Shown here piece after piece: positions 1 through 64,000 of a stretch of DNA of 64,000 nt. The notes under the pieces are model-generated. The model was not told where the DNA came from. It made no database searches and worked only from the letters and a program-made list of their open reading frames with translations. Source of the DNA: Halorubrum sp. 48-1-W (GTDB lineage: Archaea; Halobacteriota; Halobacteria; Halobacteriales; Haloferacaceae); assembly GCF_003287355.1 (NCBI RefSeq), contig NZ_QMIM01000003.1, positions 62,001 to 126,000 on the forward strand, given 5' to 3'. The translations under genes and the position numbers were made by a program. Position 1 is the first letter of the stretch; each line of letters begins with the position of its first letter.

Positions 1-513
1 TGTCTGCGAGAGAAGCGTATTCTCCAAGTCTAACGCAGCCCGAAGAGCGTCATTGTAATCACGGTCGCCTAATCCGTCGCCATCCGAATCGGTGTCGTCC
101 GACCGAATCTTCGACTTATTGCTCCGACTGTTGTTGTAGTTAGCTCGGGCGGTGTTAGCAGCATCCCCTGTGTAGGTTGTTTCTCCTTCGAGGTCGATGG
201 CCGCGAGAGCTGTTGAGGTTACCCACGCTTCGAGTTCGACTTCGCCGGAGAGCAGTCCGGAACCAGCTGAGGCCGTCGGTGTCAGTTTGTACACGGTGGG
301 TTCACTTGTCGGGGAGGGGCCAGTGTACGCGCCGACTCCTGCGAACACTGCTGCTGGAGACGCACCCGTATCCGTCACTTGCGACGCTACTCGACTCAGA
401 CACCCACTCAGCCCACCAACCGCAACGGCACCGCTCACGGCGAGTAGCTTTCGACGGCTAATAATAGCACGTGTCACACTGTCTGCGTGACTGTCTCGTC
501 TCCGTGAATTCAT
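1..513 (-). CDS. Tat-dependent lipoprotein, partial (3' end beyond window)
   Basis: The ATG is at 513 and the frame stays open to the window edge, giving 171 residues. The N-terminus reads SRRKLLAVSGAVAVGGLSGC: a twin-arginine motif, a hydrophobic stretch and a lipobox ending in Cys, so the protein should be exported folded by Tat and lipid-anchored outside the membrane, as is usual in haloarchaea. The mature part is Ser/Thr/Ala-rich. Near the right-hand end of the readable part a DTDSDGDGLGD stretch resembles a calcium-binding thrombospondin type 3 or dockerin-like loop. The function is unknown. A palindrome overlaps the likely promoter just upstream. The fold and C-terminus cannot be judged because the gene is cut by the window. 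Confidence 0.75.
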   Translation of the reverse strand, partial: MNSRRRDSHADSVTRAIISRRKLLAVSGAVAVGGLSGCLSRVASQVTDTGASPAAVFAGVGAYTGPSPTSEPTVYKLTPTASAGSGLLSGEVELEAWVTSTALAAIDLEGETTYTGDAANTARANYNNSRSNKSKIRSDDTDSDGDGLGDRDYNDALRAALDLENTLLSQT

Positions 514-538
514 ACTCGAACGGTGGACGAAGAGGATT

Positions 539-558
539 ATCATAAGTCTTCTTATGAT
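539..558 (-). promoter_or_regulatory. Palindrome over the lipoprotein promoter
   Basis: ATCATAAG and CTTATGAT form 8-bp arms around TCTT, 26-45 bp upstream of the ATG at 513. On the minus strand the inner arm reads like an AT-rich TATA element at the usual archaeal distance. This could be an operator, but it is too short to be sure. Confidence 0.35.
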
Positions 559-676
559 TGTGGTGTGGGAATAAAATCGACGGATAGCCGATTAGCGCGT
601 TGTATTCAGCAAGCTGGATCTATCAGCCACTGAGGTAGATGGTGATAGAATGTCTGGATATTTTTGCTTCCTACTC

Positions 677-3670
677 TCACAGCCCGGCTAGCAGGCTCGC
701 GAACTGGTCGAGTCTGTCGTCCAGACGATCGGGTGTGTAAACGGCTTTCTGGCGTTCATAGTAATGCGAGAGTTCAGAAGCACTGTCAGAGAGCGACCCG
801 GGCTGGCAATCGGTCGCAATAGTGAGCGAGCACACGGGTGCGTGTGACCGCCGTATTTGGTCGATAACATCATCCGTCGAGGCGGGGTTGCCATCCGTCA
901 CAGTGATTATCAGCGGCTCGTCGCGTTGTGCTTCGACGAGTTCACGGGCGAGGCTAACCGCATCCGAGAGGGGCGTCCCGCCACCACACGTCGTATCAAG
1001 CAGATTCGCCTGGACGTGGCGAGTGTCTATGCTGAACGGTTTCACGAGACGTGCCTCACCACGGTAGAAGTCGGTGATGGCGACACGAATACCGAGGTTC
1101 TCCGCGGCGAGTGCAAATCGAGCGAGTGCTTGCGTCGCGATCTCAATCTTCGGTGGTGACCCCCGACGCATCGACCCAGAACGATCGAGGACAAGGACGA
1201 GCGCGTACTGCTTTTCGTCCCCAAGGGTTCGGGATTTACACACGCGGGGGTCACCGATAGCGAGGCGATGACCGGCCCGCGGATCGTACGCCCCAGAAGA
1301 AAGACCACGTCGCACGTTTTTGCGGCGGTCGAGTCGAAGGTACATTTCGAGAGTTTCTGCGACCCGATCAGCCCCTTCTTCGATAGCGCCCCACTCGCGA
1401 TTGAGGGCGAGATTGTCGCTGATGGGGAGAATCTCGAGATCCTCGAGACTTCCAGGCCCACCGTATTGTCCACCCTCCCCATTGTTCTGATCTTTTCCGT
1501 TCTGTGCTTGCTGGCGGGCGGAGCGTTCGAGCTGGTCAGCTAGCGCGGAGAGTTCTTCTTCGAGGGCCTGTTCGTCGATACCTTCGCGCTCGGATTCACG
1601 GTGGGCAGCGCGTTCGTCTCCGGCTAGGGCATTCTCGTAGGTGGCTTCGTCTTCGTCGGGCGACCTCGTCGAACTCTCGGTATGGGCAGGTCCTTCCGGG
1701 ATGTCTTGCCCCGATTCAGAGTCTGATTCTGCTTCGGGTTCTGAACCGGACTCCGATTCCGAACGTGCGTCGGTGTCGATGTCTCCCGCCGCGCTGCTGC
1801 TCGCCGTCTCGAGCGTCGGGGTATCCGCTTGGTCCGACTGGCATGCCTCATCTAATCCGTCCGAGGAGTGCTCGTCGTCGGTCTCGCCTTCGCTCGTATC
1901 GGGATTTGTACCCTCGTGATTATCCTGGGAATCGCCGCCGAATTTCTCGAGAGTGAGCTGGTCTTGGTTCTGTTGCTGAGTGTCGATGGAACTCGAAGCG
2001 GCGGATCTCGGGACGTCACCCATGTCCTCCTCGGGAGATGGTGACTTCGACGGCGCTTCTGTCTCGGTGTTCGTCCTCTGGCCTGGATTCCCACCCTGTC
2101 GTTCCTGCTCGCGTTGTCGGGCACGGTCAGCGGCCTGCGCGATAGCTTGAGCCCGACTCAACGGTTCGGATTCTGACTCGGCCTGTCCATCATTCTCTCC
2201 ACCCGCCTTGTCTTTGACATCTCCCTCACCATCACTGTCGCCTCCCGTGTCCTGAGCGGCGTCAGTTCTCTCCACGTCGGCTTCTGCGTCACGTCCGTCT
2301 TTACCATCGCGGTGGTGCCCCTGTGCGCCCTCGCCAATGCTGGGGGCCTGCTCGTCGTTCTGTTCGTCCTCTTCCCCATGATTGTCGATCTCGCCGACGT
2401 CGGTGGGGCTGGGATCGTCCGTGACCGGCGGTTGTTCGAAGACGTTTTGATGGGGGTCACTCGTTGCTTCCCGCGATAGCGAGACGTCGGTCGGATCGAA
2501 GTCTTCGGGGAGTTGCGTCGGGGGCTGGGTCTGTGACAGCCGCTGTGAATCCTCATCTGTACTAGCGCCCTCTTCAGCGTCCTGTAGCCCTTCGTTTCTA
2601 CTGGAACTGTCGTCGCCTGCATCAGAGTTGGATGGCATTTCCAGCAATTCTGCGGCCTCGTCACTCCCATCCCCGCTGGACTGGTCTTGATACCCACCTT
2701 CGTTCTTACCACCGACCTGTTGGTTGACCTGGACGTCCTGTTCCTGCTCTTCTTCGTCCTCTTTGTCGGCCTCGAGGACGGGCTGAATGTGGTCGGTCCA
2801 TGTCTGGATAACTCGTCGCGCTCGACGGATCGAGGCGGTCTTGTCGTGGTTGTGAGTGATGTCTGATCGGTCGGCGCTCCGAATCGCGTGTACGTCGTCA
2901 GACAGCGTACACAGTTCTGTGTGGATCGCCTCGAACGCATCCCGATCCGCATCACTCTTGAATTGTATGCGAGAATCGTTTTCGTCGAGAAGAACATCGG
3001 TCGTTCCCGTCGGATAGATGGCTTCGTCGTACAGACAACTCGTCACAGCGTCCCAGAACGAGTAGCGAATTTCCTCACCGTCTGGGATGTCCTTGGGCGT
3101 CTGCGAGTGGAGCCGTCGAGTGAGTTCAAGTCGAATTCCGGCGTTATCGCTGAAATTCTCGCCGTGGATGGCTTCGGACTCGATGGCGCCATCCTCGACT
3201 ATGTTGATGAGGTCGTGAACCTGGGCATGGTATTTGACATCGACCTCGGTCTCGAGGAGTTCTGATATCGCTGTGATGGCTGTCTTGAGTATGTGGAGCA
3301 GTTCGTGAAAGGCAAGGCCGAACTGGTGGGCGTGGTCGGCGGTGAGCTGGTCGTTGAGTGGGATGCGGGTGAGGTCGGCCTCGGTCCCAGTCACCATCAC
3401 CAGGTAATCAGCGTCGACGCCGGCGAGCAACTGTTCGGCCTGAGCGCGTTCGATTTCGGTCGCATCTGAAGAGACGATAGCATCGACATCGACGGGGAGA
3501 ACGGCAGCGGTCTGGACGCTGGAGGAAATGACGACGTCGACGGTCAGACCCCTTGGCAGGTGACCGAGGATGAACTCTCGGAGACGGTCGGCCCGCTGCG
3601 GAGAAATTCGTGATCTCACAGCGGCCTTGGGTTTGAGATCGTCGACGACCTGGTGATGTTGAATTGACAT
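677..3670 (-). CDS. CobT-like VWA protein with N-terminal HExxH domain
   Basis: 997 residues in three parts. Residues about 1-250 carry HELLH at 122-126 and NIVEDGAIE near 156-164, the spacing of a gluzincin-type zinc metallopeptidase (two His plus a later Glu). Residues about 280-750 are a very acidic, Gln/Ser-rich, low-complexity linker. Residues about 819-997 are a von Willebrand A domain with a complete MIDAS: DRSGS at 829-833, Thr in GGGTP near 893 and Asp in TVTDGN near 916. CobT of cobaltochelatase and related MoxR partners have this acidic-linker-plus-VWA plan. The next gene upstream encodes a CobS/MoxR-type ATPase, so the two probably work as a pair that remodels or cleaves some target. 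No cobalamin genes are nearby, so cobalt insertion is unlikely. A hairpin leader precedes the gene. Confidence 0.75.
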   Translation of the reverse strand: MSIQHHQVVDDLKPKAAVRSRISPQRADRLREFILGHLPRGLTVDVVISSSVQTAAVLPVDVDAIVSSDATEIERAQAEQLLAGVDADYLVMVTGTEADLTRIPLNDQLTADHAHQFGLAFHELLHILKTAITAISELLETEVDVKYHAQVHDLINIVEDGAIESEAIHGENFSDNAGIRLELTRRLHSQTPKDIPDGEEIRYSFWDAVTSCLYDEAIYPTGTTDVLLDENDSRIQFKSDADRDAFEAIHTELCTLSDDVHAIRSADRSDITHNHDKTASIRRARRVIQTWTDHIQPVLEADKEDEEEQEQDVQVNQQVGGKNEGGYQDQSSGDGSDEAAELLEMPSNSDAGDDSSSRNEGLQDAEEGASTDEDSQRLSQTQPPTQLPEDFDPTDVSLSREATSDPHQNVFEQPPVTDDPSPTDVGEIDNHGEEDEQNDEQAPSIGEGAQGHHRDGKDGRDAEADVERTDAAQDTGGDSDGEGDVKDKAGGENDGQAESESEPLSRAQAIAQAADRARQREQERQGGNPGQRTNTETEAPSKSPSPEEDMGDVPRSAASSSIDTQQQNQDQLTLEKFGGDSQDNHEGTNPDTSEGETDDEHSSDGLDEACQSDQADTPTLETASSSAAGDIDTDARSESESGSEPEAESDSESGQDIPEGPAHTESSTRSPDEDEATYENALAGDERAAHRESEREGIDEQALEEELSALADQLERSARQQAQNGKDQNNGEGGQYGGPGSLEDLEILPISDNLALNREWGAIEEGADRVAETLEMYLRLDRRKNVRRGLSSGAYDPRAGHRLAIGDPRVCKSRTLGDEKQYALVLVLDRSGSMRRGSPPKIEIATQALARFALAAENLGIRVAITDFYRGEARLVKPFSIDTRHVQANLLDTTCGGGTPLSDAVSLARELVEAQRDEPLIITVTDGNPASTDDVIDQIRRSHAPVCSLTIATDCQPGSLSDSASELSHYYERQKAVYTPDRLDDRLDQFASLLAGL

Positions 3671-3720
3671 TTTTGGAACAGGACGGAGGCTGGGACGGGC
3701 AAGTAATGGACAGAGTGTGC

Positions 3721-3751
3721 AGCCCCCTCGTCGTCACGGGGGCGCACAAAC
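3721..3751 (-). promoter_or_regulatory. Hairpin leader 1 (VWA gene)
   Basis: On the minus strand GTTTGTGCG is followed by CCCCC, a loop of about 9 nt and GGGGG. It ends about 50 nt before the VWA start at 3670. One of 15 copies of a shared leader element. Confidence 0.6.
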
Positions 3752-3768
3752 AAGCGCCGCTGGTTCCT

Positions 3769-5373
3769 CTAGAGGTAGTCATTCAGGGTTTCGTAGGCGT
3801 CCTCGGGGTACTGGTTTGGTTCGGCTACTCCCCAGAGCACCCCCTTGACGGCGGCCTTCGGGTACACTCCGTCTTCGATGTGTTCACAGAGGATCGTGAG
3901 ATTCCGCGTCGAGAGCGTGGGCCAGGACTCGTTCTCTCGGGTCTGGTGGGCGAACTGGACAATTTTCTTGAGCGTCGGTCGATCCACGACGGGTTTACCG
4001 CTGTTCACCTGCCTATCGAGCGTATCCACTTCTTCCTCAACATCCTGGATGTAGGGCTGCTCGAACGAGCGGAAGCGGCCTCTCGTCGCCGAGTTCATCG
4101 GCTCCGAATCCCGGTACTCGCGGGTCGGCGGGTTCATAGTGATGACGAGGCGGGCCGACGGGTGGGGCTCAACGAGTTCACCGTGACTCTTCACCAAGAG
4201 CGTCCCCTCGTTCAAGAGTCGGTGTAACGCGATGGCAGCGCCGGCCTGCATGACGGGGAACTCGTTGATGACAATCGTATCGCCGTTCAGAAGGCCCTGT
4301 TTCACGGCGCCGTTGCGAGGAACGATGACATCGCCATCCGGGACGAGCGGGCCGAAGAGGTCTTCGGGTTCGGTCGCTCGGTCGACATCGATTGACTGGT
4401 AGCCCCGGTTTGTCTTGTGGCACAGATACTTGAGAAGGTAATTCTTCCCCGACCCACGCGGCCCGACCACCCGAATCGGGACGAGGCCACGAGCGAGTTT
4501 CTTCGCGATGAGTTCATCGAGGGGGACCTGGAAGCGTGGGTCGATGGGGACGGCTGGTGGGACGACCTCGCCGTTGTCGTCGACCGAGAGCGCGTCATAG
4601 GCTGCGTCGGGGTGAGTCGCGGCCTTCGGGACGCTCGGGTAGTCGGGATCGTCGAGGATGTGCAGGCCTGTGGGGACAGGACTCCCGGCGTTGCGGCCGA
4701 TATCGGAAACGTACATTCCTCGCTCGTCGTCGGGCTCCCACCCCTCGGAACGGTACAGAGGTTCTCCGACGGAATCCGTGACGAGCGAGAGGTCGGTGAC
4801 GCGAGCGGCAGCCCGTTCGGTGTCGGGGTCCATCCGCTGGTCGTAGTAGGTGGCGGCGTTCTTCGCGAGGCGGAGTCCAACGGGGACGTGCGTGGCGGCC
4901 TCTTTGAGGAGGTTCTCGGCGCGGCTCTCGGTGAGCGTGCTGGTGAGGCCGGCGATGTCGTCAACGTTGGCGTCCGCGAGCGACTCGAAGGCGTCGTACC
5001 CGGCGTCTTGGAGGGCGTGATTAATCGTGTCGGTCACGACTTCGATCATGCGGAAGTCAACGTCGGTGTCTTGTTGGAGTTCGCCGAAGGCATCGGTGAT
5101 GACCTCGGGTTCCGTCCCCTGTGGTGAAACGCCGGTGATGGTGGCGTTCCCGCTCGAAGAGCGATCTAGCGTGTAAATACCGGCGTCGTCCCCCTCGTCG
5201 ATGAGGTCGGCGGCGTCCTGGTCGGAGAGGTCGACGTAGTCGGACACTCGTAGCGCCACTCGCTCGACAGGGACGTTGCCTCCTTCACGCTGGAGGAGTC
5301 GGTTCACGAGGTGTGAGAGGACAACCTGGCCTTCGGGAGTGGTGTCGCCACTCGCGGTGGATGCTGAGGACAT
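3769..5373 (-). CDS. HhH-containing MoxR/CobS-type AAA+ ATPase
   Basis: 534 residues. Residues about 120-160 (YDAFESLADANVDDI...) look like a helix-hairpin-helix repeat of the kind used for sequence-independent DNA contact. The AAA+ core starts near 285. Walker A is GPRGSGKN at 304-311, with Asn where Ser or Thr is normal. Walker B is TIVINEF near 366-372 with NE instead of DE. Sensor 1 is in VITMNPP, and an arginine-finger region GRFRSFEQP follows. The core resembles CobS and MoxR/GvpN ATPases, which work with VWA partners. The VWA gene lies immediately downstream on the same strand. The HhH segment suggests that the complex acts near DNA. The Walker changes may alter ATP turnover. Confidence 0.75.
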   Translation of the reverse strand: MSSASTASGDTTPEGQVVLSHLVNRLLQREGGNVPVERVALRVSDYVDLSDQDAADLIDEGDDAGIYTLDRSSSGNATITGVSPQGTEPEVITDAFGELQQDTDVDFRMIEVVTDTINHALQDAGYDAFESLADANVDDIAGLTSTLTESRAENLLKEAATHVPVGLRLAKNAATYYDQRMDPDTERAAARVTDLSLVTDSVGEPLYRSEGWEPDDERGMYVSDIGRNAGSPVPTGLHILDDPDYPSVPKAATHPDAAYDALSVDDNGEVVPPAVPIDPRFQVPLDELIAKKLARGLVPIRVVGPRGSGKNYLLKYLCHKTNRGYQSIDVDRATEPEDLFGPLVPDGDVIVPRNGAVKQGLLNGDTIVINEFPVMQAGAAIALHRLLNEGTLLVKSHGELVEPHPSARLVITMNPPTREYRDSEPMNSATRGRFRSFEQPYIQDVEEEVDTLDRQVNSGKPVVDRPTLKKIVQFAHQTRENESWPTLSTRNLTILCEHIEDGVYPKAAVKGVLWGVAEPNQYPEDAYETLNDYL

Positions 5374-5411
5374 GAGTTCTGGTGGTCGAGGCGTTCTATC
5401 TGGGTCTTTCC

Positions 5412-5443
5412 AGCCCCTTCACCTGTCGGGGGGCGACAAAAAT
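5412..5443 (-). promoter_or_regulatory. Hairpin leader 2 (AAA ATPase gene)
   Basis: The minus strand reads TTTTTGTCG, CCCCCC, a short loop with AGGTGAA, then GGGG, about 40 nt before the start at 5373. This is the same architecture as the other leaders. Confidence 0.6.
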
Positions 5444-5558
5444 GGCGTTCCACCGTCAGAGAGCGTGCAACGGTCGGTTTCTAGAATCGAATTCCGAATA
5501 GAGAGACGAGGCACGGCTCTCGATTATAAAGAGCAAGGCGAATACCCGCGCCTTTAGG

Positions 5559-5803
5559 CCTGTCTCTTACCCACAAATCGAGTCGTTGCCGAGGTCAATA
5601 AATCCGATCGAAACCTCGATATCTACAGATTTAACACTCCTATGGAACGATTTTGCTAATCCCGTGTACCACATTCAGTAACCCCCTACCGCCGAGATCA
5701 TCGCCCGGATCACTCCTCGCCTCGATCTTCCGATTGCAGATTGGGTTCGACAGCGTCTGAAACGTCTGTTTGGGACTCCGTGAACTTATGGGTAAGAGAC
5801 AGG
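5559..5803. mobile_element. 245-bp MITE with IS4-like ends and 8-bp target duplication
   Basis: Perfect 15-bp terminal inverted repeats, CCTGTCTCTTACCCA (5559-5573) and its complement (5789-5803), bound a segment without a transposase gene. The 8-bp direct repeat CCTTTAGG flanks both sides (5551-5558 and 5804-5811). The ends resemble IS4-group termini (CTGTCTCTTA). It sits inside the loop of the left-end hairpin of the TnpB element. A 66-codon minus-strand frame inside may be a transposase remnant, but I do not recognise it. Confidence 0.8.
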
Positions 5804-5934
5804 CCTTTAGGCGCGGGATGAATTCGACAACCCATTCCACAACCCACCATCTATGGCAGGGCCGGATATTCCACCAGTCTCAACCCATACTTTTACAACA
5901 GAAACAAGTATAAGTGATTATACAGGCGTTCAAG

Positions 5935-7260
5935 ATGCTGGAAGTCCACCGAACACACCAAGCGAAAATCCTCAACCACCAGCAGGTAGAGGAACCGCTC
6001 AACCGGCACGGGTGGTCGGCCAGCAAGCTCTGGAACGTCGCTAACTACCACTCCCGAGAAGTGTGGGAGGAAACGGGCGAGATTCCCGACCACGGCGACC
6101 TCAAAGACGAGTTGAAGACCCATCCAAAATACAAGGGACTGCATAGTCAGTCCAGTCAGCGCGTTCTGGAGGAACTCGCTGAAGCCTTTAACTCGTGGTA
6201 CGGCAAGAGGCAGTCCGATGATCGCGCGAATCCGCCCGGCTACTGCAAGAAAAACTACTACGACAACGACGGCAACCGCGTCCACGAAGAACACCCCCGT
6301 TCGACGGTGACGTGGAAACAGAACGGCATCCGCCACGACACGAAGAACAACTGTGTCCGACTTTCGAAAGGCGCGAATCATAAGGAACACCCGAAAGCGT
6401 GGGAGTACATCCTTGTCGAGTACGAGACGCGCCCCGGCGTCACCGTCGATAACCTACAACAAGTTCGCGCGGTCTACGATAAGTCGAATGAACGGTGGGA
6501 GCTGCATCTCGTCTGCAAAGACGAAGTCGAGACGCCCACCGCACCCGGCAACGAAACGGCGGGTATCGATCTCGGCATCAGCAACTTCGCTGCCGTCGCC
6601 TACAGCACCGAAGACGCCGACCTGTACCCCGGCAACCGCCTCAAACAAGACGGGTACTACTTCCCGAAAGAAATCGCCAAGTGCGACGACTCGGGTGGCA
6701 AACGGGCCACTCGACTGCATCACAAGTGGTCGGAACGCCGCACCCACTTCTTCCATTCCTTAGCGAGACACATCGTTGAACAGTGCGTCGAGAAGGGTGT
6801 TGGGCGAATAAATGTCGGAGACTTGGAAGGCGTCCGCGAGGACGAAGACGGCGACTCGAAGAATTGGGGTCGGCACGGCAACCTTGACTTGCACGGGTGG
6901 GCGTTCGACCGCTTCACGTCGATTCTCACGTACAAGGCGAAGGTCGAGGGAATCGAAGTCGTGGAAGTGTCAGAGCGCGATACGAGCAAGACGTGTTGCG
7001 TGTGCGGTAGAGAAGACGATAGTCAGCGTGTCGAACGCGGCTTGTACGTGTGCGAGGAGTGTGATGCGGCGTTCAACGCTGACGTGAACGGGGCGGAAAA
7101 CATCCGCCACGACATCAACAATAGCGAAAGTAACTCTGAGTCTTCGGCCAGTTTGGACGAGGATAGGAGTACCGGCTGGTTGGCACAGCCCGGAGTCTAC
7201 CTTCATGACCTCTCCCGAGGATTCCAACCTCGGACAGAGGTGGTGGACTGCAAACCCTAA
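5935..7260 (+). CDS. tnpB: TnpB, RNA-guided nuclease of IS1341-type element
   Basis: 441 residues if started at the ATG giving MLEVHRTHQ, which aligns best with the second copy in the window; a GTG 21 nt earlier is possible. The RuvC-like core shows GIDLGISNF (first Asp), GDLEGVRED (second motif) and NADVNGAENI (last Asp). Between the last two lies a zinc finger with TCCVCG and VCEEC. Conserved family blocks SASKLWNV, SQSSQRVLEEL and NWGRHGNLDLHGWAFDRF are present. Known TnpB proteins cleave DNA guided by an RNA made from the element's right end. The second RuvC motif has Gly where the usual Glu precedes Asp-Leu, so the nuclease may use another acid or be impaired. Confidence 0.85.
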   Translation: MLEVHRTHQAKILNHQQVEEPLNRHGWSASKLWNVANYHSREVWEETGEIPDHGDLKDELKTHPKYKGLHSQSSQRVLEELAEAFNSWYGKRQSDDRANPPGYCKKNYYDNDGNRVHEEHPRSTVTWKQNGIRHDTKNNCVRLSKGANHKEHPKAWEYILVEYETRPGVTVDNLQQVRAVYDKSNERWELHLVCKDEVETPTAPGNETAGIDLGISNFAAVAYSTEDADLYPGNRLKQDGYYFPKEIAKCDDSGGKRATRLHHKWSERRTHFFHSLARHIVEQCVEKGVGRINVGDLEGVREDEDGDSKNWGRHGNLDLHGWAFDRFTSILTYKAKVEGIEVVEVSERDTSKTCCVCGREDDSQRVERGLYVCEECDAAFNADVNGAENIRHDINNSESNSESSASLDEDRSTGWLAQPGVYLHDLSRGFQPRTEVVDCKP

Positions 7261-7323
7261 TATCCCAATCCAGCGGTGCGGTGCCGTGGGATTCCTCCGC
7301 GTTCACGCGGAGGAGGATGTCAA
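7225..7323 (+). ncRNA. Putative omega RNA of TnpB element 1
   Basis: The segment after the tnpB stop (core 7259-7291, with TCCCA pairing to TGGGA around a GC-rich loop) is nearly identical to that after the second tnpB in this window. It leads into the terminal hairpin and ends in GTCAA. In studied TnpB systems the guide RNA covers the tnpB 3' end and right end, and the guide begins just past the element, here from 7324. The 5' boundary is a guess. Confidence 0.5.
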
Positions 7324-7354
7324 TACTCCATTCGTCTGATTGTTGAAAGAGTGG

Positions 7355-7888
7355 TTATTTAGAGAATTGATATCTGTTCTCGACGGTATCCGCGAAATCG
7401 AACGCCTTGACTAACTGAACGTGATTCTCGTAGCTGTGTTGAGAGAGTGCTCGCTCAATCCCACGGAATGCGGCTCTGTCGTTCGTGTAGATCGCTATCG
7501 AGTTTGTGAGTCCGTCTTCCAAGAGCGTAGCAGCCGCCCCACCTACTTCTGCATCGGCTTGCTCTATCGTATGCTCGGGACGCTCGGTTGCGGCGGAGAT
7601 ATAGTGTCGAACCATATCCATCGTGGCTGAAACGACGGGGTTCGAGTAATCAACTTCATCCAAGACCTGCACCCAGCCGGATTCTATCGCATCGTCAATT
7701 GGAGGTTGGTCGTAGGGATAGGACTCTGGCGTGAGTTCGTCGTATACTCGCTGCGGGACCAAGAGAACGATATCGTGTTCGGTCACTGCTCGCTCAAGCA
7801 GGTCAATCGTCTCGTGGCGCTCGAAGCGAATGAAGAGATTCGTGTCAATGAGGTGGCTCTCGACATCGGGAAAGAGGTGTTCCGGCAC
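7355..7888 (-). CDS. PIN-domain protein, probable VapC-like toxin
   Basis: 177 residues starting at a GTG 5 nt after the stop of the upstream gene. The N-terminus has LIDTNLFIRF, the first PIN acidic motif; YDELTPESY supplies a Glu, EQADAEVGGAAATLLEDG gives the third acid cluster and IYTNDRAAF the fourth. PIN domains are metal-dependent RNases, and in VapBC-type systems they cut tRNA or mRNA unless bound by an antitoxin. The tightly linked upstream HTH gene is the likely partner. The protein is larger than a classical VapC (about 130-140 aa). It could also be a maturation RNase, but the pairing favours a toxin. Confidence 0.65.
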   Translation of the reverse strand: MPEHLFPDVESHLIDTNLFIRFERHETIDLLERAVTEHDIVLLVPQRVYDELTPESYPYDQPPIDDAIESGWVQVLDEVDYSNPVVSATMDMVRHYISAATERPEHTIEQADAEVGGAAATLLEDGLTNSIAIYTNDRAAFRGIERALSQHSYENHVQLVKAFDFADTVENRYQFSK

Positions 7889-7893
7889 GGTTA

Positions 7894-8481
7894 CTACTCG
7901 CCGATTTGCTCGTCTACGTCTGCATCCAACGCCTCGATATCGATTTCCGTCGAAATCTCGTCCTCTACATCAAGGAGGGTTTCCTGGAGTTCCTGGAGGA
8001 TTGTTTCGGCTTCGAGGACGGGGATCTCCTGCTCTCGAGCCATGATCCGGGCAGTCATCTCCGATTTCGTGTAGGCCCGAGCGTATTCGATGGCCGTCGC
8101 CAGACCGCTGACTTCGTGGCGTTCGACGTAAAGTTCGATATTGTCGTTTGAGTCGCGTTGAGCCAGGGCAACGAGAAGCGTCGGGGTGATTTGAAACGTC
8201 TCTTCCCCGGTCTGTATGGTCATATCGACCCGACGAGCGCTATATCGGTGCGGCTGAGAGTCCGTCACGCGCTTGAGGACACCGATTTCCACGAGATGCT
8301 TGACATCCTCGTAGACCGTGGTTTGAGAACTCGCAGAACGGCTTGCGAGCTCCTCTACAGTGGGGGTGTCGAGTTCGAGTACCCGAGCGTACAGACGTGC
8401 CAACCGTTCGTTCTGGATCACGTCAGAAACTGCCAGCATCGTATCCAACGGGTGCGAACCCGAGAGAGCTGATTCGGCCAT
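7894..8481 (-). CDS. Winged-HTH antitoxin/regulator paired with the PIN protein
   Basis: 195 residues. An HTH lies at about residues 25-75 (LARLYARVLELDTPTVEELASRSASSQTTVYEDVKHLVEIGVLKRV) with the spacing of TrmB/ArsR-like winged helices. The C-terminal third is acidic and helical (ILQELQETLLDVEDEISTEIDIEALDADVDEQIGE), a plausible toxin-wrapping tail. It is first in a two-gene unit with the PIN gene. A TTCCGCGGAA palindrome between its TATA box and start suggests self-repression. Winged-HTH plus PIN pairs are common in haloarchaea. Confidence 0.65.
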   Translation of the reverse strand: MAESALSGSHPLDTMLAVSDVIQNERLARLYARVLELDTPTVEELASRSASSQTTVYEDVKHLVEIGVLKRVTDSQPHRYSARRVDMTIQTGEETFQITPTLLVALAQRDSNDNIELYVERHEVSGLATAIEYARAYTKSEMTARIMAREQEIPVLEAETILQELQETLLDVEDEISTEIDIEALDADVDEQIGE

Positions 8482-8491
8482 ATATTTTAAT

Positions 8492-8510
8492 TTCCGCGGA
8501 ATACATAAAG
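8492..8510 (-). promoter_or_regulatory. TATA box and operator-like palindrome of the HTH/PIN unit
   Basis: The palindrome TTCCGCGGAA (8492-8501) lies between the ATG at 8481 and a minus-strand TATA-like CTTTATGT (8503-8510). This is the place where an archaeal repressor would block the polymerase. Confidence 0.5.
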
Positions 8511-8722
8511 TTGTATCGGTGGGCTAAGTGGTGCTTCCAACCGTTGATTGAGGGGTTTGTTATTCCTCAAACCGGAGAAGAGACTCATTATTTGATAGAA
8601 CCGTGTGTAAGAGGTAGAAGATGTATGCAGCACGCGCCGATTTGAATCTCTCTACTGACCGTATCTTAATATCCTCAAAAGTAAGTTTATTCAACAAGCA
8701 AAATAATACTACTTAAGACAAA

Positions 8723-10117
8723 ATGACGTTTTCATTTGATACCACGTATAAAAATTTGGACCCAAGCCTCTATTCGAGAGTAACGCCGAAAAGTATCGCT
8801 AATCCAGAAATTGTAGTTCGTAATGACGGGCTCTGTGCTGATCTTGGATTGGATCCAGCGGAACTCAATGCTACCATTCTAGCAGGCCAAGACCTCTTGG
8901 AAGAACCAATCGCCCAAGCATATGCAGGCCACCAGTATGGGAGCTTTACCGTCCTGGGCGATGGGAGAGCGATGATACTCGGCGAACATGTGCGCGATGG
9001 TGATAGATACGATATCCAATTAAAAGGCTCCGGTCGAACGCCGTACTCCGGGAGAGGCGACGGCAACGCAACTGTCAGCTCGATGCTCAGAGAGTATCTG
9101 TATTCATATGCGATGCAGAATCTACACATCAAAACATCGAGAAGCCTAGCTGTCCTCGAAACTGACGAAGCGATCCGACGACGGCGGAAGGAACCTGGAG
9201 CCATTCTTGTCCGAGTGATGAACAGCCATATTCGATACGGGACCTTTCAGTATGTTGCAAGCCGAGCAGCCGACGAACTACAGCGATTCACTGACTACGT
9301 TATCGACAGACACTACCCACAGCTAACTGCAGCGGATCGTCCATACCTCGATTTCTTTGATGCAGTCATGCAGTCGTCGATTGAGATGGTTGTCGACTGG
9401 CTGCGTGTCGGATTCGTTCATGGCGTGATGAATACCGACAACATGAGTGTCGATGGAGAAACATTTGATTACGGGCCCTGTGCGTTCATAAATTACTATG
9501 ATGAGGATGCGGTCTTCAGCTCGATCGACAAGCACGGGCGATATGCCTTCGGCAACCAGCGACCCATTTTGCGGTGGAATCTCGAACGTCTCGCAGAGGC
9601 GCTCCAACCGCTGTGTACACGAACGGCGCTCACGTATGATGAACTCGAAAGTAGACTGGACGAATTTGACGATCGATTTGATGCACAATACTACACGATG
9701 ATGCGAAAGAAGCTGGGGATCACCTCGGATGATGAGGAAGCACTCGTCGATGAATTCCTAGAGTGGCTCCGCAAGTCGAACGCAGACTATACCAATACGT
9801 TCCTCGAATTAGAGACGCCCGGTACGTTTGATGACCCAGCGTTTGCAACTACAGAATTCGAACAGCTCAGAGAGAAACTGGCTGCTGTCGGCCTAGATGA
9901 GGAGTTGATGCAGGAGGCCAATCCGCGGTACATTCCCCGCAACTACCTGGTTGAACAGGCATTGGACGAGTATCTCGAAACTGGGACTCTTTCCACATTC
10001 GAACGGTTATTGAACGTGCTGGAAAACCCCTATATATCGAAGGATATGGGTTCACAATTCCAGCAACCACCGCCACGAGAATTCGATACGGAGTATACAA
10101 CGTACTGTAATACGTGA
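8723..10117 (+). CDS. selO: SelO (YdiU) family pseudokinase, protein AMPylase
   Basis: 464 residues with the SelO signature blocks in order: AYAGHQYGSF and LGDGRAMILGE near 70-92, QLKGSGRTPYSGRGDGNA near 95-115, SSMLREYLYSYAM, GFVHGVMNTDNMS near 232-244 (the HGVMNTDN catalytic loop) and DYGPCAFINYYD. Known SelO proteins transfer AMP from ATP to Ser, Thr or Tyr of target proteins and use a C-terminal Sec or Cys; here the protein ends in Cys-Asn-Thr, so the position is kept as Cys. Codons are clearly more AT-rich than in the neighbours, especially at the 5' end, and the gene sits alone among mobile elements, so recent arrival is likely. The 240-bp upstream region is AT-rich with TATA-like stretches. 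Confidence 0.9.
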   Translation: MTFSFDTTYKNLDPSLYSRVTPKSIANPEIVVRNDGLCADLGLDPAELNATILAGQDLLEEPIAQAYAGHQYGSFTVLGDGRAMILGEHVRDGDRYDIQLKGSGRTPYSGRGDGNATVSSMLREYLYSYAMQNLHIKTSRSLAVLETDEAIRRRRKEPGAILVRVMNSHIRYGTFQYVASRAADELQRFTDYVIDRHYPQLTAADRPYLDFFDAVMQSSIEMVVDWLRVGFVHGVMNTDNMSVDGETFDYGPCAFINYYDEDAVFSSIDKHGRYAFGNQRPILRWNLERLAEALQPLCTRTALTYDELESRLDEFDDRFDAQYYTMMRKKLGITSDDEEALVDEFLEWLRKSNADYTNTFLELETPGTFDDPAFATTEFEQLREKLAAVGLDEELMQEANPRYIPRNYLVEQALDEYLETGTLSTFERLLNVLENPYISKDMGSQFQQPPPREFDTEYTTYCNT

Positions 10118-10366
10118 GCCAATAGTACCAAAGTAGGTATACTCATCAACTCGCCATTGCTCAGGCGAGGACACTATCATCGGGCAAACGGCAGTTACTG
10201 TTGATGAACTGTTGGGCATCGCCGATTGAGAGAGCAGTATTCACAAATGCAAGACTCGCGCCCTCCATCTTGCACGCGGTGAGAGAATTATCTGCTATCT
10301 AATATTTGAGCGTATGATTATGAACTCACGAATCCACAGTTGAATGACCACTTCGTTCACGGTGAA
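10118..10366. other. Intergenic stretch with one doubtful 35-codon frame
   Basis: I see no recognisable gene. A minus-strand frame at 10161-10268 would encode MEGASLAFVNTALSIGDAQQ and 15 further residues, with no ribosome site and no recognisable motif. It may be leftover sequence. Confidence 0.3.
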
Positions 10367-10579
10367 TCAGGAGATGTCACCGAGTCGTCGCTGAAGCTGA
10401 TCCTGCACTCGGTGTGCTTGCTGATCCGAGAGGTCGGCCTCTGTATCGACGCTGATGCCCGGGATATCGACGATGTCTTCGAGAGAGTCACTGAGCGTCT
10501 GCTGATTCTCGGGAAGGACATACTGGGAGTCGTCGTCCGTCCGGCGGTCGTGTTCTTGCATCGCGAGTTGGATCTTGAC
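10367..10579 (-). pseudogene. C-terminal fragment of a paralogue of the 521-aa gene at 12685-14250
   Basis: Reading leftwards from the TnpB element end, VKIQLAMQEHDRRT and LSDSLEDIVDIPGISVD continue to a stop at 10367. This about 70-residue piece is closely similar to the last 75 residues of the intact protein encoded at 12685-14250 (IQLAMQEHDRQT, LSDALDDIVDIPGITVD). No matching N-terminal part exists beyond the element. The paralogue was therefore cut by insertion or recombination at the element's right end. Confidence 0.8.
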
Positions 10580-10646
10580 CTCCTCTCGCGCCTAAAGTCG
10601 CGGGAATCCCACCATGAGATTTCAGGCCGAGCGCGGCCCTCAGGTT

Positions 10647-11906
10647 TCAAGACGCATACGTTCCAAGCGTCATCTGCTCTGCCCCCGCACTCGGTCGAGC
10701 GCTAGACACAACATCGGCTTGGCTGTCTTGTGGGACGGTCAAACGTCCCCCGTCCTCAGCCGAGTCATCGCCACTCGTGTCTTCTCTTGAATGGCTCTCT
10801 CCGCTGAGGTAGCGGTCTGCAATATTGAGCGCGGCGTTAACGTCTGCTTGGTACTCCGAAACCCAACACTCGTCGTTGGAGCACTTGAACGTGGCTTGGT
10901 CGGGGCGGTAGCCCTGCTCACCACAACAGTGGCACGTTTTCGAGGTGTACGCGGGATTCACCGTCTCCACACGAATCCCCTTCTCAGCCGCCTTGTAGCG
11001 AAGTTGGGTGTGCATCTTCGCAAAGCCCCACCCGTGAAGCCGTCGGTTCATGAACGCACCGTAGTCCATGTTCTCACGGATGTGCGTCAAGTCTTCCAGA
11101 ACCAACACGGGGTTCTCGAATTGGTCGGCGTAGGCGACGACCTCCGACGTGACAGTATGAAGGATGTGGTCGATGTGTCGCCACAACTCGTCGCCGTAGG
11201 ATTCTGCGAGACGTTCGCTTCCGCGTTTCTGAAGGCGTTGAGTCGCCGTGAAGTACGTTTCGCGGAGTTGGCGAACCGTCTTGCCTTCGTCGTTCCAGAG
11301 GTTGGGTGTAGTCGGGGAGCCGCGCTCGTCACGGTGACACACCGTTAACAAAGAGGCTTCCCCGATGTCTACCCCAATCGGCGTCTCCGCCGAAATGGAT
11401 TCTTGTTCCTTCACGTCTCGCGTAGCGACGATGTGGAAGTACCACTCGCCGTCGCGGTCGAACAACCGACACTCACCCATCGCCGCATCCCCCACGTGCA
11501 ACGCTTCCAGCCACTCCCGTTGGTCGGGATTCGGTTGCGCGGGCAACCAGAGGTGGTAGTCGGCGTGGTGCGGGATCTTGACGTACCACTCGATAGCGTT
11601 CTGTGGCTTGTGGTCGAGCTTTGGGCCTTCGTTCGTGAATCGGACAGGGGGGTCGTCGTGAAGTTCTTTGGCGTTGTAGCTTCCGCCACAGAATTGCGGG
11701 ACGTACTTTTTGAGTGCGTTCTTCGCGTACCCGCTCAAGTCGTAGTTGACCACGACGTCGTTCGCCGCCGACTGTGAGGTGCAGTTGGCGTTGAACGCGG
11801 CTTCAAGCGCGTCTTGGTACGCCTGTTTCGTCTCGCAGAGTTTCCGGTGCTTGTGCACGTTCGGGTCCACAAGCTTCAGCTCCAGCGTCTCAGTGAGTTC
11901 TGTCAC
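10647..11906 (-). CDS. tnpB: TnpB, RNA-guided nuclease of IS605-type element
   Basis: 419 residues from a GTG at 11906 that overlaps the tnpA stop (GTGA), a usual coupling in these elements. The RuvC residues look intact: Asp in PIGVDIGEASLL, Glu in LVLEDLTHIREN and Asp in YQADVNAALNIA. The zinc finger is CHCCGEQG with CSNDEC. It belongs to a different subfamily from the other two TnpBs here, having no LHSQSSQRVLEEL block but FCGGSYNAKELH instead. The C-terminal 50 residues after the last Asp are polar and probably disordered. The region after the stop contains the GGCCGCGCTCGGCC stem that could belong to its guide RNA scaffold. Confidence 0.85.
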   Translation of the reverse strand: MTELTETLELKLVDPNVHKHRKLCETKQAYQDALEAAFNANCTSQSAANDVVVNYDLSGYAKNALKKYVPQFCGGSYNAKELHDDPPVRFTNEGPKLDHKPQNAIEWYVKIPHHADYHLWLPAQPNPDQREWLEALHVGDAAMGECRLFDRDGEWYFHIVATRDVKEQESISAETPIGVDIGEASLLTVCHRDERGSPTTPNLWNDEGKTVRQLRETYFTATQRLQKRGSERLAESYGDELWRHIDHILHTVTSEVVAYADQFENPVLVLEDLTHIRENMDYGAFMNRRLHGWGFAKMHTQLRYKAAEKGIRVETVNPAYTSKTCHCCGEQGYRPDQATFKCSNDECWVSEYQADVNAALNIADRYLSGESHSREDTSGDDSAEDGGRLTVPQDSQADVVSSARPSAGAEQMTLGTYAS

Positions 11907-12136
11907 TGTTCGGCTTCCTCGTGACACTGGATGTGCTTCTCGACAGTCTCGTTTGAAACGTGACCCGCTGTGCCTGCGTAATAGCCGCGTGCCCACTTGA
12001 TTTTCTCGCCGTCGTGGTTGGCGTAGCGGTGGTTGTATTTCCGCGAACTGATGCCTTTGAACCAGTTGGCGAGGAATGACGGTGCGTGCTTCGGTGGGCT
12101 ACTGACGAACAGGTGTGTGTACGCTATTGTCCGCTT
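11903..12136 (-). pseudogene. tnpA: Truncated, inactive IS200-type tnpA
   Basis: About 78 codons remain, matching the C-terminal half of haloarchaeal Y1 transposases (HLFVSSPPKHAPSFLANWFKGISSRKYNHRYA and WARGYYAGTAGHVS). The first His of the HUH metal motif is missing: AYTHLFV stands where DHVHLFV is expected. The catalytic Tyr helix, normally YIxxQ, reads HIQCH. The N-terminal half has been replaced by the left-end hairpin. Both losses make single-strand transposition by this protein impossible. Confidence 0.75.
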
Positions 12137-12261
12137 GACCCGCGCCTGAAGACGCGGGTATGCGCTCGCACTATGTATCATATCAGGTCAATCATCATTA
12201 TATGATCAGCATTCAGCACACGCGGCCTCTGAGCCCAATCCGCTGTGAGTTGTTGCTGAAG

Positions 12262-12477
12262 TCACGATCGCCATCCCTCACTCCGCTTCTGGCACTCATG
12301 ATCCAGTATCCGTTCGGGGAGTCCCACACATTCACAGACAGGACACTCTGCAAGCGGTGTCAGTGGCAGGTCGTCACACTCGCGGATGGCAGCCCGGAGA
12401 TGTGCTCGTACGTCTGGTGACTCTGCTCGCGTAAACGCCTGCACGAGATGCATTCGGAGTCGCTCACGAGCAGTCAT
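12262..12477 (-). CDS. Small zinc-finger protein
   Basis: 71 residues. The start at 12477 is supported by GGAGG 7 nt upstream. CPVCECVGLPERILDHEC gives a CxxC...HxxxC knuckle typical of the many haloarchaeal zinc microproteins. The N-terminal half is helical and charged. There is no clear operon partner: downstream is the decayed tnpA element, upstream a 207-bp gap after the 521-aa gene. Its role is unknown, probably nucleic acid or protein binding. Confidence 0.6.
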   Translation of the reverse strand: MTARERLRMHLVQAFTRAESPDVRAHLRAAIRECDDLPLTPLAECPVCECVGLPERILDHECQKRSEGWRS

Positions 12478-12684
12478 TCGGCCTCCTGGTTCGCCTCATC
12501 GCACTCCCCTTGAGCCATCATCGTATTTGAATGTTCGACCGCTACTCATCTCGGCCTCCCGAGTGAAATTCTGTGAGTCATTTCGTGGGGCAATTGCTGC
12601 TTGCGTCCATCGTCTAACAATATCGCCACGCTCGCGTGATTCGCCGGACGCGAGTGGCGAGAAAACGGATACCGCCCTCTCGGA

Positions 12685-14250
12685 TCAGGTCACGCTCTCG
12701 ATGTCGTCGAGGCGACGCTGAACCCGGTCCTGAAGTCGCTGCGCAGCGCCATCACTGAGATCGGCTTCTGAATCCACCGTAATACCCGGGATATCGACGA
12801 TATCATCGAGTGCGTCCGAAAGCGTCTGTTGGTCTTCAGGAAGCACACGTTCGTCGGGTTGGTCCGTCTGCCGGTCGTGTTCCTGCATCGCGAGTTGAAT
12901 CATCATCGCCGGCGTTCTGAACAACTCACCAGCGACCTCGAGGTACTCCTGGTACGTGTCCGAGGCCATCGACCCCTCGTATTCCTCCAACACGGAGATG
13001 AGCAATGAAAGCTGGAGGTTGAACACGGTTGGTCGTGTGGAGGGGTTGGCGATCGAGGTCGCCCTATCAGCGGCCCGCTCTGCGTATTTGAACGCAATCC
13101 CCCAGTAGGTGTAGCAGTCTTCGACGGAGAATGGGAGGTCCTCGAAGTCGTACGCGATGGCCCGCGTCCGACGGATGGCGGTATCGACCTCGATCATCCG
13201 AGTATCGATATCGTCGTAGATGGAGCGCCACCACTCGCTGATCGGAACACGCCCCTGACTACGTTCGTGATCGGCATTCGTGGCTTTCCCATAGTGCCGT
13301 CGTGTGTACCGCTCACCCATATCCGGGAGAACGGTTCCGCTGTCGGGGAAAAAGAGGATGGGTCGCGCCCAGAGCGTTTGCGTGCCACGGAAGTCGTAGC
13401 CGGTCTGGAAGCCGCCGTAAATGACGGTCTCCGGGTTGTTTTCGTTGTCTTCTCCATCGGAGTCGCTGTCGTTACTGACGGCGCTGGTAATGCCGTCTTC
13501 GTCGATTGTGTTCTCGAGGTCCTCCTTGTCGCCGGACACGACGTTGCGAAGGCTCGGGCAGATGACGACCATCTTGAACAACCCACCCCAATCGCGGTAG
13601 GACACCCACCCGAAGGGATTGGTTTCACCACGCTGCTGGAGTGCACTGATGATGGGGAGATACGCCTCCTGTGGGTTGATAATGGAGTACGAATCCGAGG
13701 CGATCTGCCACCGGAACTTAACATCGTAGCCGAGCGCGTTCAACGCCTTTCGGCGGTCGTCGACGATATCTTGATGATCATAGACACGCACGACTGCGTC
13801 GGCCTCACTCGCGGCGGCGAGGTCTTCGATCGAACTTCCGGTATAGGATTCGAGTGCGTCGACGTCGAGGCCATGCACACGGCGGATGACGGCAGTGTCG
13901 ACACGCCCGGATGTCTCGACGAAATCGTTGGTCGCCCAGAGTTCACCGGAGCTCGCCTTCGGGAGGGCTTGGATAGCTTCCTTAAACGAGCGGGAGTTCG
14001 CTGCCGAACACCGGGTTTCCGGTGGAACTTCATCGGGATATTCCCGGGAGTCGTTCTCAGTGAGGCCGACGAATTTTCGGTCTGTCTCTCGGGTTAGGAG
14101 ATCGGCAAGCGGAAGGGGCGGGCGGTCGGTATCGGTGCGACTGGCGCTAGTATCGTTCTCGTCCCCACTGGTGTTCTCGGTCTCGTTCTCGTTCGAGTCG
14201 GAGCCGGGGGAGCGAGGCTGGCTGGAACTGGATTTGGATTCTGTTGACAT
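12685..14250 (-). CDS. Conserved haloarchaeal plasmid protein, function unknown
   Basis: 521 residues from the ATG at 14250, preceded by GAGGA; an upstream in-frame ATG at 14361 would add 37 residues of non-haloarchaeal character. Residues 1-55 are a Ser/Thr/acidic tail. The body has mixed alpha/beta blocks such as NPFGWVSYRDWGGLFKMVVICPSL and SVEDCYTYWGIAFKYAERAA, and a C-terminal helical segment that is duplicated as a fragment at 10367-10579. No catalytic motif stands out. The existence of a paralogue fragment suggests that the family expands on such elements. The leader hairpin and a 13-codon frame lie 215-290 nt upstream. Confidence 0.6.
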   Translation of the reverse strand: MSTESKSSSSQPRSPGSDSNENETENTSGDENDTSASRTDTDRPPLPLADLLTRETDRKFVGLTENDSREYPDEVPPETRCSAANSRSFKEAIQALPKASSGELWATNDFVETSGRVDTAVIRRVHGLDVDALESYTGSSIEDLAAASEADAVVRVYDHQDIVDDRRKALNALGYDVKFRWQIASDSYSIINPQEAYLPIISALQQRGETNPFGWVSYRDWGGLFKMVVICPSLRNVVSGDKEDLENTIDEDGITSAVSNDSDSDGEDNENNPETVIYGGFQTGYDFRGTQTLWARPILFFPDSGTVLPDMGERYTRRHYGKATNADHERSQGRVPISEWWRSIYDDIDTRMIEVDTAIRRTRAIAYDFEDLPFSVEDCYTYWGIAFKYAERAADRATSIANPSTRPTVFNLQLSLLISVLEEYEGSMASDTYQEYLEVAGELFRTPAMMIQLAMQEHDRQTDQPDERVLPEDQQTLSDALDDIVDIPGITVDSEADLSDGAAQRLQDRVQRRLDDIESVT

Positions 14251-14466
14251 GGGTGAGTCCTCGGTATCGAAAATGCCGCGGGAGTACGCACACGGCTGGG
14301 AGTGAACGGAGAAAACGCAGAGACGAGACGGCCGATCCCGTATCATGGGAGTTTGCCGCACAGTACTACAGCTACGAAGGGGAGTGGAGCGTGGAGAACC
14401 GCTAGAGCCGAGAGGAGAAAGATGGGGGGTGGTGGAGAGCCCGAACAGAATCCGTCCCGGTGGTCG

Positions 14467-14508
14467 TCAATCGGCGCGCGGAACGCTTGGAGTGTTCTGT
14501 TTGGACAT
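14467..14508 (-). CDS. 13-codon leader ORF
   Basis: Directly after hairpin leader 3, with GGGGGG as a ribosome-site-like run, an ATG opens MSKQNTPSVPRAD and stops. It precedes the 521-aa gene by about 215 nt. It may be a leader peptide or the stub of a lost gene. Confidence 0.25.
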   Translation of the reverse strand: MSKQNTPSVPRAD

Positions 14509-14512
14509 CCGA

Positions 14513-14540
14513 TCCCCCCACCGAACAGGGGGGAACAAAC
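14513..14540 (-). promoter_or_regulatory. Hairpin leader 3
   Basis: The minus strand reads GTTTGTTCCCCCC, loop TGTTCGGT, GGGGGGA. It is the same element as the other leaders, between the 292-aa gene and the 521-aa gene. Confidence 0.6.
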
Positions 14541-14578
14541 AGGTGAGAGGGAAGCCGAGTCGGTCAGGCTGCTGTGGG

Positions 14579-15457
14579 TTACTCGTCTGCCTCACTAAGA
14601 GTACTTGTGAACGTCTGCTGGGCGGTGTCGCCCCGAGTGTTGGACATCTCCGAGAGCGACATTTCACGGGTGTCGTGCCCGGGGATGTGCTCTGTACCGC
14701 CGAAGTACTGGACGAAGCCGGGGCGAGCGTTAGGGATTTTCTTCGCGGATGCGTCGCTGATGCCCGCGAGCTGGGAGTGATTGCGCCCATAGCAGACCCA
14801 GGCTGCGAGTTCGCCCATCGAGTCGAACTGCTTGACGAGCGTACTGCGGGCGTTCGAGGGAATGTCGAGGCCTTGAATTCGATAAAGTGTCCCCGAAGCG
14901 ACGGCGTCGCTGGCGGGATCTTCCTCACCGCTCCAGATGGCTTTCAGCCGTCGAAGGTTCTCGCGACGGTTCCCCGACTGCCACAGAACCTCCGCGTACT
15001 TCTCGGCGAGAGCGATCTCCGCGGCGTACGTGATGGACTCGAGGTCGGCATCCTCGAGATCGGGAACGTCTTCGGGGCCGGGGGCGGCGTTTTCGGGGTA
15101 GTCGCGACCGTCGATGGCCTCGACGTACTCATCTGAGCGGTAGTCTTGACGTTTGATTTCCCAGGTATCGTCGGTTAGTTCACGCTGGACGAAGTTCTCC
15201 GCGAATAGGTGGTAGTGTTCGACAGCGTAGTCCACGCCTTTGAGCGGGGCGAGGAGTGCGATAGCGAGTTGACTGGCCTTCTCGTCAGAGGCGTCAGGCC
15301 CCCAGTCGAATCCGCCGGGAGCGAGTCGGTGGACGAACAGATGCTTGTCGAGCAGGTTATCGCCAGCGTGGACGAAGTTTCCGCCAACGCCTCGTTCGCC
15401 TTGGTACGGTTCGTTCTTCCATTTCGTTTTTCGCGAGTAATCGGTTTTTGCTGGCAT
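14579..15457 (-). CDS. DUF6166-like protein
   Basis: 292 residues. Near the N-terminus, GGFDWGPDASDEKASQLAIALLA and YHLFAENFVQREL resemble the short DUF6166 domain that occurs on haloarchaeal plasmids and viruses. The middle is acidic. GISDASAKKIPNARPGFVQYFGG near 240 could be a small helix-hairpin-helix-like turn, but this is weak. It follows the 110-aa zinc-knuckle gene by 21 nt, so it is probably in one transcript running from PCNA through the small genes. Function unknown. Confidence 0.6.
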   Translation of the reverse strand: MPAKTDYSRKTKWKNEPYQGERGVGGNFVHAGDNLLDKHLFVHRLAPGGFDWGPDASDEKASQLAIALLAPLKGVDYAVEHYHLFAENFVQRELTDDTWEIKRQDYRSDEYVEAIDGRDYPENAAPGPEDVPDLEDADLESITYAAEIALAEKYAEVLWQSGNRRENLRRLKAIWSGEEDPASDAVASGTLYRIQGLDIPSNARSTLVKQFDSMGELAAWVCYGRNHSQLAGISDASAKKIPNARPGFVQYFGGTEHIPGHDTREMSLSEMSNTRGDTAQQTFTSTLSEADE

Positions 15458-15478
15458 GAGATTAAGTCTGAAGGTGGG

Positions 15479-15811
15479 TTATCCATCAGCGGATTGGTGG
15501 GACTGCGACGGGTCCGAAGTGGGTTGTGCCTCGGTCGGTGGTGTGAGATGCGGTTGTGACTGTTCGCTCGTCGGTGCGTATTCATCTGGACTGGTCGGGG
15601 CCGACGGCGAGCCGCGCGTGTGGTAGATGAGGTACTCGTCGTCATCGGCAAGTGCCTCGAGAACGCAGGACGCGCAGCCCGCGTAGTCGTCTGGCCAGCT
15701 GTCGAGTCGATAGAACGAGTGCGTCCCCCAGCGACAGTACGGACACTTCCGCTGGGTTTCAGTTCTCGTATCGATAATCGAGAGAGGAGCCGCGTAGCGT
15801 CCAGGAGCCAT
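15479..15811 (-). CDS. Small zinc-knuckle protein with disordered tail
   Basis: 110 residues. CPYC and CASC, 24 residues apart, form a four-Cys zinc site in the first half. The second half is Ser/Pro/Thr-rich and probably unstructured. The gene lies 11 nt downstream of the 82-aa gene in the PCNA operon. It has no known function. Confidence 0.55.
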   Translation of the reverse strand: MAPGRYAAPLSIIDTRTETQRKCPYCRWGTHSFYRLDSWPDDYAGCASCVLEALADDDEYLIYHTRGSPSAPTSPDEYAPTSEQSQPHLTPPTEAQPTSDPSQSHQSADG

Positions 15812-15822
15812 CGATCGAGTAA

Positions 15823-16071
15823 CTACCCAAGAGCCAAATCGCTGTTCGTGGTCGGGTCAGTCCCGGTATGTGCCCCAACGGTGGTCTCGTCGTTTGCTCC
15901 GTCAGGACTGAGATCGAGGCAGTGTTCGCCGATGGCGGTCTCCGGTTCGTCCGGGTGGAATACCCGGATAGTGAGTGCATCCTCGGAACGGTCGACAGAA
16001 ACGATGAACGTCTCGCCAAGCCGTATATCTGCATAGGTATCGCCGTCGCTGAGGGAGGTTAGCGAAGTCAT
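15823..16071 (-). CDS. Small protein translationally coupled to PCNA
   Basis: 82 residues. Its ATG overlaps the PCNA stop as TAATG, the usual sign of coupled translation. The first 50 residues (YADIRLGETFIVSVDRSEDALTIRVFHP) read as beta strands, perhaps a tiny barrel; the rest is polar. I do not recognise the family. The position suggests a role linked to replication. Confidence 0.55.
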   Translation of the reverse strand: MTSLTSLSDGDTYADIRLGETFIVSVDRSEDALTIRVFHPDEPETAIGEHCLDLSPDGANDETTVGAHTGTDPTTNSDLALG

Positions 16072-17087
16072 TAGTTGGACCGGATTCGGGGGGCAATCAT
16101 CGAGAGAATCTCGCACTCGCCGTCTGCAAACTCGTATTCGATCATCATTGGAAAGTCCGTCCCGAAGGTGATGCTGATTGCAGCGTTCTTCGGGAATTTC
16201 CGGGAGATGTCCTTAACGTAGTCAAGCGAAAACAGCGCCTCCGCGTCGACGGCGGTCAGCTCGGTATACTCCTCCTCCGTAAGTTCCAGGGACACGTCGT
16301 CGGTGTCGCCTTGGGCTTCGATGAAGACGGCCTGCTCGGTCTCGTCACAACGGATTTGGATGTGGTCGGAGACCATATCAGCTGCTTTCACCCCCCGCCT
16401 GATCTGCGATTCATCGACAGTGAACGACGCGGGGAGATCCATGTCCGGAATTTCGGGTTCCGACCTGATGCTGTCGGGGTCGATACACGCCATCGTGAAC
16501 TCGACGCCATCGATGTAGATGACGAGTTTGAACGTATTCGTGTCGAACGAGAGTTCGACGAGATCATCCTTCTTCGCGAGTTTTAGGACCCCCTCGAGAC
16601 GTTCGAGATTGAGGCCCAGAACACCCTCGGAGGCGTCGTAGGACTCGAAAGCCCCTGCGGACAGCACACCGTCGTCCATCGCGACGTTTGCGGGATCGAC
16701 CGCACGGACCTGAATGCCATCAGGCTCAACATTGAACTTCGCCTCGTCGACGATGGCGCGAAGCGTACCGACGAACTCCTTGATGTCACCGCCCATGATG
16801 GCGGCCTGGAACTGGCTCGGCGGTCCGGTGCCGACATCGGCCTCTTCTTCTGCGTCTTCCTCGACGTCCTCGTCGGCTTCACCGTCGGTGTTGGATTCTT
16901 GCTCCGGTTCAGAATCTGGTTCCGATTCCAGATCTGGTTCGGGCTCGCCTTTGGGTTGGGTATTTTCAGCGGTTTCTGCGGTGGTCGCGTCGTCGACGTC
17001 CATCTCAGATTCTACGTCTGAGGATCCGTCGTCGGGTGTGGTCGCTGGCTGTGCGTCCGCGCTTTCGGATTCGGTGTTGGTACTCAT
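16071..17087 (-). CDS. pcnA: PCNA sliding clamp with acidic N-terminal extension
   Basis: 338 residues. From about residue 91 (FQAAIMGGDIKEFVGTLRAIVDEAKFNVEPDGIQVRAVDPANVAMDD) to the end it matches archaeal PCNA, including the interdomain loop region and the C-terminal EYEFADGECEILSMIAPRIRSN. PCNA rings tether polymerase, ligase and FEN1 to DNA. The first 90 residues are an added Asp/Glu/Ser tail not found in the chromosomal protein, which is normally about 247 aa. The start is coupled to a 39-codon gene upstream (ATGA). This looks like an element-encoded second clamp, perhaps modified to avoid mixing with host rings. Confidence 0.9.
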   Translation of the reverse strand: MSTNTESESADAQPATTPDDGSSDVESEMDVDDATTAETAENTQPKGEPEPDLESEPDSEPEQESNTDGEADEDVEEDAEEEADVGTGPPSQFQAAIMGGDIKEFVGTLRAIVDEAKFNVEPDGIQVRAVDPANVAMDDGVLSAGAFESYDASEGVLGLNLERLEGVLKLAKKDDLVELSFDTNTFKLVIYIDGVEFTMACIDPDSIRSEPEIPDMDLPASFTVDESQIRRGVKAADMVSDHIQIRCDETEQAVFIEAQGDTDDVSLELTEEEYTELTAVDAEALFSLDYVKDISRKFPKNAAISITFGTDFPMMIEYEFADGECEILSMIAPRIRSN

Positions 17088-17203
17088 GTTTGAGTGGAGT
17101 CTTGGTCGCGATACTGTCGGTGATCGAGCTGCTCACGAAGGGAGAAAATCGAACCAATAATAGTAATAATAACGGTAGTACCGTTATGAACGGTAACCGT
17201 CAT
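17084..17203 (-). CDS. 39-aa ORF upstream of and coupled to PCNA
   Basis: The ATG at 17203 has GGAGGT 10 nt upstream, within the 3' flank of hairpin leader 4. The peptide MTVTVHNGTTVIITIIGSIF is followed by a charged 19-residue tail. The stop overlaps the PCNA start (ATGA). The DNA carries two palindromes, AACGGTAGTACCGTT and ATGAACGGTAACCGTCAT, inside the first codons, so the segment could double as an operator or attenuator for PCNA. Confidence 0.5.
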   Translation of the reverse strand: MTVTVHNGTTVIITIIGSIFSLREQLDHRQYRDQDSTQT

Positions 17204-17214
17204 GAACTCTTCTA

Positions 17215-17246
17215 CCTCCCCCCATCCCCGTGGGGAGGCCAAAACC
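17215..17246 (-). promoter_or_regulatory. Hairpin leader 4 (PCNA operon)
   Basis: The minus strand reads GGTTTTGGCCT, CCCC, A, CGGGGAT, GGGGGGAGGT, ending 11 nt before the ATG of the 39-aa ORF. Confidence 0.6.
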
Positions 17247-17269
17247 GAGCATGATGGTCGCGATCTCGG

Positions 17270-17479
17270 TCACTCGGGGAAGTCGATAACGTCGGGGTTG
17301 GTCGAAAGCTCCCTGGCGACGCGGTCGAGTTCGACATCGTCGAGAGTGATTTTGATGAGCGCCTCGAGTGCATCGTCGTAGGCTTGCTGTACTTCACTCT
17401 GATTCGAGGCAGCGTCGAGGCGCTGCTGGAGTGCGGTCTGGAAGCGATTCGCTGCACGGTGGCGTGCGAGTGAGCCCAT
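17270..17479 (-). CDS. Small helical protein, unknown
   Basis: 69 residues from the ATG at 17479 (MGSLARHRAANRF), chosen because hairpin leader 5 ends 6 nt before it and supplies a GGGGG ribosome-like run; an upstream TTG would read through the leader. The protein is mostly amphipathic helix (TALQQRLDAASNQSEVQQAYDDALEALIKI) and acidic. There are no recognised motifs. It sits between TFB and the PCNA operon. Confidence 0.5.
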   Translation of the reverse strand: MGSLARHRAANRFQTALQQRLDAASNQSEVQQAYDDALEALIKITLDDVELDRVARELSTNPDVIDFPE

Positions 17480-17485
17480 TTCGAG

Positions 17486-17514
17486 TTCCCCCACCGTCTC
17501 GGGGTGCGACAAAC
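17486..17514 (-). promoter_or_regulatory. Hairpin leader 5
   Basis: The minus strand reads GTTTGTCGCA, CCCC, loop GAGACGGT, GGGGGAA, then the ATG at 17479. It is the copy closest to a start codon. Confidence 0.6.
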
Positions 17515-17549
17515 GCGGGGGGTCGCAGGTGCCGCGTCCCGAGTGTTAG

Positions 17550-17594
17550 TCCTACGTAACGATTCGATGGTGTGATTAGGACTGTTACGTAGGA
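17550..17594. repeat. Dispersed 45-bp inverted-repeat element, copy 1
   Basis: TCCTACGTAAC (17550-17560) and GTTACGTAGGA (17584-17594) are perfect 11-bp arms around 23 bp. The TFB stop codon lies in the right arm. Copies with the same arms and 25-bp spacers are at 33408 and 58439. Confidence 0.65.
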
Positions 17595-18763
17595 TATGGG
17601 CGTGTCATCCGATCCGTCTCGTCGCCTACCACCGTTCCACAGGGTAACGAGAAATGGTCGAGGTTGCCGTCCGGATCGGGAAGTTCTCCGTCATCGGCAA
17701 GGCCTTGGAGCTCCCTCCAGAGCTTGCGAATCGTTGTCGGGGTCGTGTAGCCTTCCTCGGCAAGAGTTTGTTGGGTAAGTCGGGGGTTGCTTTGCCCACT
17801 CTCTTTGAAGACGTGATAGAGACAGGCAACGGCGACGCCGTTCGGTTGCCGGCCGTTCGCGAGGACACCCACAGCGTTCGATCTGGAGAGCTGGTAGGCA
17901 CGGCGTTCGAGACGAGGGGAGGCATCAACGGCACTCGCGAGTCGTGGGATGTAGTCCTGCGGGAGTGGTGGAGGCGTTGCGAGCTCAAGATCTTGATTTA
18001 GGCACTTGTAGTCCTGATTGATTTCTTTAATATCGACACGAGCGACTTCACCAATCTCTTTGAGCGTGCGTGGCAGGCGTTCGAGACGGCAAGCAGCGTA
18101 CACACAGGCACTCGCCATACCTTCGACGGAGTTGCCGGCGAGCATCCCTTCTGCGCTAACCTCGCGGTAGAGGTCAGCGGCGCAGTCGTGGATAGAGCCG
18201 GAGAGTTCGAGCGCACTGACGAGGCGAGCGATTTCGCCGAGGCCGAGGCGGAGCGAGCGGTCGCGACTCGAGCCGGTTTTCGATCGACTATCCCACTTAC
18301 GGAGTCGACGGAAACGCCGTTTGGTCTGACGCGACAGCGGGCGGTCGTACCCGTCACTGTTATATCCGATCTCCGTCGGGAGCCCCTTATGATGGAGGCG
18401 ATGTGTGGTGGGAGCGCCGCCACGTTCGGGTTCACGGCCGTCCCCAGTATCGACCCAGCGAAGGCGCCGATCGAGGATATCACGGAAGAGTACGAGGCCA
18501 CATTCCCCACAGTAGGTTTCCTCCTCGTCAATGACGAGGTACTCGTCGGTTGCGCACTCAGGACACTGTATTTCATCGGTCGATTCCGAGTCCGTGGCTT
18601 TCGACTGCTCGTCTTCGGAGGCAGTCTCGCTGGAAAATGACTGAGTCTGCTGCTGGTTCTGCCTGAGGCGCGTCGAGACGGGAGTGGGAGACCCCGACCC
18701 GGCGGAAGACGAGCCGGTACTATGGGTCGTAGTGTCAGTGTTCTCGAGGGCATCTTGAGACAT
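17585..18763 (-). CDS. tfb: Transcription initiation factor B (TFB)
   Basis: 392 residues from the ATG at 18763 (MSQDALENTD); a start at 18856 would read through hairpin leader 6. Residues 1-60 are a Ser/Thr/Gln tail. The zinc ribbon is C67-x2-C70...C85-x2-C88, followed by the B-reader segment (DILDRRLRWVDTGDGREPERGGAPTTHRLHHKGLPTEIGY) and two cyclin-like repeats with the usual LERLPRTLKEIGEVARV block. TFB recruits RNA polymerase to TBP-bound promoters. Haloarchaea keep several, often on plasmids, to direct gene subsets. It is a candidate for controlling this element's own genes. Confidence 0.9.
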   Translation of the reverse strand: MSQDALENTDTTTHSTGSSSAGSGSPTPVSTRLRQNQQQTQSFSSETASEDEQSKATDSESTDEIQCPECATDEYLVIDEEETYCGECGLVLFRDILDRRLRWVDTGDGREPERGGAPTTHRLHHKGLPTEIGYNSDGYDRPLSRQTKRRFRRLRKWDSRSKTGSSRDRSLRLGLGEIARLVSALELSGSIHDCAADLYREVSAEGMLAGNSVEGMASACVYAACRLERLPRTLKEIGEVARVDIKEINQDYKCLNQDLELATPPPLPQDYIPRLASAVDASPRLERRAYQLSRSNAVGVLANGRQPNGVAVACLYHVFKESGQSNPRLTQQTLAEEGYTTPTTIRKLWRELQGLADDGELPDPDGNLDHFSLPCGTVVGDETDRMTRPYPT

Positions 18764-18779
18764 ATGGAACGGGGGCGTA

Positions 18780-18810
18780 GACCCCCCAGTTCCTCCGGGG
18801 GAAGACAAAC
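18780..18810 (-). promoter_or_regulatory. Hairpin leader 6 (TFB)
   Basis: The minus strand reads GTTTGTCTT, CCCCC, loop GGAGGAACT, GGGGGG, about 17 nt before the ATG at 18763. Confidence 0.6.
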
Positions 18811-18883
18811 TGAAGGCGAGGAATCTGGTCGTAAGCAACCGAAGAGCACGATTCACGGTCCTTCGAGTTCGCTGTGTTCGTGT

Positions 18884-19402
18884 TCACTCATCGACGTCAT
18901 CCCCGGAGGAGCGTGTCTGGCGGTGCTCACCGATCGGGATTAGTGGCTCGTCCATCCGAAGGATGAACATCCCCTCACTAGTAGTGATGACGTCGTCGGC
19001 GGGGGTCGGCTCATGGTGAGCATAGTGCTCGATATCGTTGCCGAGCAGGACACGGTGGGTGTCCGAGTCGTGGACGCGCAACTGGCGTTCGTAGCCATCG
19101 TCAACGTGGGTGCCGGCGAGGGCGAGGACGAACCACCCCGAGTCGGGTGAGCCTCGCGTGGCTTCGAGAACACGATAGACACGGCCGGTGTCCTCGTCAA
19201 GGAAGTACACAGTCGGCGGGTTCTCGCGGTCGATATCGTGGGCTTTCGAGAGCGTCTGGAGAACGCACTCGTCGTCGAATTGATCGCGAAAATCAGCGAA
19301 CGTATCGAGAGCAGTGCCTATGTCAGTATTCGTTTTGTTCGCACTTGAGTCTGTATTTGCGTCTGGGTCAGTGTTCTGGGTCATGGGTTCGGGAGATTGC
19401 AT
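18884..19402 (-). CDS. Conserved unknown protein
   Basis: 172 residues (166 if begun at MTQNTD, 19384). After a polar N-terminus, the region TVYFLDEDTGRVYRVLEATRGSPDSGWFVLALAGTHVDDGYERQLRVHD reads as an antiparallel beta domain. No family is recognised. It is the last of three leftward genes (20503 to 18884) that share hairpin leader 7 and lie only 15-70 nt apart, so they are probably one operon. Confidence 0.5.
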   Translation of the reverse strand: MQSPEPMTQNTDPDANTDSSANKTNTDIGTALDTFADFRDQFDDECVLQTLSKAHDIDRENPPTVYFLDEDTGRVYRVLEATRGSPDSGWFVLALAGTHVDDGYERQLRVHDSDTHRVLLGNDIEHYAHHEPTPADDVITTSEGMFILRMDEPLIPIGEHRQTRSSGDDVDE

Positions 19403-19417
19403 AGTTTCGGCTCTTGG

Positions 19418-19945
19418 TCATCCGGGTGGCCCGTGCGCGGATTCGAGAATCCCGAGGATGTCTGGGTCGTGCTTGTCGTGGAAGGCATCGAGGACATCCC
19501 ACTGCCACTGGAAGTGACCAGGATCGCCGAATTGGTTGACGCCGAGGCCCTGCGTACGGGCGAAGTGTTCGAGGTCGATACAACGGATAGAAGAGACATC
19601 ACCACCCTCACCAGGCGGAACGTTGGCGGCTTCGGGAAGCGGGGTCTCGATCCAAGCGTCGAAACACGCGTCGTTCGAGGACGTGACTACGACACCGTCG
19701 GTCGCCCCAGCGAAGAGTTCGGTGGTGATTCGACCGAGATTCTGGTACACACCAGCGGGAATTGCGAGGAGGTTGCGATCGTGGTCGATGGTAGCGTCAG
19801 TGCGGATCTCCCGAGGGTGACCTCGGACGAGCCACTGCTCGTCGTCGTTGAGCCAAGCGCCTCGCCTGAGGCGTTCGATGGCGGCGTCAAGGTGGTCGTG
19901 CGTGCGGTACTGGAGGTAGCCGGAGATTCGCGCGTAGAAGCTCAT
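19418..19945 (-). CDS. Conserved unknown protein
   Basis: 175 residues, starting MSFYARISGYLQYRTHDHLDAAIERL. An alpha/beta pattern with GVYQNLGRITTELFAGATDGVVVTSSNDACFDAWIETP suggests a ferredoxin-like or similar small fold. It ends in GHFQWQWDVLDAFHDKHDPDI. I do not recognise it. It is the middle gene of the three-gene unit behind hairpin leader 7. Confidence 0.5.
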   Translation of the reverse strand: MSFYARISGYLQYRTHDHLDAAIERLRRGAWLNDDEQWLVRGHPREIRTDATIDHDRNLLAIPAGVYQNLGRITTELFAGATDGVVVTSSNDACFDAWIETPLPEAANVPPGEGGDVSSIRCIDLEHFARTQGLGVNQFGDPGHFQWQWDVLDAFHDKHDPDILGILESAHGPPG

Positions 19946-20014
19946 GCTGGATGGGGGATAGGAGATGGAGGCGAGTTGCGGCGAGCGTCGTGGCGAAAGA
20001 TTCGAGCCGACTGC

Positions 20015-20503
20015 TCATCCCAACTGGATATGGTCAATTTTTCCATCGGGATCGACGCGGTACTGGTAGCCGACGTGGGGGAATCGACATTTCTCGTAGC
20101 CGACGGTCTGGATGACAAAGGGCTCGGTGAGGAACGGCGAGAGTTCGCGAAGGAAGTCCTCGGTGTGCTCACCGGCGTAGTCCCAAAGGAGTTCCTCGGT
20201 TTCGTCGTTGATGACGACCTCGCGTTCGTCTTCATCGAGATTGTCGTCGAGGCCCTCGAGGACGGCCTCGCGAACGGTCGGCCGATGCGTCGGGGAGAAC
20301 GAGGCATATCCGTAGAGCGTGAGGTGCGGCGGGTCTGCCTCGCCGGTATCGGGATCGCGTTCGGGAACCGCAATCTTCACCATGATGTCGTCGAATGAGC
20401 CCGTGCCGATGAGCCATTCGTCGAGAAACTCGCGGAGTTCATCGACCTGAGTGGGGTCGATAGTCGGTGCGTTCGAGGCGGTGCTGAGCTGGAGTGTAGC
20501 CAT
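20015..20503 (-). CDS. Conserved unknown protein
   Basis: 162 residues. The first half has alternating strands (DDIMVKIAVPERDP, HLTLYGYASFSP), the second is helical and acidic and ends with PHVGYQYRVDPDGKIDHIQLG. It is the first gene after hairpin leader 7, with GGAGGG 11 nt before the ATG. The function is unknown; similar size and acidity to its two downstream neighbours suggest a joint role. Confidence 0.5.
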   Translation of the reverse strand: MATLQLSTASNAPTIDPTQVDELREFLDEWLIGTGSFDDIMVKIAVPERDPDTGEADPPHLTLYGYASFSPTHRPTVREAVLEGLDDNLDEDEREVVINDETEELLWDYAGEHTEDFLRELSPFLTEPFVIQTVGYEKCRFPHVGYQYRVDPDGKIDHIQLG

Positions 20504-20514
20504 TTCGTGTTGAA

Positions 20515-20542
20515 CCCTCCACCATTTCAGGGGAGCACAAAC
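20515..20542 (-). promoter_or_regulatory. Hairpin leader 7
   Basis: The minus strand reads GTTTGTGCT, CCCC, loop TGAAATGGT, GGAGGG. The GGAGGG arm also works as a ribosome site for the ATG at 20503. The arms here pair less well than in other copies. Confidence 0.5.
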
Positions 20543-20774
20543 GGGGGGGTCAATAGTTCTGTCACAGTACCCTTAGCCGTCACTAATTTTTTGACTATCG
20601 GCTTGCCTCGCGTCGATATCGAACCGATCTATCCACCGCGCGACGATGGTCGCACCGCAGCCGCGGTGTTCACCGATTGCCTCTCCGGAGAGAGATTTCT
20701 CCCAGTGTAGTTCGTACAGGAGATTCGGATTGCGTCACGGGGCCTCAGAGTAGTCGTGAGACCGGGGTTCGATT

Positions 20775-20971
20775 CTATGCCGTCTCAACCAGGAGAGTGC
20801 CGTGTTCTGCGCACATCTCATCCGCTTTTCGGCGACTTGTTCGACAGAGAGGGAGTTCTCGGCGCAGAGTTCGCATAAATACTGCTCATCACCGGAGATC
20901 GGGTTGCGAGTGATTTTTTGCGACTACGCTCGTCTCAGGTACAATTCCACACAAAGCTTACACCGAAACAT
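20775..20971 (-). pseudogene. Decayed two-knuckle zinc protein
   Basis: From an ATG at 20971 the frame reads MFRCKLCVELYLRRA, hits an in-frame TAG, then continues YLCELCAENSLSVEQVAEKR. A one-base deletion then shifts to the frame MCAEHGTLLVETA and a stop at 20775. Two CxxC knuckles and the CAEHG tail form a coherent small zinc protein only if both lesions are repaired. It lies in a gene-poor stretch opposite another broken zinc-protein gene. Confidence 0.55.
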
Positions 20972-21029
20972 AACTCTACAGCCAGTTGGAGGGGAATTGT
21001 CACACGCTCCCTTCCTTCTCCTGATAACC

Positions 21030-21176
21030 TACGATACTCCGAAACACGGGCAATGTCCGGAGTGTGGTGAGAACATTTCTGCTGCACACGTCTTGGTTGA
21101 ATATGAGTAAAACAACGGAACGACTGGTATCTGGGCAGAGTGTCCCATCTGCGACGATGTCGTGAGTCCCGAGTGA
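21030..21176 (+). pseudogene. Decayed small zinc-binding protein with internal stop
   Basis: CPECGENISAAHVLVEYE is followed by TAA at 21108, then in the same frame NNGTTGIWAECPICDDVVSPE and a true stop at 21174. The two halves make the usual haloarchaeal CPxC...EYExxxGxxGIWAECPxC microprotein, so a single nonsense change (for example TCA to TAA) inactivated it. No in-frame start is evident close upstream. Confidence 0.6.
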
Positions 21177-21243
21177 ATTCTGAGCAACGACACGACAGCA
21201 GAGTCAAGTGTTCTGCACTATTACGCTGCCAGGAGGCCGACTA

Positions 21244-21666
21244 ATGAAGATTTCTGAAGAACTCCAATGTCTGTTTTCAGCTTCGATTGAGGAACAGGAC
21301 GGGTCGTACGTGATCGACGTTCCAGAGCGCGAGCTACAACTGGGTGATCTACAGCAAGGAGAAACATATCGCGTCGCACTCGTGTCTTCCCCGACACAGA
21401 GCGAGCCAGAACAGAGCGAACAGGCTGAAACGGGATCACAGTCCCAGCGTGAGCCACAGGAACCACCAGTTGAGGAAAGTGAGACTCGAGAAGTCGAGAT
21501 TGAGGACATCGGCGAACAGGGTGATGGCATCACTCGGGTCGAACGTGGTTTCGTCGTGATCGTCCCGGATACGAAAGAGAGTGAGCGAGTGAAAATTGAG
21601 ATTACCGATGTACGGCAAAACGTCGCTTTCGCCGAGGTCGTCGAACGGTTGAGTTACTACGAGTAA
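21244..21666 (+). CDS. TRAM-domain protein
   Basis: 140 residues from the ATG at 21244 (MKISEELQCLF). An N-terminal strand-rich part of about 50 residues is followed by a Gln/Glu/Ser linker and a TRAM domain at about 82-137 (REVEIEDIGEQGDGITRVERGFVVIVPDTKESERVKIEITDVRQNVAFAEVVER). TRAM is a small RNA-binding beta barrel. Stand-alone TRAM proteins act as RNA chaperones or cold-shock-like factors in archaea, and haloarchaea carry several. It is isolated between decayed genes and a TnpB element. Confidence 0.85.
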   Translation: MKISEELQCLFSASIEEQDGSYVIDVPERELQLGDLQQGETYRVALVSSPTQSEPEQSEQAETGSQSQREPQEPPVEESETREVEIEDIGEQGDGITRVERGFVVIVPDTKESERVKIEITDVRQNVAFAEVVERLSYYE

Positions 21667-22053
21667 TTCCTCGATTTTCGGTGCGAGAAGAGGACGAACA
21701 GACACTCGCAGTTATTGTACGAATAGGTTGTCCGTAGAGTCAAACTGCACTTACAGCTCAGGGAAGGTGGATTTCGGCGGGGAGGAACGAACGACGGAGT
21801 GGGGCGGGGTGAAAGCCCTCCCGAGAGAGTTGTGCGACCACGTTAGTGACGGTTGTGGAGTCGGAAGTCAGGCTACTCGGGTCGCGTTCTGGTTCGGATT
21901 CGAGGTTACGGAGAATCGAGGAGAAAGCCTCGCGCTTCAGCGCGGGGATGAAGCCGACACTTCCTTTCACACTCCACGGTCGATGGCACAGCTGGATATT
22001 CCACGCTACTTCCAATCCAATCCCTCAAGTAATTCTGTCTACATCGGTTACGT

Positions 22054-23334
22054 ATGGCGATACAGGTCGTCACCCGCACCTACACTGCTTCCATACGGAA
22101 TCAGTCTCGGGTGCAGGACGATCTTGATTCGCTCGGGTTCGCCGCCTCGAAACTCTGGAACGTCGGACGGTGGACATGTAGTCGCATCTGGGATGAAATC
22201 GATCACATCCCGAACCACAACGAACTCACCACGTACCTCAAAACCCACGAACGCTATGATGACCTGCATTCGCAGTCAAGTCAGCGAGTCCTCCAAGAAC
22301 TCGCTGAGGCGTTCAACGGCTGGTACGGCAAACGACGTAACGGAGATACACGAGCGAACCCGCCCGGCTACCGCAAACACAGCGACGAACACCCGCGTTC
22401 AACGGTGACGTTCAAAGCCGCTGGCTTCAAACTCGACACCCAGTACAACCGTGTTCGACTCTCAAAGGGGTCAAACCTCAAAGAATATTGGTCGGACTTC
22501 ATTCTCTGTAAATACCAGACCCGCCCCGGCGTTGACCTCTCCACTGTGGAGAACATCCAACAGGTTCGGGCTGTCTGGACGGAGGACGAGTGGGAACTAC
22601 ACTTTGTTTGTAAGGTCGAGATTGACGTGGCTGAAGCCCCCGGTGAAAAGACGGTGGGTGTTGATCTCGGTATCAACAACTTTGCTGCACTCGCCTACGA
22701 AGACGGCCACGCTGAGCTATACCCGCTGACCTGTCTGAAGCAGGACGACTACTACTTCAGCAAGCGGATCGCTCAGTGTGACGACTCGAACTCTGTGCAG
22801 GCCACGCAGCTAAACCACAAGAAGTCGGCTCGTCGCACTCACTACTTCCACACGCTCTCGAAACACATCGTTCAGCGATGTGTCGAGCAGAGAGTCGGAA
22901 CCATCGTGATTGGTGACCTCTCCGGCATCCGCGAGGATGAGGAGAATGGCGAGTCGAAAAACTGGGGCAGACACGGTAATCTTGATCTCCATTCGTGGGC
23001 GTTCGACCGATTCACCGACCTGCTCGAATACAAGGCCGAGATGGAGGGCATCGCGGTAGAAGCAGTACCCGAGCGAGATACATCGAAATCGTGTTCGTGT
23101 TGTGGTCGCAAGTGCGACGCGAATCGTGTTGAACGTGGGCTGTACATCTGCGATGAGTGTGGGATGGTGGCGAACGCAGATGTGAACGGTGCGGAGAACA
23201 TTCGACAGAAAGTAACTCCGAGTCCCGCTACGAATGGCGGAGATAGGAGTAACGGCTGGTTGGCACAGCCATCTACGCTCCTGTTTGACACGAAAACTGG
23301 TGCGTTCGCACCTCAAGAACAGGTAACGTCGTAA
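22054..23334 (+). CDS. tnpB: TnpB, RNA-guided nuclease of IS1341-type element
   Basis: 426 residues, clearly homologous to the TnpB at 5935-7260. Motifs: GVDLGINNFAAL (first RuvC Asp), IGDLSGIREDEENGESKNWGRHGN (second motif, Gly in place of Glu), zinc finger SCSCCGRKC with ICDEC, and NADVNGAENI (last Asp). No frameshift or stop is seen. The two copies have diverged throughout, so they are not a recent duplication. The downstream right-end segment is strongly conserved between them, as expected for a guide-RNA scaffold. Confidence 0.85.
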   Translation: MAIQVVTRTYTASIRNQSRVQDDLDSLGFAASKLWNVGRWTCSRIWDEIDHIPNHNELTTYLKTHERYDDLHSQSSQRVLQELAEAFNGWYGKRRNGDTRANPPGYRKHSDEHPRSTVTFKAAGFKLDTQYNRVRLSKGSNLKEYWSDFILCKYQTRPGVDLSTVENIQQVRAVWTEDEWELHFVCKVEIDVAEAPGEKTVGVDLGINNFAALAYEDGHAELYPLTCLKQDDYYFSKRIAQCDDSNSVQATQLNHKKSARRTHYFHTLSKHIVQRCVEQRVGTIVIGDLSGIREDEENGESKNWGRHGNLDLHSWAFDRFTDLLEYKAEMEGIAVEAVPERDTSKSCSCCGRKCDANRVERGLYICDECGMVANADVNGAENIRQKVTPSPATNGGDRSNGWLAQPSTLLFDTKTGAFAPQEQVTS

Positions 23335-23403
23335 ACCACAATATCCCAACCCAGCGGTGCGGTGCCGTGGGAATCCTCGTGCTTCAGCGCGGGAGGATGT
23401 CAA
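23300..23403 (+). ncRNA. Putative omega RNA of TnpB element 2
   Basis: The block 23340-23372, AATATCCCAACCCAGCGGTG and onward to CCGTGGGA, differs from element 1 at only a few bases over more than 30. It leads to a hairpin whose loop and arms differ but still pair. The guide would start after 23403. The 5' limit is uncertain. Confidence 0.5.
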
Positions 23404-23587
23404 GGCTAGTTCTGCGGATTTTGTGTTGCTTGACATTTTCTGGAAGTGGCGCGATTGCTGTCGCTGGCTGGAATGGTTCGACTGGGTGAACGAGACTAGA
23501 TAGAAGATGAGATTCGAGTGGGAGTGCCCAGAGGATGGCTGCTGGAGCAGCACCCAGGATGTTTGCTCCTCCTCCGATTCCCCTCAC
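23404..23587 (-). pseudogene. Possible gene truncated by TnpB element 2
   Basis: After hairpin leader 8 a GTG-started frame runs 61 codons (VRGIGGGANILGAAPAAILW...) into the element. If the element is removed, the frame could continue in phase through 21927-21759 and stop, for about 112 codons in all. The composition is not clearly haloarchaeal, so this is a weak proposal. Confidence 0.25.
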
Positions 23588-23609
23588 CCCCTTGGGGGAG
23601 CCAAAACAC
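23581..23609 (-). promoter_or_regulatory. Hairpin leader 8
   Basis: The minus strand reads GTTTTGGCT, CCCCC, AA, GGGGGTGAGGGG. It lies downstream of the 100-aa gene and upstream of the interrupted frame. Confidence 0.6.
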
Positions 23610-23632
23610 AGGTATTGGTGGCCAATCGCGAT

Positions 23633-23935
23633 TCACCGGACTTCATCGAGGTTGATGGTTTCCTCGGCACTGATCCAGCCGCCGACGTTCCCGCGCTCGA
23701 TGAACGCCCAGGTGCCGTCGATGAGCCTGACGAACCGCATCGTTCTTGCAAGGGGACCGGGTCCCGACGGGTACGGGTTGAACTCGTTCTTGTCGTCGGT
23801 GACGGGCCGGCTGGGATCTTCGCCGTCGACGATGTCAAGATGGAAGTCGACATCGTCGTCGCCGGTGAGTTCCTCGTTCGTGGGTGGTTGACTGTGACAG
23901 TTCGTCGGATCGTGGTCAGAGTTGTTGGTTGACAT
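23633..23935 (-). CDS. Small acidic protein, unknown
   Basis: 100 residues. The first 60 are polar and acidic and the last 35 (ARTMRFVRLIDGTWAFIERGNVGGWISAEETINLDEV) form a small beta-rich end. The gene follows the OB/zinc-ribbon gene by 55 nt on the same strand and is probably co-transcribed with it. No motif is recognised. Confidence 0.5.
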   Translation of the reverse strand: MSTNNSDHDPTNCHSQPPTNEELTGDDDVDFHLDIVDGEDPSRPVTDDKNEFNPYPSGPGPLARTMRFVRLIDGTWAFIERGNVGGWISAEETINLDEVR

Positions 23936-23990
23936 CGTTTTATTGGAATGGTGAGACTGGATGCACGGAGTGCAGTGCTGCCTCTATCGA

Positions 23991-25808
23991 CTAGCTGTCT
24001 TCGCGCCATCTCTGGCCGCAACTCACACAGGAGAGGAGTCTCGTCGGGGGTTCGTCGATGGACCGGAGTTGGACGAGGCGATATTGCGCTCGATCGTGAG
24101 CACACTCTGGACACCGGCACGTGGTCGTTGGAAGTCCAAGACCCGGCTTGTCGTCGCTCGCCACGGTAGTCTCCGAGGTGTCGGGGGTTGCGACGCCAGT
24201 GAGTTCGCTCTCGTTCGTGTCGTCCGCTGTCTCCGTCTCTGCCTCGCCCTCCTTGTCGTCATCAATGGCGGTTCCGAAAAGGTCGAGATCACGGATGAGC
24301 GCCCAGAGACGACGCTTACCCTGGGGAACGGGAGTGACGGGAACAGGCGTGGATTCGGGACGGCCCGTCGAGACGACCTCCCTGATGGCCGCGCCGATCT
24401 CGTCCCCTTCGGCGTCGACGTCGACGATTAGGGAGACCACGTTCGCTTGTTCGCGCCACCAAGTTGGGAGTGGTATCTTGCTATCGTCCTCGTCGAATAT
24501 CTCGGTGGCTTTGAGCCATTCGAGGGCGTCCAGCTTCTCGCCCTTCTCTTGGTCGAGTCTGTCGACGGGAGCATGCACGGGACGGGAGACTTCTTCGACG
24601 CCGGGAGCGCCCAAGGGGGGAATCGTACACGCGCTGTGCACTTGGAAGGGCTGTTCGATGCCCTGTTCGCGGTGACGCTTGGCGTATTTCTCCCAGTCTA
24701 CGTTCGGGATGTCGCCTCTGGGAGCGGGTCCGTCGCCACGCTCGAGAACTTCGATATGCGTCTCGGAGTCAGCGGCGAGAGTGGCCTGTCCCTGGTACTT
24801 CCCGACTTTCCCGACACGAATCCGAACGAGATCGCCTTCGTGGAGGATGACACCCTGTTGAGAGCGTGTCCACACGGTGAATTTGATGGTATCGCCGGCG
24901 TCGTCTTTGATGAGGCCGACCTGCTGTTGGCTCCCTGATTTGGGTTGCCAGAGGGTCGTGACTTCGCCCTGGATGTCAGCCTCGACGTTGTACTTCGAGG
25001 GGATAATCGGCACGGACGAGATAGGTTGGATGACGCTCGCCTCCTGATAGAGCTGGTCCAACGTGTTGGACTGAGCGGTGAAGACGTCCTGACCGCTCCG
25101 GACTTTGCGTGCGAGCAGGTGTCGGAGTACTTCGTCACCGGGGCCGGTGATAAGGTGGTCTTCGATTCGAGCAGCGGCCTCGCGGACAGCCTCAGCCTCG
25201 TTGTCGTCGATATCTTCGAATGCGTTGTTGCGGATGATTCCCTCCCCGAGGACGCGCTCGTTGCGCTTGGACTGGCGTTCCTCGCGCTCTTCGACGAGCT
25301 CCTCACGGCATCGTGTCTCGCGGTCAACGCCGACGACGTGGGCGGCTAACGCTTTCTCGCGCTGGCGTTTGCGTTCCTCGCGGAGTCCGTGCAGACGCTC
25401 CTGGGCTTCGAGTGGGAGTCCAGTGAGGTCCTCGTCGGCGAGGTCGATGGGATCGACGTCGCGACCTTCGGTGGTGCGGAGGCTCGCACCAATCCAGTAG
25501 GCGTCGAGTTCGTAGTTTCCATTTCCTTCGATTTCGAGGCCGAACTCGTCGTATTCGGGCTCACGACGGGCAGCCATCATAAGTTCGCCAGCGTTCTCGA
25601 GGCGGATGCCGAGGCAGTCGCTTTCGAGGTGCGGTGACTCGTAGAGGCCGCGCATGGTGAGTTCGTCGAAGCGGTCGTCTTGTTCGACGTCGCCGTTCGT
25701 GAGCCGGTCGTCTCCGTTGTGGTAGTACGTCATCTGGTAGTCACTCCATCTGGGTGAGGTCTGAGGCGGTCTGACCCAACAGCGGCGCTGCTGGCGACCC
25801 TCTCTCAC
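23991..25808 (-). CDS. OB-fold protein fused to a TFS/TFIIS-type zinc ribbon
   Basis: 605 residues from the GTG that follows hairpin leader 9; an ATG at 25733 (MTYYHNGDDRL) would give 580. Residues about 100-255 are helical and charged. About 265-365 is an OB-fold (NVEADIQGEVTTLWQPKSGSQQQVGLIKDDAGDTIKFTVWT...GKYQGQATLAADSETHIEVLERG) like those in archaeal RPA. About 562-600 is a complete zinc ribbon: CPECAHDRAQYRLVQ, the acidic turn SIDEPPTR, then CVSCGQRWRED, as in TFS and the C-terminus of TFIIS. That ribbon reaches into RNA polymerase and triggers RNA cleavage through the Asp-Glu pair, which is kept here. I know of no standard family with this combination. It may link single-strand binding to transcription on the element. 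Confidence 0.7.
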   Translation of the reverse strand: MREGRQQRRCWVRPPQTSPRWSDYQMTYYHNGDDRLTNGDVEQDDRFDELTMRGLYESPHLESDCLGIRLENAGELMMAARREPEYDEFGLEIEGNGNYELDAYWIGASLRTTEGRDVDPIDLADEDLTGLPLEAQERLHGLREERKRQREKALAAHVVGVDRETRCREELVEEREERQSKRNERVLGEGIIRNNAFEDIDDNEAEAVREAAARIEDHLITGPGDEVLRHLLARKVRSGQDVFTAQSNTLDQLYQEASVIQPISSVPIIPSKYNVEADIQGEVTTLWQPKSGSQQQVGLIKDDAGDTIKFTVWTRSQQGVILHEGDLVRIRVGKVGKYQGQATLAADSETHIEVLERGDGPAPRGDIPNVDWEKYAKRHREQGIEQPFQVHSACTIPPLGAPGVEEVSRPVHAPVDRLDQEKGEKLDALEWLKATEIFDEDDSKIPLPTWWREQANVVSLIVDVDAEGDEIGAAIREVVSTGRPESTPVPVTPVPQGKRRLWALIRDLDLFGTAIDDDKEGEAETETADDTNESELTGVATPDTSETTVASDDKPGLGLPTTTCRCPECAHDRAQYRLVQLRSIDEPPTRLLSCVSCGQRWREDS

Positions 25809-25810
25809 TC

Positions 25811-25838
25811 CCTCAACCCCATTTGGGGTCCAAAACTG
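25811..25838 (-). promoter_or_regulatory. Hairpin leader 9
   Basis: The minus strand reads CAGTTTTGGA, CCCC, AAAT, GGGGTTGAGGGA, directly before the GTG at 25808. Confidence 0.6.
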
Positions 25839-25887
25839 AGCGCGTGCTAGCCGATCGCGTCTCTACTGAGTAATCGCGAACATCGAG

Positions 25888-26328
25888 TCAGCCCTGGAGG
25901 GGCAGGACGTCCGAAAAGAGGTGGTCGATGATTTCCCACAATCGGAGCGACGGCGTGTCATGTTCGAACGAGAAGGGTTGGTAATCAGTCTCGCCCTCGT
26001 CGGTGTACTGGAAGTGCGCGGGACCGAGATCGGGATGGTCTTCGTCCTGATGCCAGCCAGCATGGAAGCCCGTATTCGGGTCGCTATAGTTGACGCGGAA
26101 CCAGTCGTCGCGGGTCTGGCGATACCAGGTGATGGTTAGTGTCGGCGATTCTGGACCTGTCTCGATGTCGAGGCGATTGGGATCGAACGTCGCTTCGAGT
26201 TGCTCGGCTTTTGCCCGGTCGGGGAGGAACTCAACACGACTGATTTCAGGTACACGGTCAAGTACGTCTCGTTTGAGTTGATAGTACAGGTTCGCGTTGG
26301 GATCGCCGCCGAGATGTGGGACCCCCAT
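25888..26328 (-). CDS. Unknown protein paired with an HTH regulator
   Basis: 146 residues, starting 3 nt after the upstream HTH gene ends. The central part LTITWYRQTRDDWFRVNYSDPNTGFHAGWHQDEDHPDLGPAHFQYTDEG is rich in Trp, His and Asp. The genetic arrangement and size resemble the toxin half of HTH-linked toxin-antitoxin pairs of TumE/DUF6516 type, but I cannot match the family firmly. It ends near the leader of the OB/zinc-ribbon gene. Confidence 0.5.
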   Translation of the reverse strand: MGVPHLGGDPNANLYYQLKRDVLDRVPEISRVEFLPDRAKAEQLEATFDPNRLDIETGPESPTLTITWYRQTRDDWFRVNYSDPNTGFHAGWHQDEDHPDLGPAHFQYTDEGETDYQPFSFEHDTPSLRLWEIIDHLFSDVLPLQG

Positions 26329-26331
26329 GGA

Positions 26332-26886
26332 CTAGTCGCTGGCCTCTACAAACGCCGCACTGGAGCTCAGGAAGTCCCACTCGCGAACGGCGAATCTGAC
26401 AATCCCGAGCCGGCCTTCGAGGTGTTCCCAAGTCCGAGCGATGTCTCGGCGTTCGGCTTCCTCGTCGGAACTGAGGTCAGCATCGGCGATAGTCGCTCGA
26501 AGTTCGTTCGGAGAGGAGACATCGTACATTGATTTCCACTCCTGGATCCGGGTTGTTATCTCGCCGAGGCGGTCGGTCAATTCCTCGACGGAGCCTGCGT
26601 CGTCACAGAGCGCCATCGCCTCGCGCATTGCCTGATGACGATAGTCGGGGCGGTAGGTCGTATGCTGACCGTCGTCATCACGGCGAATGACGCCATTATC
26701 GACGAGGCGTTCAAGGACGCGTTTTGTAGGTTCGTAGGACCAATCGGCTTCGGAGGCGATCCAGTTCGCAGTACGCGGTTCGGTTAGCTGACGGGCGACC
26801 ATCCGGACGCGATCTTCGCCTGTTGTCCGCTGGGTCACGAGCGGTGGGTGCTGGTCTCCGTCACTGGAGCTGTCGTCGTGGGTCAT
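26332..26886 (-). CDS. Winged-HTH protein (DUF7342-like)
   Basis: 184 residues. Residues 20-75 form a winged helix (DRVRMVARQLTEPRTANWIASEADWSYEPTKRVLERLVDNGVIRRDDDGQHTTYRP), followed by a helical second half with EELTDRLGEITTRIQEW. This matches a common haloarchaeal regulator type found upstream of small toxin-like genes. A 10-bp-arm palindrome upstream is a probable operator. It forms a two-gene unit with the 146-aa protein. Confidence 0.6.
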   Translation of the reverse strand: MTHDDSSSDGDQHPPLVTQRTTGEDRVRMVARQLTEPRTANWIASEADWSYEPTKRVLERLVDNGVIRRDDDGQHTTYRPDYRHQAMREAMALCDDAGSVEELTDRLGEITTRIQEWKSMYDVSSPNELRATIADADLSSDEEAERRDIARTWEHLEGRLGIVRFAVREWDFLSSSAAFVEASD

Positions 26887-26908
26887 ACCTGCAGATTCGT
26901 GTCGTAGC

Positions 26909-26943
26909 TTGATATAGGTTGAGGGTGGTTCGTCCTATATCAA
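26909..26943 (-). promoter_or_regulatory. Inverted repeat/operator upstream of HTH gene
   Basis: TTGATATAGG (26909-26918) and CCTATATCAA (26934-26943) are perfect arms with a 15-bp spacer, 23 bp before the ATG at 26886. The inner arm can serve as a TATA box on the minus strand, so binding here would block initiation. Confidence 0.55.
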
Positions 26944-27247
26944 AGGATATTACACTGGTACTCGGAGGCCATTCCTTTCGAAGGGTGTGGACGCACCCAA
27001 TCAATTCCGGGAACGGCGAGGAATTTTATCGAGCAGCGATGTCTGGAGAAAGGACTTGCGTCAATACCCGGGGGGGTGCACCCGGTCAGTGTTCGCCCGC
27101 GTTCGTCAGGTAGTTGATAAGCGTGAACGGGCGGGATTCTGGGGGGATACGTCCGGAGAGAGAATTGTGCTACGAACTGGGTGGCCGGTAGCCGATACGA
27201 TTATATCTATACCCAGAGTAGGTAGGAGTGAGCCTTGAACGGCTCAA
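26944..27247. other. Gene-free stretch
   Basis: I see no convincing coding region or RNA. A G-run with flanking CCGG (27067-27086) and scattered short frames are present without ribosome sites. It probably holds upstream control DNA for the genes on each side. Confidence 0.4.
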
Positions 27248-27540
27248 CATGACAACTTAGGAAAGGCGACCATCGTCTTTCCACTTCCACACCTCCTGAG
27301 CGATAGCGCCGCCGGATAACGGTCTGCGAATGCGGACTGTAAGTCGATGCACACCGTGAGCGACTGTTTCACGCTGCGGGGCGCATGCAGCCTAGTCGGT
27401 TGCTCTGTTGGAGAGGGGCGGTGTTTTGGGGGTTTTCCGCAGAGAACCGCATTACTGCGCGGGGATCAGCGCGATACAGTTATACGCGGATCTACCGTCT
27501 ATGCGAGTGGAAAGCACGGTTGCTTTCCTAAGTTGTCATG
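27248..27540. repeat. Inverted-repeat-bounded 293-bp segment touching a start codon
   Basis: CATGACAACTTAGGAAAG (27248-27265) and its exact complement (27523-27540) are 18-bp perfect arms. Pairing resumes at CTTTCCACT, for about 37-38 bp in all. Each arm also contains a small GGAAAG...CTTTCC hairpin. The right arm ends in the ATG of the gene at 27538. A TATA-like AGTTATACGC (27478-27487) inside points toward that gene. It could be an invertible promoter or a MITE remnant. There is no gene inside. Confidence 0.65.
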
Positions 27541-29349
27541 AGTGGAAACACCGACAGTGTCCACCTCTCTGAGGCTGGTCACGAGAAGAACGGTAGAACC
27601 GAAATCGAATATGAGGACCCGACCCACATCGCCCGTCAATACGACGGGTGGTTCGACGATCTCCGCTCCCTCGATCGCGAGGAACGCCGTCGCCTGGACG
27701 GTAACGTGGAATCGCCGACTATCCGCAGGCACGCCGGCCTCGATGAGCCCGAGCGTCGCCCCACCGTGGACATCGTGGCGTCGAAACACTCACCCACCGA
27801 GTTCACAGCTGGCCCCGAACACGAGTTCGAGGCTGACGAGCGCGAGAGCGAGAGTACCGATGGTTGCTACGGCTGGTACGATGGCCAACCGATGGTCCCA
27901 TCGCGTAGTGACGAGCGGAGGGCTGAGATGAATGCGAAAGGCCGTCCGGCTGACGCGATATCTGAACCCGATGCTCTCTCGACTGGGGAGTACATCTACA
28001 TGGGCCACGACCGTCTGACCGACCCAACTGGCGATCAGTTGACTGGCACGGCCTCTGGTCTTGAAGAGTACATCCCGACGAGTGCGTCTGCTGTCCCCGT
28101 GCGGTTGGGACGGAAGCTCGAACCTGTCGAGACCCTCGACCCGGACACCCAACGGCTTCGTGAGCTGAAGATCATCCCCGAGGATGAACAGACGCCTCGC
28201 GACTCTGAAGGTGTCACGACGCCCGATCTGGAGGTGCTGCTTCCCTACGGCGAAGTCGCCTTCCTTCGGAGCGTCGTGCCGAACCCCGAGGACTACTCTC
28301 GGTCGTCGATAGCCGGAATCGAATTCCGCCTAGCGTTGGATGAAGAACTCAAGCGGAGCTCTCATGGTATCGACGAAAACGGTCACATGACGGGTGTGGC
28401 TGCGCTCTTGGATCAACACACAGACATCCTTGCTCGTTTCCGTACGGAACACGATCGCACGCTTCCTGAGCGACGGGATCGGAACCGGCGGAGCTTCGAA
28501 CAACGCTTCAAACAGCAGGTCTACGACCGAGCTGCTCCGTTGCGCGAGCTGGGTAAGGAAGATCCCGATCTTCGTGAAGAAATTCTCGCCGAGACACGCA
28601 GGCTGCTTGACGGGAATACACTGCACGAAATTCGGAAACCACCGGTCACTGTCGCTTCCCAACTTGCACGCCGTGTGCAGGCTGGGACGGACATCACGAC
28701 CGCGTTCCTTTCGCTTGTCGAAGAGGAGCAGACTGACCCGAGAAACGTCATCAGGATCAACGCGATTTTGAAGGCGAATCTCGCGTCCTCGAAAGGCTAT
28801 GTCACGACACAGGGCGTCGTGAAGAAAATCTACTATCCACCAGTTCCTAGCCTGAAGTTTGCTATGATCCTAAAGGATGGTAACCGCCGCGAGGATGAGG
28901 TCCGCGTTTCCGTCTGGAAGTCCAGCGAATACGAAGAGACTGCGTCAACGGCTGACCCCGGTGATGTCGATGGCGAAGTCCTAATCTCGAAGAAAACCTT
29001 CATCGAACCGAACGAGGGCGACACTGTGCGTCTGGTGGATTTCAAGCTTCCACGCGAGAGATCCAAGCAGACGTATCAAGGTCAACCGAAGCTCGATTCA
29101 CGATGGGCATCTGAAATCGAGATTGTCGAACGCGCTCCTGTCAAGTCATCCGATCAGACGTCGACGACTGCCAGACCGCAACATGTTGGTCGTTCGTTGA
29201 GTCCGTCTGATGATGGTGAACCAGTTCCCCGGAGTGAGGCTGCGAATTTCGACGGTGAAGTCTGTGTCTCCTGGCCCGAGCCAGTGATGATTGCTGACTT
29301 TATCGCCGATGAGCTCACCCGCATTGCCCAGACTGGTGATACTGCATGA
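27538..29349 (+). CDS. Large OB-fold protein, unknown role
   Basis: 603 residues. Residues 1-210 are polar and acidic. About 290-400 is helical and charged. About 415-535 contains an OB-like beta domain (GYVTTQGVVKKIYYPPVPSLKFAMILKDGNRREDEVRVSVW...GDTVRLVDFKLPRERSKQTYQGQPKLDSRWASEIEIVER). The same order (charged helices, then SGQD/AGTD-type hinge, then OB) is seen in the protein at 23991-25808, so the two may be distant relatives; this one lacks the zinc ribbon. It is likely a single-strand nucleic acid binder. It is a rare rightward gene in this half, and it starts inside an inverted repeat and has no leader hairpin. Confidence 0.6.
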   Translation: MSGNTDSVHLSEAGHEKNGRTEIEYEDPTHIARQYDGWFDDLRSLDREERRRLDGNVESPTIRRHAGLDEPERRPTVDIVASKHSPTEFTAGPEHEFEADERESESTDGCYGWYDGQPMVPSRSDERRAEMNAKGRPADAISEPDALSTGEYIYMGHDRLTDPTGDQLTGTASGLEEYIPTSASAVPVRLGRKLEPVETLDPDTQRLRELKIIPEDEQTPRDSEGVTTPDLEVLLPYGEVAFLRSVVPNPEDYSRSSIAGIEFRLALDEELKRSSHGIDENGHMTGVAALLDQHTDILARFRTEHDRTLPERRDRNRRSFEQRFKQQVYDRAAPLRELGKEDPDLREEILAETRRLLDGNTLHEIRKPPVTVASQLARRVQAGTDITTAFLSLVEEEQTDPRNVIRINAILKANLASSKGYVTTQGVVKKIYYPPVPSLKFAMILKDGNRREDEVRVSVWKSSEYEETASTADPGDVDGEVLISKKTFIEPNEGDTVRLVDFKLPRERSKQTYQGQPKLDSRWASEIEIVERAPVKSSDQTSTTARPQHVGRSLSPSDDGEPVPRSEAANFDGEVCVSWPEPVMIADFIADELTRIAQTGDTA

Positions 29350-29877
29350 GTACACGCGTAGTGCGTACTCCTCGGTATGGATTCGATGACGGAATACCGT
29401 CTCCGTACTGTCACCCCGAAATGTAACGAACCCTAACAACAACCCGAGTTCCCAGACGAACTCAGAAAACTAAATCTTCCTTTTGCCAAACCACAGAGCA
29501 AGTGGTCTTGCTGCCGGTCGCAACCTCACAATCATCCATGTTCGGAGTCCCGAAGCGACGTGGAATAATGTGGAGGATGTGACGAGTGTGACGGATGTGA
29601 CGCTACATTGAATGTGAACGGCAAATCGATTTATACTGCTACAGCGTTGGGTGCGGTACGGTTGCAAGCCGGGATGCTCAGATATCCCGCCTGCTGACGC
29701 GACCGGCCATAACACTCTCCAACAGCACGGAATTGGCTCGATTCTGCCCCCGTTGCGGCATTGACGTGGGCGGATTGAGCGGATTCTGTCTCCACCGATG
29801 ACACCGAAATCTCCATTGATAGCGAATGGCAGACGGCGATACACAGTTGATACTCACGTAACTGGTCGGCGATCGCG
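29350..29877. other. Gene-poor stretch
   Basis: I find no supported gene. One frame near 29576-29610 reads CGGCDECDGCDATLNVNGK, which recalls a TnpB zinc-finger end but is cut by stops on both sides. It may be an old element scar. Confidence 0.3.
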
Positions 29878-30342
29878 ATGACGAGTTGGCGCAGCGACGA
29901 CGAGACAGGTGACGATGAGCAGTGGTACGAAGTTCAGTTGTCGGTCCCGTGGGTCGTCCCCGGCGTGAAGAGCGTTCAGGATGCAATCAATATTGCAGTT
30001 GCACAAGTCGGTGAGCGGACGAAGTCAACAGAAGCACGGTCGTCGGAGATCCTTGTTCAAGATGTTGGCTGTCCCTCCTGTGGGTATGAAATGGAGGCGG
30101 CGCTCTGTACGACGGATTTTGCGCTGGTCGTACTGACTGTTATCGTCGAGATGTTGGCAGAGTCTCACGAGGAGAGCGAGCGTGTCGCGAAGCGCGAGTT
30201 GGGCGTCCGCATGAAGGACATCCCGCTCACGGTGTTGGAGACGCGACCGGTTGACGAAGCGGATGAAAAGCCAGAAATGAACTTCGCGGATCTTGGTCGC
30301 GACGTCCAATCCAGAAGCGAAACAAAGCAAACGCAAGGATAA
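29878..30342 (+). CDS. UPF0212 (DUF555) family protein
   Basis: 154 residues. The order of blocks fits the family: YEVQLSVPWVVPGVKSVQDAINIAVAQVGERT, the EILVQDVGCPSCGYEMEAAL knuckle (CPxCG), FALVVLTVIVEMLAE and ELGVRMKDIPLTVLET. UPF0212 proteins are conserved in methanogens and haloarchaea but lack a known function. The copy is longer at the C-terminus than usual and ends at the first origin-box-like repeat. A chromosomal homologue probably exists, so this would be an extra copy. Confidence 0.75.
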   Translation: MTSWRSDDETGDDEQWYEVQLSVPWVVPGVKSVQDAINIAVAQVGERTKSTEARSSEILVQDVGCPSCGYEMEAALCTTDFALVVLTVIVEMLAESHEESERVAKRELGVRMKDIPLTVLETRPVDEADEKPEMNFADLGRDVQSRSETKQTQG

Positions 30343-30353
30343 TTGCTACAAGA

Positions 30354-30850
30354 ACACCCCCCGGAGTGTGAATGGAATCCTTGATCGACACCCCTCGGTG
30401 TGAATGGGTGAATAGATGACGAATTGATATAACCACACCCCCACACCCCTCAGTGTGAATGGTGTACCACCGCTCATACCAGGTTTAATCTCTCGTGATC
30501 AACGTCAGTACGGTCACGACTGGTAGTCTCCCTTCGCTTCGCTCAGCCATCGGCTGCGGCGTAACCGCCTCGCCTTGTAGAACTACTCTACTTGGAGGAC
30601 TGTTTATGCCGGAATATAATAAAATTAACTACTAGTGCGGTAGCGGTGCGGTTGTCGGTGCAGTTGAACACACTGGACAGACAACACAGCAACAAATACC
30701 GCCCGGTGGTAAGGATATCTTTAGGTACAGATGGTCTAGAGGGCGTTCGCGACATTACTGCCGTGTGTTCTCTTTCCGGTTAGACTGAGGAACGAGTGTT
30801 AATTTAGTATCACTGTGTCCTATGGTGGACCATTCACACCGAGGGGTGTG
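30354..30850. other. Putative replication origin, left part
   Basis: Three boxes reading leftwards (GTGTGAATG cores at 30366, 30398 and 30453, each preceded by ACACCCC-type G/C strings) and one facing box (CATTCACAC at 30831, followed by CGAGGGGTGTG) enclose about 365 bp. That interval includes an AT-rich run at 30607-30631. Inverted origin recognition boxes with G-strings around an unwinding region, next to orc1/cdc6, are the haloarchaeal origin plan. The first two boxes are 32 bp apart. No gene is seen inside. Confidence 0.65.
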
Positions 30851-30857
30851 GGAGGTA

Positions 30858-32123
30858 TCACCCCATCAGCTCTTGGAGTTCTGGTGTCGAATTAATCAGC
30901 CCTCTCCGGGTGCTTTCTACTTCACCCTGTAACGAGTATGATCTGAACTTCCCGTCATCTCCGCCCTCTTTCTTCTTCGACTCGAGAACACCCGTTGTCA
31001 CGTGTTTATTTAACAGCTCGAGAGCACGATTGTATCCTTTCGGCTCAACACGGACATCTTTCGCGACTGTTTCGTACACTTGATGTATTTCTGAAGTTCG
31101 AAACCATTCTTTCTCCGGGTTGTTCCGATCAAGTCGAGTAAGTGCAAACAGGAGTAGCTTCCCTGATAATGGTGTTCCCTTGACCATTTCCATGAATAGT
31201 TCTACTTCAACGAGCTCGTCAGCTTCAGAGACGTGGTCCGCCGTGACGATCTCGCCACCCTCTTCGTCGGCAACCTCACCAGCGTTTCGTAACAACCGAA
31301 CTGCACGGCGGGCGTCACCGTGTTCATCGGCCGCGAGCTCGGCCACTTTCGAGATCACATCATCTTCCAGTACTTTTTGGTAAAATGCGTCACGGCGATT
31401 ATCCAGAATAGAGACAAGCTGATCCTCCTCGTAGGGTGTGAATGTCCAGTGCTTGGGCTGAAGCGTTGATTGAGCCCTTGAATCAATATCCCCTTTGAAT
31501 TCAATATCGTTTGAAATGCCGATCGTCACCACAGGGAAGTTAACATCATCTTTCGATTTGGCCCTCGACAGTGTGTAGAGAATCTCGTTGATTTCGCCGT
31601 GTTTATCGATCTCGTCGATTATAACAACAAGCCCACCCGGAAACTCTCTTTCAACAATAGGCCATAGTTTCTTGTCACGATAATGTTCCGCTGATAGACC
31701 CAGAGATGGGACGTCGACTGGATCGTTGGCTTTGGCATTCACTTGTTCTGCTATCTTACGAAAAGTAGAGGTGTATGTCGATATTGGATCTGGATTAACA
31801 TACGCCGTAACAATAGACCCATCAGTCCCTTCTGTCGTTGCCTCGAGGCGCTCACAGACGTGCCTAGCGACCAGTGTCTTCCCGGTCCCTGTCTCCCCCC
31901 ACATCACGATGTTGTCCGGAACATCGTCCGTCCTCATCTTACGGAGATTCTTCGCCAAGGATTTTATTTTATCATCACGTCCGACGATCCGATTCGCATC
32001 TGGGACATTATCTATTTCGAGCAGCCACGGTTTCTCAAAGATTTTTGATTTATATTCGTCGCTCTGATCGTCGACACTCAAAATCTCGTCAACAGTTGTC
32101 TGGGTTGTATTGTTATCCGTCAT
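30858..32123 (-). CDS. orc1/cdc6: Orc1/Cdc6 replication initiator
   Basis: 421 residues from the ATG at 32123; an ATG at 32144 lies within a partial origin box and is also possible. Walker A is GETGTGKT, Walker B is VVIIDEID, and sensor 1 follows in VVTIGISND. A lid region with DEHGDARRAVRLLRNAGEVA (sensor 2) and a C-terminal winged helix follow. Orc1/Cdc6 binds origin boxes and loads MCM. Arrays of CATTCACAC-GGGG boxes on both sides are its likely targets. Haloarchaeal plasmids usually carry such origin-specific pairs. Confidence 0.9.
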   Translation of the reverse strand: MTDNNTTQTTVDEILSVDDQSDEYKSKIFEKPWLLEIDNVPDANRIVGRDDKIKSLAKNLRKMRTDDVPDNIVMWGETGTGKTLVARHVCERLEATTEGTDGSIVTAYVNPDPISTYTSTFRKIAEQVNAKANDPVDVPSLGLSAEHYRDKKLWPIVEREFPGGLVVIIDEIDKHGEINEILYTLSRAKSKDDVNFPVVTIGISNDIEFKGDIDSRAQSTLQPKHWTFTPYEEDQLVSILDNRRDAFYQKVLEDDVISKVAELAADEHGDARRAVRLLRNAGEVADEEGGEIVTADHVSEADELVEVELFMEMVKGTPLSGKLLLFALTRLDRNNPEKEWFRTSEIHQVYETVAKDVRVEPKGYNRALELLNKHVTTGVLESKKKEGGDDGKFRSYSLQGEVESTRRGLINSTPELQELMG

Positions 32124-32141
32124 ATTGAGGACATCCGACCC

Positions 32142-32403
32142 CATTCACATAAAGGTAACCGACCCTCGATGTGATAGGCCAATCCATATTCACGTTTTAG
32201 AAGAACTGAGAGTACGGTTCCGTATGTATATAAATTCCGGAAAGTAAAGGATCCCATTCACACTCCGGGGGGCAAACTGGGGATTCCATTCACACCGAGG
32301 GGGGTCAAATCGAGGACCCCATTCACACTCCGGGGTCAAACTGGATATCCCATTCACACCGAGGGGGGTCAAATCGAGGACCCCATTCACACTGAGGGGT
32401 GCT
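32142..32403. repeat. Putative origin boxes upstream of orc1/cdc6
   Basis: Five direct repeats with core CATTCACAC start at 32255, 32287, 32320, 32351 and 32384, each followed by CCGAGGGG or TCCGGGG. Spacing is 31-33 bp, about three helical turns, so all face the same side of the helix. A partial box without the G-string is at 32142. AT-rich DNA flanks both ends (32200-32250 and 32410-32440). Confidence 0.75.
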
Positions 32404-32454
32404 GGATAGCGATTAAAGAGAAGAGAAATTTTAGTGTAGAGGATATCATCGACG

Positions 32455-33135
32455 TTAGTCTCGGAATTCCTCATCGAGGAGGTTGCGCTCGGCGGGATCG
32501 CCGTCGTACGTGAACGAGACGAGTTCGTGGAAGTCTTGATTCGTCCGATCCTCAAGATACACGCTGTAGTCCGTGTCCGCGTCGGGTTCGTCATCTTCGC
32601 CGTAGCCGAGGACGAGATACTCGGTCTCCGTCTCGTCGACGACGAAGTGAGACCGATCGACAAACCACTTATTCTCGACTCTGTACCAGCCCTCGTCCTT
32701 ATTGATATGGAAGATGCGGCCGTACTCTGGGTTTCCACCGTTTTTCGAGACTCTGATGGGATACATCGTCGGAACGGTGTACTCGTCGGAACTCTTCCAG
32801 TCACCGATATCGACGGCCAGATCGAAGGTAAGGTCGACAAGCCAGACAGGGCCGTGATATTCGGTGTCATCCTCGTATTCGTTAATGATACGGTAGAAAT
32901 GGTACGGGTCGGAAACCGAGGCGGTGAGCGGGAAGACAGGCTCATCCGAGTCAGGCGTCGGGCTCGAACTCTCCCCACCATCATTCGTCCCGCCACTAGC
33001 GCTGGAGCTGGAGCAGCCGGCGATCGCGGTGATTGCTCCAGCGCCGGCGAGCGCACCGGTCTCCTGGAGGAATGACCGGCGACCGAGAGTACTGTTCGAG
33101 TGCTGTGCGTCCGCAGAGGTATTGTTGGAGTTCAT
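32455..33135 (-). CDS. Tat lipoprotein
   Basis: 226 residues. GRRSFLQETGALAGAGAITAIAGC is a twin-arginine signal with lipobox, followed by a Ser/Gly/Asp linker. The mature domain (VFPLTASVSDPYHFYRIINEYEDDTEYHGPVWLVDLTFDLAVDIGDWKSSDEYTVPTMYPIRV) looks beta-rich. No family is recognised. It would sit on the outer face of the membrane. It belongs to the leader-hairpin gene set, with hairpin leader 10 and a 7-codon frame upstream. Confidence 0.65.
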   Translation of the reverse strand: MNSNNTSADAQHSNSTLGRRSFLQETGALAGAGAITAIAGCSSSSASGGTNDGGESSSPTPDSDEPVFPLTASVSDPYHFYRIINEYEDDTEYHGPVWLVDLTFDLAVDIGDWKSSDEYTVPTMYPIRVSKNGGNPEYGRIFHINKDEGWYRVENKWFVDRSHFVVDETETEYLVLGYGEDDEPDADTDYSVYLEDRTNQDFHELVSFTYDGDPAERNLLDEEFRD

Positions 33136-33169
33136 GATTGGAATGAACGAAATCGACCGAGAACAGCGG

Positions 33170-33193
33170 TTACGCCGCCTCTCCGATCTCCAT
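33170..33193 (-). CDS. 7-codon leader ORF
   Basis: MEIGEAA with GAGGAG just before the ATG and TAA at 33170, placed directly after hairpin leader 10 and 35 nt before the lipoprotein start. It may be a leader peptide or chance. Confidence 0.2.
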   Translation of the reverse strand: MEIGEAA

Positions 33194-33220
33194 CACTCCT
33201 CTTCAGGGCCCAATACTCAC
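33194..33220 (-). promoter_or_regulatory. Hairpin leader 10 (lipoprotein)
   Basis: The minus strand reads GTGAGTATTGG, GCCC, TGAAGAGGAGTG. The GTGAGTATTGG part is nearly identical to leader 14; the hairpin arms are weak in this copy. Confidence 0.45.
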
Positions 33221-33407
33221 ACGATGCCGAGGAAGGAGCTTGGTGGGTGTTCATAGTCAGAACTAGCAGTGAAACGCAGGCATAACTCTTCGCGAACCAC
33301 ATTCAATGTAGCCGCCACATTTCACGGTGTGCGGCGGGTGCTCTGACCGCAATTGGTGACGTTGACGGTATCTCCAGACTGAGATGGAGTCGTATGTAAG
33401 GCTGAAA

Positions 33408-33454
33408 TCCTACGTTACAGTACGAACGTAGGTGCCGTTTGTTGTTGCGTAGGA
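33408..33454. repeat. Dispersed inverted-repeat element, copy 2
   Basis: TCCTACGTTAC (33408-33418) and GTTGCGTAGGA (33444-33454) enclose 25 bp. A nested AACGTAGG also pairs with CCTACGTT. Confidence 0.6.
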
Positions 33455-33857
33455 CAAGAACGGAGCGCCGGAACTGACACCCGTCTAAAACTACTGGCGG
33501 ATGGTCGAATGGGTACAGAAAGTGACGATGCGAGAGCCAGGTGCGTCGTCAGACGTGGGATTGGCAATACTGGCCGACGTCCAAGGACCACGCTCTCAAG
33601 CGTATGGTCGGGTCGGCTGTGACTCTCGACGGGGACTCTGCGATGAGTTCGGTGGCGTTGCCAGATTGCTTTCCAGTGTTGATATGAGTGGACACGGGCA
33701 GGACTCGTGCCAAGACTCCGGGAACGGAACCGATGGAAACAGAGTCGAACGGTCGGTGAGGGCTAGCGATTGATCGTCGTGAGGCCCGCGATCTTCAACG
33801 AAGGCAGTGATAAGCCGACCTCATCGATGGGGCGAGCACTAATAGATGGTCGAATCG

Positions 33858-33887
33858 CCCCCTCACCTCCTTCGGGGGGCAAAAACT
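33858..33887 (-). promoter_or_regulatory. Hairpin leader 11 (orphan)
   Basis: The minus strand reads AGTTTTTG, CCCCCC, GAA, GGAGGTGAGGGGG. It points into a stretch without a supported gene. Confidence 0.5.
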
Positions 33888-34083
33888 GGAGAAAAGAAGC
33901 GCCAGAGGGAACCAGAACTGGGTAGAAGCTAGTCAAGAGTCAAGAGCCGATGTAACAGCATACCGCTTGAGACCAGCGAAACCGCAGTCGTGCCGGAGGC
34001 ACTCGGCAGATTTTCGATGTACAGTGACGCCGTGCCGGAGGGCGACGTTCACCCTAGCCGGACGGGAATATCCCGCGCCGCCC

Positions 34084-35691
34084 TTACTGGGCGGGAGCTG
34101 GCTCCGACTCGATGTCGCTGCCGGCAGGCGCGAGGTCCTCGGCTGTCGCCTGGACTGCCGCTTCGATGGCCGAGGTATCGCTGTTGTAGACGCTGAGAAC
34201 GGCGTCCGCTGCATCCGATTCACCGCTCTCGAGCGCGCCGAGTCGCGCCCGGGTCGCGTTAATGGTTTCAGCCATCCACGAGTCGCGAATCTCCCCGCCC
34301 ACCGTCGAGATGTGCTCGGGCTGGATGGAGACGTTCACGCCGGCGTCCGTCTCGTACTGGTGGACCTTGCCGACCACTGCGACGAACGACGGGGTCTCGG
34401 CCGAGCGGAGCACAGCCATCGGCTCCTGCTGGTACTGCCCCGCGTAGATGTTCACAACTTCACCACCTGCCATGACGCGCCCCTTCCAGAACTCGGAGTC
34501 ATCGCCGACATCCGAGGTTTCGATGAGAGCACCGACCACGAGCACGCGGTTGACCGCCTCACCCGAGGGGAGTAGCGTGAACTTTGGCGCACGATCGTCG
34601 CCCTCGTCCTCTGGGCGGGTGAACGAGTGGGTCGCCATGTTCAGCTCTTCAGCGAACACGCGCTTGGCGGGTTGGCGCTGCGTGGCGACGTCTTCGAGGG
34701 CTGCGTTACTGAGGCCGGCATTCTCTCCCGAGTATGAGATCTCCTCGACCTCGTCGACGAGGAAGTACTCGCCGATGACCGGGCCCCGGATGTCGTATGT
34801 CCTGCCGATGAGCAACTCACGGAGCTCCGTTTCGACGACGCTGGGATCGAGGGCCTCGGAAGCCATCTCTATGGCGTCATCGAGACTCACTCCGGAGACT
34901 GCCTCAGTCATCTCAGCGTTGAACAGCGTGCGGACAGCACGGTTGCCATCGTCAAGGATGGCCTTCAGGCGAAGATCAAACACGCCATCGACATCACCGT
35001 GTTCGGAGCAGCGACCGTTCTGAACGACACGCGTGCAGTCCTTGCTGGGGCAGCGCTTGATGAGACCCGAACCCTCATCGAGGCCAACGAGCGTCCCAGT
35101 GGCACGAATCGACCCGTCCGTGGGTTCGACGGCCTCCTCGGACTCCGTGACGCTACTCGCCTTGTTGAGCGAGATGGAGTACTTGCTCTCGTACTCGTTC
35201 GTGACCGCCGAGGTGATGTCGTAGGTGACACCCTCCTCGAGGGTCGGGAGCGAGTCGGTGTTCTTCGCCCAGACAACGAACTTCATTTGGGCCGTTTCGT
35301 CGGCGATGAGGCCGACCTGCCGCATGGAATCGGAGTGCGGCTCCCAGAGGTCGACGATCTGCGCCCGGACGTCCACCCATTCCTCGTCACCGAGGTCCGA
35401 GATATCCTCGAGAGCTATCCGGTCGAAGCCTCGGGAACTGCTGTTACCGGTGCCGACGAAGCCGGCAACCGCCTTGACCCCGTCCGAGAGGTCGCTGGAT
35501 TCGAGGTCGTGGTCGTCGATGACGTTACGAACTGTCGTCTCGACCGCCGTCTCGATCGGAACGGAGAACTCCTGCATGGCCGCAATCCGCTCTTCAATGC
35601 TTGACACGGGGATCTCCACGCCCATCTCGCCGAACTCGCCGCTGATGTCTTCCGCGCGCTGTGCTACGTCTGTGGTAATGTTTGTACACAT
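34084..35691 (-). CDS. rpa: RPA single-strand binding protein fused to RPAP
   Basis: 535 residues from the ATG at 35691. Residues about 100-185 are an OB-fold (WVDVRAQIVDLWEPHSDSMRQVGLIADETAQMKFVVWAKN). About 205-325 is the zinc-finger OB module with CPSKDCTRVVQNGRCSEHG. From about 335 the chain continues straight into an RPAP (COG3390) domain (AKRVFAEELNMATHSFTRPEDEG...PKFTLLPSGEAVNRVLVVGALIETSDVGDDSEFWKGRVM...VNIYAGQYQQEPMAVL). In haloarchaea these are normally two adjacent genes, as at 58794-60594 in this same window. RPA coats single-stranded DNA in replication and repair. The fusion fixes a 1:1 ratio. Confidence 0.85.
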   Translation of the reverse strand: MCTNITTDVAQRAEDISGEFGEMGVEIPVSSIEERIAAMQEFSVPIETAVETTVRNVIDDHDLESSDLSDGVKAVAGFVGTGNSSSRGFDRIALEDISDLGDEEWVDVRAQIVDLWEPHSDSMRQVGLIADETAQMKFVVWAKNTDSLPTLEEGVTYDITSAVTNEYESKYSISLNKASSVTESEEAVEPTDGSIRATGTLVGLDEGSGLIKRCPSKDCTRVVQNGRCSEHGDVDGVFDLRLKAILDDGNRAVRTLFNAEMTEAVSGVSLDDAIEMASEALDPSVVETELRELLIGRTYDIRGPVIGEYFLVDEVEEISYSGENAGLSNAALEDVATQRQPAKRVFAEELNMATHSFTRPEDEGDDRAPKFTLLPSGEAVNRVLVVGALIETSDVGDDSEFWKGRVMAGGEVVNIYAGQYQQEPMAVLRSAETPSFVAVVGKVHQYETDAGVNVSIQPEHISTVGGEIRDSWMAETINATRARLGALESGESDAADAVLSVYNSDTSAIEAAVQATAEDLAPAGSDIESEPAPAQ

Positions 35692-35773
35692 GTTTGTCAC
35701 TCTCTGAGGGGGTTTCTGAGAAACGGCTTCGGGACTGGGCACTCGACCGTCGCGCCCCACCCCACCCGCTCTC

Positions 35774-35802
35774 CCTCACCCCCTTTGGGGGCTAATACTC
35801 AC
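35774..35802 (-). promoter_or_regulatory. Hairpin leader 12 (RPA-RPAP)
   Basis: The minus strand reads GTGAGTATTAG, CCCCC, AAA, GGGGGTGAGGGAG, about 85 nt before the ATG at 35691. Confidence 0.6.
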
Positions 35803-35946
35803 GGGAGACGCAAGCAGGATAACCGGAAAGCGACGATTGGGACATCCCGACCGCCGCCGTATGGACTGATTCGCTCCGAGGTTGAACCCCGGATCTCGGC
35901 GAGAATGAACGCAGTCACCGCTGCGCCCCTCTCTGACTTCCCTCAC
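35776..35946 (-). CDS. Doubtful 56-codon frame between two leaders
   Basis: A GTG inside leader 13 opens VREVREGRSGDCVHSRRDPGF and ends at the TGA that forms part of the GGGGGTGAGGG arm of leader 12. It is Arg-rich, unlike haloarchaeal proteins. It may be a chance frame or a translated leader. Confidence 0.2.
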   Translation of the reverse strand: MREVREGRSGDCVHSRRDPGFNLGANQSIRRRSGCPNRRFPVILLASPVSISPQRG

Positions 35947-35970
35947 CCCTCTTTGGGGACCAAAACTCAC
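35941..35970 (-). promoter_or_regulatory. Hairpin leader 13
   Basis: The minus strand reads GTGAGTTTTGGT, CCCC, AAAGA, GGGGTGAGGGAAG. The 10 bases before it (CGCAGC and neighbours) also match leader 14, so the two are recent duplicates. Confidence 0.6.
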
Positions 35971-36073
35971 GCTGCGAGGAGCTGGGGAAACCGAGAGAAC
36001 AGAGGCACTTTGCCCGTCCGAGCCGTCTAGTCGGAAAGCAGTACGTACAGAATCGCGTTCACATCCTCGACGA

Positions 36074-36406
36074 CTAGAAGGTGTAGTCGTCGCGATCGCG
36101 AGCTTCGGCACACGCCTCGCAGAGGATGTCGAATGGCGGCCACCCGGTCAGTCCGTCGGCATCTTCGAGGAGCGTGGTCGGGACCAGGCCCGACATCCCA
36201 CACCCACCGTCACACGACGCCCAGGAATGGCTGACCGCGGCGAACGTCTCGCCATGTGGGTCATGGTCGGGCTTCCTGAACTCGGGGCCATCGCCGGTCT
36301 TGAACTGAACGCTCACGGGTTCTCGCGGCTCAATTTTGGCTTCGGTCGCTGATCTGCTGAAATCGCTGTCGATACGCCGCTCATCGGGGTTGATGTTGTC
36401 GTACAT
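36074..36406 (-). CDS. Small Cys-rich protein
   Basis: 110 residues from the ATG at 36406, which follows GGGGGTGAGGGAAGTGAG of leader 14. WASCDGGCGMSGLVPTTLLEDADG and DILCEACAEARDRDDYTF carry four Cys in two CxxxC/CxxC pairs, which may bind zinc. The N-terminal 60 residues are polar. No family is recognised. Downstream are leaders 13 and 12 and the RPA-RPAP gene. Confidence 0.55.
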   Translation of the reverse strand: MYDNINPDERRIDSDFSRSATEAKIEPREPVSVQFKTGDGPEFRKPDHDPHGETFAAVSHSWASCDGGCGMSGLVPTTLLEDADGLTGWPPFDILCEACAEARDRDDYTF

Positions 36407-36414
36407 CTCACTTC

Positions 36415-36444
36415 CCTCACCCCCATTTGGGGTCCAATACTCAC
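36415..36444 (-). promoter_or_regulatory. Hairpin leader 14
   Basis: The minus strand reads GTGAGTATTGGA, CCCC, AAAT, GGGGGTGAGGGAAG, 8 nt before the ATG at 36406. The GGTGAGG arm resembles a haloarchaeal ribosome site, showing how the hairpin could mask it. Confidence 0.65.
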
Positions 36445-36519
36445 GCTGCGAGGAGCGGGGGTACACACGGAACGAACGGCGCGATCAGCCCGCCGGCCGA
36501 ACAGTTCGGAACAGCGCCG

Positions 36520-38736
36520 TTACCTGAAGAGACGCGAGAGGAAGCCCTGTTTCTTGCGTCGTTCGCGTTCTTCGGCCTTGATACGTTCGTTCGCCTCTTC
36601 GTACTCCTGGAGGACGGCGTCGATTCCTGTGAGTGTCTCTTTTGCTGTCTGTGCGTCTTCGCGCCGAATCTTCGGACGCATAATCTGCTTGACTCGCTTC
36701 ACGGGGTCGTCTGGGAGCTCGGCAGCGTCTCTCGAGAGCTCCCCGAGGTGCTTGAGTTGCGTACGATACTGAGCGCGTTCCTCCATCAGCTCATCCATCG
36801 TTTCGAGGTAGACCCTGAGGACAAACCGGAGGCGTTCGTTCTCCTCGCCCTGCTCGCTGAGTTCGGCGAGTTCCCTTGATTGCCGGTCGAGTTTCCGAGC
36901 GAGAATTCGCTGGTCTTCACGAGCGAGACGCATTGCCTGGTCGGTCGCGGAGTAGCCCCGGATCTCACCGATGGTCCAATCCGCTGGGTACTTCTCGTCA
37001 TCATTGAGCGTCGGGTCGGTGCGTTCCCATCCCGGCCCGGCGTCGCGAGCGGACGCTTCCATCATTCGCTGGGTGCTCTCGTCGAGGTCGGAATCGGTGT
37101 CCACCCCACGCGGGTCAGCGGGTTCGCGACCATCCGTCGTCGGCGGCGCGGCCCCTGGCCCGGCCGTTCTCTGCCCTGAGACAGGACTATCATCAGCACT
37201 TGTCCCAGCTGTCGTGGAACCTTTGGGTGTGGTCGTCGACGAAGCGGCGTCATGACTATGGGCCCGGGCGTGGCTGTTCCCCTGTTCCGGTTCCTGCCTA
37301 GTTGCGTAGGCGTCAGCGACTGCTGCCGGGTCGCCATCTTTGTCGGGGTTGACGGGAATGAACTCTTCGTCGTCCTCGAGGTTAGGATGGACATCGGTAT
37401 TGACGGCGGGGGATCCCCCGTTCGCCCCTTCGCTGTGCAGTGGGTTTGTCTCGTCCGTAGCGGCGTTGACAGTCTCGGACTGCTCGGAATCGGAGCCAAT
37501 CTTGAAATCCATCGGCGGGAGATCGTGGTCGTCCGCCCCCGAGGATGACGATGAATCCGAGCCGTTGGAATCGGCCTTCGAGAACTTCACACCATCTTTG
37601 CTCGGGACTTCGTAGTAATCGTCCACCCGGAGGAGTGCACGGGCGAGCGTGACATCGCCGTAGGTTGCGCCACTCGCGTAGTGACGTCGCTCCCACTTAT
37701 CGCGGTGCAGGCCGGATTCCTCGAACAGTGCGTTCATCCGTTTGGGGTCTTTCGCCGTCCAGAACGCGAGGTTGTGAGCGAGCGCCATATCTGCCTCGGA
37801 CTGGCTTGGATAATCGGCGTCATGGGACCCCCACATCGAGGCGTCGCCTTCGTAGAGACGCTGCCTGCGGTCACCTCCCTGAGAGTCGAACATCCGCGTG
37901 AGTATCTCTTGATCTGATAGGTCCACACCGGGTCCCGCGAGGTCGGCGAACGTACTCGGACACTTGGAGGGAAGGTACTTCGTCGCGACCCGCTCGAGGG
38001 CCTCCTTGATTGCGGGGTCGTGGATGCTCTTGAAGGCGTCTCCATAACGCTCAATGAGCGAACTCGCACTCTGCTGCGCCCGGGCCTCGATGCCGCGGCG
38101 ACCATCCGCGTCACCTCTGCTTTCTGAATCTTCAACTTCTGTCCCTCTGGTGAGAGTCGTCTGTCCATCTGGTCTCACGCCATCCTCGATGAACTCGCGG
38201 TGAACGGTCTCTATCTCATCCTGACGCTTCCGGATTTCTGTGGGGGTTCCCTCGACGTGAGCACCAGTCGTAGCGAAGTACCGTCCGGAGTCATACATCT
38301 CAATAGGGCCCTTCCGGTTTCCGCCGGGCGGAAGTTTCCCACTTGCGAGGATATGCACACCAGTCCCGGAAGCGGAAACCTCCGTATATGAGTCGACCTT
38401 GTCGATGATTGTTTGCGTCCATTCCTTGATTTCACCAGTATCAGAATCACGACAGTTATCGAGGTCGATACCGACGATGGTGACGTCGTCACTGAAGACG
38501 AACCCCAGACCATCGGCGTTCACGCGAGAGTCGTTGAGTGAATCCCAGGCGGTGTCGAAGTCTCGGCGATGTTCGGGGTTGGTAACGTCGGCATTAATGT
38601 CACCACTCGTCCGATATGGTTTAGTCGGAATCTTGGTAGATTTTCCGTCACGCATACCTTCACGCCAGCAAATCCAATTCCTGATAGTGCGGATTTTGTC
38701 CGGGATCCCGTCTTTAGCTACGTCTACTTTTGGCAT
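36520..38736 (-). CDS. NrS-1-like primase-polymerase (PrimPol)
   Basis: 738 residues. NWICWREGMRDGKSTKIPTKP opens the domain. GIDLDNCRD gives catalytic D91 and D93, SASGTGVHI carries a His at 128, and EMYDSGRYFATTG near 146-158 completes the PrimPol set seen in NrS-1 phage-type enzymes. Residues about 320-385 (MALAHNLAFWTAKDPKRMNALFEESGLHRDKWERRHYASGATYGDVTLARAL) match the small helical domain that follows it in that family. The rest is a long acidic linker and a C-terminal coiled coil (about 625-730) ending in basic residues. These enzymes make primers and extend them. Together with Orc1, PCNA and RPA it makes the element largely self-sufficient in replication. No helicase domain is fused. 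Confidence 0.8.
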   Translation of the reverse strand: MPKVDVAKDGIPDKIRTIRNWICWREGMRDGKSTKIPTKPYRTSGDINADVTNPEHRRDFDTAWDSLNDSRVNADGLGFVFSDDVTIVGIDLDNCRDSDTGEIKEWTQTIIDKVDSYTEVSASGTGVHILASGKLPPGGNRKGPIEMYDSGRYFATTGAHVEGTPTEIRKRQDEIETVHREFIEDGVRPDGQTTLTRGTEVEDSESRGDADGRRGIEARAQQSASSLIERYGDAFKSIHDPAIKEALERVATKYLPSKCPSTFADLAGPGVDLSDQEILTRMFDSQGGDRRQRLYEGDASMWGSHDADYPSQSEADMALAHNLAFWTAKDPKRMNALFEESGLHRDKWERRHYASGATYGDVTLARALLRVDDYYEVPSKDGVKFSKADSNGSDSSSSSGADDHDLPPMDFKIGSDSEQSETVNAATDETNPLHSEGANGGSPAVNTDVHPNLEDDEEFIPVNPDKDGDPAAVADAYATRQEPEQGNSHARAHSHDAASSTTTPKGSTTAGTSADDSPVSGQRTAGPGAAPPTTDGREPADPRGVDTDSDLDESTQRMMEASARDAGPGWERTDPTLNDDEKYPADWTIGEIRGYSATDQAMRLAREDQRILARKLDRQSRELAELSEQGEENERLRFVLRVYLETMDELMEERAQYRTQLKHLGELSRDAAELPDDPVKRVKQIMRPKIRREDAQTAKETLTGIDAVLQEYEEANERIKAEERERRKKQGFLSRLFR

Positions 38737-38756
38737 GGATATTACCTATTGTCAGT

Positions 38757-38793
38757 CCGCCTCGTCGCCTCGTTTCGTCGGGCGAGACAAACC
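38757..38793 (-). promoter_or_regulatory. Hairpin leader 15 (PrimPol), covarying arms
   Basis: The minus strand reads GGTTTGTCTCGCC, loop CGACGAAACGA, GGCGACGAGGCGG, 21 nt before the start at 38736. The arms are CTCGCC/GGCGA instead of CCCC/GGGG yet still pair, and the GTTTGTC box is kept. Confidence 0.55.
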
Positions 38794-39258
38794 GATTTCG
38801 TCGATTTTCCCCGACTCAGGGCGAAAACCAACAGACAGCACACGAATTGTGAGGGAATGATCCCCCTCCCGTATCCAATACTATGTAAAATCACTCCGGA
38901 GGTGTCGAATGGAGCGATCTGGTTGGTTGATAGCCTGTCTAAAGCGCTTTGCGCACGTGCGCTAAGTGCTGACGCTGAAGGGGTGTTAGAAAAGGCGGAT
39001 TCTGACGATAGAGCTCCCATACTGCCGATGCGCGTCACACGCGAATTTTGCGCGAAGTTGCGAGCATTCGAAACCCCCGCAAACCCGGTGATTTCGCTTT
39101 GACCCTCGAAATACCGTTTTAGAGCCTCTAAAGTGCCTTGAACGCGCGCGCTAAGTGCTGACACTGAATAGGTGTTAGAAAAGGCGGATTTGCGGGGTAC
39201 AGCGTCCGTACTACTCGTGCGCGCCGTGGGCGGACTTTTTTCGAATGCATGGATGGGA
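38794..39258. repeat. Gene-free stretch with 189-bp-spaced direct repeat
   Basis: A 43-bp block starting GCGCTAAGTGCTGAC and ending GTTAGAAAAGGCGGATT occurs at 38959-39001 and again at 39148-39190 with four differences. Similar but less conserved DNA lies to both sides. On the minus strand each copy can be read SAFSNTxSxSALSARxQ, but no start or ribosome site supports a gene. The stretch separates PrimPol from the VirD4-like gene and could be a second initiation or control region. Confidence 0.5.
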
Positions 39259-42200
39259 CTAGTCGAGATCATCGAGGAGATTTGGAGCGCCGACGAACGT
39301 CCACTCACCATCTTCACCCCAAATGGCTTCGGTGAGCTTCTCGTAGGTCCGCTTACTTCTCTTGGGGGGCAGTTCGTCGATCCGGCCAGCATTTGCGAGG
39401 GCTCGAGTGATATCCCATGCGACTGATAGATTAGGCACAATCCAGATTTTCTTCTCGACGTCGAACCTGTTGAAGTCGTCATAGTGCTTGACCATCAGCG
39501 AGGGATGGACGTTTGAGATGACCTCTCCAATAATGACGGGATCTTTGCCATCGTAGCCGACCACGTCTGGCTTCACATCAGTCCCGTGAAGTGGTGTATA
39601 TTTTTTAACAAAATAGTGCTTGTTCGGGTCACGGGCGAGTGAGCGAGCGAACGCCTCTACCATCACCTTGTGGTAGGTCTTCTCGTTCACATCGCCCTGG
39701 TCTTCGCCCGTCGCAACCTTCGCTCCACACGCTCGCTGGCCGTCGCGAGTCACAGTGTAGTAGACCCGCAGATTTTCGGTCTGCTTCTCGAGGTAGCCGA
39801 GTTCGATGAGTTTCTCTTTGTCTACCTCATCAAACTGATTTTTTATCCTCTCCATCGAGTTCACAACGTCGTAGGCAGGGTGGTTGCCGTTGACTGTGGT
39901 GACAATCGCGGTCAGGAAATGGCGTTCTTCAACTGTCAGACTCTTATCTATACCTGATCGAGTCTCTCTATCCTCTTTGTCGGGACTCTCAGCGGCGTTC
40001 TCGTTGGGTGCATCAGACGCACTCTGATCGTCTGTATTGTTGGCACTTGTTCCTCTCTCCTCGTCGGTGTCTGTATCGTCGGTTTTGGACGGATCTTCGG
40101 AGCTAGGGTCAACTCCACCGTAGAGAAAGCCGTCAACTCGATCTCCCAGATTACTGTCTCCTTCATCAGCTGATCGTGGAGCCCCGCCATCGGTCTCGTT
40201 TTCATCGCTCGTCTCTCGCGGCGGGCGGCGTGAACCGAGATCGTCTGTGAGGTCGTCTGCGGGAACTCGACTAGCCCCTGATTCGGCCTGTTCGCCGTGC
40301 TCGTTCGATCGGGGTTGTCCCTCTGTGTTGGGGGTGTTCGGACTCCCCGTGCCGAGTTGCGTCTGAGGGTTGGACCCAGTCTTCTTGCCTTCGCCGTTTG
40401 CGTCTCGGTTCTCGCCGGACACGCCAATCTCGAAGTCACGATTCTGGCTATTTTCACTACCGTTGATGCCGTGTCTGTGTTCGGCTGAGAGCTGCTCGTC
40501 GGAAGCGTCGGTGTTGCTTCCGGGTAGCAGGCAGTGGTCACGCCGCGTAGTACGGGTAATTTCTGCGTTGATGTCGCTGAAGACATGACCCTGCGTCGAC
40601 ACGGTCTTGTTGATGACGGGGTTGTCGGAATCGCTGTGACCGTCGGGGATATCGACGGGGAGCATCGTCACGATTTCGGGGATATCGGTCATGAACCCGG
40701 TGTCAGGGAGTTGAGCGACCCATTCTCCACGCGGGAGCGACGTGATCCGGTCGACGAGTTCCTCATCCTCGATGCCTTCGTGGAACAGCGTCATCACGAG
40801 TTCGTCGTCGACGGCGAGTTTCCCGATGAGTTTCGTATTAATGTTCCGCAGAATTTCCTTGTACGAGGAGACGTCGAGGGCATCGGCCTTGACCTGCTCT
40901 GCGAAGTGGACGATGACTTCGAGGGAGAGACCGAATTCACGCCCGTCAGGAATCATGTCGTCGCGTACCAGTTCGGACTGGAGCATCGCCGCAGCTTCGT
41001 CGATGATGAGGTTGATAACGTATCCATCCTCGACCGGCGGGGTGTTCCTGAGTCGATGACGGAGACGAGCGCCCGACCAGATGTAGTCGAGCAGCATGAA
41101 GGTAAACAGATTGCTCGAGGCGGGCCGGAGGTCACCCGTATCGACGAGGACGACCTTCTTCGAGGCGAGGACGTCCTGGATGTCGAACATCGGCGATTGG
41201 TTGGCGTAGCAGCCCTTCTCGCCGTTCCACTCGGGAACGAAATTGAGGACACGCCAGACAAAGCTCCGCTCAGCGAGCTTCGTGATGCGGTTCATCACAG
41301 CATCGATCGACGTTTGGAACCGCTGCTCGTCGGCGTGGAGATGCCGCGTGAGAGCGAGGCGAAGCGTCCGGTCGCTCACTTCGGGGAGTTGGCCCTGCTG
41401 CATCTCGTAGGCAACCTGGAACAGGTCTTGGATGGGCCATGCGTCCCGGCCGTACACGGGGTCGAACATCGCCTTGATGAGGTTGTTGAGGATCTCTTGG
41501 GCGACGAACGCCTGCTGGGTCATTTCTCGGCCCAGCACGTACACGAGGAGTTCGTTGTAGCGGTCAACTTTCTCTTGGACGGCGACCGTGCGTGAGACGC
41601 CGGCAGCGAGTTGCGGTCGAATGTCGAAGTACGGGAAAGCAAGTACCTCGTCGTTCGGCCCCGGAACGGGGACGTGGAGAACGTCATCGAGGTTGCCGAA
41701 CTTCTTGAAGTGTGCTTTCTTGTACTCGTCGGCCATTGTCCCACCTTTCCGGTCGAAGACGAAGATGGGGCCGTCAAACGATTGGTAGGCCGACAGCGCA
41801 TCGTTGACCATTGCGGTTGTCTTCCCGCCGCCCGTCGTCGCTGCGCGGAGGATGTGGTGCGTCAGCTGCTCTGCACTGAGACGGATGGGAATGTCTCGCC
41901 GGTTGTCGACGGCGGTCTCGGCGTATCCGATGTGCATTCCATAATCGTACTGCGAGAGCAGGTCCTCATCTGTCGCCGTGAGTGGCGAGCGAGCGTCGGG
42001 TGACCCGCCCGAGGACCCACGCGAGGCTCGCGGGAGGGCGTCCGTGTGTGGGACGACGACGAAGTTCGCGAGTTCGTCGGGAGAGGCACAGATGAGTGGG
42101 TCACCTTTACTGAAGCGCCCCGTAAAACCGCTGATGCTGGCCTGACGGGCGTGGCACAGGCGGGCGAACTCTTTGCTGTTGAACCCGAGGAGTTCCCCCT

Positions 42201-43533
42201 CGATGCCATAATATGGCCCCGAGAGCGACGTGAACGCGTTTGAGATACTCTGGACAGTCTGTTCGTCGCAAGCAGCCCGGAGTGTGAGGTCGAACGTTGT
42301 GGTGGGTTGTTTGCGGTCGATCTGTTCCATCCGCGACCCCGTGATCTTGTCATCATCGCCGGCGCTGACGGACCCTCCGACCTGCTCGGAAATGTCTCCA
42401 CGGTGGATGTTTCGGCGTTCCTGGTCGGATGTTCCAAACATCTGCCGGGCAAACTCGTTTTTAAACGCGGAGAGCGTCCCGTGGTTACCCATTTTGAGGT
42501 TCCGCTTGTGGGTTTCAGCCTCACTAGTCCAGTTAGAGCGTGGCCTGAAGGTGGCCTGGAAGATGAACGGATCGTCGGTGTGGACGGCCTGCTCAAGGAG
42601 CACACTGAGCGGCGAGCGATACTGATCGTCGCTGTCGATAGCCAAATCGCTGAACGGCCGAAGCAGCGTCATCCAGTCGTCTTTTTTTGAGGCAATGCCT
42701 TTCCACCGGACGAGCGAGGGACGCTTCTCTTCACGGATTTCCTCGGGACGGAGCGGAACGCCTTCCCTGACGAGCTGTTCTTCAGCCTGCTCAGAAGAAA
42801 GATTGTGCCCGCTTCCAATACTATGGTCCACAAAAACCTCGGGGTCCTCGAAGCCAGCGAGGTTCTCGAGGTCGATAATGTCGTCGAGCGTAGCGATACG
42901 TCGCCCGCCAACGCGGGCGTTCCCGTCTTCTGAGGCAAACGCCGCGACGGGGTTGAACGGGACGATCTCGAACTCGAAGGACTCGGGATACATCGCGGCG
43001 ACGTTTGCGGCGAGCGTCTTGAACGCAGTCGCCTCGTAGGGCGTCACGGAGATATAGAAGTCGAAGCGCTTCGTGTTCCGCGGCTTGTGGATGATAAACT
43101 CAAACGTCTTCTTGTAGTCCTTGATGCCGAGGCTGGCTTTGAGATTGAACCGCGAAGTGCTCGTCACGCCCGCCCGGTACAAGCCAAAAAGCCCCGCGAT
43201 GACGTTCCCGGGCGTGACCTGCTCACGGGCGGGTGAGATGTGGATATACGGCCGGGCTTCGATCGGGTCACTGAGTTTCTTTCCCGGCCCAGTCGTGCCC
43301 TTGACCTCGTAGGATGTGAGTTGCTCCTCACGCTCTTCGTTCTCCTGATCGACCCCGTTCTCGGTCGGAGGGATGCGGTCAAAGTTGGTCGGTTCTTCCT
43401 GATTCTGAGTGGGGTGGTCCCGTCCCGATTCGGTCGAGTCTTCTCCGCGCGTTGACGACAAAGAGTTGATGCGATCGTGGAGGGTGTCCTGTTCATGATC
43501 GTCCCGATTGGGGTCCGTGGATGGGGGAGTCAT
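39259..43533 (-). CDS. VirD4/HerA-like transfer ATPase with C-terminal nuclease-like domain
   Basis: 1424 residues from the ATG at 43533, which has GGTGGG just upstream; an upstream ATG at 43608 would add 25 residues. Residues 1-90 are disordered. Walker A (ATTGGGKTTAM) is near 565-573 and Walker B (LIIDEAA) near 842; PIFVFDRKGGTMADEY and EVIVHFAEQVKADAL are typical of FtsK/HerA/VirD4 motors that deliver DNA to the secretion channel. Residues about 1040-1180 are an acidic linker. The last 200 residues hold a winged helix (LTVEERHFLTAIVTTV) and a domain with KPDVVGYDGKDPVIIGEVI that resembles the PD-(D/E)xK nuclease core, but with Val in the Lys position. No transmembrane helix is evident. Confidence 0.75.
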   Translation of the reverse strand: MTPPSTDPNRDDHEQDTLHDRINSLSSTRGEDSTESGRDHPTQNQEEPTNFDRIPPTENGVDQENEEREEQLTSYEVKGTTGPGKKLSDPIEARPYIHISPAREQVTPGNVIAGLFGLYRAGVTSTSRFNLKASLGIKDYKKTFEFIIHKPRNTKRFDFYISVTPYEATAFKTLAANVAAMYPESFEFEIVPFNPVAAFASEDGNARVGGRRIATLDDIIDLENLAGFEDPEVFVDHSIGSGHNLSSEQAEEQLVREGVPLRPEEIREEKRPSLVRWKGIASKKDDWMTLLRPFSDLAIDSDDQYRSPLSVLLEQAVHTDDPFIFQATFRPRSNWTSEAETHKRNLKMGNHGTLSAFKNEFARQMFGTSDQERRNIHRGDISEQVGGSVSAGDDDKITGSRMEQIDRKQPTTTFDLTLRAACDEQTVQSISNAFTSLSGPYYGIEGELLGFNSKEFARLCHARQASISGFTGRFSKGDPLICASPDELANFVVVPHTDALPRASRGSSGGSPDARSPLTATDEDLLSQYDYGMHIGYAETAVDNRRDIPIRLSAEQLTHHILRAATTGGGKTTAMVNDALSAYQSFDGPIFVFDRKGGTMADEYKKAHFKKFGNLDDVLHVPVPGPNDEVLAFPYFDIRPQLAAGVSRTVAVQEKVDRYNELLVYVLGREMTQQAFVAQEILNNLIKAMFDPVYGRDAWPIQDLFQVAYEMQQGQLPEVSDRTLRLALTRHLHADEQRFQTSIDAVMNRITKLAERSFVWRVLNFVPEWNGEKGCYANQSPMFDIQDVLASKKVVLVDTGDLRPASSNLFTFMLLDYIWSGARLRHRLRNTPPVEDGYVINLIIDEAAAMLQSELVRDDMIPDGREFGLSLEVIVHFAEQVKADALDVSSYKEILRNINTKLIGKLAVDDELVMTLFHEGIEDEELVDRITSLPRGEWVAQLPDTGFMTDIPEIVTMLPVDIPDGHSDSDNPVINKTVSTQGHVFSDINAEITRTTRRDHCLLPGSNTDASDEQLSAEHRHGINGSENSQNRDFEIGVSGENRDANGEGKKTGSNPQTQLGTGSPNTPNTEGQPRSNEHGEQAESGASRVPADDLTDDLGSRRPPRETSDENETDGGAPRSADEGDSNLGDRVDGFLYGGVDPSSEDPSKTDDTDTDEERGTSANNTDDQSASDAPNENAAESPDKEDRETRSGIDKSLTVEERHFLTAIVTTVNGNHPAYDVVNSMERIKNQFDEVDKEKLIELGYLEKQTENLRVYYTVTRDGQRACGAKVATGEDQGDVNEKTYHKVMVEAFARSLARDPNKHYFVKKYTPLHGTDVKPDVVGYDGKDPVIIGEVISNVHPSLMVKHYDDFNRFDVEKKIWIVPNLSVAWDITRALANAGRIDELPPKRSKRTYEKLTEAIWGEDGEWTFVGAPNLLDDLD

Positions 43534-43783
43534 TGGCCCACCATCTTCTTGCGAGTAGACACACCCCTCCGCCGACACTGTACAACGGTCGAGTGCGTCC
43601 CAACCCATCGGGCGATTCGGTTAGATAGGCACACTATTGGACTGTTTGTTGTCATTTTGGATTGTGTTGTGTCGTTTGATTCAGCCGCTACTGGATTGTG
43701 ACCTAATTCTCCCCACAATTGGAAATTCGGACACGAGCGGCGAGCGGGGAAGGCGTCCGTACCGTCTAGCCCGTCTAGACGGT

Positions 43784-44128
43784 TTACGGGGTGGCGATCC
43801 ACTCCAAGACAGCCACGAAGATCGTGACGCCGAAGTAGAAAATCGTCATGCTCATTCCACCAATCATGAGCCACATCCCGTTCTCAGCGCGGTCGGAGTT
43901 TTTCCGGGCAGTGAACCACACGATCGCGCCAAAGGCGAGAGCCACGAGGCCAGCGTACTTCAGAACGAGCAGGACGGTGTCGTATAGATTGGTCATGATA
44001 CCCTCGAAATCGGCTGGGGGCCCACTCTGCGCGGCGACTGGATCCACGAAAACGACTAGGACGAGGATTCCCAAGACGAGGGATGTGCTGTGCTTTCTCA
44101 GGAGTTTCTTTGTTCGGAGGGTGCTCAT
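43784..44128 (-). CDS. VirB2/TrbC pilin-like membrane protein
   Basis: 114 residues from the ATG at 44128. A signal-like helix (TSLVLGILVLVVFVDPVAAQ) with a possible cleavage after AQ is followed by two transmembrane helices (TVLLVLKYAGLVALAFGAIVWFTA and GMWLMIGGMSMTIFYFGVTIFVAVLEWIA). Size and layout match VirB2/TrbC pilins of type IV secretion systems. It lies first upstream of the VirD4-like gene on the same strand. Confidence 0.6.
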   Translation of the reverse strand: MSTLRTKKLLRKHSTSLVLGILVLVVFVDPVAAQSGPPADFEGIMTNLYDTVLLVLKYAGLVALAFGAIVWFTARKNSDRAENGMWLMIGGMSMTIFYFGVTIFVAVLEWIATP

Positions 44129-44331
44129 GTTACCCACCGGGAAGAGGTGAGAATCTATTATAAAGAAGAGTAGACTACATCTAATGTGGCAGATGTAGAA
44201 CGGCGGTTTCAGGGTGTCAACGGGCGGGATTACGGGGGTTTTCACCGGAACAGTTATGTGGTTACCAATAGCACACCTAATTGTTGGACTTGGAACACCC
44301 TCCAGTGCCTCCTTGTCCATAGGTGATTGCA

Positions 44332-44586
44332 GTGCCAACAAACAGCTCCAAGCCCACCTCGAGTGATAACACCGACCGCGACCCCGAGACGACGATCAAC
44401 ATCTGCCTCCACCGGGATACGCATACGCGGTTGACCGCCTACAAGAACGACAACCCCCTGATAGAGAAGTCGTACGACGAAGCGATCAACGAAATCCTTG
44501 AAAAAATCGACTTCCCACAGGCTGAAATGATCGAGAACAAGTACCTTCCGTCAATGTCCGACGCACATCCTAGCGACTCAGACTGA
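44332..44586 (+). CDS. Small antitoxin-like/RHH-type protein
   Basis: 84 residues from a GTG with GGTGA 5 nt upstream. TTINICLHRDTHTRLTAYKNDNPLIEKSYDEAINEILEKIDF has the strand-helix-helix pattern of ribbon-helix-helix proteins and of the short haloarchaeal antitoxin-like families. It is divergent from the pilin-like gene with about 200 bp between, so it may regulate the transfer genes. Confidence 0.5.
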   Translation: MPTNSSKPTSSDNTDRDPETTINICLHRDTHTRLTAYKNDNPLIEKSYDEAINEILEKIDFPQAEMIENKYLPSMSDAHPSDSD

Positions 44587-44655
44587 GACGAACGACCCAC
44601 CTACAACATGTTCTTTTTCACGCTGGTTTCCTTTCCCCACTGACGTAGCACGGTA

Positions 44656-45390
44656 TTACGGAGAGCTGGCCGTCGGGCGGCGTTTCGAATTGATCGGGAC
44701 ATCGTTGTGAGGGCCGCTACTGGAGGCTATCGATATCCCACCTGTTTCGGTGCGCGGGGGGCCCCACCGGAACTCGACGGTATCACCGACGTCGATGCCG
44801 TTCTCGGTGGTCCAGTAGTAGGGGACTTCGAGGACGTATTTCGACTGGCCCCGGTACTCTGTGAGGGGATCCCTGTTTTTGAGTTCAGCGTGGTGGATCA
44901 CGGTGATCCGCCCCTCCTTGTCGATAAAGATGATATCGATGGGGAAGGCCATGTCCCGCATCACGTAGGTGCGTTCTCGTTCTGTGTCGTGGAGAAAAAT
45001 CATCCCGTGACCATCTTCGAGGGAGTCAGTATTCGAGAGGCCGGTGTATTGTTCTCGCCATGTGGCGGCGACATTTCCCTCGACGGACGCGAGGTAGTCG
45101 CCGCTCTCATCGTAGATGGTCGCAGTCCCGTAATCGGGAGAAGTCAGGTCTGCGTGAACAGTATAGCCGACCCATACGACCATCGGTACGAAAACGACGA
45201 TGAGGATAGCGATGACCCAGGGGTTCTTGAGACGGTCAACAATTCGCCGAGCGATTGTGTCTTCAGGGAGCAACGGTTGGTTCGTGGGGCCGTACTCTTC
45301 TTGCTCCTGATCAAATCCCTGTTCTTGCCTGCGGTCGAGATTTCCATCACAATCTCTTCCGGCGTCCGGGCGTTGGCCGTTGCCGGTCAT
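44656..45390 (-). CDS. Membrane-anchored DUF192 protein
   Basis: 244 residues from the ATG at 45390, which overlaps the stop of the upstream gene (ATGA). A single transmembrane helix lies near 58-80 (NPWVIAILIVVFVPMVVWVGYTV), followed outside by a DUF192 domain (GMIFLHDTERERTYVMRDMAFPIDIIFIDKEGRITVIHHAE). DUF192 proteins are small exported beta barrels of unknown role. Being locked into a four-gene chain of transfer membrane proteins suggests a structural or assembly role in the channel. Confidence 0.7.
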   Translation of the reverse strand: MTGNGQRPDAGRDCDGNLDRRQEQGFDQEQEEYGPTNQPLLPEDTIARRIVDRLKNPWVIAILIVVFVPMVVWVGYTVHADLTSPDYGTATIYDESGDYLASVEGNVAATWREQYTGLSNTDSLEDGHGMIFLHDTERERTYVMRDMAFPIDIIFIDKEGRITVIHHAELKNRDPLTEYRGQSKYVLEVPYYWTTENGIDVGDTVEFRWGPPRTETGGISIASSSGPHNDVPINSKRRPTASSP

Positions 45391-45890
45391 AGCAAAATCC
45401 ACGCGAAAACGCTGAACACGTTGCCTCCGATGCTTCCACCGATGAGAGTAAGCCCCATTACGATCCCACGACGGCCGCGAGACTCGGCACGCGAATCGCG
45501 GCTGCCGAACGCCCACCACGTCACACCGATGATGAATAAGACGAGGCCAAGGCTGTGGAGGACGATGCTGAGAGCGGTGGCGAGCTGGGAGAGGTTGCTT
45601 TCGTGAACGCCGGTCACGGCGCCGTAGGGCCACCCATCCGGGAGGAACTTGCTTCCGAGGATGAACACGAGAACCTCGTAGATGACGTCGATAGCGACGA
45701 TCGCTATGTAGCCGGCTCCGCCACCGACGGCCATCCCCCGGAAGCGGGCCATCGCTCGAGGACTTTTCGCGTAACCCCACCAGCCGATGATACCGATGAC
45801 GAGCGCAATGAGGGTTCCGTAGCGCCCGATAATGGTCGCGATTTCGAGGAGTTCGATTGCGGGCTCAGTAAATTCACTAACCTTGCTCAT
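45387..45890 (-). CDS. Four-helix membrane protein of transfer module
   Basis: 167 residues from the ATG at 45890. Four hydrophobic stretches (IIGRYGTLIALVIGIIGWWGYA, GAGYIAIVAIDVIYEVLVFILG, LSIVLHSLGLVLFIIGVTWWAF, GIVMGLTLIGGSIGGNVFSVFAWILL) make a polytopic protein. The start and stop both overlap neighbouring genes, so the set 48884 to 44656 is one tightly coupled operon. No family is recognised. Confidence 0.6.
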   Translation of the reverse strand: MSKVSEFTEPAIELLEIATIIGRYGTLIALVIGIIGWWGYAKSPRAMARFRGMAVGGGAGYIAIVAIDVIYEVLVFILGSKFLPDGWPYGAVTGVHESNLSQLATALSIVLHSLGLVLFIIGVTWWAFGSRDSRAESRGRRGIVMGLTLIGGSIGGNVFSVFAWILL

Positions 45891-48352
45891 CCTGATTTCC
45901 CCTTGCTGGTGCGACGACGCATCCGCACCCACCACACGGCGAAGATCCCGAGGGCGAGCCACTCGACGAAGATGAGAACATTGCTGATTGATGCCGAGAT
46001 GTATTCCCCGACTGCGCCAACGGCCTCGAAATCGAGGGGTGAGGGCGGCAGGATATAGAGGAGTCGGTCACCCTTGTAGTAGGGGTCGCCGGGTGACCAA
46101 AACACGTCGCCGTCGTAGCGAGCGCGGAGAACCGATCCGTCCCACGCGATCTTGGCACGGCCATTATTGTCAGTCGTAACCGTCGATGTCGTTCCGTCAT
46201 CTTGGGTGACAGTGATTTCCTTATTTTTGATGGAGTTGCCGTCAGTGTCCGTGAGAACGAGGACGCCATCGTGATCCGCGCCGGTAGACGAGACATTAAC
46301 CTCTGTCATCTGGAGGACGGTTGACTCGTATGGTTGGCTATAGACTTCGAGCTGGTCTTCGCCGGAGACTGTCTTCCCGTCGAGTGGAGCACCGAACGGA
46401 TTCGAGGCGTCGACGGTGACAGCTTCACCTGTGTCGAGATCACTCGATCTGACGTCGATGACGTGATGTCTGTAGAGGTCGGTCGGCTGATCGTTATCGG
46501 GATCGTTGACGTTGGCAGGAAGTGGTGCTCCTGGGAGCGTCGTCGAAACTTGGCTATCGACGGTCTTCGTGTATCCCCATACCTGGTTGTCTTCACCCTT
46601 CTGTGGGAAAGCGGCGGTGACGTTGGCGACGCCTGTCTCGTAGCGGTAGATGGCAGGCCAGCGGTCGTTGTGGGTGTGCGTCGCGTTGTGGGAGGTTGAC
46701 CCGCCTCCGGTGAGGACTTCTACCTCGTCGTTGCGAGAGATACCGTAGAACCGCCACGGAGAGGTGAGGTGGATGGTTTTGTTGTCGATATTGACACTGA
46801 TTCTTCTCCAAGGGTCGCTCGGGAAGTCTTGATTGCCCTTCCACCTCACGGCGAGGCGGTCGTGACCAGCGCCGTCGATGTGAGCGACATCGATCTCGAG
46901 ATTCGGGGAATCCCAGTCCGTGATGGTGACGGGGACGCTGTATTTCGTCGTGTGTGTGTTTGTGCTCACACTCGTTCGCGACCATTCACTGCATTTCGAG
47001 CTGGTGACACCCCACCGAGTTTCGACTTCGCTGGTGACTTCGAGGGTCGCCGTCAGGGTGTAGTCCCCTCGAGGATATTCGAGATTTTTACTCGATATAG
47101 ATTCAATCGCGATCCAAGTTACCTTACCGAATCGGTTCCATTCGGACTCGCCCGTGAATCCGGGACGATCGAGTCGGACGGATGTGACGTTCGCCGTCGA
47201 ATCGAGGAGATCGTATTCGGCCCACTCGGTCTTCGGGTATGTGTGGGTGTGGGTACTGCCACCGTGGGTGTGCGATCTCGTACACGTGGCACTTCGACTA
47301 AAATCCGCTGGGGCAACCGCCCGGTGGTCGTAGGGAACGTACGCACCCCGGGTCGGGGTTGACCCGGAAACGTATCTATCACGATACCAGGCACCGCCAA
47401 AGAGGTCGTTGATGCCGACCCATGCCTTGCGGACTGTGTTGAAGTCGCTCTGTCCCCATTTTCGGGACATACTCGCGCCGCTCGAGGTGGGGTAAAGCTC
47501 CCTGCCGTTCATTCTCGGGATGGCGATCCGATCTGAGTCCTGCGCGTACTTCGTGTATTGTTCGGCCGCGTGGAGGTTCCGTGAGATGATGCTCTCGTGT
47601 TTGGCCTGGTGAACGAGGGCGTCATCAGGGTTTGAGACGTAGAGTTCTTCGGTGTCTGGATCCCATTTCACGTCGGCGTTGTAGACGGGTCGCCACTCAC
47701 CGTACTGGTTGGTGGCACGCACGAACCACTCACCATCGTTGCTCCTAGGCCCGTCGTAGGTGTTGTTGGCATGTACGTTGATAAACTGCGTTTCTGTGTA
47801 GAACGGCATGCTGGAGTAGGGTTTCCACTCATCCTGGATGGGAATCGCGTTGTAATCGGAGAGGTCCGTGATGTAGACATCGCTTGTTGTGGAATACCGA
47901 AGCGATTGCGAGGGTGACAGTGTAGCCCGCCCGAGGTCGACTGGGTAGGCCGGGTAGTCGTTCTCGAAATAGCCGGTGTAACTGACATCTGCGGGATCGA
48001 CATCCGCGTCGTTGTTCGCGAGAACACGATAGGTTTCGTCGTAGGTCTTATCGACGCCAGTCTCGGGACTCGGAATGTCATAGATTGGGCCGATACCTGC
48101 GGCGTAGACAACGGTGACGGGTGCGATCACGAGGCTGGTCGCTAAAAGGACCATCACGAGGATGCGGAATCCGTGTGACCAGTCCCGGAAAGCGTTCGCG
48201 GTGGCCTTCATCCCCACACTAGTTGTGGTAGTGAGTTTCGCTACACACGCGGCGTAGATAGCGTATATACGTCGTCTAAGCCTATCGGCCCAACTGTCCT
48301 CGTGTGCCGATCCAGTCTCTCCGTCTCGACGTGAATCAGCCTGAGAGGACAT
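45887..48352 (-). CDS. Large membrane-anchored extracellular protein of transfer module
   Basis: 821 residues. A transmembrane helix near 66-86 (ILVMVLLATSLVIAPVTVVYAA) and one near the C-terminus (ISNVLIFVEWLALGIFAVWWVRM) leave about 700 residues outside. The exterior is Tyr/Asn/Asp-rich and beta-like, with His clusters SHTHGGSTHTHTYP, NTHTTK and NATHTHND. Near 715-755 a GVLVLTDTDGNSIKNKEITVTQDDGTTSTVTTDNNGRAKIAW segment looks like a Big/carboxypeptidase-regulatory-type beta sandwich. Its position between two membrane proteins of the transfer operon suggests a surface adhesin or mating-contact component. No known family is recognised. Confidence 0.6.
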   Translation of the reverse strand: MSSQADSRRDGETGSAHEDSWADRLRRRIYAIYAACVAKLTTTTSVGMKATANAFRDWSHGFRILVMVLLATSLVIAPVTVVYAAGIGPIYDIPSPETGVDKTYDETYRVLANNDADVDPADVSYTGYFENDYPAYPVDLGRATLSPSQSLRYSTTSDVYITDLSDYNAIPIQDEWKPYSSMPFYTETQFINVHANNTYDGPRSNDGEWFVRATNQYGEWRPVYNADVKWDPDTEELYVSNPDDALVHQAKHESIISRNLHAAEQYTKYAQDSDRIAIPRMNGRELYPTSSGASMSRKWGQSDFNTVRKAWVGINDLFGGAWYRDRYVSGSTPTRGAYVPYDHRAVAPADFSRSATCTRSHTHGGSTHTHTYPKTEWAEYDLLDSTANVTSVRLDRPGFTGESEWNRFGKVTWIAIESISSKNLEYPRGDYTLTATLEVTSEVETRWGVTSSKCSEWSRTSVSTNTHTTKYSVPVTITDWDSPNLEIDVAHIDGAGHDRLAVRWKGNQDFPSDPWRRISVNIDNKTIHLTSPWRFYGISRNDEVEVLTGGGSTSHNATHTHNDRWPAIYRYETGVANVTAAFPQKGEDNQVWGYTKTVDSQVSTTLPGAPLPANVNDPDNDQPTDLYRHHVIDVRSSDLDTGEAVTVDASNPFGAPLDGKTVSGEDQLEVYSQPYESTVLQMTEVNVSSTGADHDGVLVLTDTDGNSIKNKEITVTQDDGTTSTVTTDNNGRAKIAWDGSVLRARYDGDVFWSPGDPYYKGDRLLYILPPSPLDFEAVGAVGEYISASISNVLIFVEWLALGIFAVWWVRMRRRTSKGKSG

Positions 48353-48884
48353 AGTGGATCAGGCTGATGAAGATCGGGAAGGCGAACCCAATGATTGTGA
48401 GGACGAGCCCGGTTGTTGCCATCGCGAACCCTCGACGGCGGTTGTTGACGGACGGGCTGATGAAGTACGCAATTATGCCGATGACAAGCGTGATAAGACC
48501 CGTCCACTTGAGTGCGCTCCCGACCCAACCAGGGAGTGTAACAGCGGCCTTTAGATCGGAAATAAGCGTGCTGAGGTCGGGGCCACTCTGGAGTGGGATA
48601 ACCGATGCCTGCTGTGTGTGGGTGTCGGTATGCAGGAGTGCGCTCGCCGCAGTATCAACGACAGGATGTAGGAGAGGACCGTAGCTGTACCCGACGAGTT
48701 CTGCTAGTATACGCGTGAACGTGGAGATGGCCCGATACCATCCGAGTGGTACGAATGGGCTGGTGATTCCTCGAATGTATGTTCCTGTAAGATGGGAAAC
48801 ATTGGTACTTACCGACAGTACTCCACCGACGGGAATGAGCCAGTCGATAAACAGTTCAAGCGCCTCTAGTTGGAGGGGGTTCAT
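48336..48884 (-). CDS. Membrane protein, first gene of leftward transfer operon
   Basis: 182 residues with hydrophobic segments near 10-30, 40-75, 128-146 (LKWTGLITLVIGIIAYFIS) and 153-178 (FAMATTGLVLTIIGFAFPIFISLIHYVL). The last two resemble the helix pair of the pilin-like protein at 43784-44128. It overlaps the surface-protein gene by 17 nt. It diverges from the rightward VirB4 operon. Function unknown. Confidence 0.6.
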   Translation of the reverse strand: MNPLQLEALELFIDWLIPVGGVLSVSTNVSHLTGTYIRGITSPFVPLGWYRAISTFTRILAELVGYSYGPLLHPVVDTAASALLHTDTHTQQASVIPLQSGPDLSTLISDLKAAVTLPGWVGSALKWTGLITLVIGIIAYFISPSVNNRRRGFAMATTGLVLTIIGFAFPIFISLIHYVLSG

Positions 48885-49052
48885 GAGATGGTGTTCTGTC
48901 GTCGCCAGCGGTGTCGACGACGCTTGGAGTGGCTAATCTGAGGCTATCTGCGACTAAATATTCTCTTTACCTACACCCTCCACATGCGCTACATTCGCCA
49001 CAGTTGTTGTAGATTTGAAAAGTCCTTAACTGCCTGCTGCTTATGAAGGCCG

Positions 49053-49232
49053 ATGGCAAGTCCTGCTAAAATTCAGTCGCTCACCGATACGTCGAGTGAC
49101 GGCTCGCCCCTCCAGGACGAGCGCGAGTCGCCTGCACGTGACGATACGTGCGAGGGTGACTGCGTCTGTCCGGTGAGCTCCAAACAGGGCACGTCCTCTA
49201 GCCCGGAAATGCGAGCACCCTCCCATGCCTGA
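49053..49232 (+). CDS. 59-aa leader gene of the rightward transfer operon
   Basis: MASPAKIQSLTDTSSDGSPL and onward, Ser/Asp-rich and in haloarchaeal style, with DTCEGDCVCPV giving three close Cys. It ends 8 nt inside the next gene. An AT-rich CCTTAACTG about 30 nt upstream can be the TATA region, which would make the transcript nearly leaderless. Function unknown. Confidence 0.45.
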   Translation: MASPAKIQSLTDTSSDGSPLQDERESPARDDTCEGDCVCPVSSKQGTSSSPEMRAPSHA

Positions 49233-49890
49233 AATTCAAGTCGACTGGTACTCTCGGGAAGAAGCTGACCGCCTACGCGACCTCCGTGATCGGCACGGGA
49301 TGATATGGCGCGGCGTCCTCCTTGAGGGAGCCAAACACGCAGAAAGTATAGACCTCCTCAAAGCCCTCGTTGAGTTACACCCAGAACTTGCATACTCTCG
49401 ACCGGGTGACCACGCTGGCGTTTCTACCGAGCGAACAAATGTCACCGAGCAACTGCACGAGCAGATTCGCGAACGGCAACGTGCCCGCTCAACGACCGAA
49501 ATCCCACTGTCTGGCTTCACAGATACGGATGTGGACGCTAACGCGAACGGCAGTAGTGACGTCGATAGCAAGGGTGATAGTGATCATAAGGATGCCGAGC
49601 ACTTTGACGTGAGTGCTGCCGTCGCTCAGGTGCAGGAGAATCGCACCCCCGCTCCCAACCATATGCAGCGGTCGGTTGCGGCCGAACGTACCCGGGAAAG
49701 AGAATACGAGCGTTGGGATGCTCAAGCGGCACAGACCGCCGAAGATGGTGGACCATTTCACCCCGCGGACGCACACGAGGATGTCGAAGATGTGCTTCGA
49801 CACCACGGCGACCACGACGAGTGGGATATGGTCGACCCGCGCTATGATTACGAGGGCTATGCTGACGAATACGACGGTGATTTCCGATGA
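49225..49890 (+). CDS. Transfer-operon protein with WRG motif domain
   Basis: 221 residues. The first 55 residues (VDWYSREEADRLRDLRDRHGMIWRGVLLEGAKHAESIDLLKAL) match the start of the next protein (EEYEWLNSVRKGLGLTWRGMMLKAEQRLLAAE), so both share a small helical domain, perhaps of ribbon-helix-helix type. The rest is acidic and disordered. The stop overlaps the next start (ATGA). Confidence 0.55.
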   Translation: MPEIQVDWYSREEADRLRDLRDRHGMIWRGVLLEGAKHAESIDLLKALVELHPELAYSRPGDHAGVSTERTNVTEQLHEQIRERQRARSTTEIPLSGFTDTDVDANANGSSDVDSKGDSDHKDAEHFDVSAAVAQVQENRTPAPNHMQRSVAAERTREREYERWDAQAAQTAEDGGPFHPADAHEDVEDVLRHHGDHDEWDMVDPRYDYEGYADEYDGDFR

Positions 49891-50192
49891 GTCGGTCGTC
49901 GAGTCCCTCGGACTACAATACGCGAATCAATATCCCATCTCAAGAGGAGTATGAATGGTTAAATTCGGTTCGGAAAGGTCTCGGACTGACCTGGCGTGGG
50001 ATGATGCTGAAAGCCGAACAGCGGCTTCTCGCTGCTGAACGAACGTGGCCGCCGGCACTCCGAACCCAGCATGTGGTTTCGGCCCCTGATCAATCGGACG
50101 CCGATCTCGAAGTGGAACCCGAGACTGAGGCCGACACTAAGACCGAAGCAGAGAGTGACAGTGACTCCGAGATTGACGAGGTGGCGAAATGA
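49887..50192 (+). CDS. Transfer-operon protein, paralogue of the preceding gene
   Basis: 101 residues. NIPSQEEYEWLNSVRKGLGLTWRGMMLKAEQ aligns with the N-terminus of the previous protein. A strand followed by two helices would suit a small DNA-binding dimer. The C-terminal 40 residues are a repeated Glu/Thr/Asp tail. Both ends overlap neighbours by 4 nt. Confidence 0.5.
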   Translation: MSRSSSPSDYNTRINIPSQEEYEWLNSVRKGLGLTWRGMMLKAEQRLLAAERTWPPALRTQHVVSAPDQSDADLEVEPETEADTKTEAESDSDSEIDEVAK

Positions 50193-50674
50193 GCCAGGAC
50201 GTTCCGGTGGCATCTAATCTTCTCGCCTCGAAGATGTTCGGTGTCTCGGCCCGCAAATTGGCCGAATCGATGGGGCCGCCTCTTATTCTCCCGCTTATAC
50301 TCTACACTATCGGTCTCCCGCTGCTGGTGACGCTCCCGTTGGTGTTCGTCGGATTCCTCGTGGGACTGTTCATCTATAGCCGCACTCCGCCGGGACAGCG
50401 CCCTCTGCAATATGCAGCAGCGATGGCACGGCACCTGCGTGGGCGAACGGATTACGTCTGGAAGCCTCCGGAGCCTAACAAGGACGATCTCGCGTATCAC
50501 GAACCCTTTGAGGCGTGGATCACGGGACGCCCAAAGCCAGTTGTCGCCGATGCTGACGGAGCTCGTGATGACGCTGACGAGACAGGCGCGGAGACGGACG
50601 AACCAACGGACTCGGACGACGGCCTTGACGCGGATTGGCCGATCGCGACGTATGGAGGACAAACAAATGACTGA
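50189..50674 (+). CDS. VirB3/PrgI-like membrane protein
   Basis: 161 residues. Two transmembrane helices (ILPLILYTIGLPLLVTLPLVFVGFLVGLFIY, residues about 32-63) are followed by a cytoplasmic segment with RPLQYAAAMARHLRGRTDYVW and an acidic tail. VirB3-type proteins with two helices sit directly before the VirB4 ATPase in many type IV systems, and the location here fits. Confidence 0.55.
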   Translation: MSQDVPVASNLLASKMFGVSARKLAESMGPPLILPLILYTIGLPLLVTLPLVFVGFLVGLFIYSRTPPGQRPLQYAAAMARHLRGRTDYVWKPPEPNKDDLAYHEPFEAWITGRPKPVVADADGARDDADETGAETDEPTDSDDGLDADWPIATYGGQTND

Positions 50675-52301
50675 ATACGAAGACGCCGGTTCGACGCTGG
50701 ACCTCATGGATTTCAAGAATGTCCGTGATGGCGGCGTCGTGGAAACGCCTACCACCTATGCGATGGTGATGCAGATACAGCCTCGAGACTGGCTAATCCT
50801 CTCTGAAGAACGCAAAGAAAGCCTCTATCTATCGTTCTTGACGTTCCTGCGCGGGGTTCAGTTCCCAACACAGATCCTCTCGATGACGACGACATACGAT
50901 CCCGAACCCTACCTCAAGCAGTTTGAGGGAGCCGAAAATATGCTCATCAACTCGGGCGACGACGAGGAAGACGTTGACCCGTTGGATGAGTCGCCGCTGC
51001 TCGACTACGGCCGAAAGTACCACACTGAGTGGCTCCGGGGCGTCGTCGATGTCGCGGAGATTCGTGACCGCGACTTCTACTTCGCGGTTGCAGTCGCTAA
51101 AGATGAGGAGGCTGACGATGGCCTCAAGGCCCAGATCCAGTCGTTGATGCCTAGCGGGAACGACGTTGAGGTCGATGACGAAGCTAAGTATATCGAGGAA
51201 GTGAAAGCCCGCGCCCAGCGTGTGGCGTCGAAGCTCCCCCAGACGCAGGTGGAAGCCGAGATTCTGGACACTCGCCCGGCTGTTCTTGAGGTCCTCTACG
51301 AAGTCTATCACGGAGAGAAGCCACCTATCTCGTTCGAACAAGGTAGCTTCTCACTCCCGGCCGATAAGGCACAGGAGGTCGCCAACGCAGCCTATACTCC
51401 CGAAGAAGCGGCACAGGCCGAGGCGAATGAGGATGGTGACTACGAGTTCGATCGCGCTTCCGACGAACATCCCGAAATCGAACCCGAACCAGATTCCGAA
51501 TTTGATTCCGACCCGCTGGCGGCGGTTGGTGATGGTGGGTACGCACACCCAGACTCCGTTGAGCGTGTCGCAGAATCGCGTATCCTGAGCTGGTACGCTC
51601 GTAATATCGGGCCTATTGGACATGGATCACTCCCAGTCGTCCCGCGAGCGGTCTATGCGGGTGTGTTTCTGGGCCTCCTAAGCCTCATACTCAGTGTAGG
51701 GGCGCTCGGAACGTTCATCTGGTCGATGAATATCGCTGAACGCGGTACGGACATCTACTGGCTGGCTCGGACCGTGTCGTTCGCGACGGCTGCGGCGAGT
51801 CTGCCTGGATTCGTGCTGAGTCTTGTCGTATTGTTCCCTTCGGAGCGAAGAACGAAGGGACTCGCAGTGGCTGGCCTCGCGGCGGCAGGCTATGCACTCA
51901 CTCTGTTCCTTGGAGCGTATCCCCAAGACTGGGACTCGAATCCCGCCGTGACCACGTTCACGCTTGAGGTGTACGCGATGGGCATCTTCGCGCTGCTCAT
52001 CGCTGTCGTCCTCGCGGTACGTTCGCGACAAAAGGTGGACCTCTCGAACCTGGTAGTCGCCTCTGACCCTGACGCGTCTGATGTGGCGACCGACGGTGGG
52101 GGCGCAGGCATTCCTTCCATCCCCGTCGATGACACTGACGATGAAGACGCTGGCGTTGACCTCGATGAGTGTCGTGACACTGATACCGGTGTTGTCGAGG
52201 TCGACACCGACGGCGTCGATATAGAGGGCCCCGATGCTGATATTGGCGCTGACACCACGGACCCCGAGACGACTGAAAATGAATCTGAGGTTACAAAATG
52301 A
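50667..52301 (+). CDS. Membrane protein of transfer module, upstream of VirB4
   Basis: 544 residues from the ATG at 50667 with GGAGG 8 nt upstream. Residues 1-230 are soluble (MVMQIQPRDWLILSEERKESLYLSFLTFLRGVQFPTQILSMT...), the kind of domain seen at the N-terminus of TraC/VirB4-type ATPases. Residues about 330-450 hold four transmembrane helices, and the tail is acidic. It may be a VirB4 N-terminal module split into its own membrane protein. It overlaps the VirB4 start by 4 nt. Confidence 0.6.
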   Translation: MTEYEDAGSTLDLMDFKNVRDGGVVETPTTYAMVMQIQPRDWLILSEERKESLYLSFLTFLRGVQFPTQILSMTTTYDPEPYLKQFEGAENMLINSGDDEEDVDPLDESPLLDYGRKYHTEWLRGVVDVAEIRDRDFYFAVAVAKDEEADDGLKAQIQSLMPSGNDVEVDDEAKYIEEVKARAQRVASKLPQTQVEAEILDTRPAVLEVLYEVYHGEKPPISFEQGSFSLPADKAQEVANAAYTPEEAAQAEANEDGDYEFDRASDEHPEIEPEPDSEFDSDPLAAVGDGGYAHPDSVERVAESRILSWYARNIGPIGHGSLPVVPRAVYAGVFLGLLSLILSVGALGTFIWSMNIAERGTDIYWLARTVSFATAAASLPGFVLSLVVLFPSERRTKGLAVAGLAAAGYALTLFLGAYPQDWDSNPAVTTFTLEVYAMGIFALLIAVVLAVRSRQKVDLSNLVVASDPDASDVATDGGGAGIPSIPVDDTDDEDAGVDLDECRDTDTGVVEVDTDGVDIEGPDADIGADTTDPETTENESEVTK

Positions 52302-54622
52302 ACCCTCTCGAGAAACTCCTCGGAAAGAACGGACCCGAGAAAGACGAGCCTGAACGTATTCCGATCGACGATCTCTCCGGCAAGGAAACCCAGGTCGCAC
52401 TCGAATATCTAGAACTCCTCGATCGGGAAGCCACCCGAAAGAACATCGAGTGGGCGGCCTACCAGCTCCAAGCCGAAGAAGTTCCGCTCATCTCCCCTAC
52501 CGAATCCCTCGAAGAGCGAGAGACGCTTGACAAGAAACTGGTCGCGCCGCGAGCAATGGAGCGCCACCCTGAGTTCCAAGTCCGTGAAGAGAAGGTCACG
52601 CAAATCATGACCGTCACGGCCTTCCCTCGGAAAGTCAACCTTGGGTGGCTCGTACCGCTTACTATTGCGGACGTAAACCTCCGCCTCTCGCTGCACATTA
52701 CACCACGAGACCCGGCAAAGACACGCAAGCAACTCCAGCGCCGCTACACGCAGACCACGACGGCACTCACGCTCAAGTCCCGAAAGGGTCGGACGGACAC
52801 ACATCAAGAGGAATTGGAGCGCGAGGACCTCCTACGGATTCTCCAAGACGTGATTCGCGGGACAACGAAGGTCTTTGACATCGCCATCTACATGGAACTT
52901 GCCGCGGACTCGCATGAGGAACTCGACGAGATGCGCGAGCGCGTTGACACCATTCTCGCGGAACAGGACGTCGAGACGACGGTACTGCACCACCAACAGA
53001 TCGAGGGTAATGGGACTATTGTCCCTCTCGCGACGGACACAATCAAGAACGTCCACCCCATCCAGCTTGAGGCACTCGGGACGCTGTTCAACCTTGTTGA
53101 GCCGCCGATCTACGACGAAGACGGCATCATGATGGGCTTCGACGACACATCGCGCCCAGTAATCCTCGACCGCTACGCCCACTCCGGATTCGGGATGACT
53201 ATTTCGGGGAAAACTGGCTCTGGGAAGTCCTACGCTAGAAAACTCGAAATCTACCGCCGACTGCTGACTGACCCCACGGTGCAGTGCATCCTGTTCGACC
53301 CGGCGGGTGATGACTATCCACAGTTCGCGAAGAAACTGGGTGGTGAGGTCATCCGCTTTGGTGGGTCGCAGAAAGTCAATCCGATGGACATCTCAGCACC
53401 CACGGGTGAGATTGGAGCGTCCGAGGACACCTACCCGCTCACGGTGCGTTCCGTGGTAGAGATGCTGAACACCCACTACGAAGACCGTGGCGGGCTCCCT
53501 GCTGCGGAAGAGGGTATGCTCATCCAAGCGACGCACTACGCATACCTCTCGAAGGGGATCATCCTTGGCGAGTACGACACCTACGCGAACGAATCACCCA
53601 TCATCGACGATCTCATCCAGGGTGTGAAAATCATCACAGAAGGTGGTTTCATGCAGGCGCTCGAATCGGACCTCGTCGACGGGGCGGTGCTCGAGCACTT
53701 CCAAGAGTTGGACATTCTCGACGAGGACGGCAACCCAGTCACGGAGACGCACATTTCTGTGCCGATGGCAGTAATCACGCCCTCGAAGAAGCACCAGGAG
53801 GTCGCGAAGGCGCTGGAACCAAAGTTCGAGTCGTTCAAGCCAGGTGGTATCAACGCGAACCTGAACGGTCAAACAAACCTCGAACTGAACTCGCGTCTCG
53901 TCGTGATGGACATGAGTTCGTTTGCCGATACAGGCGAGATGCCGCTGATCCTCCATGCGATGCTCCAGTGGGCGTACCTCGAGGCCAAACGGTCGCCAGA
54001 TCGCTTCGACGTGACCTTCGATGAGGCCCACTACCTACTGGGGCGTGAATCGACGCGGGATCTCATCAATCTCTTCATCAGGCACGCACGCCACTACGAC
54101 GCGGGCCTCACCCTGATGAGTCAGACGGCTCACGAGTTTATGCGGACGGACGCTCGCCGCGAAATCTATGAGAACTGCGACATCAAACTCCTGTTCTATG
54201 CACAGTCTGTGTCGGACGCGACGAAGGAGTACTTCGATCTTTCTCCGGCTGAGGTGAAGTACCTCCAATCGGCTCCACGTGGACAGGAGTCCGGATACTC
54301 CGGATGTTTGCTGTCGACGACAAAGCACGGGCGCCGCCGTCTCGAGATCCATTCCGGTGACTTCGAGCACTACATGATCGACGACAATCTCGACCCGTGG
54401 GACTACATTGAGGAAATCGAGGGACCGATGCGCCCCGGTGAAGTTGATCCCAATGCGGAGCCCGATTTCGAGACGTCCGAAATGCCTCCGGTGTCGAATC
54501 GGGAGCTGGACATGGAACTGTCGAGTGCGTTCGCAGAAGACAGAACGACGCAGGAACAGCCCGAGAGTATCGCTGACGACGACACGACGAACTCCTTGAC
54601 ATCCGGCTCTGGTGACCGTTAA
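52298..54622 (+). CDS. virB4: VirB4/TraC-type conjugation ATPase
   Basis: 774 residues. Walker A (ISGKTGSGKSYARK) is near 302-316 and Walker B (VTFDEAHYLLG) near 570-580. CILFDPAGDDYPQFAKKLGGEVIRFG and LTLMSQTAHEFM are family blocks. The N-terminal 280 residues carry the usual VirB4 substructure (MTVTAFPRKVNLGWLVPLTI). VirB4 powers pilus assembly and transfer in type IV systems and is the best marker of a conjugation apparatus. It is coupled at both ends. Confidence 0.9.
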   Translation: MNPLEKLLGKNGPEKDEPERIPIDDLSGKETQVALEYLELLDREATRKNIEWAAYQLQAEEVPLISPTESLEERETLDKKLVAPRAMERHPEFQVREEKVTQIMTVTAFPRKVNLGWLVPLTIADVNLRLSLHITPRDPAKTRKQLQRRYTQTTTALTLKSRKGRTDTHQEELEREDLLRILQDVIRGTTKVFDIAIYMELAADSHEELDEMRERVDTILAEQDVETTVLHHQQIEGNGTIVPLATDTIKNVHPIQLEALGTLFNLVEPPIYDEDGIMMGFDDTSRPVILDRYAHSGFGMTISGKTGSGKSYARKLEIYRRLLTDPTVQCILFDPAGDDYPQFAKKLGGEVIRFGGSQKVNPMDISAPTGEIGASEDTYPLTVRSVVEMLNTHYEDRGGLPAAEEGMLIQATHYAYLSKGIILGEYDTYANESPIIDDLIQGVKIITEGGFMQALESDLVDGAVLEHFQELDILDEDGNPVTETHISVPMAVITPSKKHQEVAKALEPKFESFKPGGINANLNGQTNLELNSRLVVMDMSSFADTGEMPLILHAMLQWAYLEAKRSPDRFDVTFDEAHYLLGRESTRDLINLFIRHARHYDAGLTLMSQTAHEFMRTDARREIYENCDIKLLFYAQSVSDATKEYFDLSPAEVKYLQSAPRGQESGYSGCLLSTTKHGRRRLEIHSGDFEHYMIDDNLDPWDYIEEIEGPMRPGEVDPNAEPDFETSEMPPVSNRELDMELSSAFAEDRTTQEQPESIADDDTTNSLTSGSGDR

Positions 54623-56544
54623 TGGCGATGGCGATACCGGTCGAGCCGCTCCTGCTGATGACGTTCGTCCCTCTCCAACTCGGGCTGGGTGACATCCCCG
54701 AGGCGATAGCGGAGGCGATTTTCGGGTTCTTTGCGGACTTGGCCGAAGCGATTGCGATCGAAGTGTCGACCGCACTGACGGACGAACTCATCAAGGGTCT
54801 GTTGAAGATCCCGAACCCATATGAATCAGCGACGGCGGCCAACGCGTGGACTGGAATATTCGAGATATCGCTTGTCTTGCTTCCGATAATGATCGCGCTC
54901 GCGCTCATCGCGTGGCCGTTCAGCGAAGATCGTGAATCCGGGTTGTTGGACCTCGTCGTCCGTGTCGTGATGATCTTGCTGTTTATTGGCATCTCCCAGC
55001 CGGCATGGGGGTTCGCGATTGATGCAACAAACGCTGTAACGGTCGCCATCCTAGATCTTGACCCAAGTGCTCCGGGTGTGAACTACGGATACGGGAACGG
55101 GCTTCTTGGAGGCTCCACTACAGCCGGCGTGTGGGCGCTGAAGTTCATTGTCTCGGTAGTCGCTGCGATTCTCGCAGTCCTGGCGCTAATACTGTCGATA
55201 TTCTTTCTGCTCCTGCGCTGGTTCATGGTTTGGATGGCCTACATCGGGACGCCGTTCTTCGCGGTTGTCTGGTTTGCAGGACGAGGCCCGCTGAAGTCCG
55301 TCGGCAGCGTCGGCGCGACGTTCATGCGGATGGGTGTGTTTTCTCTGTTGGCTGGACCTGTAATCGCCATTATTGTGCTGACGTTCCAGGTCATCGAGGC
55401 CGGCGCGATTCTCCAGACCGCAAAGACTGGCCTTATTGGGAATGCCGGCCTTCTTTTTGCCGAACTTGCGCTAATGCTGATCTTCCCGGTCCTGCTCATC
55501 GTGACAATCTGGAAGCTCATTTCGTGGGCAGGCCAGCCCATCGGGGCTGGTGAAGCCGCTGCGGTCACGACGATGGCTGTCACGTCGGCTGTCGGTGGCG
55601 CCGTTGTCGGTGCAGCAGGCGGCGGTGCGTCCGCGGCCGGCAGTGCAGCAGGCGGTAGCGGCGGTAGTGGCGCGGCGGCCGGTGGAACTGCTGGAGGTGC
55701 ATCGGGCGGTAGCGCGTCTGCGTCTGCCTCGAGTGTAGGTGCCGGAGGCGCCGGAAGTGCGAACGTGGGTGCAGGTGGGTCAGGCTTAGCAAGTCGGATG
55801 ACGACCCGAGCGAAGGGTATGGTAGGGCAAGCGAAGAAGACCGCTGGTAAGAAGCCAGCCCAGAAATTCGATCACGTCGGGACGACACAGAAGCTTAGCG
55901 AGGCCAGATCCTCTCTGGACGAGGCGCAACAGGATGAACAGGCGGCCGCTTCGCAGGCCAAGTTCCTCCAGAACTCAATGGCGTCGCGCGACATGGATAT
56001 GGCCGAGGCGAAAGAGCAGGGGATCCTCGACGCCGAGCCCGTCGAAGGACAAACGCCGAAGTTCAAGACCGACCCCCTCACGAATGACGTGAAGATGAGC
56101 TATATGGGAACGGACGGGGTTTCCCGCTCTGCCAACCTCACACAGAAGTTCAAGTCCGTGAAGACCGAGCAGCATGATGCCGGCCAAGAGGTCGAAGCGG
56201 CGCAGTCCCAGATCGACAGCATTCAGAAAAAGAAGGGACGCGTGGATACAGCCAGAAGCGTAGGCCGAGCTGGAAAGGCTGGGACTCGCCCCGTCTATAA
56301 GGGCGCGAAGTTCGCGACGAAGACCGGTGGAGCCGCAATGGTCGGTGGTGTCGGTGGGAACTCGTATCTCGCACACTCTATGGGTCGCCGGGCATCGCAG
56401 CCGATGATCGGCTCGGGCGGCCCCAATCAGAACCCGAACCACACACTCTCAGAGTTCGGCCGTGTAGCTGGTGGGCAGGCGTCCAAAACCGGCGAGATAG
56501 GTAAGACAGGCACAGGCAACAGCGACAACAGCGGAGGGATGTAG
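54622..56544 (+). CDS. VirB6/TrbL-like polytopic channel protein
   Basis: 640 residues. Six or more transmembrane helices span 1-320 (for example IFEISLVLLPIMIALALIAWPF and FIVSVVAAILAVLALILSIFFLLLRWFMVWMAYIGTPFFAVVWF). Residues 320-400 are a Gly/Ala/Ser low-complexity stretch, followed by a helical cytoplasmic tail with KLSEARSSLDEAQQDEQAAASQAK. VirB6/TrbL proteins form the inner-membrane channel and show this plan. It directly follows VirB4 (stop and start overlap by one base). Confidence 0.7.
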   Translation: MAMAIPVEPLLLMTFVPLQLGLGDIPEAIAEAIFGFFADLAEAIAIEVSTALTDELIKGLLKIPNPYESATAANAWTGIFEISLVLLPIMIALALIAWPFSEDRESGLLDLVVRVVMILLFIGISQPAWGFAIDATNAVTVAILDLDPSAPGVNYGYGNGLLGGSTTAGVWALKFIVSVVAAILAVLALILSIFFLLLRWFMVWMAYIGTPFFAVVWFAGRGPLKSVGSVGATFMRMGVFSLLAGPVIAIIVLTFQVIEAGAILQTAKTGLIGNAGLLFAELALMLIFPVLLIVTIWKLISWAGQPIGAGEAAAVTTMAVTSAVGGAVVGAAGGGASAAGSAAGGSGGSGAAAGGTAGGASGGSASASASSVGAGGAGSANVGAGGSGLASRMTTRAKGMVGQAKKTAGKKPAQKFDHVGTTQKLSEARSSLDEAQQDEQAAASQAKFLQNSMASRDMDMAEAKEQGILDAEPVEGQTPKFKTDPLTNDVKMSYMGTDGVSRSANLTQKFKSVKTEQHDAGQEVEAAQSQIDSIQKKKGRVDTARSVGRAGKAGTRPVYKGAKFATKTGGAAMVGGVGGNSYLAHSMGRRASQPMIGSGGPNQNPNHTLSEFGRVAGGQASKTGEIGKTGTGNSDNSGGM

Positions 56545-56758
56545 CGTTAGCACCCCCCTGGTCGTCGATCGGTCGTCCCTAGGCCCTGTGAGCGGCTCAC
56601 TCGTACGCAGGCTTATATAGCAACACGGAATATACTACCTAACTCACTCTGAACGACTGCGGATTTCGCGCGGTTCACAGGTATCTTCTCACGAAAAACG
56701 CTGAATCGACAATCGATCGCCTCATCTCAACAAATCAAGACAATACCGGAATCGACAC

Positions 56759-58357
56759 ATGTCCCTACTCGCTGCGACAATCGCCTACCTCGCTGCCGAC
56801 CTTGTCTACGGATTCGTCCGAATGGACGACCGGTTCCCTACGTACGGTCGGCGTGGCCGCCTCATCGAAGCCTCGCTCGTCGCAGCTGTCGTGATGGCAG
56901 GGGGGTGGATGGTCGCACCAGCCGTCCTCGACCCTTTCTGGACGGGCCTCGGGGGACTCGCGGTGTACGGGCCGCTGTCCATCCCTATATTCGCAGCGTT
57001 CTGGTTCCTCGGGCGACCGCTGCTCCCCTCGATCGGGGTGAGTGGACTGCTGTTCATCATCACGGTATTCTTGCTCGGGGGTGTGAACGTTTTCCTCCTG
57101 AACATGCCGGTTTCTGACTTTTCGGACGCGCTCAATATTCCGTTTGCCGTGGGGAACGCACTCGCTATCTTCGTCGGGACGTACATTGTGATCACGGTGA
57201 CAGACAAAGGGCGAAACAACCAAGAGAAAGAGCGTGAGCGAGAACGAATCCCCTCCGGCCCAACTACCTACTCCCCGACCCGGAACACGACCGTGAACGC
57301 GAATGGGGATCGGAGCCCGAGCAGTCACAACGCCAACGATGCTGTCGTCGCCGAGGACGTATCCATCGATGGGCCGCCGGGAACTCATTCCTCGACCGGG
57401 AGTAGCCTGTCCAAGGCCAAATTGCGGAACCTGACGTACGACTGGCAGCACCCGCCGCAGCGATTCACCGACATCGGCGGCTACGATGACGTGAAGGCCG
57501 ATCTCGAACGCCGTGTCCTCGAACCCCTCCTGGCGCATCGCGATGGGGATGACCGCTTCTCGCGGTTCAGTGTCGAGCCTGAGAGCGGCATCATGCTGTA
57601 TGGTCCGCCGGGAACGGGAAAGACGATGTTCGCGAGAGCGCTTGCTGGCGAACTCACTGTCCCGTTCGTCGAGCTCTCTCCAGCGGACGTGACGTCGATG
57701 TGGATCAACGAGAGCAGTGACCGGGTCAAGACGCTGTTTGACGAGGCAAAACAGATTGGGCCGTGTGTCATCTTCCTCGACGAAGCCGAACATCTGTTCG
57801 GAGCGCGCGAATACTCAGGGAAGGGTTCGCATGCTGAGGACCGGAAGGTGACCAGCGAATTTCTCGCGCAGCTCACTCACGAGGACCGTGAGGCTATCGT
57901 GGTTGCGGCGACGAACCGACCGGGTGATATCGACCGGGCGATCCTTCGACCGGGACGGTTGGCTGCACACTTTGAGATTGGCCTCCCGGACGAGGAAGCC
58001 CGTACCGCCATCCTCCGGACGCATTTGACCGATGTGCCGTCGTCGCTCTCGGATGCCGAGTACGCGAATCTCGCGACGCATACGGTTGGGATGACGGGAG
58101 CGGATCTCGCTGACCTCGTCGATGAGGCCCGACGGAACGCGGCTGACCGCGATGCTCGCGTTTTGACTCGTGACGACTTCCCATCGACTGAGGACCTCCA
58201 AGTAATAGCGACAGAGCTGGAACCCGAGACGGACGACCTCCCGACCGTCGACGACGGAGATAACGACGAGGACGACCCTCGAGATCGGGATGCCGCCGTC
58301 CGTTCGAAGGCAGATGATGACGGCGGGTCCGACGACTCGGCCATCGGCTACCAGTAG
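56759..58357 (+). CDS. Membrane-anchored AAA+ ATPase
   Basis: 532 residues. Four or five transmembrane helices fill residues 1-140. A linker leads to RFTDIGGYDDVKADLERRVLEPL, Walker A GPPGTGKT (282-289), a pore loop with SMWINESSD, Walker B CVIFLDEAEH (336-345), second region of homology TNRPGDIDRAILRPGR, and a lid ending GADLADLVDEARRNAA. The ATPase is of Cdc48/FtsH/Vps4 class. There is no HExxH, so it is not an FtsH protease. It ends in a disordered acidic tail. It follows the transfer operon after 214 bp; it may unfold or remodel membrane components of the channel. Confidence 0.8.
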   Translation: MSLLAATIAYLAADLVYGFVRMDDRFPTYGRRGRLIEASLVAAVVMAGGWMVAPAVLDPFWTGLGGLAVYGPLSIPIFAAFWFLGRPLLPSIGVSGLLFIITVFLLGGVNVFLLNMPVSDFSDALNIPFAVGNALAIFVGTYIVITVTDKGRNNQEKERERERIPSGPTTYSPTRNTTVNANGDRSPSSHNANDAVVAEDVSIDGPPGTHSSTGSSLSKAKLRNLTYDWQHPPQRFTDIGGYDDVKADLERRVLEPLLAHRDGDDRFSRFSVEPESGIMLYGPPGTGKTMFARALAGELTVPFVELSPADVTSMWINESSDRVKTLFDEAKQIGPCVIFLDEAEHLFGAREYSGKGSHAEDRKVTSEFLAQLTHEDREAIVVAATNRPGDIDRAILRPGRLAAHFEIGLPDEEARTAILRTHLTDVPSSLSDAEYANLATHTVGMTGADLADLVDEARRNAADRDARVLTRDDFPSTEDLQVIATELEPETDDLPTVDDGDNDEDDPRDRDAAVRSKADDDGGSDDSAIGYQ

Positions 58358-58438
58358 AAGCGCTTCTTACCCATCGGTCCTCTCCACTTCATCCCGTACT
58401 GCCCGGACCTCACAGCGTGAACGTGACATCGCGAACTC

Positions 58439-58485
58439 CCCTACGTTACGCTTCGTATTGTAGCCGTACTGATTGTTACGTAGGA
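58439..58485. repeat. Dispersed inverted-repeat element, copy 3
   Basis: CCCTACGTTAC (58439-58449) and GTTACGTAGGA (58475-58485) enclose 25 bp, matching the copies at 17550 and 33408. Confidence 0.6.
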
Positions 58486-58754
58486 CAGCAGTGACGCACT
58501 CATTCCCCCTCGCGGTGCTGTGCATCGAGCGGTTGCGGTAGAGGGTTGACCTGTTCTCGACTGCGAGACGGCAGTCGAAGGTGGGACACCCCGCTATCGA
58601 AGTGTATTCTGCATCTACATTCACACCTCCACCCGTGTCTGGACGTTGTTTCAGTTGGTGGCGACACGCCGGTAAGGTGACGTGTTGAAGAGTGGCGGGA
58701 TTCCGGGGGTATCGGCCCAAAAAACAGCGCTGACACCCAAATTTGCTGGATTTC

Positions 58755-58760
58755 TTTATA
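58755..58760 (+). promoter_or_regulatory. TATA box of rpa
   Basis: TTTATA, 34 bp before the ATG at 58794, at the distance expected for a short-leader haloarchaeal transcript. Confidence 0.5.
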
Positions 58761-58793
58761 CTACCAGAAAGCGTAGTTCAGGCCGTAGATCAT

Positions 58794-59879
58794 ATGAGCA
58801 CCCTCCGAGAAGACGCGCAGTCACTCCATGAGCAGTTGGCTCCCCATCTGCCGGATGACTGCGCTGATGAGTATGACGTCGACGCGCTCGCGACGCTCTT
58901 CGACTCCTACGTCAACACGTATCGAGTGCCGAGGACCCAGGCGTTCGAGAGTGTTCGAGGCCACGTTCTCAAAGAGGTGGGCATCGACACTGACGCGTTC
59001 TGGGCGGCTCAACGCGATAGTGAACGGGGAACGACCGACGATCCTCTCCCTCTTGCTGAGTGTACCACCGATAACGAGTGGGTCACAATTCGCGCGAAGG
59101 TCGTCGAAATCTGGGAACCGAAGCACGAGTCTATCCACCAGGTCGGCCTCATCGGCGATGAGAGCGGACGGCTCAAGTTTACCGCGTGGGCAAAGTCGGA
59201 CCCACCAGACATCGAGGAAGACACGACCTACACGTTCAAAGACGTCGTCGTTGAGGAGTACGAAGGCTCCTACTCGGTGAAAATCAACTCGCGTAGCGAG
59301 ATTATCGAGCACGCGAATGATAGCGAGGAAGCCGTGACAGATGTCGGGACGATGACCACGACACACGAAGGATTCTTCGTCGCGATCCAAGGTCAGTCCG
59401 GACTCATCAAGCGGTGCTCGGCTTCCGATTGCACTCGCCTCGTCACGGGCGGTGAGTGCAGCGAACACGGGGCCGTCGACGGCGAGTTCGACCTGCGTAT
59501 CAAAGCAGTCATCGACGATGGGCGCACTGCCCAGGAATGCCTGTTCACTCGTGGCGTCACCGAGGAGGTCACGGGGATCGACTTGGAGGAGGCTAAGCAG
59601 CTGGCGGCCGACGCCCTGGATTTCACCGTCGTCTCCGACCGCTTCACCGACCTTCTGATCGGGCGGCGGTTCATCGTCGAAGGCCCCCTACTTGGGCGGT
59701 ATCTCCTCGTCGAGGAAGTCGAAGAGACTCCGGAGAGAGCGTTCTCGGATGGGTACGAAGAAGCAGTCGTGGAACTGCTCGCAGAACACAACTACGATGG
59801 GCCGGGGCTCACGGCTGCGTCCATCGAGGATCTCCCGCGCTCGTATGATGCACACGCGGGCGGCGTTGGAGGCGACTGA
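58794..59879 (+). CDS. rpa: RPA single-strand DNA-binding protein
   Basis: 361 residues from the ATG at 58794. An N-terminal helical domain precedes an OB-fold near 90-170 (WVTIRAKVVEIWEPKHESIHQVGLIGDESGRLKFTAWAKS) and a second OB with zinc finger CSASDCTRLVTGGECSEHG near 203-221, continuing to LIGRRFIVEGPLLGRYLLVEEVEE. It is homologous along its length to the first two thirds of the fused protein at 34084-35691. It coats single-stranded DNA in replication and repair. It is followed after 4 nt by its RPAP partner. Confidence 0.9.
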   Translation: MSTLREDAQSLHEQLAPHLPDDCADEYDVDALATLFDSYVNTYRVPRTQAFESVRGHVLKEVGIDTDAFWAAQRDSERGTTDDPLPLAECTTDNEWVTIRAKVVEIWEPKHESIHQVGLIGDESGRLKFTAWAKSDPPDIEEDTTYTFKDVVVEEYEGSYSVKINSRSEIIEHANDSEEAVTDVGTMTTTHEGFFVAIQGQSGLIKRCSASDCTRLVTGGECSEHGAVDGEFDLRIKAVIDDGRTAQECLFTRGVTEEVTGIDLEEAKQLAADALDFTVVSDRFTDLLIGRRFIVEGPLLGRYLLVEEVEETPERAFSDGYEEAVVELLAEHNYDGPGLTAASIEDLPRSYDAHAGGVGGD

Positions 59880-59883
59880 AACC

Positions 59884-60594
59884 ATGGCAACAAGCGACTC
59901 TCAATCACAGCAGGGGGCAACAGTCCCAGATCGTGAGGTTGCGAAGCTTGTCTTCGCGGCCGAGGTGAACGAAGCGACATACACGTTCAAGACCTCGCAA
60001 GACGAGCGTGCCCCGGTTTACGTTGCGCTCCCTACCGGAGTGCGAGCGAACCGAGTGTGTGTCATGGGAACGGTCACGGACGTCGAGGATGTCGGAGCCG
60101 ACGACCAGGAGTACCTTCGAGTGCGTGTCGTCGACCCGACTGGGACGTTCTGGGTGTACGCCGGGCAGTACCAGCATGAGGCACTCAAGAAGTTAAAGAA
60201 GATTCAGCCACCCGAGTTCCTCGCGGTCATCGGCAAGCCCCGGACGTACAAGACCGACGACGGAGCGATTAATGTCTCACTTGTCCCCGAGGACGTCGGT
60301 GTCGTCGACATCAGTACGCGCGATATCTGGGTATTCGAGGCAGCGCGGCGAACACTCGAGCGTGTCGAGTCGGCGCGGGAGACCTCCCCGAAGGTAGCCG
60401 CACTCGCTCGCGAACAGTACGGCCATGATGGGTCGTACTTCGCGCATGTCGCGGCGTTCGCGCTCCAGAACCTCCTCGATGGTGACGAATCTGCGACGGA
60501 GCTCGACGCGAAGACGATCGAGGAGCGTCTCGAGGAAGCCGAAGCCAAGGGTGACGACGTCGACGGCGAAAAACCCGAAGAGGAATCGAGATGA
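59884..60594 (+). CDS. rpap: RPA-associated protein (RPAP, COG3390)
   Basis: 236 residues. VAKLVFAAEVNEATYTFKTSQDERAPVYVALPTGVRANRVCVMGTVTDVEDVG and WVYAGQYQHEALKKLKKIQPPEFLAVIGKPRTY match RPAP proteins, an OB-fold partner always linked to RPA in haloarchaea. The C-terminal 80 residues are helical and acidic. The stop overlaps a tiny gene. Confidence 0.85.
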   Translation: MATSDSQSQQGATVPDREVAKLVFAAEVNEATYTFKTSQDERAPVYVALPTGVRANRVCVMGTVTDVEDVGADDQEYLRVRVVDPTGTFWVYAGQYQHEALKKLKKIQPPEFLAVIGKPRTYKTDDGAINVSLVPEDVGVVDISTRDIWVFEAARRTLERVESARETSPKVAALAREQYGHDGSYFAHVAAFALQNLLDGDESATELDAKTIEERLEEAEAKGDDVDGEKPEEESR

Positions 60595-60662
60595 CGTCCG
60601 GGGAGAGAGACTTTCGCTCCACGAACGAGGACTCGATCGCCGACACGTCGAACGAGGACTAA
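60591..60662 (+). CDS. 23-aa ORF coupled to rpap
   Basis: MTSGERDFRSTNEDSIADTS and three further residues. The ATG overlaps the rpap stop (ATGA) and the stop is 6 nt before the HNH gene. It is acidic and haloarchaeal in style, but too short to be certain. It may mainly relay ribosomes from rpap to the HNH gene. Confidence 0.3.
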   Translation: MTSGERDFRSTNEDSIADTSNED

Positions 60663-60668
60663 CGAGCG

Positions 60669-61046
60669 ATGTTCGGGCGTAGTTCTGGAATCAACTCGAA
60701 ATACGACGATCCCAGCACCTACGACAGAAAGTATCCACCGGACTGGGACGCCCGTCGGAAAGCCGTCTACGAACGCGATAACTACACGTGCCAGGATTGT
60801 GGATTGCGGAGTGGGCCCCATGCCGGCGACGGCGGGGCGATTCTCCACGCACACCACCTCATCTCACTCCGCGACGGTGGGTGGAACCACCTGGGGAACC
60901 TTGTGACGGTCTGCCAGTACTGTCACGACGGTATCCACGGCCACCCGACCGGGAGTCAGTACGATGGGGGCGAACACAATGCCCTACGGGTCCTTCGAGT
61001 GGTTGGCCGGGCAATCGTGCGCGGTATCAAATGGGTGATTCGGTAG
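60669..61046 (+). CDS. HNH endonuclease
   Basis: 125 residues. The HNH core is complete: YTCQDCG, LHAHHLISLRDGG, NHLGNLVTVCQYCHDGIHG, with four Cys for structural zinc and HH/N/H for the metal-dependent nuclease centre. Such small HNH proteins cut DNA in mobile elements, phage packaging or defence. It appears co-transcribed with rpa-rpap, so it may nick or process the element's DNA. Confidence 0.8.
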   Translation: MFGRSSGINSKYDDPSTYDRKYPPDWDARRKAVYERDNYTCQDCGLRSGPHAGDGGAILHAHHLISLRDGGWNHLGNLVTVCQYCHDGIHGHPTGSQYDGGEHNALRVLRVVGRAIVRGIKWVIR

Positions 61047-61095
61047 TCATGAAAACGACGATCCTGTTTTGGTTCACCCACCCCACCAGATCGGA

Positions 61096-61881
61096 CTAGA
61101 CGTGTGTGGTCGCGCCGGGAATCGGCGCGGAGTATGGACCTGGTTCTTCCATCACGAGATCGTCGTGGGGCGCTGCACGGATGGCGAGTGTCGGACTGGA
61201 GACAGAGTCAATCGCATCCATGAATCCGGGTTCACTGCTGTAAATGCTGAACGCGTCGATGACGACTCTGACGAGTTCAGCGCGAACGGCATCGGTGTCG
61301 ATGCCAGCGATGAGCTTCTCCTCGGGCCTGGGTTCGGAGCCGGTGGGGACGACCTCGATTCGGATGTCTTCCATTGGCGGTTGCGACGGTTCGGCCCATG
61401 GCGTGAGTGTGTAACGGTCGACTGGGCCGACAAATTCGGGGACGGCGTATCCCAGTGCATCCTCGAGGAGCGTTCGCACGTACGGTCCGCTCAGGAAGAG
61501 AATGTCGTCGAAGTGGGCGGGGCCGCGACTGGCTGATGGATTGCCCACGTCGGCGTTGTCAATCGCGTCGAGTTCGGAGCCGACCGGTTCGTCATCGTCG
61601 CCATCACTCGGACTGTAGCGTTGCACATCGAGGTACTTCGAGCGGTCTGCCTGTCCGATGAGCTGGCGTGTGAGGAAGTTCCCGTTGTGCGCGGCTGAGA
61701 GCGCGAGCTGGAGTTCGTCAAGGGCACGGACAGAGAGCGGAAGGTATTCGGGCGGGAGGCCTCGCTGCCCGACTGCGGCGTGGAGCGCGGAGACGGAGAC
61801 CGGCGAGTACTTCGGTTCGCTGGAGGGTGCGTCTGGGGCGGTGTCGAATGGAGACCCGTTCCCATTGGAGGGTGCAGTCAT
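61096..61881 (-). CDS. Conserved unknown protein
   Basis: 261 residues from the ATG at 61881. A helical middle (LSVRALDELQLALSAAHNGNFLTRQLIG) is followed by a C-terminal part with EDIRIEVVPTG and PHDDLVMEEPGPYSAPIPGATTHV. No motif is recognised. It faces the HNH gene tail to tail across 50 bp. It has no leader hairpin. Confidence 0.5.
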   Translation of the reverse strand: MTAPSNGNGSPFDTAPDAPSSEPKYSPVSVSALHAAVGQRGLPPEYLPLSVRALDELQLALSAAHNGNFLTRQLIGQADRSKYLDVQRYSPSDGDDDEPVGSELDAIDNADVGNPSASRGPAHFDDILFLSGPYVRTLLEDALGYAVPEFVGPVDRYTLTPWAEPSQPPMEDIRIEVVPTGSEPRPEEKLIAGIDTDAVRAELVRVVIDAFSIYSSEPGFMDAIDSVSSPTLAIRAAPHDDLVMEEPGPYSAPIPGATTHV

Positions 61882-62130
61882 TTTCGTTCTACACGCATCC
61901 CTTCCTTCGTCTTGGTATATAAACCAGAGCACGGGTTCGATCACTCGCCGTCAGGGCCCATCGCAATGATAGAGAATTCCCAGTCCGGACTGTCACCCAG
62001 GGCAGTCAAGCGACTCTGTCCCGGGCGATGAAGAGAAGATTGACCCCAACCGAGCGATTCGGGAGTGGCCACAAAACTACCGTGACTGGTCATCCAGAAC
62101 TACTAATCCGGGGCTGAACGATATTCGCGT
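61882..62130. other. Divergent promoter region
   Basis: A 249-bp gap between two divergent genes. The minus-strand promoter probably uses the TATATAAA-like stretch near 61916-61922. No RNA or repeat is seen. Confidence 0.35.
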
Positions 62131-63582
62131 ATGTCTACCCGACGGCTCATCGCCATTTTTGGGGTTCTAGGGATAGTGCTCCTTGCCGGCTGTTCTGGTG
62201 GGATTAGCGACGGAGGGCCGGATCCGACCACCACTGTCGACGAGCAAGAAACGACAGCGCCTGGTACGACCGGGGCGACAGCGGTTGAAGGCGAACTGTC
62301 TGTTCACCTGTTGAACGTTGGCCAAGGGTCGAGTACCCTTGTAGTCGGCCCAGATGGGGAAACGATTCTCATTGACACTGGCGATTGGACTGATGATGGT
62401 GAGGGCGTTATTGCGTATCTCGAATCGCAAGGCGTGACGCGAATCGATCATCTCGTGACCTCCCATCCTGATGCGGATCATATTGGCGGGCACGCCGCCG
62501 TGATCAAGCACTTCGAGGCCACCGGCGACGGCGTCGGTGCGGTGTATGATCCAGGCATTGTGTCAAGTTCGGCAACCTATGAGGAGTACCTCGACGCGGT
62601 CGACGCACACAACGTGACGCTCTACCGGACGCAGGCAGGGGACTCGATCCAGATGAGTGGGGTTGAGGCCCGAATTCTCGCCCCACCAGCGGGGTATCTT
62701 GCGAATGAGGACCGAAACGAGAACAGTATGGTGCTCCACCTCCAGTTCGGCGCATCGAGCTTCTTGCTCCCCGGTGATGGGGAAACCGCGAGCGAGGAGT
62801 ATCTCGTGGAGACCTACGGGGACAGTCTCAATTCGACAGTACTCGCTGTCGGACACCACGGAAGTCAATCCAGCACGAGTGAGGCGTTCCTTGCTGCGGT
62901 ATCACCGCAAGCAGCCGTTATCTCGAGTGCGTACGATTCCCAGTACGGCCATCCGCATGAAGAGGTGCTAGCACGGTTGGAATCCCGCTCTATTCCGACG
63001 TATTGGACCGCAACACAGGGGACGATTACGTTCACGAGTACTGGGTCGGCGGTGACGGTCGCCACACAGCAGGACGCACCAACGACGGCGACTGCGCTCA
63101 GATCTGGAGACCCGATTGAACCAGGTACCGGTGGCACTGTTACGGACCGACTCGTGATCCACGCGGATGGCTCCGAGACGGCTCCAGTTGCTAACCCCGA
63201 TGAGACACCACCTGAATCGGAGGATACCACCACGACAGAGACGAGTGAGCCCGATCGCCTCACTGTCGTTGAAATCAATGCTGACGCGGACGGCGATGAC
63301 GCCGAGAATCTGAATGGCGAGTACGTTACCTTCGAGAATACGGGGTCGTCGTCGCTCGGTCTCTCTGGGTGGGTACTCGCCGATGCGGCCGATCACTCCT
63401 ATACGATCCCTGAGGGGACCATACTTGACCCTGGAGACCGAATCACCATCTATACGGGCAGCGGCACCGATACAAAGAACGAACTGTACTGGGGCCAGCC
63501 AACCCCGGTCTGGAACAATGGCGGTGACACTGTCATCCTTCGCGATGGCGCCGGCACGATCGTGATTGAGGAGACCTACTGA
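62131..63582 (+). CDS. ComEC-like MBL-fold lipoprotein with lamin-tail domain
   Basis: 483 residues. STRRLIAIFGVLGIVLLAGC is a lipoprotein signal. Residues about 55-310 are a metallo-beta-lactamase domain like the C-terminal nuclease of ComEC (LLNVGQGSSTLV, SHPDADHIGGH, FLLPGDGETASEE, VGHHGSQSSTSEAFLAAVSPQAAVIS). A Thr/Pro/Glu linker leads to a lamin-tail-like beta sandwich at about 378-483 (VVEINADADGDDAENLNGEYVTFENTG...LSGWVLAD). It probably degrades nucleic acid outside the cell. It is followed by DUF3006, its usual partner. Confidence 0.85.
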   Translation: MSTRRLIAIFGVLGIVLLAGCSGGISDGGPDPTTTVDEQETTAPGTTGATAVEGELSVHLLNVGQGSSTLVVGPDGETILIDTGDWTDDGEGVIAYLESQGVTRIDHLVTSHPDADHIGGHAAVIKHFEATGDGVGAVYDPGIVSSSATYEEYLDAVDAHNVTLYRTQAGDSIQMSGVEARILAPPAGYLANEDRNENSMVLHLQFGASSFLLPGDGETASEEYLVETYGDSLNSTVLAVGHHGSQSSTSEAFLAAVSPQAAVISSAYDSQYGHPHEEVLARLESRSIPTYWTATQGTITFTSTGSAVTVATQQDAPTTATALRSGDPIEPGTGGTVTDRLVIHADGSETAPVANPDETPPESEDTTTTETSEPDRLTVVEINADADGDDAENLNGEYVTFENTGSSSLGLSGWVLADAADHSYTIPEGTILDPGDRITIYTGSGTDTKNELYWGQPTPVWNNGGDTVILRDGAGTIVIEETY

Positions 63583-63584
63583 CG

Positions 63585-63869
63585 ATGTCCACCCAACAGT
63601 TTACTGGCGTGATCGACCGGTTTGAGGACGACCTCGCAGTTATTCTGCTCGAAGCAGATGGCGAGGTCGTTGATGAAGTCGTCCTTGATCGTGAGGATCT
63701 CCCCGCTGAAGCTGCACATTCGGATGCCGTGCTTGAGGTAACGCTCACCGATGGGGAGGTAACTGACCTGTCGTATGATGCCACCGAGACTGCGGATCGA
63801 AAGGAGCGGGCGAAGTCTCGCTTCGATCGACTTGCTGAACGGCCACCCAGTGACGACGAGTCCTCGTAG
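63585..63869 (+). CDS. DUF3006 protein
   Basis: 94 residues. TGVIDRFEDDLAVILLEADGEVVDEVVLDREDLP is the DUF3006 signature, a small beta domain usually encoded beside ComEC-type MBL proteins. It starts 2 nt after the preceding stop. The C-terminal tail is charged. Its role in the pair is not known. Confidence 0.8.
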   Translation: MSTQQFTGVIDRFEDDLAVILLEADGEVVDEVVLDREDLPAEAAHSDAVLEVTLTDGEVTDLSYDATETADRKERAKSRFDRLAERPPSDDESS

Positions 63870-64000
63870 GGCTGTAGTGCCACTACTTGTCTTGTTGCAG
63901 GGGATGATAACACCGTTCTCACGTTGAGAGGCGGTTGTTCTTCGTGAGACTTGTGATGATCCACAACCCCGACTGAGAGCTAGGCGAACGACAGGAGTGA

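Follow-up and report, generated by a model that had tools for sequence, protein, structure and literature searches.

The window analysed here, a stretch of 64,000 nucleotides, corresponds to positions 62001-126000 of a 204,459-bp contig, which is not closed, no overlap having been found between its ends. It carries an orc1/cdc6 initiator gene with boxes on both sides, and the features of this locus are as follows:

30334..32454, no strand: whole initiator-origin cassette, delimited by what the Halorientalis and Halobellus plasmids have replaced
30359..30375, minus strand: downstream box 4 (outermost), CCATTCACACTCCGGGG; the equivalent in relatives lies at about +484
30391..30407, minus strand: downstream box 3, CCATTCACACCGAGGGG; box 4 lies 32 bp away, against 34 bp in the majority of relatives
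30446..30462, minus strand: downstream box 2, CCATTCACACTGAGGGG, then TGTGGGGGTG; sequence conserved in the alignment
30603..30642, no strand: candidate DNA-unwinding element, 70% A+T, with the conserved block GTAGTTAtcTTTATTAtac at 30611-30632
30830..30846, plus strand: downstream box 1, CCATTCACACCGAGGGG; core toward the AT-rich block, just past the orc1 stop codon
30858..32144, minus strand: orc1/cdc6 initiator gene, intact, with AAA+, Cdc6 lid and winged helix
32139..32174, minus strand: putative orc1 promoter with the TATA-like CCTTTATG some 30 bp ahead of the annotated start
32254..32270, plus strand: upstream array box, CCATTCACACTCCGGGG (box search)
32286..32302, plus strand: upstream array box, CCATTCACACCGAGGGG (box search)
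32319..32335, plus strand: upstream array box, CCATTCACACTCCGGGG (box search)
32350..32366, plus strand: upstream array box, CCATTCACACCGAGGGG (box search)
32383..32399, plus strand: upstream array box, CCATTCACACTGAGGGG (box search)

Elsewhere, the window encodes a PCNA-like protein (16071-17087), a TFB (17585-18856), a protein with a C-terminal TFIIS zinc ribbon (23991-25808) and a SelO protein adenylyltransferase (8723-10117), the last located between TnpB/IS605-type genes (5914-7260 and 10647-11996).

The Orc1 protein comprises 428 amino acids from the first ATG and 421 from the start annotated in orthologues, which lies seven codons later (32123 in the window). Pfam matches were obtained to AAA, Cdc6_lid (2.2e-20) and Cdc6_C (6.4e-13); an intact Orc1/Cdc6 of more than 300 amino acids, with AAA+ and winged-helix domains, hence lies directly beside the boxes. 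Orc1 proteins of Sulfolobus and Aeropyrum bind origin recognition boxes (ORBs) via winged-helix and AAA+ contacts. The nearest solved structures are Aeropyrum ORC1 (2v1u, 9.9e-43) and Sulfolobus Orc1-1/Orc1-3 (2qby), initiators homologous to the window Orc1 (E ~1e-42); the window Orc1 clade itself has no solved structure.

A first-pass annotation had described nine box cores with G-strings around orc1/cdc6, and our sequence search of the window recovered all of them, with minus-strand cores at 30366, 30398 and 30453 and plus-strand cores at 30831, 32255, 32287, 32320, 32351 and 32384. Each core is followed by two to three bases and then a G-run. The five boxes on the right, described as 31-33 bp apart, are spaced by 32, 33, 31 and 33 bp, and the two on the left by the 32 bp originally given; orc1 is encoded on the minus strand, so that the "left" boxes correspond to the downstream side of the gene and the "right" array to the upstream side. 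Two degenerate boxes in the promoter (32139-32155 and 32158-32174) had been missed, and a tenth core within orc1 (31436) as well as one at 58618 have no G-string. All nine copies of the full box CCATTCACACNNNGGGG in the 3.58-Mb genome fall at 30359-32399 of the window, in the intergenic flanks of orc1, and a reversed control box gave 0 matches in the same genome search. The exact 9-mer core has just seven further copies in the genome. Searching the window permissively for the 9-mer with one mismatch yielded 19 matches against 13.1 +/- 3.9 expected, which alone is not beyond chance; we consider the box array real because the full CCATTCACACNNNGGGG is exclusive to the cassette and the control had no matches.

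The downstream side has a conserved geometry. Among relatives outside the Haloplanus/Halorarius subgroup, 21 of 22 carry four downstream boxes at +15.9, +345, +450 and +484 (SD 0.4, 1.9, 3.1 and 3.0 bp, respectively), boxes 2-4 facing inward and opposite to box 1 (21/22), and the spacing between boxes 3 and 4 is 34 bp in 18/21. The corresponding window boxes lie at +19, +396, +451 and +483, and every relative has box 1 between +14 and +19. The alignment revealed a conserved AT-rich block (TTTATTAT / GTAGTTAtcTTTATTAtac) between boxes 1 and 2, its A+T exceeding that of the rest of the region. The suggestion that the left boxes face each other across an AT-rich region was borne out: the richest 40 bp reach 70% A+T compared with 42% for the window, and boxes 2-4 on one side and box 1 on the other flank this element (30603-30642) with their cores pointing to it and their G-strings outward. 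Inward ORBs with outward G-strings on either side of an AT-rich region are likewise found in Haloarcula hispanica oriC1 (PMC3936714), although haloarchaeal oriC1 uses another box (CCACTCGAAACGAAGGGG at L005, the oriC1-type locus of the present genome) and an Orc1 of another clade. Because of its rigid inward boxes and AT-rich block, in a layout like that of H. hispanica oriC1, the downstream intergenic region (30359-30846) is the best origin candidate.

On the other side of the gene, the TATA-like element CCTTTATG/CCTATATG sits about 30 bp upstream of the start annotated in orthologues, a distance that fits a leaderless haloarchaeal transcript. A near-invariant promoter element (ATCACACcGaGGGTgg..aACCTaTATGTGAATGGGG) was present in 27/27 loci, and within it degenerate boxes overlap the TATA; in the window, the overlapping box is CCCCATTCACAT (from 32139), and the degenerate ATCACATCGAGGG precedes it. 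Owing to this overlap, autorepression of orc1 via its promoter boxes appears likely. The same overlap would suit a reading in which the boxes are mere operator sites for orc1 autoregulation, or else relics of a dormant origin, and relic CATTCACAC boxes do occur by foreign Orc1 genes, with the chromosomal locus L055 keeping three boxes without an Orc1. However, autoregulation alone leaves the near-invariant inward boxes and the AT-rich block past the stop codon unexplained, orc1 is intact, and two circular plasmids have no Orc1 other than that of the cassette. We regard this reading as highly improbable.

Upstream, most relatives have two boxes whose G-strings converge; the phased tandem array is confined to Haloplanus/Halorarius-type members. 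It comprises five boxes in the window and in Haloplanus HW8-1, seven in H. rubicundus pCBA1112-02 (two with one mismatch) and four in Halorarius; the chromosomally located copy L068 has two upstream boxes. The array spacings of 31-34 bp amount to about three helical turns and fit binding to the same face of the DNA, and the alternation of TCC and CGA units suggests that the array spread by duplication of about 64 bp. Helical phasing, as originally proposed for the boxes, applies to the upstream array, but it is lineage-specific, appears to stem partly from the ~64-bp duplication and does not define the family. As a family-wide rule it was rejected, the spacing between boxes 2 and 3 being 53-55, 101-104 or 113 bp among members.

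In haloarchaea, origins are mostly found upstream of orc1 (PMC3528665), and the five boxes adjoin a 70% A+T stretch at ~32410, so the phased array might itself be the origin, with the downstream boxes serving titration or regulation, an arrangement known from H. hispanica oriC2. Yet the upstream boxes vary in number, orientation and spacing (one to three in most members, four to seven in tandem in Haloplanus/Halorarius), and the window has no inward-facing pair around an AT-rich block on this side, whereas the downstream side is nearly invariant. We consider an upstream origin unlikely. The H. hispanica oriC2-cdc6E/oriC2D locus resembles the window in having boxes on both sides of one orc1, one side being a dense array (PMC3936714); oriC2 is held in check by the oriC2D array, probably through titration of Cdc6E (PMC3936714). 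At that locus the array is downstream of the gene and the origin upstream; in the window, the side with inverted boxes and AT-rich block is downstream and the array upstream. If the downstream region is the origin, as we prefer, a dense array of the same box lies on the side of orc1 away from it.

The first-pass annotation had also raised the possibility of a private initiator-origin pair. Other Orc1 genes, both in this genome and on related plasmids, carry different G-string boxes (L numbers designate loci):

L002: box TTACAGTCGGAACGAGGGG
L004, L072, L086: box TTTCATATCGCACACGGGG
L005 (oriC1-type locus of the window genome): box CCACTCGAAACGAAGGGG
L071, L073: box TTCACTCTGGACGAGGGG
L080, L082, L089, L074: box TTACAACTCGAAAACGGGG
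L042: box TAACGTCGGAACCGGTGGGG
Halobellus plasmid: box TAACGTCGGAACC

No box was found at the Orc1 genes L003 and L006-L009 of the window genome. In a maximum-likelihood tree, box type tracked Orc1 clade, and the window clade, all of whose members have CATTCACAC, formed a long branch with support of 100/100. The genome-exclusive box, its presence at every orthologue, the other boxes of other clades and the joint replacement described below all support such a pairing.

The Orc1 family is sharply bounded, with no match between 60 and 80% identity. Orthologues 82-100% identical occur on ~25 plasmids in different haloarchaeal families, and further loci are present in 17 genomes besides these plasmid orthologues. 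Haloplanus is the source of the relatives that belong to the 200-kb plasmid type of the window. All full-length orthologues examined are flanked by the same box as in the window, and 63/392 genomes of the order contain it. The pNG600 Orc1 is 84% identical to that of the window, with the same boxes at nearly the same positions, and the only Orc1/Cdc6 on the circular plasmids pCBA1112-02 (147 kb) and Halorarius unnamed3 (167.5 kb) is of the window type. No relatives were found on viral contigs. None of the 392 genomes had box counts fitting two full cassettes, but prevalence is too low for "one cassette per genome" to serve as evidence of incompatibility, and this argument was dropped. Two loci lie on chromosome-sized contigs: L068 (3.15 Mb) has an intact Orc1 and an extra box pair 2.9 kb off, and L055 (2.96 Mb) has three boxes and the backbone gene described below without an Orc1. 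In Halobacterium salinarum (L038 and L041), pNRC200 encodes a truncated Orc1 annotated as hypothetical (NC_002608.1 159228-159731), consisting of the C-terminal 168 amino acids with the winged helix, and the homologous locus L038 retains three downstream CATTCACAC boxes; L038/L041 looks like a decayed copy of a window-type replicator.

Two plasmids, one from Halorientalis marina (NZ_CP095490.1) and one from Halobellus sp. DFY28 (NZ_CP134948.1), have the gene order of the window and are 97% (23404-25865), 90% (27081-30333) and 98% (32455-46000) identical to it. Blastn collinearity ends at 30333 and restarts at 32455 (L042, L043), and in place of 30334-32454 both plasmids hold a 465-aa Orc1 of another clade with its own G-string box; on the Halobellus plasmid, no Orc1 was found besides this replacement. 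Because the backbones differ exactly at 30334-32454, initiator and boxes were exchanged as one unit, and the alignments indicate that gene and boxes are swapped jointly between plasmid backbones.

A second backbone is marked by a conserved convergent gene of ~108-124 amino acids that ends ~80 bp past box 4 in most window-type plasmids. In this backbone, the distal CATTCACAC box or the 34-bp pair also occurs beside foreign Orc1 types (L089, L003-like, L086 and L081-like groups). Of 27 loci examined that have the box but lack a complete Orc1 gene of the window type, 15 have a different type of Orc1 nearby and 15 have the backbone gene. At L071-L074 and L102-L111, distal CATTCACAC boxes by other-type Orc1 genes adjoin the same ~108-aa backbone gene. 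At L102, L105 and L108, box 4 immediately adjoins the flank of box 3, as if a deletion had run from one box to the other. We read the distal boxes as probable scars of repeated cassette exchange, with retained function possible. A more tentative idea, which we hold to be doubtful, is that origin boxes act as junctions for exchanging whole cassettes, the leftover CATTCACAC box or 34-bp pair being a shared landing site or a retained cross-plasmid regulatory site.

Among four plasmids or contigs, the GC-skew extreme lay near the cassette in just two, in one of these not significantly, and GC and AT skew gave no consistent switch at the cassette. The backbone relatives Salinirubellus, Haloplanus GDY1, Haloglomus and Salinigranum have no Orc1 at the cassette position and carry Orc1 elsewhere, implying that the backbone can do without the cassette; moreover, H. 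hispanica oriC4 and oriC5 have a correct structure yet are dormant (PMC3528665). The backbone might replicate from elsewhere, with the Orc1 cassette auxiliary or dormant, and the most notable site, near the 38.8-39.2 kb segment named as an alternative in the first-pass annotation, is a 523-bp gap at 38737-39258, between a large gene and an NrS-1-polymerase-like gene, of near-constant length in all backbones. It contains a divergent 119-nt direct repeat and a conserved palindrome, TTGCGCACGTGCGCTAAGT. As an unannotated gene it was rejected, since its substitutions are without codon periodicity, though one frame is open. An origin in the gap would agree with the retention of its length in backbones 66-70% identical that have no Orc1 at the cassette locus, with the lack of codon-position periodicity and the two repeat copies with their palindrome, with folding as single-stranded DNA better than that of shuffles (z -2.6) and with the NrS-1 polymerase HBD domain of the neighbouring gene. 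On the other hand, 38737-39258 contains no Orc1 boxes, at least one Orc1 was present on 10/10 plasmid records tested, and the gap could equally be a transfer origin, a partition site or a regulatory element. Replication from elsewhere with a dispensable cassette seems to us less likely still than an upstream origin, although the gap might serve the plasmid as a second origin.

We propose, with a probability of about three in four for the model as a whole, that the cassette is the self-contained replicator of a large haloarchaeal plasmid, with an origin downstream of orc1 and regulatory boxes upstream. The model is based on the exclusivity and conservation of the box, the box geometry, the match between box type and Orc1 clade, and the exchange of cassettes, and from these we infer binding, unwinding, autoregulation, titration and origin activity. 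Orc1/Cdc6 would recognise its own variant origin recognition box, CCATTCACAC-NNN-GGGG, and initiation would most likely take place downstream of the gene (30359-30846), at the inward boxes around the AT-rich block, which Orc1 would open before the MCM helicase is loaded. Through the degenerate boxes over the TATA, Orc1 would probably repress its own gene, and the upstream array would probably take up excess Orc1 and restrain initiation, in the manner of the ORB-rich region beside Haloarcula hispanica oriC2.

Haloarchaeal origins adjacent to Orc1/Cdc6 genes and with G-string ORBs have been described, including a predicted origin on Haloarcula marismortui pNG600 (Wu et al. 2012, PMC3528665). As in the window, those origins have adjacent G-string boxes specific to the Orc1 family, sometimes downstream or two-sided (PMC3528665). 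Plasmid pNG600 carries a member of the window family, and the origin predicted on it (PMC3528665) may be this cassette. Downstream or two-sided ORB sets, Orc1-ORB linkage, titrating arrays and origins that move with initiator genes are already in the literature (PMC3528665, PMC3936714, PMC4441112). What our analysis adds is the rigid map of the family with its fixed geometry, the promoter-embedded boxes, the lineage-specific phased array and the unusually clean evidence of cassette exchange in natural swaps.

Our analysis defines a widespread plasmid replicon family with a fixed map of its putative origin, which comprises ~25 plasmids including pNG600, plus the truncated remnant on pNRC200. 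If exchange at box junctions is true, plasmids would switch their replication type, and perhaps their incompatibility type, while keeping the backbone. The natural swap, in which near-identical backbones differ in the cassette alone, offers a direct way to test initiator specificity, incompatibility and origin exchange.
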